NCBI GenBank assembly: GCA_029834535.1
Contig: JAQMWT010000014.1
Span: 1 to 64,000 of the forward strand
DNA: 64,000 bases
Reading direction: 5' to 3'
Source of the DNA: Chrysophaeum taylorii
Lineage: Eukaryota; Sar; Pelagophyceae; Pelagomonadales; Pelagomonadaceae
Under the pieces are notes generated by a model, which was not told the DNA's origin, ran no database searches, and worked only from the letters and a program-made list of their open reading frames with translations. This document shows, one piece after another, positions 1-64,000 of the stretch (positions are counted from its first letter, which is position 1; every line of letters begins with the position of its first letter). The position numbers were made by a program, and so were the translations under genes.

Positions 1-1689
1 GCAGCGTTCTCAAGTGGACGAAGACGAGCCGACGTGGAACCTGCAGGATTGGTGGACGAAAGCTCGGAATTTCTTGCTAAAGAAGCCACCAGAACAAACC
101 GCGCAGCTGCAGACTCAAAGCCGCAGCTGACACGGAACCGATCGCCGATGTTGATGAGGATCAGCAGGCGACGAATGAATTCACAGATGCATTCTGGAAA
201 GACGAAATGAATGATTTATGGGAGGGGTTGTTTGCTTCCAAGGATTACGAAGACCAGGATCCCCTACCAGCGTTTATTCCCTCTGAGATTGTCTTGGAGG
301 AAGAGCGGAAGCCGCCAGATAAAGAGGCTGCCGCGAGCGTTATGGCGAAGACGCCAACAACAGATAATACGAAAGCTCAAGCCGCGGTATCGATGCCCAA
401 CCCCGGAGATGAGCGATTCAGAGCCCGATGTGCTCACACTTCGTTGACGCCGCGAGATGGCAAGACGATCGAAGATGATTTGATTACCCTCAGTTGTTTA
501 GATACGGGTACTTTACGTTTATAGCCTGTCACATCTACAGGGATCGTGACGGACCGAAATTCTCGACGACCATCGGTGTCGATGGAATGGCAGATGTTTC
601 TTATATTTGCCGAGAAATGGTCAAAAAGTTGACCAAAGATCAGTTGATTTCGATGAAGGCGAACTTCCGATTAAGCGCAAGCTGTACGGATCAGGGTTGA
701 ATACGACGACGATCCATCGTTGGATCGCTTCGGTCGCTTTCGACGACTTCGCTGCCCCCATTGTTGCTATTGTAGCCGATACGAATATCTGTTCCTGTTG
801 GGAGGGCGCGATATACGAGTTTTAGGAGCCATCGTGGATTTTCCCCATGATCGGATCTGTTTTTGTCGAACCCAAGTCGTCTACGGGCGCAAGAAGATTA
901 AAGTTAAGGATGAACGAGTCGATGCACCAATCGTGACCTTTCGATCTATTTACGATCGAAATCCGATAACCGTACCGATTTACAATCATCAACACGATGC
1001 CTTCCGGCAGAGTCTCGACCTGGTCGAGACTCGAGTTTATGCTCGTTTGAGCACGATTAAAGATCTCCGAAGCCCGCCGCCGGAACGTAGGTAGCCATGG
1101 CTGCGGGGGCGCTACGACCAATTCTCCCCAGCTCCGGGAGAAGACGCGAGAAGTAATCGCTTATGCTGCGCGCACGCTTCAAATCGAGCCCGGTCGAACG
1201 CAATCTACCGGTTATTTTGTCGAAAGCCTATGGAAAAAGGACAGGTTTTCGTCGCTACGTTTGCTGAGAACGAGCAGTTGGGAGTTGTCGAAGGAATGTG
1301 TTCTTCTTGCGAAGAGCGCGACCGGTCCGCTGCTCGTGGCAGTCACTGCCACGGAAGAAGTGCCGACGATCGTCACTCAAGGCGAAGCCCTTGCGATTGG
1401 TGATATCGTTAGGTACGAAGATGAGTTGAACGTCTCTACGATCAACGAACTTACGAAAGAATGTGAAGAAGGATACGACAAGGGGAACCTTTCTTTCCAC
1501 CGTTTCTGTCGCTAGTCACTTGACGCGATGCAACGAATCTCCCCGCCGATGCTGCTGAGCACGGTGCAGAAGGACGCTATGACCGCTATGACGGACAAGT
1601 CCACCCTCAAACGACCTGGGCAGCGACGATTTCGCTCGAAGGTCAGAAAGATGAAAAGAAATGCCGCGAGATCACCGAAGCGGAGATCC

Positions 1690-2330
1690 GCCGCCGATAT
1701 GAAAAGGTTCAATGGCTTCCAATCACTTATCGCAAGGTGGTGATGCTGTTCAGTGGAGCCGGAGGCAGTACTTTAGGTCTCCAACGAGCCAACGAAACGT
1801 GTGGGACGTCGTTTCGAGTCGTGCTAGCACTCGATGCGTCGGACACCGCCAACCAGATCCACCACAAGAACTTTCCGAATATTCCTGTGGTGCAGCACAC
1901 TTGTGTGGTCGCTATGTTACAACCTTACGGTTGATCGAATCTTATTTACCCTACGCGGAATGGTCGTCGTCGATGTGTGTCGCGTCGCCACCCTGCGTAC
2001 ACTCCGCTCTGTGCAACTTGACTTCCAGAGATGTTGGGAAGGGAGTCACCGCTACCCACTGGACGATGAAATTATGCAAGATGGCTGGTTTCTTCATGTG
2101 GTTGATAGAGCAGGAGGCTTCGATTATTTCTTACGTTGCACGTTTGCACCCTTACGTGTACGTCGTCAATTTGTACGACATAACTCCCAGTTTGATGAGC
2201 TGTCGCGTGCGATTGTTGGTTTCGAGCCATCCGCTCCATTTGCGCGCAGTTCCAAAGACTTGCAAGAATATGCAGCAAAGTTCGCCGCCGCACTTGGCTA
2301 CGCCGACGAACGACATTTACTTCAGATGAA
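1690..2330 (+). mobile_element. Cytosine-5 DNA methyltransferase domain of element A
   Basis: This stretch encodes the motif I signature LFSGAGGSTLGLQRANE (AdoMet binding), the motif IV loop ASPPCV with the catalytic Pro-Cys pair, and a motif VIII-like Ser-Arg-x-Arg stretch. It is very similar to the methyltransferase part of element B. The family transfers a methyl group from S-adenosylmethionine to C5 of cytosine in DNA. Cytosine methyltransferases inside LTR retrotransposons have been reported from dinoflagellates and charophyte algae (from memory). The position between protease-like region and reverse transcriptase implies translation as part of the element polyprotein. Confidence 0.75.
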
Positions 2331-2951
2331 CAATTTAGGATCATCACGAGCCGCGACAGACGCAGCTTATACTGTTACGCGTGTCCCGCTTCGCGTAGGA
2401 CCGCACCGTTCCGATTACAGATCTCTGAATCTGGAAATGACTTTGGAGTTGCTGACGATGCCCCCTGGTTTTGATTGGGCCGGCTTCTCCAGGACGACCT
2501 CGTTGAAACACTTGGCGTCCGTCGTGCCACCTGACACGATGGCCTTATTAATGCTCGATCTGCACAACTCTGTGACCAAGGAATTTCACCTGAGCGGCGA
2601 AGCTTTGCCGTCAGCGTTGAGTCCTGCAGACCGACCGTTTGATTATTATTTGCAAATTGATGAAACCACCCTTCGTCACGTACAAGTTCCGCTGTTAAAC
2701 ACGCGCACACGTGTCGTAAGATGGGTGTCGAATGATGATCTTCAAGATCTCACCAAATGGAAACCTCCAGAGGTACCGTTGATTCCGCCTGCAACAGATG
2801 AGCCGGGGACGTCTCATGCTTCTTCTGCTCCCCCCCCCCGACAACCAAATTTAGACGTTCCGCCAGATCCTGAGCGAGATCGGGAACCGAAGATTAAGAG
2901 CGAGCCGAGTGTTCGTGTCAATGGCGAGAGGATCAACAAAAGCAACCGGAA

Positions 2952-5900
2952 GTGAAACTAAAATACGAGAAAAAGTTCGATGTGCCATGGAAAGATGCGC
3001 CGCGCGATGCCGAGGGTGCACCACTGCCGCAGACTCCTGAGCATGTCAAGGACAACGAAGCAATGAAAGTTCAAATTCCTACGAAGGAAGAAGTTGACAA
3101 GGTTGTGCAGGAGCTGGGAATTCCTGACAATCCGCACTTAGATGACGAGGCGAAACTGATGCTCCGTCACTGTGTGCAATATTCTTGGGCCTTTTTCGAC
3201 CCGATTATGAGACCTGTGGACTCGCCTCCTGTGTCTCTACGATTCAAAGACGCGAATCCGCGACCGATAAAGATGACGCCCTACCGATTGACGCCTGCGA
3301 AACTCGATTGTCTCCGCAAGCAGATCAGCGAGTGGTGCCGGGATGGAGTCATTCGTCCGGCCAACTCACCTTGGGGCTTTCCTGTGTTGATGCTTCCGAA
3401 GAAAGGAGCTGAGATTGGAACGTCAAACGCGTTCCGTGCTGCAGTTGACTTACGTCAGCTCAACGATCAATTGGTCAATGACAGTTGGCCAAACATTCGA
3501 CAAGATGATGCTTTAGCCTTTCTCGCGATGAGACGATGGCGGACATGCATTGATATTAGGTGGGAATACCACAACCTTCGTTTGGATCCGGCAGCGCAGG
3601 ACGCTGTCACGATGGTTAGCCCACTTGGCGCTCACAGTTTCTTGCGATTACCTCTAGGTGTGAAGACGGCCGGAGCTCTTTTCTGCAAGCAAATGGCGAG
3701 CGACCTTTCGAAATGGATGTATCAAGACTTGGTTGCGTTTGTTGACGATATTATGATGGGATCCGACGATCTTCATCGACATTTACAAGTTTTGATCGAA
3801 GTGATGTGTCATTTGGCACAGAGAGGGTACAGCGGTCGAACCGCGAAGTTCCACCTTCTCAAAGATGATATAGAATTTCTGGGACACATTTCTACCCCAG
3901 AAGGCTTGAAGTCGAATCCAAAGACGCTGGAAGCACTGCAGAAGATGCCGATTCCAGGTACTTTGCCGAATACTTCCCCGAAGACCCAGATACGCTCTTT
4001 CATCGGCATGAGTAATTACTGCCGGCGATATGTGAAGGGCTACTCGAAGATTGCGGGACCGTTGAGACGATTATGCCTCGAAGGTGTAAAGTTCGAGTGG
4101 ACGCCCGAGTGTCAGAAAGCTTGGGATACGATTATTGAAGCTTTGGTTGATTCCCGTGGAGTCTACCACGCCGATTATGATCTGCCTTTTCAGATCCGAT
4201 CCGATGCTTCCAAGGATGGACTTGGAGCATATCTCTTCCAAATTGTCGAAGTAAAGGACGATGCCGGAAGAGTGACTCGAGAAGAACGAGTAATTGAATA
4301 CTGGAGCCGAGCTGTGCCGAAGGAGATGCGGAATTATGAGCCCCGTCGGCTAGAGCTGCTGGCAGTTATACTTTCTCTAGAGCACTTTCGAGCCTACATC
4401 GAAGGGCACCGGACTGTTTTGGAGACCGATCACCGAAATTTGACGTTTTTACGTAAGGCGACGCACTCGTCTGGGCAGCTTGCTCGTTGGGCGATGCGCC
4501 TCGCCAATTTTGACCCTGAACTTGGTTACAAGCCGGGAAAGTCACCGGGAATGAGTATCCCTGACTGTCTCTCCCGCAACCCGATTGATCATGTCATCGA
4601 GACTGACGAGTTTGGAGAACCTTTGAACCACGCGTATTTAGTGTTCCAAGAGCTTCCCCGACCTGTTGATGACCGAGGAGTTCCCGTCTCTGGCTGCCAC
4701 TTCATAATGTCGTTTATTACGACCGAACTGCCGGAAGACAAAGACGAAGACCCTGAAAATGATCCGATGAAATTGGCTACGTCTCACGCTACGAGACAAC
4801 GTCGGAAGAACCGTGCACGTGATGAGCCACAGATCTTCAAGGACGCAGCCGCTTACAAAGATTATATCGATAAGATACCCGATAATATGACGCTCGCTGA
4901 GATCGCACGTGAGCAAGAATCTGATGCTACGTGCGAGGATATTCGCTACCGAATGGCCCAGGGTCAGGCGCCGCGACGTTCTCGAGCGAACGAACGATTC
5001 GAAGTCGTTAAAGATGTTCTTTACCGCATTTCTGCTGATTCGCACCCGATGATTGTTGCACCTGCTACGTTGCGCAAACGCATTATTCGACTCTATCATG
5101 ACACTCCGGTTAACGGTGGTCATATGGGACGTCACAGTACCGTCCAGGCTATCCAAGAACGATTTTGGTGGCCTCACATGTCGAACGAAGTTGGAGTCTT
5201 CATTGCTGAATGCTTAGTTTGTCAGAAAGCTCGTACGCCTGAGCCGAAACGAGCTGGACTCTTGCAGCAGCCCGTCTACGATGGTGATGGTGCTGTTCTT
5301 TGCATGGATTTATTTGGACCCTTGCCCAGCGCTGGTCCCGAGACGTATCTTCTAGTATTTTTTGATCCGTTCTCGCATTTCTTGATTCTGGATGTTTTGA
5401 ACGATAAGACCGCTGAGTCTGTCCTCGAGTCTTTTGTCATTAACATTCTCCTCAAGGGCTACTTGCCCCAGATGATTCGCACCGACAACGGTAAAGAGTT
5501 CGTGAACAAGTTGATGCGCAAGTTTTACCATCTCTTTAACACACGATACCAAACTACGATTCCCTATCATGCCCAGTCGAACCCGGCTGAGCGTGTCAAC
5601 CGATTTATCAAGGCCTTCCTCCGTGCTTGCCTTCAAGGCCGGAACATCACGGATTGGCCTGACTTTGCTCATTATATTGCGTTTTGCTATAACCGCAAGT
5701 TTATTCCAGGCACGCAGATTTCTCCCTTTATGCTACGCCTGAACCGTCAGCCGATGCTACCGACTGACTACACGCTCATGGATTATGATACACGATTATT
5801 GCCGAAGACTCGCTCTGATGCAGTCGCCGAGACTCGCGAACGATTGAAATATTATACAAAGATCGTCCGCGAGGCTCGTGATAAAGCTTTGAAGAAACAG

Positions 5901-6599
5901 CGATTGGCTTACAATGCTGATCATGTTGATGTTGAATACAAGGAAGGATCGCACGTTTTGCTCTACATCCCTTTCCTTCAGAACAAACTTCGACCGGAAT
6001 GGCGAGGGCCGTTTATTATCAAGGAACGCCTCTCCCCGGTCACCTATAGGATTGAGTCTCTCGACTCTCCGCCCGAAGAACGACGTGTTCATGTAAGTCA
6101 GATCACGCCGGTGATGGTACCTCCGATCGTTGATCAAACCATTCGCAAACCCGAAGAAACCTTCCGTGATGATTATCAGCACGGTAAGTTTGTTGTTTTC
6201 CGGATTCCTGACCGGAAGCGCTCTGATTGGCGCAAGAAGATTTATGTTGCTGAAGTTTACGAGCCTTACGATTACCAAAATGATCGTGTCGCTCTACATT
6301 TCTATTCCGATTTGGGTCCGAACGATGATGTCGCTTATTTCAAGCCGACCTCTCACCTTTCGCACCGCAAGCTCAAGCCCGAATTCAAGGACGTTGAAGG
6401 TCGAAGTTTCACCGACAAGTCCCGAATTTCCTCCAACACAACTCCTTGTGTCACGGATTTCGCTCCGCACGAGATTGACGTGTTGGTCCCCAAGTTTACT
6501 TTACGCAGTGGTCGAGTTCCTGAACCGATCATCACCCGCGTTTATCAGAAGATTCGTTCACGAGATGCTCGTAAGGCGAAGCCGCGCTCCTCGCGCTAG
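2952..6599 (+). mobile_element. Ty3/gypsy pol region of element A (RT, RNase H, integrase)
   Basis: One open frame of about 1215 codons. Reverse transcriptase motifs run from about 3.28 kb (YRLTPAKLDCLRKQI) to the FVDDIMMGSDD active site near 3.74 kb. RNase H follows, with ELLAVILSLEHF and TDHRNLTFL. The integrase zinc finger (HMGRHSTVQAIQERFWWPHM, then a Cys pair) lies near 5.1-5.25 kb and the catalytic core with DLFGPLP, RTDNGKEF and AERVNRF at 5.3-5.65 kb. A GPY/F-type module (LRPEWRGPFIIKERL) sits near 6.0 kb. A C-terminal extension of about 150 residues rich in charged and aromatic residues is shared with element B. The domain order RT-RNase H-integrase is diagnostic of Ty3/gypsy. Confidence 0.93.
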
Positions 6600-6639
6600 C
6601 ACCTCGCTGGGACAGCTCGAATTCTTACCAGGGGAGTCC

Positions 6640-6944
6640 TGTGGCGGCAACTCCCGCCTCCTAAGGCTTACCCCTCTTCTAGGGCCCCCCTTATCAGGGG
6701 CACCCGACTCCGTTCCGATGATGTCAGAGTTTTCTCTGACATCATCTTCCTTTTCCGTGACATGTGTCACCCTGATTTCTGATTTCGATTATCCTTGATC
6801 ATAAAGCAACAGCCGATCCTCAAGTTGAGAGGACCAAGCACAGAAGTTGTTTGTGGTCGCGTGGCGGGAGAACGGCCATCCTCGTCCAGTGATCCCACCA
6901 AGGGCACGGACGCGATCGGCGAGCCAGGATTCGAAGGCACGCCA
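6640..6944 (+). repeat. Probable 3' LTR of element A
   Basis: It begins TGTGGCGGCAACTCC directly after a purine-rich tract (ACCAGGGGAGTCC). The same junction is found at the 3' LTR of element B. The proposed end is the CA in a GCACGCCA context, by analogy with the GCCGCCA end of the B LTR. The start is well supported and the end is tentative because the partner LTR is outside the window. Confidence 0.6.
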
Positions 6945-6980
6945 GGTAGCCCCCAAAATTCTCCTTACGCCACAACCCCT

Positions 6981-7770
6981 CCCCTAGGACGACGGGCACT
7001 GCAGCACCAGAATGGCTCTACAAGGTAGGCTGCAGTTTGGCAGGGAAATTGGGGTTCGAGGGGGGTGCGTGGCGACGCTGAATGGGTCGCAAGGAATGTG
7101 GCGGCCTCATGGTGGAATGCGGCGTCTCCGAGGTCCATGATGTAGTCGCGGGGGTTCGGTTCTCATCGGGAGCGGGCTCTCATCTTCCTCATCCTCCTCG
7201 AGAGTGGGCTCGTCGACGGAGTCTGGCTCGTTGGCCTCGCCATGTTCACCGGGGGCGGTTCGTTGTCGTCATGGTGACCGTCCCAACCATATGTAGCAAA
7301 AACTGTATGGACAATCAGGCAGATCCGGAGAAGCCACCCATCTTTTTGCTGCTAGAGTCATCATCGCCGTCTTGAGGACAGGACGCGTACAACACCTCGT
7401 CGAGTTTTGCGGCTCGGAGTCGCGCGTATGGCTTAGGCACAGTGATTTCCCTGCAGCCGCGCCCCCTCTGGTCCGATTCATTAACGCCTATGCCCGCGAA
7501 GAGCGCGAGGCTCGCAGAGGCGCTCCATTCCGGCCGAGTCGCCGGCACCCAGTCCGTGGCCGTCCGTAGGTCTGTATCTCTGCTGGCCACCTGGGCGCCC
7601 GGCAAGCATTTAAAGCACCTTCTAGCGTGCGCGCGCGATGGTCAGAGCGCGAAACTTGCGCGCTGGGAGGTCGCAGACCCCCCACGGGCACAAAACTTTA
7701 GCGCTGGGGGGTGGCGCTGAGCAAAACGCTGTTCTCGTGCCCCCCCCCTCGGATGCGGCTGTCGCCAAGC
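6981..7770 (+). repeat. Partial copy of the 865-bp TIR element
   Basis: Aligns base for base with 36713-37436 over most of its length, in the same orientation. It keeps the right terminal sequence (complement of GCTTGGCGACAGCCGC) at 7755-7770 but lacks the left terminus. An insert of about 90 bp near 7275-7365 is absent from the other copy. The sequence divergence is moderate, which points to an old family. Confidence 0.75.
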
Positions 7771-8751
7771 AGACATTTTCTTCTTGGCGGCGGCGCGACA
7801 GGGTTGCGGTTCAAGCGACTGAGTGCTCGGTATGTTGTACGTAGTCGCAGGCTCTCCCGAAGACACGAACTCTTGCACCTGCCAGTGAAGGACAATCCTT
7901 TAACGCTCCGACTCATGAATGAACGAGGAGATCGCGCGTTGTAAACGCGCGCAGGCTATTTTTCAATCCTGTGAAGCGCGCCTCGCCGACAGCAGACAAA
8001 GTCGCACTCTGAAGCCGGCGATAGCCGCGGACTTTCATAGAGATATTAGTATAGGCTTGAAGACTCCGGCAGGACCTCACAGCGTGTGCCCATTGCCGCT
8101 TGGCTTCAGAATTCGGCGCGGGTGCTGGACAAATCAAAGGCAGCGAGTCCAGTGGGTCTTCCTAAGCGAATCGAGTCAAACGCCGCTGACGGCCAGTGCG
8201 ATGGCATCATCAGAGAGAGTCGAAGTGATGGGCCTGAGAACTATCGCCGCTTTATGAAAACCGAGTTGTTTGAAACAAAGTAAGCCCTCGAGTCTCCAGC
8301 GGGAGTATCTTATCACAGGAGCAGTAGTCACGACCGCCTCTGCAAGCGCAGGCTCGGCGACGTCGACGATCCGCGATGTTCAAAACGTTTTTCTCCCGGA
8401 ACGGAACGAACAAACATCTCCGCGTGCGTGCAGTGAGCGACACCTTGAATCTGCGAGCCAATCGACCCTTTGTCTCTCGTTCGGAGTCAGCGCCGAACGA
8501 CCAATCTCTGGCGATTTCGGCGCCCGCGGACGGCAGGCGTCCTCGTTTCAGACCAGACCCTCGAGTCATCACGACCCTAAAGGCCAGACAAACCAGAGGT
8601 CTACCAACGCACACAATGACGAGAGAGGCGGTGGTCGGTCACAGTTCGAAAACTTAAGTTCGTTGGTCAAACACCCCCATCACCACCGGCAAACATGGCA
8701 ACCGGGGTCACCTTCTGCCGCATTGATCGCAGTGACTAGTTCGAATATAGG

Positions 8752-8892
8752 TTGAGACACGAGGGATGCCTGGAAGGCGGTATCCCGTTCAGGGGTTGAA
8801 GACGTGAGGGATACCGGAAAGACAGGGTCATCGCCGAGCTGCTAGGCAGGCGAAGAGAGAACGGGCCCCGCCAATAACGTATGTGCGGCGAA
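8752..8892 (+). repeat. Dispersed GC-rich repeat, copy 1
   Basis: Contains GGTCATCGCCGAG, then GGCAGGCGAAGAGAG, then ACGGGCCCCGCC, and ends near ACGTATG. The same ordered blocks occur at 21118-21290 and 54300-54425. There is no recognisable tRNA-type promoter box and no identified family. Confidence 0.6.
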
Positions 8893-9171
8893 GTGTCATG
8901 TCCCGCGGGCCGCATGGGTGGGCGGCGAGGTGGCCGAGGGCGGTTCACGAGGGCACAGCCGTGGGTTATCAGCCGCGTGGAAACACAAGCGCAGTGAATG
9001 AAGCCACCTGCAAGGTGTTGAGCGAATTGCGTTCTCGCGCTTGGAACCGCGGGTGGCGCTCAAGGCGGAAACTGGTCCTTCACCCGCCCACCGTCCTTGA
9101 ATAAGTCGGGCAGGAACGCGCGGGGTGGCGCTGAAGGACACTAAGTTCACTTCCAGCAGGACGAAACTTCG

Positions 9172-9191
9172 GTGAAGTGAAGTGAAGTGAA
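9172..9191 (+). repeat. GTGAA pentanucleotide microsatellite
   Basis: Four tandem GTGAA units within gene-free DNA. Confidence 0.8.
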
Positions 9192-9649
9192 CCAAATCCA
9201 GCGAACATTGTGAAGTGAGCCCAGTGAATTCCCAAATTACTCTTGGGTGTTGTTGTAGTGATCCGTTGTTGTTGCTATGGCTAGGGTCCAAGGATGGATG
9301 ACGTCATTCACTTTATCCCCTAACACTCCCCCCAAACCTCCGCCTAAATCTAACAATATATGCCGCGTTTGGCTAAATTGACGTTTGACGGGTCGGATAA
9401 GAAAACGAGACTAGCCCGCGCCGCAACGACGGGTCCTACAACGCGCGGGCTTTTTCCTTTTTTTGCGTGAGGGGACGAAAGGATGCCGACTTCACTATGG
9501 GGACTAGTTCCATCGCGACGATCTCGCGGCGTGGCGGCACATACTGCTTGAGTACAAATGAACATAGCTCAGCGATCCGTTGAGTATGTCTTAGTACAAA
9601 CTGAAACATAGTTAACGCCTCGTACGAACTTTCTTATCCGATCCTACTA

Positions 9650-9968
9650 TGGCGGCACAGAAAAACCTTCCCGACCCCCGGGTGACAAAGGGGGTACTCA
9701 CCGACTCGTCCTAGACCTCACTGAACGAGGAAAACACGGACTCGGGTCGGGTATGCTCGCCACACACCTTGCTCACGCTCACCAAGCCTCTCAACAAGAT
9801 GGAGAGATGGTATATGATAGCAAGGAAACTACAAGAATACAGCAAGAATGCTTCTCACAAAAGAGAGGTATGATGTCACTAAAAATATTGGGAAAGGTGT
9901 CCCGTTGAACGGGTATCAAGCCTCGAGAGAGGGGGGTTAAGCCTTAGCGGTCAGGAGTTGCCGCCACA
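9650..9968 (-). repeat. 3' LTR of element B
   Basis: About 319 bp, TG...CA bounded, direct repeat of 19348-19675. The inner side shows the purine-rich CCAGGGGAGTCC tract next to TGTGGCGG (on the complement), as in element A. Confidence 0.9.
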
Positions 9969-9998
9969 GGACTCCCCTGGTGAGAACACGAGCTGCCC

Positions 9999-12900
9999 TC
10001 AGCGAGTCCGGCGAGAAGCACGAGCCTTGGCTGAATGAGCATCTCGAGAGCGAATCTTCTTGTAGGCACGTTCAACGACAGGTTCAGGAACGCGTCCACC
10101 ACGCAAAGTGAATTTAGGAATCAACACATCGATCTCATGCGGGGCGAAGTCGGTGACACAAGGAGTGGTACTGTTGTTGACCTTGGTCTTGTCGGTGAAA
10201 CTGCGACCGTCGACGCCCTTGTATTCCGGCTTAAGCTTGCGAGTAGAGAGATGTGAAGTAGGCTTGTAATAAGAAACCTTGTCATGGGGACCGAGATCAG
10301 CATAGAAATGCAGAGCGACTCGATCATTCACAAAATCATAGGGTTCATAAACTTGAGCGACATAAATCTTCTTTCGCCAATCGGACCGTTTATTATCCGG
10401 AATCCGAAAGATAACGAACTTACCATGCTTGTAATCATCCCGAAAGGTCTCCTTGGGCTTGGGCACAGCTCGATCGACCACTGGAGAAACCATCACAGGG
10501 GTAATCTGACTAACATGAACACAACGGCGTTCGGGAGGATAATCAAGAGACTCAATCCTGTAAGTGACCGGGGACAAGCGTTCCAAAATAACGAATGGAC
10601 CGCGCCATTCCGGTCGAAGCTTGTTCTGAAGAAAAGGGATGTAGAGCAGAACATGTGAACCTTCTTCATACTCCACATCAACATGGTCCGCATTATAGGC
10701 GAGACGTTGTTTACGAAGAGCCTTCTCACGAGCTTCGTTCACCGTAGCGGTATAGAACTTCAGCCTCTCGCGAGTCTCTGCCACAACATCGGAGCGAGTT
10801 TTCGGCAGGCGGCGGACATCAAGATCCATGATCGTGTAATCGGTTGGCAATAAAGGCTGCCGGTTAAGACGAAGCATGAAAGGTGAGATCTGAGTCCCCG
10901 GAATAAATTTACGATTGTAACAGAAAGCAATGTACTCCGCGAATTCGGGCCATTCCGTGATCTTGCGGTTTTGAAGGCACGCACGGAGGAAAGCCTTGAT
11001 AAAGCGGTTGACCCTTTCCGCAGGATTAGCCTGAGCATGATACGGAATCGTGGTACTATACCGAACATTGAAAAGATGACAAAACTCTTCCATCAACTTG
11101 TTGACGAACTCTTTCCCATTGTCGGTACGAATCCTCTGAGGTAGATAACCTTTGAGTAATATATTCGCGACAAAAGACTCGAGGATTGACTCAGCAGTCT
11201 TATGGTGTAGTACGTCAAGAATCAAGAAATGAGAAAATGGATCAAAAGACGATGAGATATGTCTCGGGACCAGCACTGGGCAAAGGTCCAAACAAATCCA
11301 TACAAAGGACGACACAATCACCATCATACACCGGTTGCTGAAGCAGACCTGCTCTCTTTGGTTCAGGCGTACGAGCTTTCTTGCACACTATGCAACCAGC
11401 AATGTAAGCACCCACCTCATTAGACATATGGGGCCACCAAAAACGTTCAAGTATCGACTGCACTGTACTTTGACGACCCATATGACCACCATTGAGAGGT
11501 GTGTCATGGTACAATCGGATGATGCGCGTCCGTAAAGTTCGGGGTGCGACTATCATCGGGTGCAAGTCGGGTGCGGCACGGTAGAGAACTCCTTTCGCCA
11601 CTTGATAGCGATAATTGGCTCCGTACCGACGAAGAGAATGGCCCTGAGCCATGCGATAACGAATGTCCTCGCAAGTAGCATCAGTGATCTGCTCTTTGGC
11701 TATCTCTTCCAAAGTCAAATTATCCGGAATCTTGTCGATGTACTCTTGGTAATCATCGGCATCACGGAAAATACTAGGCTGGGTCTGAAGTCGTTGCTTC
11801 TGACGTTGTTTCGTAGCATGAGACGTGACCAATTGCATCGGATCATCGAGGTCTTCTTCCTCTTCCTCCACAGGCAACTCAGTCGTAACAAACGACAGAA
11901 TGACATGGCACCCAGGTAAAGGTACTCCTTCATCATCAACAGAACGAGGAAGTTCTTGGCACACTAGATACGCGTGGTTCAAGGGTTCACCAAACTCGTC
12001 CGTCTCGATGACATGATCTATAGGATTGCGAGAGAGACAGTCAGGGATGCTCATTCCCGGCGACTTCCCTGGCTTGTAACCCAATTCAGGATCAAAATTG
12101 GCGAGCCGCATCGCCCATCGAGCCAACTGCCCAGACGAGTGCTTCGCCTTTCGTAAAAACGTCAAGTTGCGATGATCTGTTTCAAGGATCGTCTTGTGAC
12201 CTTCAATATAAGAGCGGAAATGCTCAAGAGAGAGAATAACTGCCAGTAGCTCTAGCCGGCGAGGCTCATAGTTCCGCATCTCTTTCGGCACAGCTCGGCT
12301 CCAATACTCAATTACTCGTTCCTCTCGTGTCACCTTGCCGGTTTCGTCCTTGATTTCCACGAGCTGAAAAAGATACGCACCCAGACCATCCTTGGAAGCA
12401 TCCGAGCGGATCTGAAAAGGAAGATCGTAGTCAGGATGATAAACTCCACGAGAATCCACCAAAGCTTCGATGATCGTGTCCCATGCCTTTGGCACTCAGG
12501 CGTCCACTCAAACTTAACGCCTTCAAGACACAATCGCCTAAGCGGCTCCACAATCTTCGAATAATTCTTCACATATCGGCGGCAATAGTTGCTCATGCCA
12601 ATGAAAGATCGAATCTGGGTCTTCGGGGACGTATTGGCAACGTACCGGGAATCGGCATCTGCTGCAACGCTTCTAACGTCTTGGGATTCGGCTTCAAGCC
12701 TTCCGGAGTCGAAATATGTCCCAAAAACTCGATTTCATCCTTGAGGAGGTGGAACTTCGAAGTTCGTCCACTATATCCTCGCTGTGCTAAATGGCACAAC
12801 ACTTCAATCAAAACTTGTAAATGTCGATGGAGTTCATCCGATCCCATCATAATATCGTCGACAAACGCGACCAAGTCCTTATACATCCATGTGGACAAAT

Positions 12901-14320
12901 CGCTAGCCATCTGCTTACAAAGAGAGCTCCTGCTGTTTTAACTCCTAGAGGCAAGCGCAAGAAACTGTGGGCTCCAAGTGGACTAACCATCGTAACAGCG
13001 TCCTGAGCAGCGGCGTCCAAACGTAAGTTATGATAACCCCATCGAATATCAATGCACGTCCGCCAAGGCGGGCAGCCAAGCCATCATCATCGAATATTAT
13101 TCGGCCAACTGCATTGACTTGCGTCATCATTGAGCTGCAAGTCAACTGCAGCACGCCGAAGCATTCGACGTCCCGCCTTGGCTTCTTAGGCAGCATCAGT
13201 ACGGACGTCCCGGAGAGTTCGCCGGTCGGATGACTCCATCGCGACACCACTCAGTGATCTGCTTTCTGAGACACTCGAGCTTTGCTGGCGTCAACCTATA
13301 AGGCGTCATCTTGATCGGTCGTGGGTTTGCGTCTTTAAAGCGTAGAGAAACCGGTGGCGAGTCCACGGGTCTCATAATCGGATCAAAGAAAGCCCACGCG
13401 TATTGCACGCAATGGCTCAACATCATCTTCGCATCATCATCCAGATGCGGGTTGTCGGGAATTCCTAGATCTCGAACAACCTTCTCAACTTCTTCCTTCG
13501 TCGGAATTACGACTTTCATCGCATCATTGTCCTTGACGTGCTCGGGAATCTGCGGTAACGGTACACCGTCCGCATCGCGCGGCGCATCCTTCCATGGCAC
13601 ATCGAACTTTTCTTCGTATTTGAACCTCACCTCAGGGTGGCTCTTATTGATCTTTTCACCTTTGACGCGCACATTCGGCTCGCTCCTTACTTTCGGCTCC
13701 TGTTCAGGTTCAGGATCCGGCGGAACGTCCACTTTTGATTGTCGGGGGGCAGCAGAAAAAGCATGAGCCGTCCCCGGCGCATCTGTTGGAAGCGGAAGCA
13801 TAGGAACTTCTGGCGGTTCCCATTTAGTGGGATCCTGGAGATCATCCTTTGACACCCACTTAACGACACGAGTACGCGTATTTAACAGCGGAATCTCTAC
13901 GTGACGAAAGGTGGTGTCGGAGATTCGCAAATACTGCTCAAAGGATCGATCTGTCGGGCTCAACGCGGTCGGCAGGACTTCACCACTTTGGCGGAAACCT
14001 CTGGTCACGGAGTTGTGCAGATCGACTGCTAAAATCGCAAGAGTATCTGGAGGGACGACAGACGCTAAATGTTTGAACGAATCTGTCTTAGACAAGCTAG
14101 CCCAATCATGATCCACCGGCATCGTGAGCAACTCGGCCGTCATCTTGAGAGTCAAAGGCTGAGTGTCCGAGCGATGCGGTCCCAAACGAAGAGGAACCCG
14201 CGTAACGGTGTAAGCCGTATCTGTTGCTTCTCGGGACGAGCCAAGATTATTCAGCTGGAGAAGGTGGCGTTCATGAGCATAACCTAAAGCTGCAGCAAAT
14301 TTTGTTGCATGTTCACACAT
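9999..14320 (-). mobile_element. Ty3/gypsy pol region of element B
   Basis: Encodes, on the complement, the same domain series as element A pol: RT with the FVDDIMMGSDELH active site, RNase H with ELLAVILSLEHF, an integrase zinc finger (HMGRQSTVQSILERFWWPHM), the integrase core (RTDNGKEF, AERVNRF) and the GPY/F-type module (LRPEWRGPFVILERL). It is closely similar to element A pol over its whole length and is broken in a few places. Confidence 0.9.
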
Positions 14321-16179
14321 GTCTTCGGAGCCTCTTGCAAGTGCAGTGGGTGACTGGAAACCAACAATCGCACGCGAGAGCTCATCAGAGTAGGTGTGAT
14401 ATCATGAAAATTGACGACGTACACGTAAGGGTGTAAGCGCGCTATATACGAAATAATGGACGCCTCCTGTTCAATCAGCCACATCATGAAGCCAGCCATC
14501 TTGCACAACTTCATCGTCCAGTTAGTGGCCGTAACACCCTTGCCAACATCTCTGGATGTCAAGTTGCAGAGTGCGGAATGAACGCAGGGTGGAGACGCTA
14601 TACACATCGACGATGACCATTCCGCTTCAGGCAAATAAGCCTTGATCAATCGGAGGGTCGAGTCATATCGTCCGCAGAGCGTGTGCTGGACCACAGGTAT
14701 CTTCGGAAAATTCTTCTGATGAACCTTGTTGGCAGCTGTTGAAGAGTCAAGAGCAAGGACGACTCGAAACGACGTCCCGCACAACTCGTTCGCTCGTTGC
14801 AGTCCTAAAGTACTTCCTCCGGCGCCGCTAAAGAGCATCACAACCTTGCGATACGTGATCGGCACCCAGTGGACCTTTTCAAACCTTCGGCGAATCTCGC
14901 ATTCTGTAACTTCTCGGCATTTCTTTTCCTCCTCGTCAGTTCGTCGGTCGAAATCGTCGTTATCGAGCGATTCTTGACGAGAACTCTTCTTCTTATCGGC
15001 AGAAGGAGACGCCTTCTGCACTGAGCTCAAAAGCATCAGTTCGGGAGCCGCATTGCCTTGAGTAAGATGGCTTGCGACCGAAACAGGGAATGAGAGGTTA
15101 GCCTTGTTAGATTCGGCTTCACCATCATTCGTTAAATCGTCGACCGTCTCTGCATTCAGCTCGTCATCAAAACGAACAATATCGCCCAAAGCAAGGACTT
15201 CACCTTGAGTGATCACGGTCGGCACATCCTGGGTAGAGGATATCGCCACTCGAGCTGCGAGCTTATCATGATCCTCAGGAAAAGAACACATTCCTTCGAC
15301 TACGCCGAGTTGCTCGTACCCAGAAGACGTAGCAACGAAAACTTGCCCAGTTTCCACGGGCTCTGAAAGAGCGACTGGCACGCAGTAGGTGCGCCCAGGC
15401 TCGACCTTCATCGTGCGCGCAGCATAGGCTTTCACTTCATAAGCATCGCTGTTCGAACTTTGAGAAGGCGTAACTGGAGGAACTCCCCAAGTCGTCGAAG
15501 CTCCCGCTCGTTTCGGCGGTGGACGCTGGAGGTCTTCAATCTTGCACAAGCGAGCGTAGACTCGGTTCTCAACTGTGCTCAGGCTTTGTTGCATCGCATG
15601 GTGCTGTTGTCCATAAACCTGAACTACCACGGGATTGCTCTCGTCATAAGTTGTTCTGAACGTCAAAATCGGAGAATCTACTCGTCGATCCTGCACCTTT
15701 AACTTCTTGCGCCCGTAAGCGACTTGTGTGCGTAGAAACGCAATGCGATTCCGCGGGTAATCCACTATGGCTCCAAACACCCGAATATCGCGCGCTCCCA
15801 GCAAAAATAGATGATTAGTATCGGCCACAATAGCAACAACTGGAACGGCAACGTCGTCCGCAAGCGCAATCCGCAATGCAACCCATTGGTGGATAGTCGT
15901 TTTGTTCAATCCTGACCCATACAAAGTGCGCTCGACTGGAAGATCGCCCCGGTCAAGGATGATGCTATCCTTTTCCAGTTTTTCAACCATCCCACGACAA
16001 ATATAAGAGACATCAGCCATTCCATCCACGCCTAAAGTCGTTGCAAACTTCGGCCCGTCTCGTCGTCTATAAATATGACCCACTATAAACGTAAGGGTAC
16101 CAGGGTCCAGGCAACCGATGGTGATGAGGTCTTGCTCGATCCTTTCCCCATCGCTCGGCGACAGTGCATGTGATGACAT
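14284..16179 (-). mobile_element. Retropepsin-like plus cytosine-5 methyltransferase region of element B
   Basis: The upstream third resembles an aspartic protease fold: a strand-turn VDGMADVSYI and a later FLLGARDIRVFGAIVD segment, with weak sequence identity to known retropepsins. The downstream third is a methyltransferase with motif I (LFSGAGGSTLGLQRANE), motif IV (ASPPCVHS) and a motif VIII-like SSRVRL. The whole stretch reads as one open frame. Methyltransferase fused to protease upstream of RT is the unusual trait of this lineage. It could methylate element DNA or host chromatin, but that is inference. Confidence 0.75.
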
Positions 16180-18913
16180 CGTATCTCCGGTTTCGCATCG
16201 CCCGGAATCTGCATCGTCACCGCTGCTATATCTGGCGTACTACATCTCGCCGCTGAATCTATATTGGCGCTCGCCGCTTCGGCTGCTTCTTCATTCCCCA
16301 GTTTCGCTGACAACAAATTCTGACACTTCTCAATCGGAGGCACATATATCTCCTCCTTTATCTCTTCTGGTAATCGTTTCTCGTCCAACAAATCGGACAT
16401 TCCCGTCAACTTCTCCTCCATCGGCGCCACTGTGGTCTGTTCTGCTGCGACCAAAACTGTATCGGCTAAAACATCGGCTAAAACGGTCTCGGGGGGCCCC
16501 GTAGGAAAAGAAGACGTCGTCCTCGACGTCAACTCACAAGGTCTAACGTCATCATCGTAAACTGCCCTGCAAGACATGCACATTGACGAATGGGGGGACA
16601 CTGGAACCTGCGGCATGGGCTCGTCGGTCTCCGAATCTGAGTCTTCCCAATAGTGCGGAGAATCCCAAGTAGCATCTGACATTGCTTCCACATACGATGT
16701 AGAAGGCCACCGAACGATCCGAGCGTTGGTGGTATGTTGCTCCTGTTGCAAACGATGGCTGCTCGTCACAGCGACATCGGCAACATCATCGGAGACTCGG
16801 GCAGGGCGCGCCGTCGGGTAAAAGACAACCCCCGACATTGGCGGCGCGTCGCATAAAGATTGGAACGCGAAAGATGCGCTCGAATGTCCCGAACTATCCT
16901 GATATCTGCCTCCGTCATACTCGTCATCGTAATGTCGATGACGTCGGCGCCAGCGCGAACTGCGACTAGAGCTCCGGTGACGGCAAGGACTCGGGCTGTC
17001 TTGAGCAGTATGGGCTTTTCGATCAGGGCTCTGGCTTCGATGTCGGCGCGACGATCGTCTAGAAGGTGATCGTCCGTCTCGCTGTCGTGTAGAAAACGAC
17101 GTAGTATCCTTGATGCTTCTGACCTCGCTCACCATGGTCGCCATTGTGGTTCCAAGATCGGTGAGGGCCGTTTGAATTTCATTAGAAGGCTCCGATCCGT
17201 GCGTGGCGTTCGCATTAGATGCATCATCACGCTTTGCCCAATCGGACCGCGATATGGGCTGCTTCTTCTGCTTACGAATTCGCTTCCACATTGCACAGTA
17301 GTAACGATCCGGATCGCGGTTGCAAACTACGCGATTTCCGTGTTCATCTTCATCATGGGTGGTCCAGAAGAACCCACAGTGCGGGCACGTTCTCTTGCCC
17401 CACAAAAAGGATCTCGTAAAATCAGCGGATCCGTATTCCCAGACGGTTTATCCGCATCTTGCTTGGCTTGTTGATCGGAGGCCATAGCTCGAACTCCCCG
17501 CCCTCGCGGCGGTTTATTCGATTTCGGATTAGGTGGGCCTTGGTCCTTCTCCTCCTCCATCAACTTTCGTAAGTCGTTCTCGAGCCGCGTAATAAGCGCT
17601 ACCATCGACTTAAAAGTCACGTAACTATCAGGATGTCCGCTCCTCATAGTCCGCACACGGGTCCTCAACTCCTTGGACGTCAATCCACTGATAAGCTGGT
17701 CGAGGATATCGACATCATCCATCGTGCGGCTGGACACGGAACAAAACTCCAAGGCTTCAGATTGGAATCTGGTACAATACGTTTGGACGTGCCGCTCCCC
17801 AGACTTCTTCGGAACTGAAGCCTGGGTGACCTTCCGCAGCTTGTCAAGCAGCTCCTGCTGCGTGCGCGGAGGTCGGCAAGTCGATCTAAAATAATCAACA
17901 ATCTTGTCGCAATACGTCTTGTTAAGACGACGGATACGACGAACCGAGACCCCATGCTCTTCATCGTCAGTATCTAATTTCAAGTAAAACGACGGACCGT
18001 GTGGTAGCTCATCGCAGAGCTCCTCGTATTTCTGCAAGTGTTCCTCAAAAACGGGTGCAACGGTGTCCCGTAGATGCACAGGTAGTAAGTAACGTTATTT
18101 CTCGACCGAGTAATGGTCATCTGCTAAAAAAAGTATGCATCATCGCCGCCGAATCCAAATTGAATTGCCGTTGGTCTCGGCCGTCGATGACGAGTTTGAA
18201 GTTATCAGGCTTCAAACTGGAAGTGGGTCGATGGGATCGGTTCAAGTTGCCCTTTTCGAAGGCGTTGGCAACCGTTTGCGATATTCCCCGCGATGATTCC
18301 CGTAAAGTTTTCGTACTTTCATTCTCAATGTCCGCCCTACCCTCATTCTCCGTATCGACTTGGGGCGGAGGTTCATTCCCGGTTTCAGTGTTCCTTTCCG
18401 GTTCAGGCGGCCTCACGGGCGTTTCCGGTTCGGGTCGACTCACGGGTCGTTCACGGCTACTCTCCCGACGCGTACGTTCTGCTAACAATTCATCTCGTTC
18501 ACGACGAAATCGTTCAACCTCTTCACGTAGGGTCTTCGAGGTCTCCATCTCTTGCTGTAATGCATCATTGAGCATATCAACTTCTCGTCGAGCCGCTTCC
18601 TCTTTCGCTTCAGCCCTTTCACGAGCAAAAAGCTCAGCTAATCGTTCATTTTCGCGACGTCTCCGCTCGAGGTCTTCACGAAGTCGACTTCGGGCTGCAG
18701 ATCTGCGCTCAATAGTGTAACACGCTCGCCACGATCCGGAGTCGTTGGACTCAACGGCGAAAAAATGGCGGCATCCGGAGGCACATCAGGGGGCACGTCA
18801 GCAACGTCGACTGCCTCGGCCTCTCTTAATTCACCTTCCTCGCGGCCTATCTCAGGGGCGGCGGGAAGAACTGGAGGAGATTCTTCCTCACGCACGTCTG
18901 CGTTTATCTCCAT
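16083..18913 (-). mobile_element. gag region of element B
   Basis: The first ATG at 18913 opens an acidic, proline-rich N-terminus, followed by a charged helical stretch rich in Glu/Arg. Next comes a gag-core-like segment near 17.5-18.0 kb, with the YCTRFQSEALEFCS and LISGLTSKELRTRVRTM pattern typical of retrotransposon gag. Further on is a Cys/His cluster (CPHCGFFWTTHDEDEHGNRV, then Cys) and a Ser/Arg-rich tail. Gag function is inferred from position and these patterns. Confidence 0.7.
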
Positions 18914-19347
18914 ACCGTATTAAATATCGATCAAGAACCTCGAAACACGTCCGGATCCGATCACTCGAAGTAATTCACGTTGATTCCAACAACGCTATCT
19001 GTCGCTGTAAAAACAGCACTCACGGAATTCCAATCCGCTGGCAATTCAAAAAGGCCCGTGGGTAGCGATCCCACTCGCTAAACAGCTTCCACCGTTCAGC
19101 TATACCAAAATCAATTCCCGGGAGAATGCGCTGCGATTTCCAACTCGCACGCGTGTTCGTCGTCACTCGGATCGTACGAACACAAACAACGTTCGCGTAT
19201 ATTCTCAACGCAAACCGGTCCAATGGAACTCCGCGTGCTTGATCCGGGCGCACGTACAAACCCCGGACCACGTAATACAACACGTACGGCAGCACTCGCT
19301 CGTCGGCGACCGATGTAATCGCACGATCTCGTGTACTCCACCACGTA

Positions 19348-19675
19348 TGGCGGCACAGAAAAAAAAAACCAACCTTCCCGACCCCCGGGACCGGGTGACA
19401 GACAAAGGGGGTACTCACCGACTCGTCCTAGACCTCACTGAACGAGGAACACGCGGACGCGGGGTCGGGCATGCTCGCCACACACCTTGCTCACGCTCAC
19501 CAAGCCTCTCAACAAGATGGAGAGATGGTATATGATAGCAAGGAAACTACAAGAATACAGCAAGAATGCTTCTCACAAAAGAGAGGTATGATGTCACTAA
19601 AAAGAAAGATCGGGAAAGGTGTCACGCCTCGAGAGAGGGGGGGGTAAGCCTTAGCGGTCAGGAGTTGCCGCCACA
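19348..19675 (-). repeat. 5' LTR of element B
   Basis: About 328 bp. On the complement it runs from TGTGGCGGCAACTCC to TGTGCCGCCA. A possible primer-binding site TGGTGGAGTACACGAG starts 4 bases inside the element; the tRNA was not identified. The first bases of this LTR are read as the end of the ADCK-like coding sequence. Confidence 0.9.
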
Positions 19676-21087
19676 GTTGCAACGAGGAGGGCCTTGGCTA
19701 AGAAGGGGGCGGCCTCGGAGAGCAAGTCCAAATCGGGGTCGAGGTGCCTGCCGATGCCCTCGACGATGGCAACGGCGAGGACCGTGTTGACGAAGCGGGT
19801 CTCGAGCTTGACTTTGTGGACGTAGCAGAGGCGGAGGACGTCGGCAATTAGAGTGGCGACCTTGATCTTCCCGAGGGTGAGGCCACTGGATGTCGCGCGA
19901 CGGACGAGGCGGGAGACGTCAGAAACAAAGGCGTCGCGGTCTTCGCATTCGTGGCTCGAGGCGCGGTCCAGCAAAAGCTCGCCGGCGCGCCGGCCATCTC
20001 TTCTGACGACGGCAGAGAAGAGATCCAAAAAGTTGCGATGGTCCCTATTGTTAAGCTCGACGACGAGGCCCGCGTCGAGCAGCACGAGGTCGAAGTCGCC
20101 CTCGTCGAGGTCACCCGTGGGGCGGATCAGGAGATTCCCGGCATGCATGTCGCCGTGCGCGAGATTGTCGAGGAACAACATCTTGAGGAGGCAGCGGAGG
20201 CCGCGCCGCGCGACGTGGCGGCGCGCCGACGTCGACAAGCTGTCGACGTCGTCGAGGATCCGGCTCAGGGGCTCGCCCGGCTCGAAGGACTCGACCAACA
20301 CATCCTCGTCGGCTAGGATGGGCCGCGGCACGACGATACCTGGAGCCGCATTGGCGCGGAGCCGGTGCAGCGCATTCGCCTCGAGGCGCATCGACGCCGA
20401 GCGCCGGAGACTATCGCCAAACTGCTCGACAGCTCCCTTGGGGTCGGGCCAGCGCGCCCACGGCTGCAGGATCCCGGCCAGCGCCTCGAGGGCGCGCAGA
20501 TCCGTCTCGAGGGCGCTCTTGAATCCCGGGTGTACCACTTTGACGGCGACGGCCCGGCCCCGGAACCGGCCGCGATGGACCTGCGCGGCGACGCCCGACC
20601 CGACCGGCGCGCGCTCGATCTCGATCTCCTCGCCGAGCGCGCCGACGGCAGCGACCGACGCGTGCCACGAGTGCGTCCGCGCCCGCCGCTGCAGGCCCTC
20701 GAGCCGTCGGCACGCCGTCCGCGGAAAAAGGTCCGGCCGGCACGCCGCCCACTGCCCGAGCTTTGTCATAACCGGCCCGCACGCCTGCACCGCCCACAAC
20801 GCGTGCCGCCACCACGCCTCGGCGAACGGCCCGCCGAGCAACAAAAGAGGCGACAGCAGCACGGCCGGCGCCAGCACCAGACCCCATACCGCGACCCGCC
20901 ACACCACCGACGCCGACGACGGCACCAACACTGATGGCGACTCGACCTCCCACTCGCGCGCCTGCGAAGGGACTGATTCCGTCTTGCTGCTTGCTGGCCA
21001 CCGCGCCAAGGTCACCACCAAACTACCCCGAACGACCACGATCTGCTGCCGTCGCGCAAATGCGCTCACGCATACGCGCCGCCACAT
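19651..21087 (-). CDS. ABC1/ADCK-family atypical kinase (ADCK2-like)
   Basis: 478 residues. Atypical protein kinases of the ABC1/UbiB/ADCK family act in mitochondria and plastids, often in quinone synthesis or lipid homeostasis. Seen: an Arg-rich N-terminus like an organelle transit peptide (MWRRVCVSAFARRQQ), a hydrophobic segment at about 63-87, the family KxGQ motif (TKLGQWAACRPDLFP, K109-Q112), the nucleotide loop GSGVAAQVH (163-171), the VAIK lysine (AVKVV, K183), the catalytic loop HGDMHAGN (311-318) and the metal-binding DAG (338-340). KLGQWA followed by RPDLFP is closest to ADCK2 proteins as I recall them. I chose the ATG at 21087; the frame stays open upstream but only through a dispersed repeat and a CGT microsatellite. 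The final codons (about VAATPDR and the stop) come from the element B LTR, so the native C-terminus was replaced. Confidence 0.88.
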   Translation of the reverse strand: MWRRVCVSAFARRQQIVVVRGSLVVTLARWPASSKTESVPSQAREWEVESPSVLVPSSASVVWRVAVWGLVLAPAVLLSPLLLLGGPFAEAWWRHALWAVQACGPVMTKLGQWAACRPDLFPRTACRRLEGLQRRARTHSWHASVAAVGALGEEIEIERAPVGSGVAAQVHRGRFRGRAVAVKVVHPGFKSALETDLRALEALAGILQPWARWPDPKGAVEQFGDSLRRSASMRLEANALHRLRANAAPGIVVPRPILADEDVLVESFEPGEPLSRILDDVDSLSTSARRHVARRGLRCLLKMLFLDNLAHGDMHAGNLLIRPTGDLDEGDFDLVLLDAGLVVELNNRDHRNFLDLFSAVVRRDGRRAGELLLDRASSHECEDRDAFVSDVSRLVRRATSSGLTLGKIKVATLIADVLRLCYVHKVKLETRFVNTVLAVAIVEGIGRHLDPDLDLLSEAAPFLAKALLVATVAATPDR

Positions 21088-21117
21088 CGTTGATTGAGTC
21101 AAGGTTTTTAAGGTCGG

Positions 21118-21290
21118 GGGTGTAGCTAAGAGGGGAGGGGGTGCTTGAAGAAGTTGTCCGAGGGGACGTCCTGAGAGATGTGCCTGAAAGGCGTGGATGG
21201 GTGGTACGCGAGTCGGGGTCGTCGCCGAGCCGCGGGGCCGACGAAGAGAGGGCGGGCCCCGCTCGTAGGGCTTACGTATGCTGCCGCCGG
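21118..21290 (+). repeat. Dispersed GC-rich repeat, copy 2
   Basis: Begins near CTAAGAGGGGAGGGGG and continues ATGTGCCTGAAAGGCG, GTCGGGGTCGTCGCCGAG, CGAAGAGAGGGCGGGCCCCG and ACGTATG. It matches 54265-54425 and 8752-8892. It lies immediately upstream of the ADCK-like start codon, so it probably forms part of that gene's 5' region. Confidence 0.65.
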
Positions 21291-21440
21291 ACTTAACGTG
21301 CAATAAATAATAAGTGGGATGATCGGGGCTTAGCAGCCCGGGTATGTGATTAGCCAACCAAACACCCAATCCAAAAGCCAACAACACACACCCTTTTGTT
21401 CGAATGTAATTATTTGGGTCTTCACGTGTATCATGATTAA

Positions 21441-21472
<32 letters not shown>
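21441..21472 (+). repeat. CGT trinucleotide microsatellite
   Basis: About ten uninterrupted CGT units between the ADCK-like gene and the metallo-beta-lactamase-fold gene. Confidence 0.9.
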
Positions 21473-21473
<1 letters not shown>

Positions 21474-21542
21474 GGGGGGGTTGTTTGTTCTCGCCGGTGA
21501 CGACGATCACCGCGTCGCTCGGGAGGAAGGGCCCTCAGCGAG

Positions 21543-22613
21543 CTAGGAAGTCGGGCATAACTGGGCGGAGGCCTCGACATCCTCGCCGGTAAGTTCCAAG
21601 AAGGTGTTGATGAGATTGATTTGGTGAGTAAAGGTGAGGCCGGGAAGGGGGTCCGCGGAGTCGAGAATGACTTCGACCGGGTAGGCAGCGCAGAGCTCGG
21701 GGATGGTAAAGTCGTTGGCGACGGCATCCTCGACGGCGGCGAGGAGAGCGACCATGTACTCGATCTTAATTTCGACGGTCGCGAGGGCCGTTTCGTAGTC
21801 AATCGGGAAGCCGTGACCCGGAACGACGTTCATGGGAGGACCGGTTTCGAGGAGCCAGTCTTTGAAGCGGCCGTAGGAGTCGATGGCGAGGCCCACGCCG
21901 CCATCGAGCTTGATCGGGAGCTTGTAGGGTCCGATGACCATGTTGCCGCACCAGAGGCTGCGGCTCGTCCCGTCCCAGATAAGCTGGTCGCCGTCCGACT
22001 GCATGTAGCCAAAATATAACGTCTCGATCTTTCGGCCGCCGAGCCAAAAAGACGCCGATTCTTCCGAGATCGTGAGAGCGGGGTCGTAGACGGCTGCCTG
22101 GGCGGCCGTCCGGATGCCCGCGTCGCGCCCAAACCCGAGCGTGTCTTCAAGGAGGGCAATTTCGGTCTGCAGCCCGTTGCCCGTCAGGTACTCGTAGGTG
22201 TTTTTGTGAAGCGAGTACGTTATGTCCGGGTTGTCGAAGACGCCGGTACCAAACGAGTGGTCCCCGTGAAAATTTGTGATGGCGACGTATTTGATCGTCG
22301 GATTCTTCGGTGCGAGCGCCTCGATCAGCCCGCGCACCTGGCACGCGAGAAAGCGGTTGATGAACGCCTCGATCAATATAACGCCTCGCTTTGTCAAGAT
22401 GATCCCGCCGGTCGTCGTCGTGACTGGGTAATCGTTGACGATCGACGTTACTGGCGTCATGCCGTCGATCTCCGTTTGGTACTGTGCCGTCACGATCGCG
22501 TAGCTGTCGTTGCCGAGGCTCTGAGTCACGAACGTCGACCCATTCGCCGCCCAAAACGCAAACGGCAACGCTGGTACGAGGTCTGCAACACAGTGCGGCC
22601 TCACAACACCCAT
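21543..22613 (-). CDS. Divergent metallo-beta-lactamase-fold protein
   Basis: 356 residues. The fold is suggested by the strand GGIILTKRGVILIEAF (69-84), the loop TNFHGDHSFG (113-122) in the place of HxHxDH, LWCGNMV (220-226) in the place of the usual (L/F)TGD(L/M)V, and a C-terminal VPGHGFPID (264-272) matching the last metal-binding His. Compared with the canonical ligands, the first His is Asn114, the His before the DGD segment is replaced by Gln206, and the Asp of TGD is Asn224. His116, Asp118, His119 and His267 remain. Hydrolases of this fold use two metals; here one site is likely lost, so the activity is unclear and a pseudoenzyme is possible. The ATG at 22613 has an in-frame stop four codons upstream, which fixes the start. 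It lies in the same orientation as the kinase gene. Confidence 0.75.
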   Translation of the reverse strand: MGVVRPHCVADLVPALPFAFWAANGSTFVTQSLGNDSYAIVTAQYQTEIDGMTPVTSIVNDYPVTTTTGGIILTKRGVILIEAFINRFLACQVRGLIEALAPKNPTIKYVAITNFHGDHSFGTGVFDNPDITYSLHKNTYEYLTGNGLQTEIALLEDTLGFGRDAGIRTAAQAAVYDPALTISEESASFWLGGRKIETLYFGYMQSDGDQLIWDGTSRSLWCGNMVIGPYKLPIKLDGGVGLAIDSYGRFKDWLLETGPPMNVVPGHGFPIDYETALATVEIKIEYMVALLAAVEDAVANDFTIPELCAAYPVEVILDSADPLPGLTFTHQINLINTFLELTGEDVEASAQLCPTS

Positions 22614-23386
22614 TTCTTTCGACTATAACTTACCTATCAACGGCGACGCAACGCCCTCGCACTCGTCGTTGTGGCCCCGGGTCGCGACGACAACGCCCAC
22701 GATGCTGATGATCAAGCCTCTGGTTCGCATTTCCAGTCCAATTCAATAGATCGAGACGCCAGAATTCTTGCTGCAACATATCTTTCTCGGAACTGGAATA
22801 GGCGATCTACTGAAACCTATTCTTAGCTCTTGGAATCGGGTTGCAGTAACGCTCGTAGATTCTTTGGCACCGTTCTTTAGAACGTTTACTCCAGTTGTTC
22901 GTTCTCCTTCGTACCTTAACTAACTTCAGACCTCTCCCGAGCATGCCATGGGGGCCAGGTCGGACCGACAGGAGCCAGTCCGGAATCACGGGCCTATAGA
23001 CGAGGGGCGCCGAAAGGTGGGTCGGCGGAGAGTGACCATCAAGCTTGTCGCCACGCGACGAGGAGACCGCGATGTGACTGACAACCAACTCGTCGATAAC
23101 CTTCCGTCTGCGCCCCCCGGCCATACCCCGTCCCACTGCGAACGTTCCGGCTGCCAACCGGCCCGCCCGAGAGGCGAATAGGTGCCAACCTACGCCGGGA
23201 GGGCTTCGTACCTTAGACTACAAGAAACTGCGTGTTGAGGGTTTGGACTGCGCGCAGAACACATGCTCTGGTCGCCGCCCCCCCCCAAAAAAAAAAGAAG
23301 ATCGACGCGCCACCGTGGGCACCAGTAAAAAGTAAGAATCCCACAGGAAGGTACCGGTGATCGACCTCGCTAGGGGTGACCTGACC
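22614..23386. other. Intergenic stretch with a dispersed repeat
   Basis: Apart from the 176-bp repeat at 22924-23099 and C and A homopolymers near 23278-23300, I see no gene or recognisable site. Confidence 0.6.
22924..23099 (+). repeat. 176-bp dispersed repeat, copy 1
   Basis: Starts CTTCAGACCTCTCCCGAGCA and ends CAACTCGTCGATAA. It matches 48713-48890 almost throughout, with a few small indels, in the same orientation. Its size and lack of coding potential suggest a SINE or MITE-type element. No tRNA promoter box, inverted termini or clear target duplication is visible. Confidence 0.7.
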
Positions 23387-24982
23387 TCAGGATACTTTCG
23401 CGACGGAGTTCACTACGCTGGATCGCTTGGTCCAGAACGCGTCTTCGAAGTCGACCTCGCGGTCGCAGACGAGGCGCTTGCGGTAAATTTTTGGTTTTCG
23501 ATTGTCGTCGTAGACGTGCTGGCGCTCGTCGGGGAGGTCGTCGAAATCGACCTCGTCGAAGCCCCGTTCGAGGAACCACTGCATCGTAGCGGTAGAGAGG
23601 GCAAAGAGGTCGGTGACGTTGTTGGCGAGGGCGACGCGCTCGCAATAGGAGAGGAGGGCGTCGGCTTTGGATTGCCTGCGGTACTGAGCATCGACGACGA
23701 GGCAGCCGAGCTCGGCGGCATCAGCTTGGCCGAGAAATCGCTTGAGCATCGCGCACGCGATGGGTCGATCGTCTCTGGCGAGGACGTAGTAGCAGCCGGC
23801 GGCGATGTCGGCCTCGAGCGTGTCCCTCGGGCGTTTGACGAGGGTGCCGTCGGTCTCGAGGGGCTTGATCAGCTTGAGGATTCGAGTGATGTCGTTCGGG
23901 GTAGCCGCGCGAATACCCTCGTAAATGTCCGAGGCGATCAACGTGCCGGCGCCGTCGCGCGTGTAGAGTTCGAGGAGCAAGGCCCCCGGGGTCGGGGGGA
24001 CCAAGTGGGCGCGGACGACGCCCCCCGCGAGGGCCTCGACGCACTTTTCGCACAAATCTTTCACGTAGCGTTCCTGGGGTTTGTCGCCGAGGTCGGAGAC
24101 GAGACGCTTCGCGTCGTCGACCCGAAGGCTCGGGACGCGTCTTCCCGACCGGAACACGAGGTCGACGGGCGTCACGAAGACGAGCTTCGAGGCCCCGAGT
24201 GCCGGTGCCGCCTTGGCCGCGACCTCTTCGGTCTGGACGTTGAAGGTCTCGCCCGAGGCCGAGTAGCCGAGCGCGGTCAACAACACGATTTCGCCGTCGT
24301 CGAGGTGTCGTTGAATCTTTCCAGTATCCACGTTCCGGACGGTCCCCGTGGCCCCGAGATCGACGCCATCCACGACCCCCACGGGTCGCGCCGTGTAGAA
24401 CCCGTTCCCCGAGACAACGTCGACCCCCACGCGCGATCGTCCGTGGGCCGAGCCGCTCGACGACAACAAGCCGCGCGACAGGGCTGCCTCGACGCGAGAC
24501 CGCGCTACCCCGCTCTCGATCTGGACCGCCGCGAGCTCGGCAGGACCTGTCACGCGCCGCCCCCGCACGCGCCGCGTTTCCCCTCTCGTGTCCACCTGAT
24601 AGCGCACCGACGCGACGAGCGCCACCTTAACCCCGAGCACGTGCAGCGTCGCCACGTCGTCCATCAAACTCTGGAACAGCTCGCCCGTCTCCGCGATCTC
24701 CGAGGCGACGTGGATCACCACGATCGACTTCTGGTGCAGCTCGATGTAAGGCGCCGACCCTCGCAGCAGCTCGACGATGCTGCTGCCGGCGTGATAAGGG
24801 CTCGTCTCCTCGGCGACGAGGCTCGCCACGCTGATGTCGGACGTGTTGCACCGGAGTTCCACGCCCGGCAACGGTGCGCCAAAGCTGTGCGCGCGCCGGA
24901 CAACGACGCCCCGCGATCGCACCACCCCGAAGCAATCTCGTCGGGCCAGCCGCAGCACCATAACCATCGTCCGCCACCTCAT
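23387..24982 (-). CDS. N-acetylglutamate synthase, ArgA type (amino-acid kinase plus GNAT domains)
   Basis: 531 residues. It makes N-acetylglutamate from glutamate and acetyl-CoA, the first step of arginine synthesis. The Arg-rich N-terminus (MRWRTMVMVLRLARR) looks like an organelle transit peptide. The amino-acid-kinase-like domain (about 40-350) contains the ArgA landmark ARPVGVVDGVDLGATG and the segment VLLTALGYSASGETFNV. The GNAT domain (about 365-515) contains ELGCLVVDAQYRRQSKADAL and the ArgA-like string FLERGFDEVDFDDLP. The two-domain order and these strings match the bacterial ArgA and plant/algal NAGS group. The first ATG in frame is at 24982. It is divergent from the DsbA-like gene, with only 27 bp between the start codons. 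Confidence 0.92.
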   Translation of the reverse strand: MRWRTMVMVLRLARRDCFGVVRSRGVVVRRAHSFGAPLPGVELRCNTSDISVASLVAEETSPYHAGSSIVELLRGSAPYIELHQKSIVVIHVASEIAETGELFQSLMDDVATLHVLGVKVALVASVRYQVDTRGETRRVRGRRVTGPAELAAVQIESGVARSRVEAALSRGLLSSSGSAHGRSRVGVDVVSGNGFYTARPVGVVDGVDLGATGTVRNVDTGKIQRHLDDGEIVLLTALGYSASGETFNVQTEEVAAKAAPALGASKLVFVTPVDLVFRSGRRVPSLRVDDAKRLVSDLGDKPQERYVKDLCEKCVEALAGGVVRAHLVPPTPGALLLELYTRDGAGTLIASDIYEGIRAATPNDITRILKLIKPLETDGTLVKRPRDTLEADIAAGCYYVLARDDRPIACAMLKRFLGQADAAELGCLVVDAQYRRQSKADALLSYCERVALANNVTDLFALSTATMQWFLERGFDEVDFDDLPDERQHVYDDNRKPKIYRKRLVCDREVDFEDAFWTKRSSVVNSVAKVS

Positions 24983-25009
24983 CACAAAATTTATTCGAAA
25001 CCCCTGTCA
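24983..25009. promoter_or_regulatory. 27-bp divergent intergenic gap
   Basis: Separates the start codons of NAGS (-) and the DsbA-like gene (+). It is too short for two 5' UTRs plus promoters, so the transcripts must overlap, or one of the true starts lies further inside. The gap is A/T-richer than the flanking coding DNA. Confidence 0.4.
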
Positions 25010-25684
25010 ATGCTCATCTTCTTCTTCTTCTTATTGGCTGTTGCGCGCGGCGCGGCGCCGATTCCCCAACGCGCGGGGGACGTGGGCTGGGAGCTGCTGA
25101 CGGCCTCGGCGCCCGCGCAGATTGAAATATTCGGCGACTTCTCCTGCGACGACACCGCCGCCGCCTGGCAAACCATCGTCAAGCCCCTCGTCGAGCGCTT
25201 CTACAACACCAACGCCCTCAGCCTTATCTACCACGTCTATCCGCTCCCCTACCACCACAATTCCTTCGACGCCGGCCAGTCGGGCCGCGTCATGGTCGAC
25301 TACCTACGCCTCGAAGAGAAGAATAATCTTACGTCTGCCGTCGTCAAAGCTTGCGACGCGCTCTTCCTTCACCAGACCGACTTCATGAGCTGGCAGACCC
25401 CCGACCCCACCGAAAATCTCACCCAGGCCCAGGTCATCCACACGATCTTCGCCGACATAGCGCGCAGCGCGGGCGTCCCGCGGAACTTTTTTCTCCAAAG
25501 CATGGGCTCGGGATGGAACATGACCTACTTCGAGCCCACGAGGGACGCCTGGAAGTACGCGGCGGCGCGCGGAATCTGCGCCACTCCCACCTTCGCGGCA
25601 AACGGCGTCTTCGACGACGACCTCTCCTCCTGGTCCCTCGACAACTGGACCTCCTGGGTCCTCGACGCTAACGCTGCTGCGTAG
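25010..25684 (+). CDS. Secreted DsbA-like thioredoxin-fold protein
   Basis: 224 residues. A clear signal peptide (MLIFFFFLLAVARGA) directs it to the secretory pathway. Residues about 34-60 (QIEIFGDFSCDDTAAAW) form the first strand and active-site turn of a DsbA/thioredoxin fold, but the usual CxxC is CDDT, so only one cysteine is present. The cis-proline loop is ICATPTFAANGVF near residue 193. A helical insertion between them is as in DsbA-like proteins. Potential N-glycosylation sites (NLT, NMT, NWT) fit an ER or extracellular location. With a single active-site Cys it may act through mixed disulfides or not be an oxidoreductase. The compact head-to-head arrangement with NAGS may mean co-expression. 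Confidence 0.75.
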   Translation: MLIFFFFLLAVARGAAPIPQRAGDVGWELLTASAPAQIEIFGDFSCDDTAAAWQTIVKPLVERFYNTNALSLIYHVYPLPYHHNSFDAGQSGRVMVDYLRLEEKNNLTSAVVKACDALFLHQTDFMSWQTPDPTENLTQAQVIHTIFADIARSAGVPRNFFLQSMGSGWNMTYFEPTRDAWKYAAARGICATPTFAANGVFDDDLSSWSLDNWTSWVLDANAAA

Positions 25685-26356
25685 TATCAATTTTATTCCT
25701 CTAAAACAGGCGAATGGAATCGACCATTTTTAAAATATAAATCGACTTGCGGAAGACGATGGATTGATTGATTGACTGACAAGGTGGGATTTTTTTTTTT
25801 TTTTTTTTTTAAGTTTTCCGTTCGGCCTGCCGAGATGTATACAGGTTGGCCGTCGGAGCTCCCCGCCCCACGAGTGCCTTGCCTTGGAAATAAGCGAACG
25901 CGCCGGACCTCGATCCCCCAGGATAGCTAGCTAGCGACTAGCCGCAGACATCCTTTAGGATTTTTTTCCCCCCTAAAAACAACATTGGCGTGATGTTTGG
26001 CTAGAGTTGTACAATGGCTAATAAAGTTCGATGATGATAATAATAAATAATCATAATAATAGGGACGCCGCAAGGATGGAGCCGCCGTGCGCGGCATCAG
26101 GTCGGCTGCGCATGTTTCTGAGGTAGTGAAAGAACCACCGGTGATGGACGACCTCTGGACACATAATTCGCTTCACGCGAACTCGCCTGGAAAAAAAAAA
26201 AAAAAAAAACGTGCCTGGAATTGGTGGTCGGTACTCTGTGGATTCGAGCCGAGAAGCGCGTCGCGGCAAGTTTTACGTCTTGTTGTCTGGAAGGAGCGCA
26301 AAAGAGTTCATAGCTCGAAGGAAAATTGGCTAGTAGTCGACGCTGGGCTGTCGCCA
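25685..26356. other. Intergenic stretch
   Basis: Contains a run of about 21 T (25790-25810), a run of 19 A (26191-26209) and an A/T-rich ATAATAATA tract near 26037-26062. The 3' ends of the DsbA-like transcript probably lie here. No convincing gene. Confidence 0.5.
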
Positions 26357-27106
26357 ATGTCAAACAACGCCAAAGATAGACCCACCGAAGAGGCTAACGT
26401 TGAGAACGATGACGACGCCGACGAGCCCGAGCGGCCTCCTGCGAAGCCTCGGCGGGTCGCACCTGTCATATGGGGGTATCGCAGTGGCGATCCGCAAGCT
26501 CGGTCGGAAGTCAACATGAAGCGCGAGGCTCTTACGGAAAAACAACATGGTGCACGAGTCGGAGGACTTCGTTGTATTCAAGGGGAGCACACGCTTGGAT
26601 TTTTGTCGCGGCTAACCGGCCAGAGAGCCCAGTATCGCGATTCTGGAGAGGAGGAAGTCAACGACCGACAGAGACGGCATCGAGTACGGCTGGGGCCAGT
26701 CGAAGCGGCACTAACATTATTAATGGCTCTGAGCTGGCGCGTAAATAACGCGGGCTCCTCTTCGCCAGCCTCGGCCCGAACCATCGTTTTTGGAAGCTTT
26801 CTAGTGTCGACCGCGGGCACAAGCTTGTCTACCATTCCGAGGGACACCCCCCGATTCGAACACCCCAAAATTGAACGAACGCCAATAACAGGCTTCAGGA
26901 ACGCCGCAAGCCCAAACACAAATCCCACCCGCCATTCAGGCGCCTTCTCCTCTCCCGAGCGAGCCATACTTAAATTTGGACGCAGAAAAGGATCCGATTC
27001 CGCCGCAAACATAACCCCGGACTATGGACTATCGGTGCAAGGGGTGTCGGCGGAGGTTGTTCGACGATCGCGTGGTGTCGCACCGGTGCTCGTCGGTATT
27101 CGTTGA
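26357..27106 (+). CDS. Hypothetical reading frame, doubtful
   Basis: A 249-residue open frame starting MSNNAKDRPTEEANVENDDD. The acidic, proline-rich N-terminus is protein-like but no family is recognised. Its 3' end overlaps the start of the DUSP12-type gene in another frame. A competing frame on the complement (26578-26967, starting MARSGEEKAPEWRVGFVFG) contains a hydrophobic stretch and could instead be an exon. At most one is real; the sequence does not decide between them. Confidence 0.25.
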   Translation: MSNNAKDRPTEEANVENDDDADEPERPPAKPRRVAPVIWGYRSGDPQARSEVNMKREALTEKQHGARVGGLRCIQGEHTLGFLSRLTGQRAQYRDSGEEEVNDRQRRHRVRLGPVEAALTLLMALSWRVNNAGSSSPASARTIVFGSFLVSTAGTSLSTIPRDTPRFEHPKIERTPITGFRNAASPNTNPTRHSGAFSSPERAILKFGRRKGSDSAANITPDYGLSVQGVSAEVVRRSRGVAPVLVGIR

Positions 27107-27860
27107 CGAGCCCCTCGAGTGGATGCGCATCGCGGGGCACCGGGGAAAGCTCGCCTGCACGTGCGGGGCCAAGCTCGGCTCGTGGGACTGGGGGGGGGTC
27201 GCGTGCCAGTGCGGGGAGTGGATCGTCCCGGCCTTCCAAATCGCCGCGAGCCGCGTCGACGCGAGAAGACGCCGCATACCGCCTGCCAAGCCCGCCTCGG
27301 GTCTGATCGACTGGCTCCGGACGCAACCCCCGCCTTGCGCTGTCGTGTGCGTGGCAGAAGCAAAACAGATCGAGGGCCGATGGCTCGGCCGCCGACGCGA
27401 GGGCCGCGCGGCCTGGGTGTACGCCCGCGACCTCGCGCTCCTCGACGAGCTTGAGGACCGCGGCGTCCCGCGAGAACGCGTTGCCGTCGGTGCCCTCGGA
27501 GACGCAGCTCCGGACGTCGCGCGCGACGCCGTCCTTGCCGGAGTCCTCGTCGTCTTCGCCGTCGCCCCCGCGACACCCCGCCTCCGCGACGCCCTCAATT
27601 TGGCGTGCGACCGAGGCGCCGCCGTCCTCGCCATCTTCGACACGCACGATCCCCATCTCGACCCGCGCGCCACCCTCTCCGTCTTCCTCAGGCTCGACGT
27701 AGACGACCTCGCGCCAGGCGTTGTTCGCACCGTTGTTACGTGGCTCCACGACACGCTCCCGGGCCACAAGCCCCCTGACCCACTCCCCGATCGCTGCGTC
27801 TTTACAGACACAACGACATCGACGCCGCCGCCCCACCACTGTGCTGCCGCCACCACCTAA
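27024..27860 (+). CDS. DUSP12/YVH1-type zinc-binding domain protein without phosphatase domain
   Basis: 278 residues. Residues 1-80 match the C-terminal zinc-binding domain of dual-specificity phosphatase 12/YVH1: YRCKGCRRRLF, FVDEPLEWM, GKLACTCGAKLGSWDWGG, CQCGEWIVPAFQIAASRVD. Likely zinc ligands are C5, C8, C22, C45, C47, C61 and C63 (with H20). In YVH1 this domain works in 60S ribosome maturation (release of Mrt4) independently of phosphatase activity. No phosphatase domain precedes it here. Residues about 90-245 are an unrecognised alternating beta/alpha region (CAVVCVAEAK, GVLVVFAVAP, GAAVLAIFDTHD), perhaps Rossmann-like, followed by a Thr/Pro/His tail. The ATG at 27024 places the domain exactly at the N-terminus; an upstream exon cannot be excluded. 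Confidence 0.75.
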   Translation: MDYRCKGCRRRLFDDRVVSHRCSSVFVDEPLEWMRIAGHRGKLACTCGAKLGSWDWGGVACQCGEWIVPAFQIAASRVDARRRRIPPAKPASGLIDWLRTQPPPCAVVCVAEAKQIEGRWLGRRREGRAAWVYARDLALLDELEDRGVPRERVAVGALGDAAPDVARDAVLAGVLVVFAVAPATPRLRDALNLACDRGAAVLAIFDTHDPHLDPRATLSVFLRLDVDDLAPGVVRTVVTWLHDTLPGHKPPDPLPDRCVFTDTTTSTPPPHHCAAATT

Positions 27861-28608
27861 CCCGCGTTGTTTGGGCCCCAAAAAACTAATAGTACCAGGG
27901 AGCCAAGGCGGACTAGCTCTTCTCAAAAAGAGCGGAAGTGACGTCGTGCGCCAAGAGGAGGAGGAGGAGGAGGAGATTGGCGGAGCGGAGACGCGTGTCG
28001 TGAGCACTCGGCCCCGAACAGTTTGTCGGCGCAGTCGATCAAACCTACAATCGGCTTTGTGGTGGCACGCCCACCAATTATCATATCATTCTCGTTGCAT
28101 CCGAACGCACAGCTGCACGTTCTTGTTAGTGGTGTCGCAGCCGTGGCGGAGAGCATCATCGTCTTCACCGCGAGCAACTCGCGCGCGTTATGATGATCTT
28201 CTTCGCCACCACCACCGAACGGCTCGCATATATTTTTTGACTTTCTGCGACTCAATAATGCGCGTTGAGAGCCTCAGCAGCAGCAGCAGCAGCAGAAGAA
28301 ATGACGTCTAGATGAGCCACAATAGCAATGTTCGTTGTTCGTGGCTGCGGTTTTGCGAGCTTATTCGTATTATCATCTCGACGTTGACAAAAGGCAGCAG
28401 CACAGTTCACCAAACGTTTTGGCCACCTGCTCCAATCTCACAACAAAAGTGCTGGGAGTAGTAGACGCAGGATATAACGGTACACCGCAGTGCTGGACGA
28501 CGACGACGCCGACACCCGTCGTCTTTGTGCCGCCCGAGACTGCGGACACCTTCGAAGGGGCGTCGTCCCTAGTAGGGACGATGGGCGGCAAGGATCGGAT
28601 CGGCTGGT
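27861..28608. other. Upstream region of the formin gene
   Basis: Contains a GAG trinucleotide run (about 27954-27974) and a CAG run (about 28270-28293). An open frame 28335-28661 on + precedes and overlaps the formin start in another frame; nothing in it is recognised. No clear promoter element. Confidence 0.5.
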
Positions 28609-31600
28609 ATGGGGTCAACAAGAAGAAAGTCCTGGAGCGCTCCGTGCAGTGTCCGCATTAGAGGCTGGCTGGCTCTAGAAATTGTAGAGGCGGCGAGGAT
28701 GGCTGTCGCGCTGAAGCGACGGTGGTCTATGCCGTTGTTGCGTAAGAATTCTCGCGGGAGTTGTAGTCTTGTGGTAAGCGAAGCCACGACGACGACGCAA
28801 CCAGTATCCCCGACAATCGACGAAGACGCCCTCATGTCGCGGCCATCGTCCGGGAGCCTGGGCGGTATGAAACTGCGGCGGCAGACGGTGAGCGGGGACG
28901 TGGTGTCGAAGAGCGGGTGGCTCCTCAAGCAGAGTGGGGGAAAGCGCGTGCGGATGCACTGGGATCGGCGATATGTGGTTATAAAAAATGGCAAGGTGGC
29001 CTACTACAAGTATGCAGGGGACAAGAGACCCCAGGGCGAGTTCGACCTCGGGGACGTCCTGGACGTCCGGGCTTCGGGGTTCGAGGAGGACGAGGGCGAG
29101 GTGCCGGCCGAGCAGCGGCTCGAAGTGTTGACGTCGGGTCGTCGGTGGGTGTTCGCGGTCGAAGACGCGTCGCTCAAGAGCGGTTGGGTCGGCGCTTTTT
29201 TGGGGACGTGGAATGAAGAGGAGGACAAGGCGGTGGTCGCGCGGCTGTGGGTGCGGAGCCAACGCACGTGGGCTATGAGCTGGGTTGGGATCGAGGGGGA
29301 TTGCATCGTCAGGTACAAGTCGTCGCCGTCGTCGGAGGCGACTCACAGGTTCGGACCGCTCAAGGGGTGCGATCCGGTCGCGCCGGCCAAGTGGATGTTC
29401 GGGCGAGACCTCGTCAGTTTCGTGGCTCGCACCGAGACCGAGGAGATGAGCTTCGCGTGCACCGAGCCGGAGCGGGAGGCGTGGTTGGCGCAGATCAGGG
29501 CCTCGGTCGCCGAGAGGGTCGGCGGGCAGCTGCGACGCTTGTGCCGACGGGAAAAGGTCGACGCCGCGGCGCGCGAGGAGGCGGAGGACGCCGCGACCTG
29601 CGTGCTCGCGCTCGACGACATCTCCTCGGAGCTCGCGTACTGGGTCTTCGAGGCGGCGCTGCGGCGGTTCTATGCCCCCAAGGCGTCGGCGGTCGCGTGC
29701 GCGCGTCTCGCGGAAATAGCCGCTCGCTCCGCCGACGGGCAGCTCAACGTCGTCTCGGCGCTCCGGCGCGTCGGCTGGGGCGTCGTGCTGGCGCGGCTCC
29801 GCGACGTCGAGGAGTCCTTCCGAACTCTCTCGGATTGCGACGACGGCGCGGAAGACGCCTTCTCCTTCGCGTCTGCCTTGGTCGACCTCGTCGCGACGAT
29901 CGCTACCCGTCCTTGCTCGGTCAAGCCGACCGACGTGCAGCGTCGCCTCAAGATCCAGACGGAGATGCGGGCGGCGGGGGTCCTGGCGCGCCTCGACACG
30001 CTCCGCGACCGGGCGGCCGAGATCGCCGAGGGACCCACGGCGCGCCTCGTACTCAGCCAGGAGCCCAAACAAAGGCGGCGCTTTACGCTCTTTCCTTCCT
30101 CGAGCGGCGGCGGCGCCGCCTCGGACTCTCCCGAGCCGCGACGCTCGGCCCGCGACGGCAGGCTCAGCCTGACCCCCAAGATCGCGGCCGCCCAGGCCAT
30201 CAAGGCCATATTCGACGAGTTCGACGCCCAGGTCCTCGACGACGAAAGCCGCGAGACGCAGCGCCTGCTCGACGCCCGCTGCCACCTCGACGCGCTCGAT
30301 GCCGGCGTCTACGCCGACGCGTCGGCCCCGCGCGAGGCCCTCCAGGCCCTCGTGGCGGCGCTCGATCGGGCCCTCGTGCAGGCGAGCACCGATCCCGAGC
30401 GCCTCAAGGCCTCCCCTGCCTTGAAGGTGTTGATGGGCCAGGACGCGGCCTTTTTCTCGGACGATGCCGCGCTCCTCGAGACGGCCAAGCCCTCGGAGCT
30501 CGTTGTCGAAGACGTCGTCGACGTTGCCAGGCCCAAGTCCAACTGGGGTACCAGCCACAGATCCCTTCCCAAGGCCAAGGCCATCAGCGCGATCAACCGC
30601 CTTTTCAAGGCCAACAGGGCCGTGCACGCCTTTAGCATCACCAAGCCAGCCTCGTCCCCGACGACTGCTGGCCCGTCGGAGGAGGAGACTAACGAAGACC
30701 AACCTCCCCCCGAGTCCGGTGGTGGTGGTGGTGGTGGTGAGAGCACGGAGCCGGTCGTCGACCAGGAGGAGAGCACGCTCGACCCGCGTGCCGCCCTGAA
30801 CAATATGATCGTGGCGCGAGCAAATCCCCCAGATGCCGAAGAAGAAGACGCAGCAGCTACTCCCGACCCGCGCGCGGCGCTTAACAAGATGATCGTGGCG
30901 CGAGGAAAGCCCCCAGATGCCGAAGAAGAAGACGCAGCAGCTGCTCCCGACCCGCGTGCCGCCCTGAACAAGATGATCGTGGCGAGGAAAGCACCCCCGA
31001 GTGGCGGGGAGGACGCGGCAGCAGCAGCAGCAGCAGCTCCCGACCCGCGTGCCGCCCTGAACAAGATGATCGTGGCGAGGAAAGCACCCCCGAGTGGCGG
31101 GGAGGACGCAGCAGCAGCAGCTCCCGACCCGCGTGCCGCCCTGAACAAGATGATCGTGGCGAGGAAAGCACCCCCGAGTGGCGGGGAGGACGCAGCAGCA
31201 GCAGCTCCCGACCCGCGTGCCGCCCTGAACAAGATGATCGGGGCGAGGAAAGCACCAGCAGCCCCTCCCAAAGTAGAAGACGGCGGCGCAGTCAACAGCA
31301 AGGTGCCCGCGGCATCATCCGGGGGGAAGGACCCGTACCGCGTGTTTCGCATGCGACTGCAGAGCTGCCAGGACGACGACGATCGAGCGGGGCTCGCGGC
31401 GATGATGGCGAAGGACGGGCTAGACCCTTCGAAGCTCGGGCTGTCGGTCCCCGGAAAGGCGAGCAAGAAGGCCTCCGTGCCCGAGAAGGCGGCGGTCCCC
31501 GAACTCGGCGCGACGCCGTCGGTCGCGCTCAAGGGGTTTCACTGGGACACGATCAGCGACAAGGCGACGTTTGAATCGAGTTTCTGGGCAAAGGAGACAG

Positions 31601-32958
31601 AGATAAAGTCGGCGGCGCGGTCGGCGGTCGTCAAGGCTTTGCCTTTAGTTGAGTCGAGCTTCCCGGCGCCGTCGACCAAGGCGCCGACGGTCGCGCGGAA
31701 AAAGCCGAACGAGGCGGTCAAGGAAGAGGCGGTCATCAAGGCGTTCGAACCCGAGCGGCTCCAGGCCGTGGCGTTCGCGCTGCGCAACCTCAAGTCTCAC
31801 CAGCGGGGCATCGACGAGCCCGAGGCGGCGGCGTTGGCGGTGAAGAGTCGCCTCGAGGCGGACGACGCCTTCTTCGAGGACGATGAGGACGAGGAGGACG
31901 AGGAGGAGAACGAGCGGATTCTCGAGGACATGAAGCTCCTAGAGCAGGCGGCGCTTCCGACGAACCCCGACGAGGACGAGGCCGAGCTCGAGCGGCTGCG
32001 CGTCGCCAAGAAGAGGGAGACGGGTTCCTCCAAGCTCCAGGTCGAGGCGACCTACGTGCTCGCGGTCCGCGAGCGCTGCCCGCGCCTCCGGCCGCGGCTC
32101 GGCGTGGTGCGGGCCAAGCTGACGGCCGCCACGCGGATCGCCGAGGCCTCGGAGAGACTCAACCGTCGCGAGGCGGTCATCACGGCGATCGAGGCTTCGA
32201 CGGCCCTCCGCGCGGTCCTCCGCGTGGCATTGTTCGTCGGCAATGCCCTCAATCACAGCTCAAAGCCGAGACTCGCCGCGGGCGTGCGCATTTCCGGCCT
32301 CGAGAAACTCGGCTCCGCTCGCGCGACCGCCCCCGGCGAAACCGTCGCCAACGCCCTCGACCTCGTCGTAAGGGTTGCCCGCGACTTTCCGCCTACCGCC
32401 GACCTCGCCGCGGACCTCGTTCGACCCCTCGAGGCCACGCAGAACGACGAACCCGTCGACGACGTCCTCGCCTCCCTCACCGCCGACCAAAAGCTCGCCT
32501 CCCGCCTCGCGCGTCAGGAAGACTACTCGGCACCCCTCGACGTCTTCGCTTCCAGCCTTAAAAAACACGTCGAGCAGCTCACGCGATGCCGCGACCGCGC
32601 CGACGCCGCGACCAACAGTCTCCTCGTCCGCTTCGGCGAGAACCCGAAGACCTGCGACGCCAGGGACTGGTTTGCCAATCTCCTAAGCTTCGTCAAGGCC
32701 TTCGACCGCGTCTGGAGGACCTTCGAGGCTAACGACCGCGCGGCCAAGCGCGCCGCGCGCGAAGCAGCCGCCAAGCACCGTCTCGCCCTCCGCCGCGTCA
32801 ACTCAAAAAACGCCGACCTCTTACCCGAACCGTCCGCCGCCCTCGGCGCGGGAGGTGCGCACCGACCCCTCGCCGAATTATCTCGACGCCTACCCGCCTC
32901 GCCCCACGACGACACCGTAGTCACCGAGGACGACTCGGAGGACACCCCGCCCCTCTAG
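28609..32958 (+). CDS. Formin with tandem PH domains and WH2-like repeats
   Basis: 1449 residues, one exon. Formins nucleate and elongate actin filaments. Domains in order: basic N-terminus; PH domain 1 (100-203; GWLLKQSGGKRVRMHWDRRY and a C-terminal Trp); a probable PH domain 2 (211-300; ends REAWLAQIRASV); a helical, FH3-like region to about 480; Ala/Glu-rich linkers; six tandem repeats of DPRAALNKMIVAR type (about 723-882); a DPYRVF...DGLDPSKLGL segment (about 910-950); and the FH2 domain from about 973. FH2 landmarks are LKGFHWDTI, the core VGNALNHSSKPRLAAGVRIS (near 1210) and FGENPKTCDARDWFANLLSF (near 1342). A long acidic insertion sits within FH2. There is no polyproline FH1. The N-terminus could start at internal Met31 or later. 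The PH domains suggest phosphoinositide-directed membrane targeting. Confidence 0.9.
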   Translation: MGSTRRKSWSAPCSVRIRGWLALEIVEAARMAVALKRRWSMPLLRKNSRGSCSLVVSEATTTTQPVSPTIDEDALMSRPSSGSLGGMKLRRQTVSGDVVSKSGWLLKQSGGKRVRMHWDRRYVVIKNGKVAYYKYAGDKRPQGEFDLGDVLDVRASGFEEDEGEVPAEQRLEVLTSGRRWVFAVEDASLKSGWVGAFLGTWNEEEDKAVVARLWVRSQRTWAMSWVGIEGDCIVRYKSSPSSEATHRFGPLKGCDPVAPAKWMFGRDLVSFVARTETEEMSFACTEPEREAWLAQIRASVAERVGGQLRRLCRREKVDAAAREEAEDAATCVLALDDISSELAYWVFEAALRRFYAPKASAVACARLAEIAARSADGQLNVVSALRRVGWGVVLARLRDVEESFRTLSDCDDGAEDAFSFASALVDLVATIATRPCSVKPTDVQRRLKIQTEMRAAGVLARLDTLRDRAAEIAEGPTARLVLSQEPKQRRRFTLFPSSSGGGAASDSPEPRRSARDGRLSLTPKIAAAQAIKAIFDEFDAQVLDDESRETQRLLDARCHLDALDAGVYADASAPREALQALVAALDRALVQASTDPERLKASPALKVLMGQDAAFFSDDAALLETAKPSELVVEDVVDVARPKSNWGTSHRSLPKAKAISAINRLFKANRAVHAFSITKPASSPTTAGPSEEETNEDQPPPESGGGGGGGESTEPVVDQEESTLDPRAALNNMIVARANPPDAEEEDAAATPDPRAALNKMIVARGKPPDAEEEDAAAAPDPRAALNKMIVARKAPPSGGEDAAAAAAAAPDPRAALNKMIVARKAPPSGGEDAAAAAPDPRAALNKMIVARKAPPSGGEDAAAAAPDPRAALNKMIGARKAPAAPPKVEDGGAVNSKVPAASSGGKDPYRVFRMRLQSCQDDDDRAGLAAMMAKDGLDPSKLGLSVPGKASKKASVPEKAAVPELGATPSVALKGFHWDTISDKATFESSFWAKETEIKSAARSAVVKALPLVESSFPAPSTKAPTVARKKPNEAVKEEAVIKAFEPERLQAVAFALRNLKSHQRGIDEPEAAALAVKSRLEADDAFFEDDEDEEDEEENERILEDMKLLEQAALPTNPDEDEAELERLRVAKKRETGSSKLQVEATYVLAVRERCPRLRPRLGVVRAKLTAATRIAEASERLNRREAVITAIEASTALRAVLRVALFVGNALNHSSKPRLAAGVRISGLEKLGSARATAPGETVANALDLVVRVARDFPPTADLAADLVRPLEATQNDEPVDDVLASLTADQKLASRLARQEDYSAPLDVFASSLKKHVEQLTRCRDRADAATNSLLVRFGENPKTCDARDWFANLLSFVKAFDRVWRTFEANDRAAKRAAREAAAKHRLALRRVNSKNADLLPEPSAALGAGGAHRPLAELSRRLPASPHDDTVVTEDDSEDTPPL
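30779..31256 (+). repeat. Six tandem coding repeats in the formin
   Basis: Units of 28-31 codons, core DPRAALNKMIVARKAPPSGG, separated by Glu/Asp/Ala spacers. The last three units are nearly identical in DNA, so they expanded recently, and the Ala spacers vary in length. The core resembles a WH2 actin-binding helix (x-x-R-x-x-L-x-x-I pattern). That assignment is inference. Confidence 0.8.
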
Positions 32959-34739
32959 TAGCCTTCCGACTCAGAGGACATCCTTCTAGCTTTCCTTTCG
33001 TTCGAAGAAGCGCGCGTCACTAGCAACAAGCCTGACCTGATGATCATTATTGTGAATCGTCGACCTTCGCGATGGATGTCGTCGATCCCTACCTCTATCT
33101 AGTACTCTTCCTGCGCCTGCTGGCGTTCTCTCCGCCATCGACGAGGCGCCTTTTTTCTCACCATTCTTTCCCGTGCTTTCTTCCTATTATCATCGTAAGT
33201 CTATTTAAACAATCGCGTGCACACAGTTTTTGCGCCGCAACTATTTTGTTGGGCGGTGGTCGCTCTAAGCAGGGGCCGTGTTGCTCTGGAACCCGACCAC
33301 GCTGAGGTGGTACCTTTTCGAACGAACGAGAACGAACGAAACCCCAGGTGTCGATAGTGTACCTGCCGCGTCTGATCTCGAGGAGCAGCTAGTGCACGAA
33401 TTCATTCATTCATTCAGTCAGGCAGTCAGGCAGTCAGGCAGTCAGTCAGTCATAAAGACGCTGGTTGGCGCCGTTGTCGGCCGAGCAGGAGCGACGACGT
33501 TTTGGGTCTGGGCTGATCACCCATCGAGAGGAATATAATCTGGGCAACCCGGCGCTCCCTCCATCACCACGGTGGGAATGTTGTGGGGCATTTGATTAGG
33601 GGGTACATATTACCGTCAAATTCGAATCAAAGTGTATTGTCGTTCTCAGCTCAGTTTGCTTATATATTTATTTTTCTCGGTTCCCGCAACATGTTTTTTC
33701 TCCTCCGACTATTTTTCCGTTGTACACGATTTTTGCCATTCGAAATTTTAATACTTCGTTTCCGGCAGTGTCCATTGAGTAATGTCACGTCGCAATCTCA
33801 TGCTGCCAAAAGGACGTCTGCCCATGAGTGCGAACGCCCATAAACGCCACATTCACCACATGACTGACTCACTTTTGCGTCTCGCAATTTCGATCGACAG
33901 TTAGCAGAACTGTTAGCAGCTGATGAAGTGGAGTAGGAAGTCTTTCTGCAGATGCCTACGGACTTCTTCCGTCAAGTCGAGTAGGGAATGTGGTCTCTGG
34001 GGTCGTCCTCCGTACTATGGAGTCCTCCACTTCTAAGCGTTCGACCACGAACGCACGTCTCCGCGTCACGTTGAGAAAGCCGGAGGGTTCGGTCAAGCTA
34101 AAGAAGGACATGTCAAACATTATGTTGATGATGTTCGAGCAACGGCGGGTCCTCCGAGAAAGCGAGAGCTTGTGACACGTCAACTATCAAGCCGAGCACA
34201 TACTCAAAAACTATCTTCTTGTTCTTGAAGGTCGCCGCAATGGTTGGCTCGTGCGTTTAGAAGCTATGGACAAAGGAGCGTTCGGCCGCCCATCAACCTT
34301 ATTGGTGATGCCGACATTTCCAGTGAAGGAAGGCTTGTCGACTATGGAAAACACGCCGCGGAGATGCCGAATGGTGTCTTCCGTTTCAAAACGACAGCAC
34401 CGACGTGCGCGAGAACGTTGAAACCTAAGTCGTCGAGCATGAAAACTAGACGAACGGGACTGAGGAGGTGGCGTCCTCGTGTATCTCTCCGCAAATGCTG
34501 TCGTTTCTCACGGAGGCGACGTCGTACATCACGGCGTGGGAAATCACACCTTTGTCGCTGTCGCAGATCCAACGACAGATATTTGTCGCTGATAATGGCG
34601 TCTCCAGGGAGAAGCTTATTTAGGCCTCTGAAAACTGCGAGTCGGTGGACTAGGAGTGGCCTTGGTTCTCTGGGTGGTCTCAGTCGTCTTCTCGAGGTCG
34701 CTAACCTCATCGCATGTCATCACCGTTGACTACCCGCAC
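32959..34739. other. Gene-free stretch after the formin
   Basis: Contains an ATTC/AGTC/GGCAGTCA microsatellite near 33400-33452. No open frame is recognised. Weak similarity to the LINE upstream of 34740 may extend leftwards. Confidence 0.5.
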
Positions 34740-36205
34740 GTACTCTTCTATCAGTCGTGCCAACGTCACTAAGCGTGCTCGTCCGATGCTGTTACGGCCA
34801 AGAGCACGAATGGCAGAGTGAATCAACCAGGAGTCAGAGCTCGGTACCGAGCGAGACACGCGACGAACGTCGAATGCTCCCGTCGCGCGTATAAATATGC
34901 GTAATATATCGTCCATGACAACACATATATTCCTCCTTCGGCGGTGGACCGTGCTTGGTTCGTCGCGCCCTTGAAAACATAACTCCATGTGAATGCTGCT
35001 GGTCTTGTTGGGCTCGAGTTTCGGGCTGATCGCGCCATGGCAGGTTTAACCTGTGGTGACGTTGCCTTGTGCATGGTTCACGACCACCTGCGCATAGCTG
35101 AAGGTGCAAGACTGATAACGCACTTGTCAGTGAATTGGAATCCCCGGCATACCACCCCGATCTGCATCCATGTGCAGCTGGCGATAAAATCGAAGGGGGT
35201 TGGTATGAGGGTCGTATGTACGGCGTCACGGGCGCGGTAGACACACCTTCATCCTTTTACACTGGTGGCGACCAGTACCCTTTGACCCTGAAGGCAGCGC
35301 GGACGTTTCGTGTTCTTCCCTAGGATTTGCCTATTCACTGGGATCCTGAGCATGGTTTGTCCCGAAAACCACAGCCATTAGGGTTTCTCGCGTCGGTTTG
35401 CGTCACATTTCCGTGAAACGCCGCCGCCCCGCTGGCGAGTTGCATCTGGGTACTAGCGAGTTTCATCGAGAACCTTTCTCTTTGCCGTTAAAACCCGTAG
35501 CGATGTGTAACGAAATTACTCGTTTCCATACCCGTCGCATCACATCCATCCTTGCATTCCAGATCCTTCACTCTCCCCTGGACCCTGGTCCGGGCACCTA
35601 CCCTGCGACTGTCGCCGCCCGGTTTCCTACGTGGTCGTTCAGTGAGATCATCTCTACGTGGACAGTGACGGATCCGTGTCCAAAGGTGGGGGAGCAGCCA
35701 CTGCGACCATTTTTGATCCTGTCACCCCACGCCTCTACACTTTCGCTGTTTTGCGGGTCACTCTTCGTCCTGGTACTCTATCTGCACATCGTGCTGAGGT
35801 CATGGACATCTATGCCGCACAATCTGCACTTTGGTCGCTTCGTGATGTACTTGCTCCCTCGGTGACCAGTGAATGCTGTCCTCGACAATGTAGGCTCGGC
35901 GCTCGCACATTCGGGCCTCTCGCAGCGCGTGCCAGCCACATCCAGCGATATTTGGGATGAGATGAGATTTCGCACTTCACGCCACGCCTAACCGCACACT
36001 TTGGTTTAATTTTGACCTCGAGTGGGTGCGTGGCCCACCCCAAACTCCGCAAAATTTCTTCCCAGTTCACCTTTGTCGAGTCTCTCTAACATCTTGCTGG
36101 TGGCCTTGCGGCGCGTAGCCGGCGTTGCGCGGGTACGGATGACCCTTTTTGCACGCATTTCTGCCATGGCCGACGTTGGTTTGTCACCTTCAAGTTTCGC
36201 CGTCT
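34740..36205 (+). mobile_element. LINE fragment A with RNase H domain
   Basis: Non-LTR retrotransposon 3' half. The left part (about 34.87-35.3 kb) encodes VDRAWFVAPLK and HVNAAGLVGLEFRADRAMAG, matching the minus-strand fragment at 59.3-59.6 kb. A linker follows, and from 35652 an RNase H: LYVDSDGSVSKGGGAATATI, AHRAEVMDIYAAQSALWSL, then a tail with the EWVRG(H/P)P motif near 36.03 kb. The fragment carries several frame breaks and no poly(A) end was located. The family is not assigned. RNase H after RT occurs in I, R1, Tad and related LINE clades. Confidence 0.7.
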
Positions 36206-36572
36206 GAATGATGGAGTTTGCTCCACTTTGCTGACGCAGTTGGCTTGCGCGCCATCTTGCATATGTACTTTGCTGACGCTGCTTGGCTTTGCGCGCCTTC
36301 GTGCATACGAACCTGAGGATTTCGATCCGCTCACTTTGCTCTTCCGGACATCTTTCGTCGGCCCGTGCAAGTCATTCATGACGCGTGCAATGTAGGTAGA
36401 GTTTCTCATGGTGCAATTAGCCACCCGACAGCGCTCTGCCGCCTGGGAATTTGCTGTCCCTCATCAAATGTGTATCGCTGTTGTCGCCGCCCTGGTTCTT
36501 CTGAGTCGCTTCACCATTTCATGACTTAATGGCCACATCCTACTTTGACTAAGGTGACAAGGAGTTATGCGG

Positions 36573-37437
36573 GGCTTGGCGACAGCCGCGTCCGGGGGGG
36601 GGGGGCGAGAACACGACGAGAAACCCCCCCAACGCACGAAAGCTTGGCGCTGGGGGGTTGGTATCCCCTCCCCTAGGCCTTTCCTATAGCGCTGGGGTAT
36701 CGGTGACCCCCCCTAGGACGACGGGCACTGCAGCACCAGAGTGGCTCTACAAGGCAGGCCGGCTACAGTTTGGCAGGAAAATCGGGGTTCGAGGGTGGCG
36801 TGCGGCGACGCTGAATGGGTCGCACGGAATGTGGCGTCCTCATGGTAGAATGCGGCGTCTCCGAGGTCCATGCGTCTCCGAGGTCCATGAGGTAGTCGCG
36901 GAGGTTCTCCTCGGGAGCGGGGCTCTCATCCTCCTCCTCGAGGGCGGGCGCGTCGACGGAGTCTGGCTCGTTGGCCTCGCCATGTTCACCGGGGGGTCGT
37001 TGTCGACATCATCGTCGTCTTGTGGACAGGACGCGTACAATACCTCGTCAAGTTTTACGGCTCGGAGTCGCGCGTATGGCTTAGGCACAGTGATTTCCCT
37101 GCAGCCGCGCTCCCTCTGGTCCGATTCTTTAACGCCTATGCCCGCGAAGAGCGCGAGGCTAGAAGACGCGCTCCCTCCCGGCCGAGTCGCCGGCCCCCAG
37201 TCCGTGGCCCTCCGTAGGTCTATAGCTCTGCTGACCGCCTGGGCGCCCGCATTTAAGGCCCCTTCTAGCGTGCGCGCGCGGTGGTCAGACACCCCCCTAG
37301 CTCGAAACTTTCGTGCTGGGAGGTCGCAGACCCACCCCCGGGCACAAAACTTCAGCGCTGGGGGGTGGCGCCCGCCTCGCCCAGCAAAACGCTGTTCTCG
37401 CACGACCCCCCCCCTCGCATGCGGCTGTCGCCAAGCC
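36573..37437. mobile_element. 865-bp non-autonomous DNA transposon with terminal inverted repeats
   Basis: The left end GGCTTGGCGACAGCCGC (36573-36589) is the exact complement of the right end at 37421-37437. Imperfect similarity continues inward through a G/C-homopolymer and a CGAGAACA block. The interior matches 6981-7770. No transposase is recognised. A frame on the complement (containing SLALFAGIGVKESDQRERG) and one on + are both open in the two copies, so neither stands out as conserved coding. No unambiguous target duplication is visible. The superfamily is unknown. Confidence 0.75.
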
Positions 37438-38896
37438 TGGCTACTCTGCTGCTCCATCCGCTTGTACTCGCGAGCATGACTTTACAGGACTAGTTAACTT
37501 CCCGTCACTCTGTTTCGCAAAATTCTCTTTACTCTTGATTCACGACCGCGGCGTTCGTCTGTCCTTTCCGTTACATATGGCACCGACGCTGCGTTTGACT
37601 TGTGCGAGGTCGTTTGCCGGCGGAGCTTATTGACATCCTTGTTGCTTGTGACGTTGGAGTGATGACGTGTGGTTAACTTGTGTTCTTGCGACATTTGGCC
37701 GCCTCGCCTGGACAAAATTATGGAGGCCTGTTCGAGAACTCTGGCATCATGCTGTGGCCGTCTTTTAGCGTCGTCTTATCGTGTCTTTCTTCATGACCAC
37801 GCTTGCCGCTACTCTCTCTCCTTCTAAGCTTTCCCCTTGAGTTCTTCTGGTGCTCCTTGCGTCACTCCTTACCATGCTCCCTTCTTCCTACTTCTACTGC
37901 CACTCTTCGCATTCTTGCTTCATCCTTGTTTCCCTCTACGCTCATTCATTCTGACTTTTTGAGCCTGGGAGTTGCAAACCATAATGTTAATCCTACGAAG
38001 TAATAATGAGTGCAACTTCGGGTGGCAATTTCACCAAAGAAGGGAAAACGGACATTCCACGAACGAGGAAAAAAACTCCCAAACGAAAATTCAGATGGAA
38101 TCGCGGGCGTCTGCCTCACAAGCGGATGACAGAGGCTGTGGAAATATCATTACGCTCAAAAAATAGGTCATGGCCTGTGCTCTGGTGGTGTACTTCCTCC
38201 AGATAGGTCGGCATGTATAACAGCGCTGCAAAAAGGGGGGGGCACGGACACGATCCACAGCAGGCGCCGGGGGGTTGACCGTGGAAGAGACGAGCCAAGA
38301 GCTAGCCATAGCGGCCGCGACTGCGACTACGGCGCCCACGGCGGTCGCCGGCCGGGATTGCAGGTGCAGGTATTTCGGTAGTTGCTCGTTGATTCTAACT
38401 ACAATTATTCACATGATCGCTTTAGGGTATTCCGTCACGAGGGGTTGGAGAAGAAAGTGAGGTCCACCATTCACTTCCGAGAACCTATTTGAGGGAATTA
38501 AAGAGTCGACTGCTAAGAGCGGGGGTGCGAAGCGGGGGGATGTGCGGCGAGGGGCTTTGGTGGGTTGTGTCGATAGTTTGCTTTTCTGTTGAAGTACGCG
38601 CGTGGTATTCGCCGAGGTCGTGGTGAGGAGAGATCTTTGGGCGGCTGGAACTCCGCTTACAATGGGAAAATGCACGAAGATGCAACAGAAGAAGAGACTC
38701 GAGAGCGTCAAGACGGGATTTGGGGGGGTACAACAGCAGCAGACTGTAAAGCGCTGTACGTCGTGGCGTCGGCAAAGGCGGCGTACTGCGCGTCGTCATC
38801 CCCATCATTATCCAAGCCGCCGAGCGTGCTTGCTTCAACATGCGGTTGTGGAGACGAAGAGATGACAGAAACGCGCGAAGGATTGGTGCAGGTTGA
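37438..38896. other. Gene-free stretch
   Basis: No gene recognised. It contains a short copy of the 54-kb element terminus at 38504-38572. Confidence 0.5.
38504..38572 (+). repeat. Solo terminus of the GTCGACTGCTAAGAG repeat family
   Basis: AGTCGACTGCTAAGAG followed by GGGGGTGCGAAG, GGATGTGCGG and GGTGGGTTGTG matches the left terminus at 54265-54330 and, inverted, the right terminus at 54990-55053. Confidence 0.6.
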
Positions 38897-40147
38897 TCAC
38901 TTGATGATGCAGGTGTCTAGGAGCAGTGCGAGCTCGGGATTGATTTTGTGGGCGTGCGTAAAGACGCGGTCGTAGAAAGAATGAACACCTCGAAACTGCG
39001 CGTAGCTCGAGGGGAACAAGAGGGCTGGGATGTCAGCAACATAACACGCGCGAGCATAGCGGCCGCACTCGGCCATGGCGCCAAAATCAGGGTGATGGAC
39101 GTCAAAGTGTAGCGGGTCCACGAGCTTTTCTGCGTTTGCGTGATCAACACTATGGATGATGCTGGCGATAAAGTGGCCCTCTGGGTCCATTCGTGACGTA
39201 TCCGACGTCATACGTCGAAAGTTGGCGATGAAGATTGGCCGGAGCTTGAGCACAAAGTCGACGATTTCAGAGTAGGGGGCGAGCAGCCCGACGTTGGCAT
39301 GTACGGGGATGCCCTGGCGCAAACCATGGTCAAAAACCTGGACAAGGCTCGCGAATTGGTACTCGAGGATTCCGAGCCGATGCAACAAGCTTGCGAGCTG
39401 CGCAAACCTGGTATACCCCAGAAAATTGTAGAAAATGCTACAAATTGCGTTGCGGCGAACGATCGGGTCGAGCGAGTCGACGTCGTGACCCCAACCTGCC
39501 GCGGCATGGATCCTCCCGTGCGCCGATGTAAAGTTGTAAAACCACAGCAGGATGTATGACTCGCTCGGCGTGAGCTCGCGATCGTCGAGGCGTGCATTCA
39601 TCATCAGCCGACTCTTCGCGTCGACTTCAACGCGCAAGAGGCTTGCGACCTTGAAGTTTCCCTCCCTGTCGAGCATCGCCAAGTCGCAGAACGCAAACAC
39701 GGCGATGGTGTCTTTCAGCGTCGTCAGGTGTACAGCAAGGGAGACCTGGTCGAGGAGCAAACTCGCAACCTGTTTCCTCGCCTCGTCTTCCCCGAGGCAG
39801 CAGCGTCGAGACAGGTGCTTGCGGACGTTGAGCCGTAGGTAGCCCACGAGGGCACCGAGCGCCACATTTGGCAACACAAAGTAGTGGCACCATAAAAATG
39901 AACCAAAGGTCATGTATTCGCCGTCCATAGCTAGACGTCCGCGCGATTTCTTGGATGGAACCTTTGAGCCCGGCGGCCACGATGGGCAGCCTGCATCATC
40001 CCGTGGGCGCCGGTGGGCGAAGTGAATACGGTATGAGACGAACGCGAAGCCGACGTATACCAAGTTCAAGACCAACACTTCCACGCATCGATGCCAACAC
40101 ATCATCAACAAACAACAAAAACCCGAGTAATAACTGCTATGTCTCAT
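38897..40147 (-). CDS. Unrecognised membrane-anchored protein
   Basis: 416 residues, one exon, no family recognised. The N-terminus (about 10-45) is hydrophobic and Cys-rich, followed by a His/Arg/Pro-rich stretch, then a second hydrophobic stretch (about 75-105), so one or two membrane spans are likely. The body is mainly helical. Possible motifs are LWFYNFTSAHGRIHAAAGWG near 200, GHFIASIIHSVDHANAEKL near 325 and PLHFDVHHPDF. The repeated His/Asp pairs could bind a metal, but this is speculation. The ATG at 40147 is the first in frame. Full length, even codon use and no breaks indicate a real host gene. It stands alone between repeats. Confidence 0.65.
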   Translation of the reverse strand: MRHSSYYSGFCCLLMMCWHRCVEVLVLNLVYVGFAFVSYRIHFAHRRPRDDAGCPSWPPGSKVPSKKSRGRLAMDGEYMTFGSFLWCHYFVLPNVALGALVGYLRLNVRKHLSRRCCLGEDEARKQVASLLLDQVSLAVHLTTLKDTIAVFAFCDLAMLDREGNFKVASLLRVEVDAKSRLMMNARLDDRELTPSESYILLWFYNFTSAHGRIHAAAGWGHDVDSLDPIVRRNAICSIFYNFLGYTRFAQLASLLHRLGILEYQFASLVQVFDHGLRQGIPVHANVGLLAPYSEIVDFVLKLRPIFIANFRRMTSDTSRMDPEGHFIASIIHSVDHANAEKLVDPLHFDVHHPDFGAMAECGRYARACYVADIPALLFPSSYAQFRGVHSFYDRVFTHAHKINPELALLLDTCIIK

Positions 40148-40672
40148 TTTCACAGTCCAGAATCTTCTGTCTCAAAATCGAGAATGTTCTTTTCTAATGT
40201 AATCTATTAATAAAATCACACATAATTAAATTTTGCCCGCAGATTGAATTGAATCGAACTGAACTGAACTGAACTGAATTGAATTGCGGGTGTTGAGGTC
40301 GTCTCCCATTGTTGTTGTTCCCTAAGATCGACCCTATACGTTATACCGGAAATCTACATTCTCGTTTGCACACCTTTGTAGCTTTGGCTACAAGTGAACT
40401 TCACGCGAACTTCCACATCTTTTACGTCATCTTCGATGCGGCCCTCCCCCTTCGGCACGGAGACCGTTGGGCCGCGAAAGATCGCATTGCTTCAGCACTG
40501 CGTCGACGTCAGTGCTTTGCTCGCAGACGTCACTACCAGACGACCCCCCCCGATTCCTTCTCCCCGTTTCTAGGACTTCTCGACGAAGTCCCTATATGAG
40601 GGTGAAAGATTACTGTCTTACCGGACCGGACCGGACCGGACCGGACCGGAAAGCTCGTTTTCTAACCAGACA
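40148..40672. other. Upstream region with microsatellites
   Basis: A GAACT/GAATT pentanucleotide tract (40244-40286) lies just upstream of the minus-strand gene, and six CCGGA units lie at 40621-40650. The copia insertion begins at 40673. No gene seen. Confidence 0.6.
40668..40672 (+). repeat. Target-site duplication AGACA (left)
   Basis: AGACA immediately outside the left LTR is repeated at 46200-46204 outside the right LTR, the 5-bp duplication typical of Ty1/copia integration. Confidence 0.9.
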
Positions 40673-40768
40673 TGTTACGAATGGTATGAGGCGTTAGACT
40701 AGCGATAAGAGAAAGACGTAAGGATACTGGATACGTGGTGCAGGGGTAAGTGTCATAGCTTCTTCACA
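40673..40768 (-). repeat. 3' LTR of the copia element (96 bp)
   Basis: TGTTACGAATGG to TTCTTCACA on +, identical to 46104-46199. It is unusually short for a copia LTR. Confidence 0.95.
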
Positions 40769-40862
40769 CAGGTGCTGGAAAAGAAGGAAAAGGAAAAAGG
40801 GGTAAGTGAGGTCTTCACACAGGTGCTGGAAAAGAAGGAAAAGGAAAAAGGGGTAAGTGAGA
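40761..40862 (+). repeat. Two tandem 51-bp units at the copia 3' end
   Basis: Units 40761-40811 and 40812-40862 differ only at the last base. Each begins TCTTCACA, the terminal 8 bases of the LTR, and continues with a purine-rich block on + (pyrimidine-rich on the element's coding strand). Confidence 0.9.
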
Positions 40863-42744
40863 CGCTCACAGAGGAGAAGCTTTGAGGAAGACGTCACATT
40901 TGAGGAAGACGTCACAGAGGCATTGTGGCAAGAAAAAAAAAAAAAGGGACAACAGAGATCAGGGCGAAGATCACGAAGTGAGGTAAAGAGCACGAAGCCG
41001 GAGGAAGGAAGGAGCTTCCGTACTGCGGGTGAAAATATCGCTAAGATTGTTAAGGCGGGGTATGTGCTTGAGATCGATGATGTGGTTGCGATGGTACTCG
41101 GCGGTACTGTAAAAGCGAATGTCAATATGGCGGGTGCGCCGTGTGAGACATTGGAGACGAACTTGGGTGACGGTGGTGCTATTATCAACATACATTGGGA
41201 CCGTGTGACGAGGGAGATCAAAGTCATCAAAAAGTTTGAGAAGCCAAGAGAGCTCAGCAGTAGCAGCGTAAAGAGCAAGCAATTCAGCTTCGAAAGAAGA
41301 ACGAGCAAGTAAGTATTGCGAGCGGGAGCAGTAGGCTATCATAGAACCAGCAAGGAGAAAACAAAAACCAGTTGTAGAGTGGCGGTCATCAGGGTCGTCG
41401 GCCCAGCTGGAGTCGGAATAACCACAGAGATGAAGGGTAGAATCGCGACCAAGAATAAGGGCAAGATCCTGAGTACCGTTGAGGTAACGCAGAGTGTGGG
41501 ATAAAGCGTGCCAGTGGGGTTTACCAGGATTGTGGGAAAAACGCGCACACTGATTGACGGACCAAGTGATATCAGGGCGTGTCATGATGGAGATGAAGAG
41601 GACACAGCCAACAATACGGCGAAAAGGGATGCGTGCCATGAAAATGTGATCTGGAGAACCAGGAGCCGGACAATCAGCCGCAGAAAGATGAAGACCTTTG
41701 GGAGCGGGAGTGAGTTCAGGTTTACTGTTGATGAAGCGATGTTCGGTAAGGATTTCACGGATAGCATGGGATTGGTCAAGAGTGAGGGTTCTCCGAGGGC
41801 GATCACGCGTAATGCGAAGACCAACGTAAGAGGTGAGATCGAGTTCATTGACGTCAGTGAAAGCGCGGAAACGGAGGAAAAAGGCTTGGTAATGGCCAAT
41901 GCAGTGAGGAGGGTGCGCTACAAGAAGATCATCGACGACCAAAACAAGACGGAGGACCACGGTAGAATTGAGCACGAGCTTGTAATGGCAAGTGTCACCA
42001 GATCCGCGGACGAAGCCACAATCATTGAGAAGGAAGCGTTCCAAATAAAGCCACCAATTGCGACAAGCTTGTTTGCAACCATACCAAGAGCGACGGAGCT
42101 TGTAAACGATTTTGGAACCATCGGTGGGTTGGCGAGGAGCATAGCCTTCGGGTGGCCAGACATAGATGTCTTCGTCAATGGGAGCTTGAATAAAAGCGGA
42201 GCTAACATCCAACTTGTGCAAATCCCAGTCACGAACAGCGACAAAGGTCAGAAAGAAACGGATCGTGACGATGTTGGCAACTGGTGAGTAGGTGTCATGA
42301 TAATCAATGCCGTGAACCTGGGTGTAACCGCGGACGACAAGGCGAGCCTTGTACGATTTAAAGCGGCCAGAGTCATACTTCTTGCGGAGGATCCACTTGA
42401 GGGTACAAATGTTGCCAGAAAAAATCTGAGGGAGGCGAATCACATCCCAACAACCAAGTTGACCAAGAGAGCTGTATTCTTTAGCGATGGCTTGCAACCA
42501 ACCAGGACGCTCAGGATTGGTCGGAGCTAAAGCTTCACGTAAATGGGTGGAAGTGATAGTAGTTTCGTCAAGGTCTGAATACTGGGACATTTCTTCGGAA
42601 GCAGAGTAATAAACGTGTGCATGAGGATCAACAAGGGTGCTAGCTAAACAAAGGGGAAGGAAGACATAATGAACTAACAAACGAAAGCTAACAGAAGAGA
42701 CATACAAAGAGTGACAGGGGGAAACAGAAGCGACAGAGGAAACA

Positions 42745-42944
42745 GAATGGCCCGTATCGACATCAGAATGGCCCGTATCAACATCAGAATGGCCCGTATC
42801 AACATAATGGCCCGTATCAACATCAGAATGGCCCGTATCAACATAATGGCCCGTATCAACATCAGAATGGCCCGTATCAACATAATGGCCCGTATCAACA
42901 TCAGAATGGCCCGTATCAACATGAGAATGGCCCGTATCAACATT
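42745..42944 (-). repeat. Coding minisatellite in the copia polyprotein
   Basis: Twenty-one- and 18-base units encoding DVDTGHS and YVDTGH, about ten copies, between the integrase and reverse transcriptase regions. Near-identical units indicate recent expansion. This is in-frame, low-complexity linker, not a CRISPR array. Confidence 0.9.
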
Positions 42945-45900
42945 GTAACAGGATGAAACATGGCCCGTAAAAAAGTTTGTTGATTTGTCGACTTTGCGCG
43001 GTCGGCCCCGTTTGGCACGATGTAATGGTGCACGTTTCGTATTGGCCGGTAACATTGTAGGCAGTGACGTTTGTGGGGTGATCAGTCCCGATAAGGCCGG
43101 CTCCGGAGCATCAAAAAGAGAAGGTATTGGGTTGACGGCCGAAGATAGACGAGGGTCGTAATAAAACAAGTCAGGAAAACGAGAATCTACGAGAGACGGA
43201 GGAAGGGGTTGGGTGGACAGTGACTTACGCAGAGCGAAATTTTCGTCAAAAACAACATCAATCGAGGTGTGGATGACAGGACCCGTGGGGCGTTGAAGCA
43301 ATATGCGATATCCAGGGCCGGCAGAGGGATACCCAATGAAGATACCGGTTATAGCTTTGGTAGGCCATTTGTCGCCAGTGAGAATTGCAGCAGGACAGCC
43401 CCAAACACGAAGAAAATCGACACGCGGGAGTGTTTCATGTAGCATTTCATATGGCGTCATATATCCAGGATTAGAGGCATTTGGCATACGCTCAGAGATG
43501 AAGTCAGCCGTTTCCATGGCCCAACGCCAAAAATCAGGTGGACGGTGCGCATGTACCAAAAGAGTGCGAGTAATATCCGCGGTTGCACGATGAGAGCGTT
43601 CCACAACACCGGAAAAAGCGTGAGCTTGTGAAGTTTTGGACTGTGCTGCCGGAGCGCGCCGAAGCGCAATATTGTTGCCCAGACAGAAGGTTTCGAATTG
43701 GCCCATAAGAGAGCGGTCACGATCGGTGTAGATGAGGGCAACGCGATATCCGAATGGGCGAACCACGGTAGACAGAAAAAGTTCGAGTTGTCGAGCGTTC
43801 GTAAGGGCATCGTGTCGTGGAGCAAAGTAACGCGTGCGGCGGCGCGTATGATCATCGACAAACGTGAGGATCGCGCGATCGTGATATATGTAGGATGGGA
43901 CGCCAGCAAACATGAGATCGGCGTGGATAATAAGATAGGGCGCAACGGCACGTGGACGAGACAAAGGCTCGGAGGAAGGAGACGAAGTGGAAGCATGAGC
44001 TTTACGTTGGCCAACATGCGCAGCATGCATTTTACCGAGAGCACAAGCAGGACAAAAAGAAAGCGACGCGGAGCTCGGGAAAAACGGTGCGCCAACAGCA
44101 AGAGAAGACAAACGCCGAAGATAGGCAGGATTATAATGACCAAGACGAGCATGCCAAAGATCGAAAGTGAGTTGAGTGCGTTGAGACACAGCGGGAAACG
44201 CACAAGGATCATGGACACGAGGGGAAGAAGAAAATGCCACAAAAGGTGAAACGTAGTCCGTGTAGGGCGCAGCGGTCGTATTGCCGATCCAACAGACGAT
44301 CAAAAGAAGACCGCAGCGACGAAGCAGGGGAATAACGTGATGCGTTTGGCGGTGACGTAAAATACGTTGCGGATAAGCAGGATCAACGGCCTGAATGGTG
44401 TGGCAATCGTAACCAACGTGTTCAAGGGAATGATCCGAAAGAATCCGTTTGTCACCAAGGCCAGGAGAGATAAGGGTATGCGGAAACGCGACATGTATAC
44501 CATGAGGGGCGGAGAGAGTGGGTGCAGGAGAAGGAAGACCACGATTGTCAAGAGGACCAATTGAAGGGAACGTTAAGTGAGCAGTGCCAGAACCGGAAAC
44601 AGAGCCAGTGCCGATAGCAGAAGTGATGGAATGCTGTTGAGTGTTGTCCAGGTCAGTGAAGCCAGCGGGAGAATTAAAAAGGCTGACGTTGGCGCCGGTA
44701 TCATAGACAACGAGACGAAGGTTGGTGCTGTGAAGGTAGTCACGCTCACGAGCGGTGAGCAGAGCGGTAAGGGCGTTGGTGGAGGAAAGGACTTGGTGAA
44801 TGGAGGGGGAGATGGAAAGAAGGTGGAAATTGTAGGACGGGTAGGTGGGTGCAGAAAGGGATGGGTCAGGAAGGGTGACAGCGGTGGAAGGCGGGACAGA
44901 GGGTGTGGTGGAGGGTGGCAACGCAAGAAGCGGCGGAGAGGATTGAGATGGCGGCAAGGGTGGATTGGGGATGAAAAGATGGTGTTGGTAGAAGGGTGGA
45001 TGGGGCCTAGGTGGGTATTGGGGAGTGGACCGAGGTGGGTATTGGGAATGCAACCGACGTGGGTATTGGTGTTGATGCCGTGGGCGGGCGGTAGCTTGTG
45101 AGTGCAAATAGCGCTGACGCTTATGACAATCATTCTGGTGATGGCCAGGAATACCACAAAAGTGACAAAGATCAGTATGGCGTTGGCGCTTGCGATGAAA
45201 ACCACGTGAAGATGAAGGTGGGTGACGGAATGATGATCGAAAAGAGGGGCGTGGGCTAGAACGTTGTTGAGAGCGCAAAGCATTGAAGCGATGAAAATAC
45301 TTTTCAGAAGGATGGCGACCATAAAAGTTGGAGCGTTCACGATGACGGGGACTTTCACGGAACGTAGCATGGACGTGCATAGACTTGGTCTGAAGATAAT
45401 CAAAAACTTTACTGTGGAGGCGATCAACGAAACCATCATATGTGCGCAATTTAGGATCAAGTGCAATGAGATCTTTAGACAAGAGCGAGTCGGGGATTTT
45501 CGTTTGGAGCAGCTGCAATGCAGTTGAGTCAGGGAAATCTTGATGATGCCGAGCAACTTGAACACCAGTGATGAACTTGTTAAGAAAGGACTCAAGTTCA
45601 TCGATGTTATTGCACACCAAGGAATGCAATGAAGCAATTGCAGACTGAGCGACACGATCTCCATGACCCATGTAAACATCAGTAATGCGTTTGTAAAGCC
45701 GCGTGAAGTTCATATCGCGGTTTTCACGGATATCCGCACGATCAGTATCATGCATTGGTAGTGCCATGAAGAGTGCACTGTACCAGCGTTGCTGCTTGAG
45801 ACCAAATTCTTCTTCAGAGCAGCCAGAAGCGGAAATGCTAGTCCAAGTGTCAGTGGTCAAGATAATGCGATCACCGGTGGAAATGATCATGTTTTCCAAG

Positions 45901-46103
45901 CGCCGGGCCCAAGGGTGAAAAAGATGTCGCTCACCACTGAAAGCATCGAGTTTTTGCGAAAGCTTGCTATCCTTAATTTCGATCGAGGACATGATAAACG
46001 ATAACGAACCGAACACGTAGCAATGAACTGAAGCCGAGGAGGAGTCGCTGTTGTCCGGGAAGTCAAGCGGTCGTGCGACCGTGACGGACACCAGCTGCTA
46101 CCA

Positions 46104-46199
46104 TGTTACGAATGGTATGAGGCGTTAGACTAGCGATAAGAGAAAGACGTAAGGATACTGGATACGTGGTGCAGGGGTAAGTGTCATAGCTTCTTCACA
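46104..46199 (-). repeat. 5' LTR of the copia element (96 bp)
   Basis: Identical to the left LTR. Bases 46103 downward on the complement read TGGTAGCAGCTGG, the primer-binding site. Confidence 0.95.
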
Positions 46200-46302
46200 A
46201 GACATCATACGGCGCATGATGCGCGAGGCCGCACCCCCAGGTGTGGGGTTGGAGTGAGGTCGTTCGAGGGCGTCGTCGACTTGAAACACTACCCTTCATG
46301 AA

Positions 46303-46412
46303 GCGAAATGAAACGAAATGAAACGAAATGAAACGAAATGAAATGAAATCTGATCTGATGAACGAAATGAAACGAAATGAAACGAAACGAAACGAAATGA
46401 AATCTAATCTCA
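46303..46412 (+). repeat. GAAAT/GAAAC pentanucleotide microsatellite
   Basis: Two blocks of tandem GAAAT and GAAAC units interrupted by CTGATCTGATGAAC, just downstream of the sulfotransferase stop codon. Confidence 0.85.
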
Positions 46413-46497
46413 TGGACGATTCCGTCGACGAAATCGCCACAAGAGGAACGGGACGGAGGGACGTCCCGTCCCGCCCCGTCTCGAAGTGGAGGATGGT

Positions 46498-47553
46498 CTA
46501 ATAATGATGATGACAGGGCATTGGGTCGAAGGGGCGGAATGGCGGCTCGCCAACCCAGGCGCGTTTGGCGCGGTGGTCTTGGTCGAGGAGGGCATAGAGT
46601 TGCTCGTTCCACGGTGCGAAGATCCCCTCCAGAAGGTCCCGAGTCTCGCAGTCTATCGTCCTCTGCTGGTTGTCGCCAGCACCGACGACGTTCCTGTGGG
46701 GAATGGTGGCGGGGATAATATGATCGTCGTCAACACCCAGAAAGCTTGCCAAGGTACGGATGTAAGTCGTCGTGTTGTAAACAACCAAGCTAGCAAAGTC
46801 GAAGACGAGGATCTGGGAGCGATCGAACCACCGCGTCCACAGGTCTAACTGCAGCTTGTAGACGCCGCCCCACAGGCCCTTCTCTTGGGAGCGGGGAAAG
46901 GTCGCCTCGAACTTCTCGGCATGGCAGCGCGCGTATTCTTCGTACGACACCGACACGTTGCATTCGTGTTCCCGTAGCAGCTTCCGGCTCGCTCTCCGGA
47001 CGTGATTGTACCAGCTCAAGTCGCGGGCGATGGGCTCGCGGAGCACCACGACGAACCGGAACAAACCGGAGACCGAGGGGGGCGCGCTCTTCTTGAGGAG
47101 AGTAGCAGCGTCGATAGTCCTGAGGTTGTCTGGAGTCCCCTCCACAAAACTCGCGCAAGAATCCCCAACTTTCCGGACGGGGTAGAGCTCGGTGAACAAC
47201 TCTCCGATCACCGGCACCATCGACGTGTTCACGACACCTCGACCGCTCCAAAAGTGGGTCTCCTTCTCGTGCCACTCGGCTTCCCCTTCGAGGAGACCTG
47301 CGAGCTCCGCGCCACAAAAACCCAACGAATCGTGGAGCAGCAACCACACGCTCGTCGATGCGCACTTCGGGCACCCCAATATCCACGCCGCAGGCCAGCA
47401 CCCCGTCTCTACGCAAAGCGCCCTTTGGCGAGCGACGGCCGCCATCGAGACCACCAGCATGGTCGTCAACTTGGGAATTAGTGGCCTGCGTGGCAGGGCT
47501 TTTGGTCGAAAGCTTTTACAAATTCGTATCCTGTCGATGTTACGGAGTTCCAT
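46498..47553 (-). CDS. Sulfotransferase-family protein (PAPS-dependent, likely Golgi type)
   Basis: 351 residues. These enzymes transfer sulfate from PAPS to carbohydrates or proteins. Seen: the 5'-phosphosulfate loop WILGCPKCASTSVWLLL (57-73), the 3'-phosphate element RFVVVLREPIARDLSWYNH (166-184, with R172 and S180), a WGGVYKLQLDLWTRWF segment and an ILVFDFASL strand late in the protein, as in heparan-sulfate and related sulfotransferases. The usual GTT/GTS of the first loop is AST here. The ATG at 47553 gives a basic leader and Met32 (47460) could be the true start, opening MLVVSMAAVARQRALC as a short signal or anchor. The fold's three landmarks are clear; the substrate is unknown. The protein ends with a Pro/His-rich tail (PMPCHHHY). 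Confidence 0.85.
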   Translation of the reverse strand: MELRNIDRIRICKSFRPKALPRRPLIPKLTTMLVVSMAAVARQRALCVETGCWPAAWILGCPKCASTSVWLLLHDSLGFCGAELAGLLEGEAEWHEKETHFWSGRGVVNTSMVPVIGELFTELYPVRKVGDSCASFVEGTPDNLRTIDAATLLKKSAPPSVSGLFRFVVVLREPIARDLSWYNHVRRASRKLLREHECNVSVSYEEYARCHAEKFEATFPRSQEKGLWGGVYKLQLDLWTRWFDRSQILVFDFASLVVYNTTTYIRTLASFLGVDDDHIIPATIPHRNVVGAGDNQQRTIDCETRDLLEGIFAPWNEQLYALLDQDHRAKRAWVGEPPFRPFDPMPCHHHY

Positions 47554-48712
47554 TGATTGAAATTCACAGCCACGGATCGAATCCTTTGGTTCAAAAACTA
47601 ACCCTCTCGAAGAGTAATAATTCGTGTCGCCGAAACCGTCCTCGCCAGCTCAGTATTTCTGGATGTTGGATACTAAACGGATCTCGAAACGGGAAGTTTT
47701 TCAATGTGCGTCCGTCTCGCTGTGGTCTTCCGTATTTTCTTTTTACTTGCTAGAATTTGAGAAATTACCTATATATGGACAAGACTGCTTCGGACGTCTT
47801 CCGGTTTTTCTCGCGATAAAAAGCCGCGTATGACGACACAAACCGTCCGGTGGCCGGCCAGGCGGGAGAGCACCCGCCGCCCATCGCCGACTTCCGAACC
47901 AGAAGAACACGGAGAACGAGCGGATGAAATACGGGACCGCCAGGATGATCGTGAAGGGCGACCAGTTCGACATGGAGTTGCCGATCGTCGTGAAGAGGGG
48001 TCGAAAGGACCATCGGCCGCAGAAGAAGCACCTGATTTCGGAGGTGCAGCAGCGTGACCCGGTGCTCCCAGCGTCCCGCAATGCCATCGCCCTTGACCTC
48101 GAGCGCAGATGAACCTTGACCTCTCTTGAATGAACACTCTTTCAACCAAAGGCCCTGCCGCGCCGGCCAGTAATTTAAAAATGCTCGACATATCCCGCCC
48201 TGGTTATTTGGCCAATTTCATTATTTGGCCAACTTTATTCGGTAGAGAGAACGGGTGTAACACCTTTATGGTTATCACAAGGGCGCGCGTGGTGGTGCTC
48301 CGGAAATTCCTGACCTTAAATAACCGCGTGTCACTCGATTGAATTTCGAAGTTGATTCTGCTTTCTTCCGCAGCGTTATAGCAATCCTTAATTGGAATGA
48401 GCAGGTGCGAAGATTGTTGACTTGGATGTCGAGGCGAGGCGAGAGAGCAGACCATCCAGCGGCGAATGTACACTTCCTTGGGGTGGCCACACGACGGAGG
48501 CCTTCAAACCCCCAACTCGAGAGACGGATTTTGCCCTCAATCACGGCGTGATGCTTCCGAGCTCCCTACCATACGCTAGCCCAGGACGCTATCGTCGCCC
48601 ATTATATTAGGCTCGCGTCCTAGAAATAAGTGAGGGAATGAGCAGAAATGTTGGAGGTGCAGAGGGCCAGCTATGATAGGTCAGGAGGAGATTATAACTA
48701 ACTAAACTAAAG
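47554..48712. other. Gene-free stretch with a short STT3-tail-like fragment
   Basis: Open frames on both strands at 47.8-48.2 kb (about 130 codons) are not recognised. Near 48430-48473 the complement encodes YIRRWMVCSLAS, close to the STT3 C-terminus YIRRWVVYSLAP, with matching DNA around it over about 40 bp. Confidence 0.45.
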
Positions 48713-48890
48713 CTTCAGACCTCTCCCGAGCATGGGAACCAGGCTGGACCGACTGGAGCCGGTCCAGAATCACGGGGGTCGTTGTAGACGAGGGGCGCCG
48801 ACAGGTGGTGAGTCGGCGGGGAGTGATCATCAGGCTTGTCGCCATGCGACGCGGGGACCGCGATGTGACTGACAACCAACTCGTCGATAA
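48713..48890 (+). repeat. 176-bp dispersed repeat, copy 2
   Basis: Second copy of the element at 22924-23099, same orientation, with small indels (GGGAACCAGG for GCCATGGGGGCCAGG). Confidence 0.7.
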
Positions 48891-49589
48891 TAACATTCTA
48901 GAGGTGGATGATGTGGACGGTACGTAAGCGGGGATCTCGTTGGAATCTGGAGCAGAAGGTCGTCGGGTTGAGCAGGGAGGTTCCATTATGAAAATGGAGG
49001 GGGGGGTGGCATTATATAACCGCCACACGACGCTACATGTATCTAGCTGCTGTGTCGGTCACTTGACGACTTCACACGACCACTTTTTTTTTGTGCAGCA
49101 GATCCTGCAGGGCTATGCACGATCCTCAACATCCACACTTGCTCTTTCTTAAGCTTCAGGAAAAAGTCGTCGATAATCTTAACTCCATTTTCTCCGGACC
49201 AGGTTTCGCAGACGCTTGTTTCGGCGACACCTCGGGCCCCAGCATGCGGTCTCTTTCGTCGTTTCGGGCGCGTAGTACATTTTTGGTCCATGCCATAATG
49301 AAGGACTTTGGTCGAGAAGTACACGCCACATAATGCCCAGGGCCAAGAGCACCGTGGACGCCGAACTCGTCGCTGCTCGTGTCGCATCATCACATGATAC
49401 CGTCTGATGGAAATAAAATCTTCTTCCCTTCCTTTTCTCTTCAGTTGTTGCGAAACTATCGTCGGAGACGCACGCAATAAGGACGACGAGGAGAAACAAC
49501 TCGCCCCTTACGGCGCAAATTTCAAGAAGACCACTTCCCTCCACCACGTTGTCTCCCTCCATCTGAAAACAAAATGGAGCGTTATCAAC
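48891..49589. other. Stretch downstream of STT3, possible minor gene on the complement
   Basis: Two overlapping frames on the complement (49179-49562 starting MEGDNVVEGSGLLEICAVRG, and 49043-49477 with ENGVKIIDDFFLKLKKEQVW) have protein-like stretches in different frames. They could be two exons of a small secreted protein or an eroded gene. Not recognised. Confidence 0.3.
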
Positions 49590-52394
49590 TTAGAGGTCAT
49601 TTTTAATGGGCGGGGCGAGGGAATATACCACCCAGCGGCGGATGTAGTCTTCGTCGGGCTGGCGCGTGATGGACTTGGGGCATCCCGCGTCGGCGCAGCC
49701 GCAGGAGCGGGAAGGGTCGTCCGGACACTTGCGGCGGCAGCCGGCGTCGTCCACCGTCGGGCCGGTTGGCGGGTCGTCGAAGGCGAAGATGTGTCCGTCC
49801 TGCCCGACGCGCGATATGGCGAAATACTTGGACCCGGCGGCGAAAGACGCGGCCTTATCGAACGACGTCGCGCCGCCGGCATACTTTTTTTTCTTGGGGA
49901 ACTGGGATTCCAGCCGATAGCAGCCGACCAGATCTATGGAGGAAGAAGAAGAAGATGAAGAGGAGGAGGACCGGTCCATTCTGCGGTGATATTCTTCCGT
50001 GTAGCGGCGGCTTTCGTCGTCGCCTTGAACGTTGAAGTCTTCCAGCTGCTTGAAGGGCTTGCGCTTGTCGATGAGCCACTGGATCGCCGGGGGATAGGCC
50101 CCGGGGCAGTACCAGGAATCGTCGCAGGTGATGTTCGAGACGAATTGCTTGGAGGTTTTGGAGACGTTGAGAATTTTGAAAATTTTCACTTTACCAAATT
50201 TCGAAGTAAACGAAAGCTTGAAGAATTCCGACGACGACGACGACGACTGTTGCTGCTTTCCGGCGATTAACTTGAAAAGTAAACTCCGCGCCATCGAGGG
50301 CGTGGGTCTTCTTCCGACGAAACCGAAATGAGCACAGGTGGGATCGTTTGGACAAAAGTCGTGGTACACCGAGTTGCCGATGCGCGCCATGTGCGGGGAT
50401 TTCGCCAAATCGTCGCCGCCGCCGCCCGCCCACACCAGGACGTAATCGGCCAGATGGCGCGCGATACTGTGGGCCTCGTCTTCCGGCGCCGTCAGAATTC
50501 GTCCGATCGTCGCGATGTGTTCGTGATTCCAGGTGTTTCCGTCGGCGAGCGTCGTCCTATCCGATATCCCGGATATCTGGTATCCGTAGTCCCACCACGC
50601 GAGAATCCGCGCTTTCTTGGGCGTTTTGCGGCGAAGCCAGTTGTAGGCCTCGCGGTAATCGTCGACGATGATCTCCTCGTCGCCGAGTCGGGCCTTGAAC
50701 ATGATCGACGGCTGCGAGAGGCCTTCCGCCAGCGAATGCGAATAGTCGCGAAATTCTCGCGCGTACGGCAACGCTCGCCACGCGCCCAAAAGGCCCAGAC
50801 AGAACAGCCATCTTCGTTTCATCATGAGATCCAACGGCATACCAAGCGCGATGCCCCCGAAGGCCGACGCCGCGGGACCCAATAGGATGATAAGTCGAGC
50901 CATTTTCGAGCAAAAGTAGAGCGTGAGCGCACCGTACACCCACAGGAAACTACTCCTCGTCTCGTAATACAAGCTCGCCGCCGCGCCCGCGAGCGCGAGA
51001 TAACGGACGTGGTGAAGGTACTGTTCGAACGCTTTCGATGAGGCGGGCTGATGCTCTGCGACCGAATCGACGAGCGGATTTCCGGTCCTCGTGTGTTTCA
51101 CGAACAACCCCCGCACCCTCGCCGAGATCGGCCCGAAGTACCCCCGAGGGTACAGGAGCGCGGCGGCCGCGGCTACGACGGCCGACAGATAGAACGCAGC
51201 GACAACCCGCGCCTTTACTCCTTTATGCCGTCGCAGCGCGAAACCAAGGAGATTGAGACCGAGAAACGCGACGAGACCGGGAAGCAGTTCCATGTCCTTG
51301 AAGTGGCGCCACCCGACCACGGGAATAAAAGAAGAGAGCATTCCCGCGACGTAAAAGTAAGTATACGCTTTTCTCAAATTCTCGGAATACCGAAAAACCG
51401 AAAGAAAAAAGGCGTGGGCCACGATCACGTTCAACACGAACACGAAGCCACCCCATGTCGCCGCCATAAACACGTAGCTCAGGCCGGCCAACGCGCCAAT
51501 TATCGGATTTTTGACCGCGCGGCACCACAACGCGAACGTCAGACACATCGCCGTGATCGCGACAGACTCGTTGTCGTACCCGCCCCCGACCGACCGCATG
51601 AGGTGCGCGGGAACTATGGCCATGATCGCGGCCGCGAACGCCGAACACGAAACCGACGAGCACTCCAGCGTCAACAAACTCACCGCTAACGTGGCCGCGC
51701 CCCCAAACCACGCCGGGATCAGACAACAAACATCGTTCAGCGAGTATGGCAGGACCTTCCATATCAACACCGAAATCAACTGCATCCCGGGGTAAATCGT
51801 CGTCCCGATAGGTCTTCCGAGCGGGTACCAGCTCTTGCGGTCGAACCAGTGAAAAAACTCGTAAACCCCGTTCTCCGCGAGGTACTTTGTCGCGCGAAAG
51901 TTGAACCACGGATCAAATTCGTGGATCACGTACCCGTACCTGAGGAGGACCAAGCCTGTTTCTTATTGCCACAGATATATCTGTCTGTCACGCGGCTGGG
52001 GGGGGGGCACGGCCATAAACACCGCCGCGTCCGTCTATTTGTCGCGCGCGCGCGGGGTGCCGCAGCCATAAAACACCACCACCACCACCACCACCACCAC
52101 ACCGAGCCACACACAATCATCTCACACTCAAAAAGTGCCTGCCTGCCTGCCTGCCTGGCTGGCTGGCCGGCTGGTGTCACACACACACGACAGATCGCAC
52201 ACACTCGATCTCTTCTAAATGAGAAAGCTGGTGTGTCACACACACACACACACACCAATCATGGCAAGTAGAGACACAACGTACGTTCTGATGGCGTGCA
52301 TACGGATATCGTAGGCCTCGAACACCGACCAGCCGACAACGGCGGCCCAGGCGATCCACAACACGCATCGACCAACACGCTCGATGGTCTTCAT
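49590..52394 (-). CDS. STT3: STT3 catalytic subunit of oligosaccharyltransferase, with WSC-like C-terminal domain
   Basis: 819 residues in two exons (52285-52394 and 49590-51939). The intron is GT...AG and joins AIR-T-YGYVIHEFDPWFNFRA, the expected STT3 sequence. STT3 transfers the lipid-linked glycan to Asn of N-x-S/T sequons in the ER lumen. Seen: the first acidic motif HEFDPWFN (43-50), SVGGGYDNES (153-162), about 11-13 membrane spans, then the lumenal catalytic motif WWDYGYQI (485-492), GNTWNHEHIATIG, and DYVLVWAGGG. After a Ser run, residues about 705-792 (LVGCYRLE ... SRSCGCADAGC, with C710, C771, C775, C783, C785, C790) resemble a WSC carbohydrate-binding module, which is not part of ordinary STT3. 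The first Met, at 52394, precedes a membrane helix (VLWIAWAAVVGWSV). Confidence 0.93.
51940..52284 (-). other. STT3 intron, microsatellite-rich
   Basis: 345 bp, donor GTACGT and acceptor CCTCAG on the complement. Contains (on +) CACCAC triplets at 52073-52101, TGCC units at 52138-52156 and CA dinucleotides near 52181-52195 and 52237-52256. This is the only intron I can support by homology in the window. Confidence 0.85.
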
Positions 52395-52785
52395 CGCCGA
52401 CGCCGCTTATCCTAACCACCTCTGAATTCTGCTCTGAGGTCCATAGGGGGGGTTTAAGGAGCCACTGGGTTCGGCGCTCACCCCTGCCGCTGAATGCCCA
52501 GAGAAAGTCGATAGACGTCGAACGGGCTTCCAACTCGCCAGTTCGCTCCTTCTGAAGCCACCCTCGTAGCTCCCGCTCTCGTGACTCTATGCTGCTTTAT
52601 TTCCTAGAGCCCCGCTGATGAGCGTGAGCAGGAACCGGCTGCTCGAGTCTACGTGGGAACCCAGGTAAAAACGCATGAAAGCGAGCCCACTCGATAATGT
52701 GGTTCCTCCGAAGACATCCTGACCAGCACAAGGTGCGAAGTCGACCATTTGGGCGGCTGGTTGGCCGTCGGTGACAGTCGGCCCG
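52395..52785. other. Intergenic stretch
   Basis: Presumably holds the STT3 promoter and the end of the repeated gene family at 52786-54148. No specific element recognised. Confidence 0.4.
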
Positions 52786-54148
52786 TCAATCGGAGAGCTC
52801 GTCGGTGAAAGAAACCGCCCATGTCCTCTCAAAAAAAGGTGCTTCCCGCTGTTTCATCCACATCCTCGTCGTATTCGTTGGTGTCGAGCTCGAAGCGCCA
52901 GCAGCCAGGTTTGGTGCCTTGAAAAAATAAAACGTCGGGCGATTTGCTTTGAGCCAACCGGAGAAGCCGTAGTCGTAGCCGATGAATATCCATCCAGTCC
53001 CTAGTTTTCTGCGGCCATCCTTTGAATTCGCGCCCGAGACGGCCTCAATCTCGCCTGGCATCCAATGGGTCCCAGGTTTTCCCTCGAGCTTCCACAACAC
53101 CTCGACTCGCTGGCCAACAAGAGAGTCGACAATCGAAGGCAGCTGGTCTCGTTTCGCCACTCGCTTGCGCTTCGCTCGCTTTGTGGCCAGAGCAGCCCCG
53201 GCTTTTTCCTTGAGCTCAGCGTCGCGAGCAAGGCGCCGAGCGTCCAGGGCCCTGCGCTCCTGTGTTGCCGTACCAAGCACCGGCAGCGGTCGTCGCTGCG
53301 GAACAACAGGCTCGTCCGTCAACGCCCGCCTCTCCGTTTTGATCTTGCGGTAGATCTGCTTGAGATGCTTGGCTAAAAAAGCAACATTTGCTTCTGAACC
53401 AGACTGGCCGACCAGTGCGTCCTTTGTCGTAGTGAAGAACATGGGCTTGAGGTCACTCATGCCCATTCCGTGGGTGTAGCGAGTAATGTTGCTGACGAGC
53501 GTCTTGCATCGACCACTGTTGCTACGGAGTTTGGCGAGTTTGGCGTCGAGCTTTCTTTCCAACTCTGCGAGCGTGGTTTGTCCCTCCAGCTCCTGGTTGC
53601 TGACAAGGGGCACCTTCTCGGTGGTATCCATGGCGCACGTCATGTCGTTTATGGCTCGATCGAGCGCCGCCCGCGATCGTTTCGGCATTTCGCGCACGGT
53701 GCCGATCAATCGCTGCTTGGCGACGAGCGGCGGCTTTCGCCTTGTAGTCCAGCCGCCCCATTCGCGCTGCTTCAATCACGGCCGTCACAGTCTTGTCGTT
53801 GTGCTGGTCGATGGTCGAAACGACCGGGGACGGATTTCCTTCCACCACTAACACGTCTGTTCCTTCGGCAGCGGCGGTGGCTCGGCGCTGACGCTTGACG
53901 ACATGCGCATCGGCCCGCTATCGGACGACGCTTGTCAAGGTCGCCGCTGCGTTGTCGGTCGTCCCGACAGCACCTGCAAGACTGCGAACGCCGACGTCAC
54001 CAATCTCTGAAATTACGTCCGCCGAACCATGAAGCTTCGCGTACACACCACGGAACTGATCGAGGGTGCTCTGGATGTCGCCGAAGCGAGCTGCAATAGC
54101 CTGGGATTCTCCGTGTGAGGTCTGGTCGGCGAGCTCGGTGGCGCCCAT
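52786..54148 (-). pseudogene. Unrecognised repeated gene family, copy 1, Tudor/SH3-like C-terminus
   Basis: Protein-like on the complement from MGATELADQTSHGESQAIAA to FTDELSD, about 450 residues with a few breaks. It is mostly charged helices (KLDAKLAKLRSN, ERRALDARRLARDAELKEK), then a basic stretch, then a beta-rich end: RVEVLWKLEGKPGTHWMPGE followed by GWIFIGYDYGFSGWLKANRP. That end has the look of a Tudor- or SH3-like barrel (W...W..G.I..., G.W..I.Y). Copy 2 lies at 57600-58835. The shared strings GMGMSDLKP, EANVAFL, KTERRAL and ANRPTFYFFKA align in order. No known family. It is likely carried by a mobile element because it is repeated among LINE debris. Confidence 0.5.
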
Positions 54149-54264
54149 GGTCCAGTCTCGAACTCAATGGTCGCCGTCGATTCGGAGTTTGAGTGCCGAC
54201 TCAAACTGGGTTTATGGTCGAATATGCTTGTAAAGGGTAAGGTTTGTCAGTTTGTCCTTAAAAG

Positions 54265-55053
54265 TGTCGACTGCTAAGAGGGGGGTGTGGAGCATGAAGG
54301 ATGTGTGTGGTTTTGTGGGGTAGGGATGGATGTGCCTGACGGGCGTAGATAGGTATGCGGGACCTAGTCGGGGTCATCGCCGAGTCGTGGGGCAGGCGAA
54401 GAGAGGACGGGCCCCGCCCGTAGGTCAGTTTGTCCCACGAATCATGGTTAAGGCTCGGGTAGACGTTCCAGACCTGATCCTCCAAGCCGTCTACCGCGAC
54501 CGCAGAAAATTTTCACGACACGCGGCGGCTCTTCCAGCGCATCATTCTCGCCCCCCGCCGAAACGATGTTGTCGATGCTGTCAACGCGCGCATGTCTGCG
54601 GCCTTTCCTGGAGACGAGGCGACGGAGTTCTTTTCGGCCGACGAGGGCGCCGCTGGAAGGTGACAAACCAACGTCGGCCATGGCAGAAATGCGTGCAAGA
54701 AGGGTCATCCGCACCCGCTCCACACCGGCCACGCGCCGCAAGGCCATCAGCAAGATGTTGGAGAGACGACGCGACAAAGGTGAACTGGGAAGAAGATTTG
54801 CGACGTTCCGGGTGGCCTCGCACCCACTCGAGGTCAAATGAACCAAAATGTGCCGTTAATACAATGTAGGTCAATTAAGAAACGCCGCCGCTGTAGCGAG
54901 CCGATAAGTTGCCACAATATTTAATCCTAGGTGTGTTTCGAAAAGTTGCAACATGTGTTTACATATACTACCATGTGACATCCTTCATACCCCACAAACC
55001 CACCCACATCCTTCATGCTCCCCACACACACCCCCCCCTCTTAGCAGTCGACA
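54265..55053. mobile_element. 789-bp element bounded by inverted repeats
   Basis: The left end TGTCGACTGCTAAGAGGGGG is matched, inverted, by the right end at 54990-55053; similarity runs about 65 bp. Flanks TTAAAAG (54258-54264) and TTTAAAG (55054-55060) differ at one base and may be a 7-bp target duplication. Left-end relatives occur at 21118 and 38504. It contains LINE fragment B. Alternatively the inverted arrangement arose from the inversion described for this region. Confidence 0.5.
54440..54859 (-). mobile_element. LINE fragment B (RNase H tail)
   Basis: The complement encodes HFGSFDLEWVRGHPERRKSS and QFTFVASSLQHLADGLAA, matching the region after RNase H in fragment A (36.0-36.2 kb). 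EWVRGHPE is the last conserved RNase H motif. It starts abruptly at TTAACGG. Confidence 0.65.
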
Positions 55054-55340
55054 TTTAAAGACATACCTCGAACCTGCCCAGTATACAAATCTTCAGTATA
55101 TCTCATGTGTCATACGAAGGCGAAACGATGGTGCCATCCCTTCGCAAGGCCACCGCGCCCGCCACAGGCCTCTCTGAGCGCGTGTTGAACGTTCAAATCG
55201 TCGGAGGGGAGGGGCCACCGCCGGCCAAGGCTGCGAAGAAGCCCGCTGTGCGGCGCTAGCGACGCAGCGACCTGCGAGAAGGCGAGCGCGTTTGCTGCAT
55301 CAACAAACTCCAAGGCGCGGCGGCGGGGGAGTCCCTCGAC
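54860..55340. other. Gene-free stretch
   Basis: Contains the right terminus of the 789-bp element. Nothing else recognised. Confidence 0.4.
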
Positions 55341-57010
55341 TTGGGAAGGATTTTTTCGGTGACGGGCGAACTTCCCATCACCTTCTACGCGTGCTCGACT
55401 GTCTGTCGGAATGACTTCGCGCCAACGAAAGACAAATCAAGCGAGGTGCACGCAATCCGCCGCAGACTCTCCGACGCTCTCACGCGGCATCTGAAGACGG
55501 ACATTCGGCCTGGCGACTTCGAGGTCTATCGCCCCACCGTAACGTCCACGAGTGCGACGGCACGGTCGAATCGCTCCACTACGACTCGAGCTTGGGGACG
55601 GTGATGTTCACGGTGAACACCATCACAAACGGCACCGTCGAGATGGGCTTGCAGGGGCTCGAGTCGCGCGGCATACCTCAGTCCACCACCGCCTCGCTGC
55701 TGTTGCCGCCGCCGAAGCGAAAGTCGATGTCGGGTGGGCCGCCGCATAGCCCGACCAAGAACTAGCTCAAGCAGCAGCTGTCACAACTCGAGAAGCAGCT
55801 AGCGACGTTGCGCGCCAGCCTCGAGTCGCAGTCCAACCGCGCCTTGCAGGCGGAGAGAGACCGCGACGCGGTGCACGACGACGCTCTTAACGCTGAGGTG
55901 GTGACTGCGGAGGCGGAGTAGCGCCGAGAGCAGGCCGAGTTGCAGCTGGAGGATGCTGTCCGTGTCGCCGCAGCTCGAGAGGAGCGGCTCAAAGGTGCTC
56001 TTAACCCACACAAATCCGCCAAGTGCAACCAGCGCTCCCGCAACACCGAGAAGCTCGAAGCCAAGATTGCCGAGCTCGAGGCCACCCGGCAGCAGACGCG
56101 CGAGGTGGCCAAGGAAGCGCCGCGGCCGCGGAGAGACGCACCCGTGCTCGGCTCTCGCGTTCGAATCCAAAGGAGTACCGCAAGCTTCAGTCCAGCTACG
56201 CCGACGTCAACAAGCTCAACCGCGAGCTTCAACTGGATCTCTTCGCCGCCGAAGAGCGCGCCGAGGCTAGGGAGGAGGAGGTCGGGGGGCTGCAAAAGCG
56301 AGTCGAGGAGCTTGAGCAGCAACGGGCGAAGATCTGGGTGCCTTCGAAGCCGCAGGGCGCCGGTGCCGGCTTTGGGACGCCCTGGCTGTCCAAGCTCCTG
56401 CGGAAGTACATGAAGCTTCTAGCACTTCGCGTGCCACCGGCCGAGATCTCCGAGGCTGTCGCGTTGGTCGTCTTAGCGGTGCTGGGTCCCGAGCTGGCCG
56501 AGGAGCTCGAACTGCCGAGTGTGGATTGGTGCTGCTCTCGACTACCAGGCCTTCGACGTCGATGAGGAGATCGAGGCCTACCTAGGAACTATTGGCCATA
56601 GGCTCCGAGTCAACGAAACGCTCAGTCGATGGCAGGATCTCAATACGCGACGTCGCGGCCATCCGCAACATCATCTTCGGCGAGCTCGACACTCAGATCA
56701 AGGTTGTCATGCTCAAGACCATCAAGGCCTGGAGCGAGGGCTACCTGCACACCTTCGAGAATGGTCAGGCGACGCGCTATGTGGACGGCGGCGAGCTGGC
56801 CAAGGCAAACCCGACGGACGAGCTCAAGACGGCGTGCGCTGGCTCGAAACGTCACATGAACCGCTGCGAAACCCAATTTATAGGAACCAAGTACCACGGC
56901 AGCATCATCCCATCGAGCAACATCTCGAGCATCTCCGGTGTCGTTGCCTGCGGTAGGGATGATGTGATTGGCCGGCTTGATGACTCGATCCGTGCCCATC
57001 GTCGCATGCG
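55341..57010 (+). pseudogene. Unrecognised coiled-coil protein gene, broken
   Basis: Protein-like stretches in all three + frames, about 550 residues in all, with several breaks. The N-terminal part reads RIFSVTGELPITFYACSTVC and DALTRHLKTDIRPGDFEVYR. The middle is a long coiled coil (SQLEKQLATLRASLESQ, ELQLDLFAAEERAEAREEEV, GGLQKRVEELEQQRAK). A C-terminal globular part includes DTQIKVVMLKTIKAWSEGYL and CETQFIGTKYHG. No family recognised. Once the local inversion is undone it would lie downstream of, and on the same strand as, copy 2 of the Tudor-like family, so the two may belong to one element. Confidence 0.45.
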
Positions 57011-57355
57011 GGTCCATCATCTCTACGTGGCCAGCGACGGATCCGTGTCCAAAGGTGAGGGCGGAGCTGCTGTTGCCATTTTCGATCCTGTCCCCCCCAC
57101 CCGCCTCTACACTTTCGCTTTGCGGGTCGCTCCCAGTCCTGGAACTCTATCTGCGGTGTTGTGCTGAGGTCATGGGCATCTATACCGCACAAGCTGCACT
57201 TTAGTCCCTTCGTGATGTACTCCCTCGGTCACCCGTGAAAGCTGTCCTTGACAATAAAGGCGCTGTGCTCGCACATTCTGGCCTCTCGCAGCGCGTGCCA
57301 GTCACATCCAGCGATATTCGGGATAAGATTGCGCACTTCACTCCACGCTTAACGG
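57010..57355 (+). mobile_element. LINE fragment C (RNase H core)
   Basis: Encodes LYVASDGSVSKGEGGAAVAI, a CAEVMGIYTAQAAL segment and VKAVLDNKGAVLAHSGLSQR, matching fragment A at 35652-36000. It ends at TTAACGG, where fragment B begins in the opposite orientation. Confidence 0.7.
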
Positions 57356-57599
57356 GAGGGGCCATTAAGAAACCGGAGGTGCACGGCCACAGCGAAGCCG
57401 ACCCGAACAACTCGCGGGGTTTTTCGACGATTGAGGGCGATACATGCAAGGGAGACACTCTGCGGTGGTCCCGACTTCATATCCCCAGTTTCAGCACGAC
57501 TATAGCCAATAATCGTCCTATTTTTGGTCATCGGAGGCGCCGTTCTGGGCATTACATGAAAAGCGTGAGGCGCTAAGACGCGTTGCGGCCTCAACAATG

Positions 57600-58835
57600 C
57601 CTAGGGCAGCTGGGGGGATGGTGCCAAGGAGTTTAAAGCGAGGAGGTAAGTCGGAGACGCCGGGCCTGTCCGCGGCTCGTATCGGGGCCCGTTGGGCCGG
57701 GACGTCGCAAAACGTCGTCTTCGTCCATGGGCTCAGCTTGCGGGCGCTCGGGATCGTCTTCCACGTTGACGAGAGGTTTAAGGTCCATGACAAAGCGCGA
57801 GGAGTTGGCCTTGAAGCCGTTGAAGTATGAGGGGCGGTTCGCGTTGAAACAGGCCGAGTAATATTCCTCCTCGTAGACGATGTAAATCCAGCCGTAACGA
57901 CGTTGCCGCCAGTTCATTCCGGGTTTGCTGATCGTATCGATAACGCCCCGATTCCAGTAGAGCTATTCGCACCCGTCGAACTCAGTCAGCACCTTCACGC
58001 GCTGGCGGATCAAATTGTTGTCGAACGTCGGCATCTGCTGTCATGTCGGAGCTGCAGGTCGCTTCCGCTTCGCGATTCGCTCTTCGGCTTGGGAATGGAG
58101 ATCCTCGTCGCTCGCGAGTCAACGGGCCTGGAGAGAACGACGTAGATCGGTCGATGTACCAAACTCCGGCAAACACCGCGCTGCTCCGACGGCACTGCGG
58201 GCACATACACTAACGGAAGCTTCTCAGATTTTATGGTCGAAAAAGTCCGCTCCAGTGTCAGTGCCTCGGTCAGGAAGGCCACGTTTGCCGTGCTATTGGC
58301 CTTGCCAATATTTGCGTTGGTCGTCGAAGTGTAGGACTTGGCCGGAGCTCTTTCAGCCCCATGCCCAACACGTAGCACTTGATCTGCCCAGTCAGCACGC
58401 GGGATCAATAAGCGTCCGACGAGAGCGAAGCAAGGTGAGTGGAAAGCTCGCGAGTAATTTTTCGCAGAGCCACGCGCCCAATGTGGAGATTTGATTCGAA
58501 GATTATGGGCGTGACCTCTCGGGCCGACTTGACCTTGGCCAGAGCCTCGACTTGGCGGTCGAGCGTCTTCTCGCGCACATCTCGATCCTTGTCGCGACGG
58601 CGCTCTTTGGCAGCTTCGTGCTGAGCCCTCGCGTCGACGGTCCAATCTGCAAGTGGGCGGCGAGCAGTCTCGAGCGCCGCCGCCGCGAGTTGGGGTGAGA
58701 GTTCGCCCAACACTTCATCGCTCTGCTCATCCTTTCGCAGGCGCCTCACCGTCAACGAGCTCGCGCCGTTGTCATCGATGGGCGGTCTAGTACCGCAGCC
58801 ATCAAGTGCAGCAAGTGCAGAACGAGGTGTGGCCC
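57600..58835 (-). pseudogene. Unrecognised repeated gene family, copy 2
   Basis: Complement-strand relative of 52786-54148 with more breaks. Recognisable in order: a helical charged part (DEVLGELSPQLAAAALETAR, AQHEAAKERRRDKDRDVREK), NSTANVAFLTEALTLE, a KSEKLPLVYVP stretch, and the barrel-like end YGWIYIVYEEEYYSACFNAN with NRPSYFNGFKANSSRF. Copy 1 has the matching strings in the same order. Confidence 0.5.
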
Positions 58836-58837
58836 AC

Positions 58838-60199
58838 GTAGGAAACGTGCGGCGACATTCGCAGCGTAGGTGCCCGAACCAATGTCGGGAGGAGAGTGGA
58901 GGACGTGGGAGGCAGGGTTGGATGCGCGGCGGCGGGTTTGGAAGCAAGTAATTTCGTTACGCATTGCAGCGGGACTTAATGGCAAAGAGAAAGGTTCCCG
59001 ATGAAACTCGCCAGCGGGACGGCGGCGTTTCACGGGAAGGCGACGCATACCGACGCAAGAGACCGCAACACCCGTGACTTTCGGGACAAACCATGCTGCA
59101 GAATCCCAGTCAAGTGTCCAATCATAGAGAAGAACACGAAACGGTCGCACAGCCTTCGGGTCAACGGGTACTGGTCACCGCCTGCGCAAACAAGGATGCG
59201 CGTGTGTCTGCCGTGGCCCGTGACGCCGTGGATATGACCCTCATACCAAGCCCCTTCGAGTTTGCCGTCAGCTGTACCTGGCTGTAGCTCGCGGTGATAT
59301 GTCCGGGATTCCAATTCACAGATAAGCGTTATCACCATCCGTGTCTTGCACCTCAACTATGCGCAGGTGGCCGTCAGACATGCTCAAGGCAACGTCACCA
59401 GGGATGATACCTGCCATGGCGCGATCTGCCCGATTTTCGGGCCCAACAAGGCCGGCAGCATCCACGTGGAGTAATGCCTTCAAGTGCGCGACGAACCAAG
59501 CACGGTCCACCGCTGAAGGAGGAATACATGCGTCATCGAGCGTATATCCGTCCGCCGCGAGGAAGGAGGTGGACCACCAGACCTCGTTCTCGTGGCACAC
59601 CCGATGCAGCTTGATAATAGCAGGGACCTGCCAACCAACAGCAGGCGCAAGATCGACAACAGTGCGATCACTTGGAGCAGCAGAGCCAGGGAGCGGAACA
59701 CCCCCAGTAAGTTGCACGTCATTTGCGGCCCATACGATGGTGCCCTCGACCCACCCGAAACGTGTGCGGTCCGTGGCAATAGAGTTGATCCATTTGGCAT
59801 TTGCACCATGGCTGGATTCGAGGACGGGGGAACTGGCGCCAAAACGCATTTGAGCCTGACGAATGAGCGCCTCAATCAGCCGTGTCGCGAGGCCACCCGA
59901 TGCAACAAATGCGCCATCCACTCCAGACGATCCGCATGAATTTTGTCAGCCCAGGATGGTAAGCCGGCACCTCCGTGGTTTGCGGATGTTTGTAAAACCA
60001 ACCGATTAGTTCGTTCGCCCAAACGTGCTCGCTTCAACAACAGAGACTCCACTTCACGTTGAAGTGAATCCACGCTGTTCGAACATTCTTTCACTTTGGC
60101 AGACTGCCTGACACCGACCACGTATGATGAGCGAAGTGGGTCCGCACTATAACTAGGAGGAGTAATGTTGATAATGAATTCCCAACTGGTAATAACCAA
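58838..60199 (-). mobile_element. LINE fragment D (post-RT region and linker)
   Basis: The complement encodes GGAGLPSWADKIHADRLEWM near 59.95 kb, resembling the GG-x-G-x-P block that follows LINE reverse transcriptases. Then come ESSHGANAKWINSIATDRTR, VDRAWFVAHLKALLHVDAAG and a linker ending TTTCCTACGTGG at 58838. The linker matches fragment A at 34.87-35.64 kb. The RT proper is not present. Confidence 0.65.
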
Positions 60200-60945
60200 T
60201 CAACTGCGCGTTTCATTGCGTGGATTTGAAGTAGCAATTCCCTTCAGCAGCACCTTGGACTGCTGACGCAGGCACAGCTAGACGCCATGTACGGACGTCC
60301 CGCGAGCGAGGTGAGACGGCGGAATCATACGGGCTGCAGTTAGATGCGGACAAGCCGGACACGCCGCCGCGGATATCGAACACGCGGATTGGACACCCAC
60401 GAATGCGGACGACACGCGGATGACCACGGGTAATGAACGAATCACGAATCTATCCTCACGTTACCTCCACGCGCGCACAGTTGCGCAAGTCTCTGTCCGT
60501 CAGAGCCTTGTTCGCAACCAACCAAATGATGTCCTCGACGAAACGCCTCGCCGCGCTCTCTACTTCAGCCACCGAACGTCAAACAACGGGCGGACGAGTA
60601 TGCGACGGAGCCTCGGTGGAATCATATGGCGGGAACCCTCGATCGACGCCGCGCAGTCAAAACTCTGGCGGGATTCATTCGGCACTAGGAGACAATCGAC
60701 GACCTTCGCCCTGTGGCGCAGCTGCACGTTCACCACCGCGAAGCTGCATCAGGCCGTGCGCTAGCACTCGCTTTTTTGCATACGTCCATCGACGCCGGCG
60801 GCATCACTCTTGCCCGGCATATCCTGTCGACCGTCGCTATCATGTGAGAGTGCAGGCCTTCCCTCTCTCTTTGCTGTACCCTCCCTCCAAAATTCAATGT
60901 TTGATATGAAGGGCCCGAGGTAATTGTTTCTTTGTACTGCTACTA
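60200..60945. other. Gene-free stretch with GCGGA-rich patch
   Basis: Bases 60340-60423 contain a spaced series of GCGGA/GCCGGACAC/CACGCGGAT motifs, a degenerate tandem array. No gene recognised. Confidence 0.45.
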
Positions 60946-61620
60946 CTAATGGAAGTAGGCGCTGCCGAGGGGATTGTTGATGGGGAGCTTGCACTTATCC
61001 GAGTCGAAGTACGGCTTGAGCTTGGGATCGGCCTTGAGTGTGTCGTGGAGGCGCTTGAGCTTGGGGAAGGGGAGGAGCGGGGACGGGTGGTTGAGCTTGA
61101 AGGCGAGGCTCTCGTGCTGGTTGTTGAGCATCTCCCAGATGTGGAAGTCGCAGACCGATGGCGCGTCCTTAAGCATGTACACGGTTCCGTTTTTCTCGAG
61201 GACGGCCTCGAGCTTGGCGTACTCTTTTGGGGCGACCTTGTTGACGTGCGCCTCCGCCGCCATCTCAAACTCAGTCTCGTCGCGCGCGACCTTACCGTGT
61301 GGGTAACAGATATCCACCACGGCGTGGCGCAGATCAAAAATCTCCACCACTATCTCGAGGTCGCGGAGACCCTCGTAGAAACCGATCTTCTCGCCGATGT
61401 ACACCATCGTCGCGTTCGACTCTGGCAGATGCACTTGTCGCCGTCAACCACTTACGGCAGATTAGCGGATTCATTGCCAAGATCCGCGGCTTGTGCTCCT
61501 TGAACCAAGCCTCACCCGACGAGCACTGCGAATCCTTGTACTCGAGCCCCCCGTACGTCGCCATCCTGCGCAGCGGCGCGCCGAGCCCACGAATGGCCCA
61601 GTAACCGATCTTTATGCTCC
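60946..61620 (-). pseudogene. Glutathione S-transferase, damaged or with an atypical mini-intron
   Basis: Glutathione S-transferases conjugate glutathione to electrophiles. The N-terminal part (from about 61600 down) reads KIGYWAIRGLGAPLRRMATY and GLEYKDSQCSSGEAWFKEH, matching the thioredoxin-like domain with the catalytic-region Tyr-Trp-x-Ile-Arg-Gly of mu/sigma-type enzymes. The C-terminal part reads SNATMVYIGEKIGFYEGLRD, then a helical domain with DAPSVCDFHIWEMLNN, ending at 60946. Between them the frame changes, and the conserved NLPYVVDGDK-like strand is readable only in a third frame with TAA at the Tyr position. A GTAAGT...CAG segment of 34 bases (61455-61422) would restore the frame if spliced. 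No start codon is assigned; an upstream exon may exist. Confidence 0.7.
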
Positions 61621-64000
61621 TCGAACTCCACAGAATTTGGTTGAAGCGTTTGCCACGTGTTCAAACTTATTACTCCACCAATGAGCGGAGAGAACGACTA
61701 ATCGTCAACCCTCGCAGGCGGGGCGTAGCGACCCTCCGCGTCGCTCTCGATGGTGGCGTTGACGGCGCTCCGCTCTTCGCTGTTGACTCAGGTTAGCCTA
61801 GTCTCCGCGCCGCTGTCCGAGTGGATACCCGGACCTCGCCCTTGGAATCTTGTTAACGGGTCGATCAGCAGCCACCGCACCTTCATGAGCTCACACCGGC
61901 TGCTTGCTGACACGCTTGCTTTGCCTCAAACTTGTTGGCGAATTCCATGCCCTCCATCCTCGTGTGTCTAGTTCAACCTTGGAGACTTGCCGAGCCAACG
62001 TGTGGCTTGTGGAACACCCCCGGCTTGGCTTGGCTTGTCGTGGGCAGCATAAAATTCGACCAGCTTATTGTTTTCCTCGCATACTTGGCACACGTTGTCA
62101 ACAATGGGAGCGTTCTTTAAGTTGGCCTCCACCGTGAAGTTCGGTAGAAGTCGTCTTCAAGGGCAAGCCAGCGGCCACGAGTGACAATTGATCGACGATT
62201 TCATTGACGTCGCCCCACATTGCATCCTGCTCTAGGCTGGCCTCTTCGCCGGGTATATCCTCCACCACGAGCGCTAGGACCTCGTCCACGATCATCGCAC
62301 CCATTTCGAGACCACCGGAGGAGCCAGAAGGCCGCGTAACGCAGAAAAACGAGAACAAAGCTGACTGTCCCCGAAGCCGGTGTTGAAGCGCGCCTTGTCG
62401 ATTGATGCTTCACACGAGTTCACAGAGTCAACTTCTAATACAACTTTTTGCCCATCGTTATGAGCATCGTTACCATCCGATTTTTCGAACCTTACGTTGC
62501 TTTTTATGATTGAGGCAGACTCGACGTAATGTTCATTCAGGAAGGATGGTTACGTGTGGTCCCCTCAGAGCTCTGCACCTCCTCACCCTACCGATGAATC
62601 CAACACTTCTTCATACGATTCCAAATGCTCCTCCTACGGTTGCAAGCTTGTCGCAACAGGTGGATCCATTCAACACGCTTGCGGTTGTACTGGGCATACT
62701 TGTCGCCGTAAACTCGCGCTCAATGGTGCGGTTATCCTTATCGGCGAATTGCTTGTCGCTGATCCTCGTGCACGTCTAAGACAGTAACACGCAGTTATGG
62801 CGCGCTTATAAACTGTAACTCGAAATCGAACTTTGTAGCACAGTGTAGCTATGTTGAACCATCCGCGAACATCCACATTATTATGTTTCGGTGGCCCGCG
62901 CTCTACAAGCTTCGACGGGCGCATCAAGTTCGTCGAAGCTCGGCAATCAGCGTGGCGGCAGAACGACAGGAGTGCGTGCGAGGCGATCACGGAGAACAAA
63001 CTACTCGTCATTTCGCCGGCTGTGCAAGGGACTTGGGCCAAGAGGCCGGAACTTGGCGTGATCGCGCCCTACGCGGCGAATCTGGCTGCCAGCGAGAGAC
63101 AGGTTCGCGTCGAATCTCCGAGCGATGAACGACCACGGCGACATGGTATGCGCGCGACCCGTCTTCGTGGATTCCCGTTTCCCACTGTGCGTCTCGGAGT
63201 CGCTGTACCTCAGGACAAGAGAGTGCGATGCGATCGTCGACGCACTGCGGTACTCGAAATGGCAGTCTCGACGCGCTGCGATGACAACGTCGCGCTCGAG
63301 TACGAACATGGGGCAGAGACGCTCTCCTACTGAAGCTCTGTGCACGCAATGACCACCGCCCGCGGTTCGGCGTGCTGTCTCTCCTCGAACTTCGCTACGA
63401 TATTTGTACGTGCGGGAAAACTCGGGGTCAGAATGCCCAAGTCGTGTCCGCAGGGGCTGCCTGCCGACGAAGCATGACAACCACCAGTCATGTCTCGACG
63501 GCGGCGTCGGGACGCCGGGGCTGGGGCAGCGATCGGCGGTGCGACCGCACTACTCGCGCTCAAGGATGAAGCTCGTTGCTAATCTCCTCCGTGACAGAAA
63601 CATAGAAGAAGCACCAGCCGATTTTTTAGTTGTGTGGGCGCTTGAACCCGGCTAAGTCCCAGCCATTCGCCAAGACGTGCGCAGGACGCTTCTTATCTGA
63701 GCGTCCGCGCTATTTCCAGATGCCTGCGTGCACTTCGACTTCCACTTGCTCTGAGTGCTGTCGTTACAATTGTCCATCCAGCAGGTGGCCCTGCTGCTAA
63801 CCGAATCTCACTATTCACCATTTTTTAACTTTGATCCTGTAGAGAACGGGCGTAAGGCTCGGAGATGAAAGTTGAATGCTGTCCACGTCTATCATGGTGG
63901 CCGTATATAGCGTTACGGTGTGCGAAAACATATGACATAAAGGAGAGAATGCTCGTGTGGGGTACGCAGTCTTAACGTGTGTGGTGTAGCTATGTACAAC
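61621..64000. other. Unassigned right end of the window
   Basis: No gene recognised. Small open frames (for instance 62851-63333 on +, and 62560-62787 on + with a Cys-rich CSSYGCKLVATGGSIQHACG stretch) lack family signatures. Base composition and short frames resemble the repeat-rich stretches elsewhere. Confidence 0.4.

Follow-up and report, generated by a model that had tools for sequence, protein, structure and literature searches.

A putative C5 cytosine methyltransferase domain divided by a shared -1 frame change in two Ty3/gypsy-type retrotransposons of Chrysophaeum taylorii

Retrotransposons that carry the type of enzyme many hosts use for silencing are described from a few algal lineages in the accessible text of PMC5890265. 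The same text presents KnitGypsy-Dnmt3 of Klebsormidium nitens as an LTR element of gypsy composition, with a C5 methyltransferase in its Pol ORF and a Ka/Ks below 0.2 (PMC5890265), and assigns the SymbioLINE enzymes to an orphan, non-Dnmt3 lineage (PMC5890265); the accessible text of PMC12344493 names LTR Copia and DIRS where PMC5890265 has Gypsy. Within the open-licence literature, as far as its accessible portions extend, KnitGypsy-Dnmt3 is the closest described element to the pair analyzed here, elements A and B, which lie in a stretch of 64,000 nucleotides from Chrysophaeum taylorii (contig JAQMWT010000014.1, hereafter the window) and comprise the following features:

1..6977 (+), element A, incomplete because the window starts inside it; end position approximate
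578..815 (+), decayed protease-like region of A; VDGMADVSYI, as in B
1653..2284 (+), methyltransferase first half of A; motif I at 1749-1781, SPPC at 1985-1996, EQE at 2105-2122, RVR at 2201-2218
2285..2600 (+), methyltransferase second half of A, in the -1 frame; IX-like motif at 2425-2463, X-like motif at 2515-2538
2898..6599 (+), pol ORF of A, 1233 aa; RT (FVDD within 3720-3770), RNase H, integrase zinc finger and core
6640..6977 (+), 3' LTR of A; start common with the B LTR, end judged by eye
9648..19675 (-), element B, Ty3/gypsy-type LTR retrotransposon with both LTRs present
9648..9968 (-), 3' LTR of B
9999..13384 (-), RT, RNase H and integrase region of B, frame-broken; ORFs 13196-14401, 11242-12495 and 9999-11387
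13990..14296 (-), methyltransferase second half of B, in the -1 (pol) frame; IX-like motif at 14117-14155, X-like motif at 14042-14065
14296..14302 (-), slippery-type heptamer A AAT TTG of B, in ORF1 phase; proposed -1 slip site
14296..14850 (-), methyltransferase first half of B, in the ORF1 frame; motif I at 14800-14832, motif IV (SPPC) at 14584-14595, and, assigned by eye, VI-like EQE at 14458-14475 and VIII-like RVR at 14362-14379
15784..16029 (-), protease-like region of B, VDGMADVSYI; by eye only
16083..18785 (-), gag-side open frames of B (18117-18785, 17327-18094, 16083-17447); frames differ
19346..19675 (-), 5' LTR of B; termini TGTGGCGGC...GCCGCCATA

Judged by sequence, both are Ty3/gypsy-type LTR retrotransposons, a class assigned from the order RT-RNase H-integrase together with direct LTRs. 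The Pfam domains of the A pol ORF follow one another as RVT_1, RT_RNaseH, H2C2 and rve, and direct LTRs are present in B (19346-19675 and 9648-9968, aligning with 295 matches, 14 mismatches and 33 gap columns), the 5' end of A lying beyond the window. No target-site duplication was seen at B when its flanks were inspected by eye, and the window contains no tRNA genes. A and B, which are 76% identical across 5.5 kb, are the only two copies analyzed, and both are broken, with further frame changes and stops in each. The gag-side frames of B gave no Pfam match to gag, and the changes between these frames stay unexplained, since the two overlaps examined contain no in-phase slippery heptamer. Retropepsins carry D[ST]G at the position where the protease-like region of B reads VDGMADVSYI; a Pfam search for a protease in the elements returned no match, and the region is recognized by eye. 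With the protease so qualified, the order proposed in the initial annotation, in which the methyltransferase domain sits between the protease-like region and RT of a Ty3/gypsy-type element, is upheld.

The domain in this position looks like a C5 cytosine methyltransferase. Motif I (FSGAGGSTLGL) and the PPC of motif IV, previously noted in A (+) and B (-), were located in both copies. ORF1 of B (14284-16239) contains both motifs in one frame; in A they fall in different frames because one base present in B is missing near 1900. FSGAGG and SPPC of both copies align to phage, HhaI and DNMT2 columns, and comparison by eye finds the PPC cysteine, the glutamate of EQE, and RVR identical in A and B. 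Departures from the consensus occur in motif VI (EQE, not ENV), motif VIII (S-RVR, lacking the usual Gln of QxRxR) and motif X (lacking Gly-Asn).

Profile searches support the initial identification as a C5 methyltransferase. When the first and second halves are fused across the frame change (‘joined’), B matches PF00145 with 26.0 bits (E 7.7e-6), over the Pfam cut-off of 22, and A with 21.9 bits, 0.1 under it; unjoined ORF1 of B scores 19.5 bits, below the cut-off. Two PHROG DNA-methyltransferase families are matched at 7.9e-8 and 1.9e-7, by both of the two members, and profile-profile comparison of the first half over motifs I-IV gives E 3.7e-11 and a score of 77, with 200 column shuffles reaching at most 26.4. 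Matches to NCBIfam dcm (18.1 bits, where the cut-off is 100.65), to the best solved structure, DNMT2 (E 0.13), and to the best phage record (E 0.03) are weak. The stretch recognized is short (57-80 residues), and what the profiles pick up is confined to motifs I-IV and a weak signal at IX-X. Across the middle third (joined columns 118-211, score 15.1) they detect no similarity, which leaves motifs VI and VIII assigned by eye. For the second half, the A+B profile in the -1 frame scores 24.9 against the motif IX-X columns, a value not reached by controls (0/60 shuffles above 17.4, 0/300 above 20.3, 0/38 A pol windows above 20.4). B alone fails: taken singly, A aligns to IX-X (25.6), and B scores 16.9 and aligns elsewhere. 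An AlphaFold2 model of the first half, built on a three-row alignment from the window from which phage enzymes were kept out as circular, was not usable (mean pLDDT 33.3, pTM 0.25).

The same -1 frame change divides the domain in A and in B, leaving motifs I-VIII upstream of the switch and IX-X in the pol frame. A substitution-phase model places one switch at B 14302 (14299-14308 within 2 lnL) with lnL -756, against -939, -981 and -1165 for single-frame models; the A/B alignment runs without a gap from 14680 to about 13790 (one gap column in 13780-14760). Of the 650 positions in B ORF1, only 14302, at this constrained-frame switch, begins an in-phase XXXYYYZ heptamer (Y = A or T); across nine ORFs of A and B, 6 of 4447 positions do. 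A final G is unusual in an X XXY YYZ heptamer. A reads A AGT TCG at the switch, which is not a slippery heptamer, and folds of 70 and 100 nt 3' of the switch, computed without pseudoknots, revealed no unusual stimulatory RNA structure in either copy (z -0.72 and +0.83 for B, -0.06 and -0.25 for A). An internal start for the pol frame is disfavoured, since the stretch from the switch to the IX-like motif contains no in-frame ATG common to both copies.

Between A and B, dN/dS is 0.055 for the first half and 0.033 for RT; the second half in the -1 frame gives pN 0.167 and pS 0.777, and wrong-frame ratios range from 1.5 to 4.8. By this sequence comparison, both halves experienced purifying selection at the protein level. 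Synonymous divergence is saturated, and third-position bias keeps to the right frame before and after the switch, which indicates that the two frames were both being translated as the copies diverged. The presence of the domain in A and B alike, with the low first-half dN/dS, bears out the earlier proposal that it was acquired before the two split and was then kept. The shared -1 split of the methyltransferase domain, which the initial annotation leaves unmentioned, appears to be the feature new here.

Regarding the source of the domain, hhalign scores are 49.2 for phage CL131, 47.1 for DNMT2 and 13.5 for DNMT3A, the last being the worst of seven templates with a query that lacks the first residues of motif I; motif IV reads SPPC in the elements versus SPCN in DNMT3A. 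A source separate from that of the charophyte gypsy element is likely because the domain resembles the phage/DNMT2 type, not DNMT3. The separate acquisition suggested by the initial annotation thus stands as probable and falls short of proof: the domain was probably taken up separately from the Dnmt3 of the known charophyte gypsy element. Scans of viral contigs with parts of A or B confirmed 0/9, 0/31, 0/1 and 0/3 candidate stretches as relatives, and a scan of genome contigs with 120 aa of A pol confirmed 0/26; these scans say little, since near-exact eight-residue stretches were required and the collections are non-eukaryotic.

Marking of its own DNA by the element is not supported so far by base composition. 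The CpG observed/expected ratio is 1.25 for A and 1.19 for B, compared with 1.21 for the window, and is lower in the B LTRs (0.83 and 0.74, ~320 bases each). C-to-T change by next base is 0.121 (CG), 0.103 (CA), 0.146 (CC) and 0.279 (CT) from B to A, and 0.187, 0.145, 0.184 and 0.256, respectively, from A to B. Neither CpG depletion over A and B nor CpG-focused C/T change was found.

The best explanation, held with slightly better than even confidence, is a Ty3/gypsy-type lineage with a phage/DNMT2-like C5 domain that would be completed by a -1 slip, carried with Pol, and methylate cDNA. The lineage of A and B would have taken up the domain between the protease-like region and RT, and the ribosome would slip -1 at the switch. 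Because the domain halves lie in different frames, a complete enzyme is expected only upon a slip: the shorter product would stop right after motif VIII, and the complete domain would be confined to the longer one, which also bears RT and integrase. With I-VIII in the commoner product and IX-X added in the rarer Pol product, methylation capacity would be tied to the RT and integrase dose and delivered with the cDNA. The enzyme may then ride with Pol in the particle and methylate fresh cDNA, catalysis and target being among the least certain points, as is the benefit, which might be escape from recognition as foreign DNA or an influence on chromatin at the landing site. The combined proposition of a methyltransferase completed only via a -1 frameshift in the rarer Pol product, and of a phage/DNMT2-like uptake independent of the charophyte and dinoflagellate DNMT3 uptakes, is tentative, somewhat short of an even chance.

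Alternatively, the domain could be a C5-methyltransferase relic with another job, such as SAM or nucleic-acid binding in the polyprotein, that no longer methylates. The unrecognizable middle third, the departures of motifs VI, VIII and X as judged by eye, and the absent CpG footprint would all fit, but the first-half dN/dS of 0.055 and the identity of PPC, Glu and RVR in both copies make such a relic rather unlikely. The match could also reflect chance or a misread Rossmann-like domain: only 57-80 residues are recognized and the NCBIfam and PDB searches are weak, yet four independent profile tests concur and motif I and PPC stand in the correct order and spacing, so that this reading is very improbable.

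Other alternatives concern the split itself. The halves might be produced separately and form a two-piece enzyme like M.AquI in place of one frameshifted chain; M.AquI is likewise split between I-VIII and IX-X, and fragments of several C5 enzymes complement one another, according to the accessible text of PMC3404938. This is improbable, given that no in-frame ATG upstream of the IX-like motif is common to both copies, and that the pol frame needs an expression route anyway, which a -1 slip provides. It is equally doubtful that the shared frame change is an unprogrammed mutation inherited from a dead ancestor: such an origin would suit the other frame changes and stops in both copies and the missing slippery heptamer in A, but not the third-position bias, which keeps to the right frame on both flanks of the switch where synonymous divergence has reached saturation.

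If the favoured reading of a phage/DNMT2-like domain completed by a -1 slip is true, such uptakes recur from differing sources, here with another enzyme type, an ordinary LTR element and Pol-linked expression, and the switch and the domain provide defined handles for testing self-methylation of cDNA by retroelements. An element of this kind may already be described in the literature. No frameshift-split methyltransferase in a retroelement was found in the open-licence literature, judged mostly by titles and abstract openings, and a word search of the accessible text of PMC5348765 found no mention of methyltransferase. Three known systems, as portrayed in the accessible parts of their sources, share features with A and B. 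In M.AquI the division point is the same, separating I-VIII plus part of the variable region from the distal variable region plus IX-X, but the parts are two bacterial genes encoding two subunits (PMC3404938), whereas A and B have two overlapping frames in one retroelement. The betaretroviral trans-frame dUTPase is also a retroelement accessory enzyme encoded across a -1 frameshift, but lies at the gag/pro junction (PMC4531489), whereas the methyltransferase of A and B precedes RT. SymbioLINE-Dnmt and SymbioDIRS-Dnmt3 of Symbiodinium are likewise retrotransposons with selected C5 methyltransferases (PMC5890265); these elements are LINE and DIRS (PMC5890265) whereas A and B are LTR/gypsy, and the SymbioLINEs are CG-depleted (PMC5890265), unlike A and B. 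KnitGypsy-Dnmt3, for its part, shares with A and B the LTRs, the gypsy domains, a C5 methyltransferase in the Pol region and purifying selection (PMC5890265). Its repeats, however, are DIRS-like (PMC5890265), whereas the LTRs of B are ordinary direct ones, and its domain is of the Dnmt3 family and contained within the Pol ORF (PMC5890265), whereas that of A and B bears FSGAGG and SPPC and crosses a -1 frame change.

Elements A (about 1-6977, cut by the window start) and B (9648-19675), two related Ty3/gypsy-type LTR retrotransposons, are oriented toward each other on the + and - strands, respectively, and both carry a domain that very probably belongs to the C5-cytosine-methyltransferase type. 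A 1231-6680 aligns with B 15356-9926 at 76.4% identity across 5509 alignment columns. The gypsy lineage proposed in the initial annotation fits the result of Pfam, which recovers the gypsy domain order RT, RNase H, integrase both in the 1233-aa pol ORF of A and in the pieces of B. Upstream, the protease-like regions share the sequence VDGMADVSYI (A 578-607, +; B 16000-16029, -), at the matching position of which retropepsins carry D[ST]G; Pfam returned no protease match for these regions in A or B. The LTRs and the main neighboring features are as follows.

Features of the window
from 6640, + strand: 3' LTR of A; the other end of A lies beyond the window start
19346-19675 and 9648-9968, - strand: LTRs of B (295 matches, 14 mismatches, 33 gap columns)
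19651-21534, - strand: ABC1-kinase ORF; its final residues and stop fall within the 5' LTR of B
28576-32958, + strand: PH-formin protein in a single ORF, with a tandem-repeat region at 30780-31256
40671-46199, - strand: Copia element with an open ORF of 1708 aa and terminal repeats of 98 bases, 100% identical

Since the ABC1-kinase ORF ends inside its 5' LTR, B is placed at the 3' end of that gene. The window has a GC content of 0.558 and is eukaryotic, encoding STT3, a formin, a Copia polyprotein and an ABC1 kinase. The Copia element also contains an in-frame tandem repeat (42743-42943). A dispersed repeat, starting at the end of A's 3' LTR, is present at 6977-7770 and 36707-37436 (84-87% identical), and further dispersed-repeat pieces, 79-88% identical, pair 34924-36194 with 59530-58834, 57016-57353 and 54858-54653.

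The methyltransferase-like domain lies between the protease-like region and RT, its first half (assigned motifs I-VIII) in the ORF1 frame and its second half (IX- and X-like motifs) in the -1 (pol) frame. The two motifs on which its identification had originally been based, FSGAGGSTLGL and PPC (here within SPPC), are found in both copies. When the domain is joined across the frame change, PF00145 scores 26.0 bits for B and 21.9 bits for A (cut-off 22), and two PHROG DNA-methyltransferase families match both; NCBIfam dcm, solved structures and phage genomes give weak matches only. The first half was compared with an 18-row profile built from phage C5 methyltransferases and M.HhaI; it aligns through motifs I-IV (E 3.7e-11), with 200 shuffles scoring far lower. 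No alignment to this profile was found for the stretch from PPC to the frame change, so motif VI (EQE) and motif VIII (RVR) were assigned by eye. The second half, read in the -1 frame, scores 24.9 against the motif IX-X columns, a value reached by none of 300 shuffles and none of 38 A pol windows; tested per copy, A alone aligns and B alone does not.

The substitutions between A and B locate the frame change itself. They fall on ORF1-frame third positions up to B 14302 and on -1-frame third positions beyond, and a one-switch model (lnL -756) outperforms the single-frame models (-939, -981 and -1165), with positions 14299-14308 within 2 lnL units of the optimum at 14302. The A/B alignment is gap-free at this point, the sole gap column in 13780-14760 being that of A near 1900. 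Coding across the switch is fairly probable. In the pol frame, no ATG common to A and B precedes the IX-like motif, making ribosomal slippage the simplest route both to pol expression and to a complete domain. Ribosomes slipping at the switch would yield two products: a short one terminating past motif VIII, and a long one containing the entire domain together with RT and integrase. At B 14302 begins A AAT TTG, the only in-phase slippery-type heptamer in 650 positions of B ORF1; because it was picked once the switch was known, the low frequency of such heptamers, 6 in 4447 positions across nine ORFs, serves for orientation and does not amount to a test. Two observations count against programming: A has A AGT TCG in place of the heptamer, and nothing outstanding in RNA structure was found downstream of the switch.

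Substitution patterns indicate that the domain was maintained as protein, at a constraint near the polymerase level. In this sample of two broken copies from one window, dN/dS between A and B is 0.055 for the first half, compared with 0.033 for RT, 0.029 for RNase H and 0.026 for integrase, while the protease-like region (0.144) and the MT-RT linker (0.222) are higher. The second half is less constrained than the first (pN 0.167; pS 0.777, saturated), and wrong-frame reading of either half gives ratios of 1.5 to 4.8. The earlier proposal that both copies retained the domain agrees with coding constraint on both halves.

An A/B-type element may methylate its own cDNA, an activity put forward for other methyltransferase-carrying retroelements (PMC5890265). 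No CpG depletion was found over A or B, the short LTRs of B being lower in CpG, and C/T differences between the copies show no concentration at CpG. An absent CpG mark would also be expected if the enzyme had another target or acted on RNA. Sense-strand A/B differences (1-6700 and 9900-16300) comprise more C/T (519) than A/G (359).

The methyltransferase of KnitGypsy, a gypsy element of Klebsormidium nitens, is described as Dnmt3 type (PMC5890265). In contrast, profile scores of single enzymes for the A/B domain are highest for phage CL131 (49.2), L018 (47.8) and human DNMT2 (47.1), followed by 30.1, 29.8 and M.HhaI (22.9), and lowest for DNMT3A (13.5, on a query sequence beginning after the start of motif I). 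A separate acquisition, as suggested, is accordingly likely on these scores, in a comparison that covers seven single enzymes, DNMT2 and DNMT3A among them. Two systems described elsewhere resemble the proposed arrangement: betaretroviruses encode their dUTPase trans-frame (PMC4531489), and M.AquI, a two-subunit bacterial C5 enzyme, is reported to be divided at the same place as the domain of A and B (PMC3404938).
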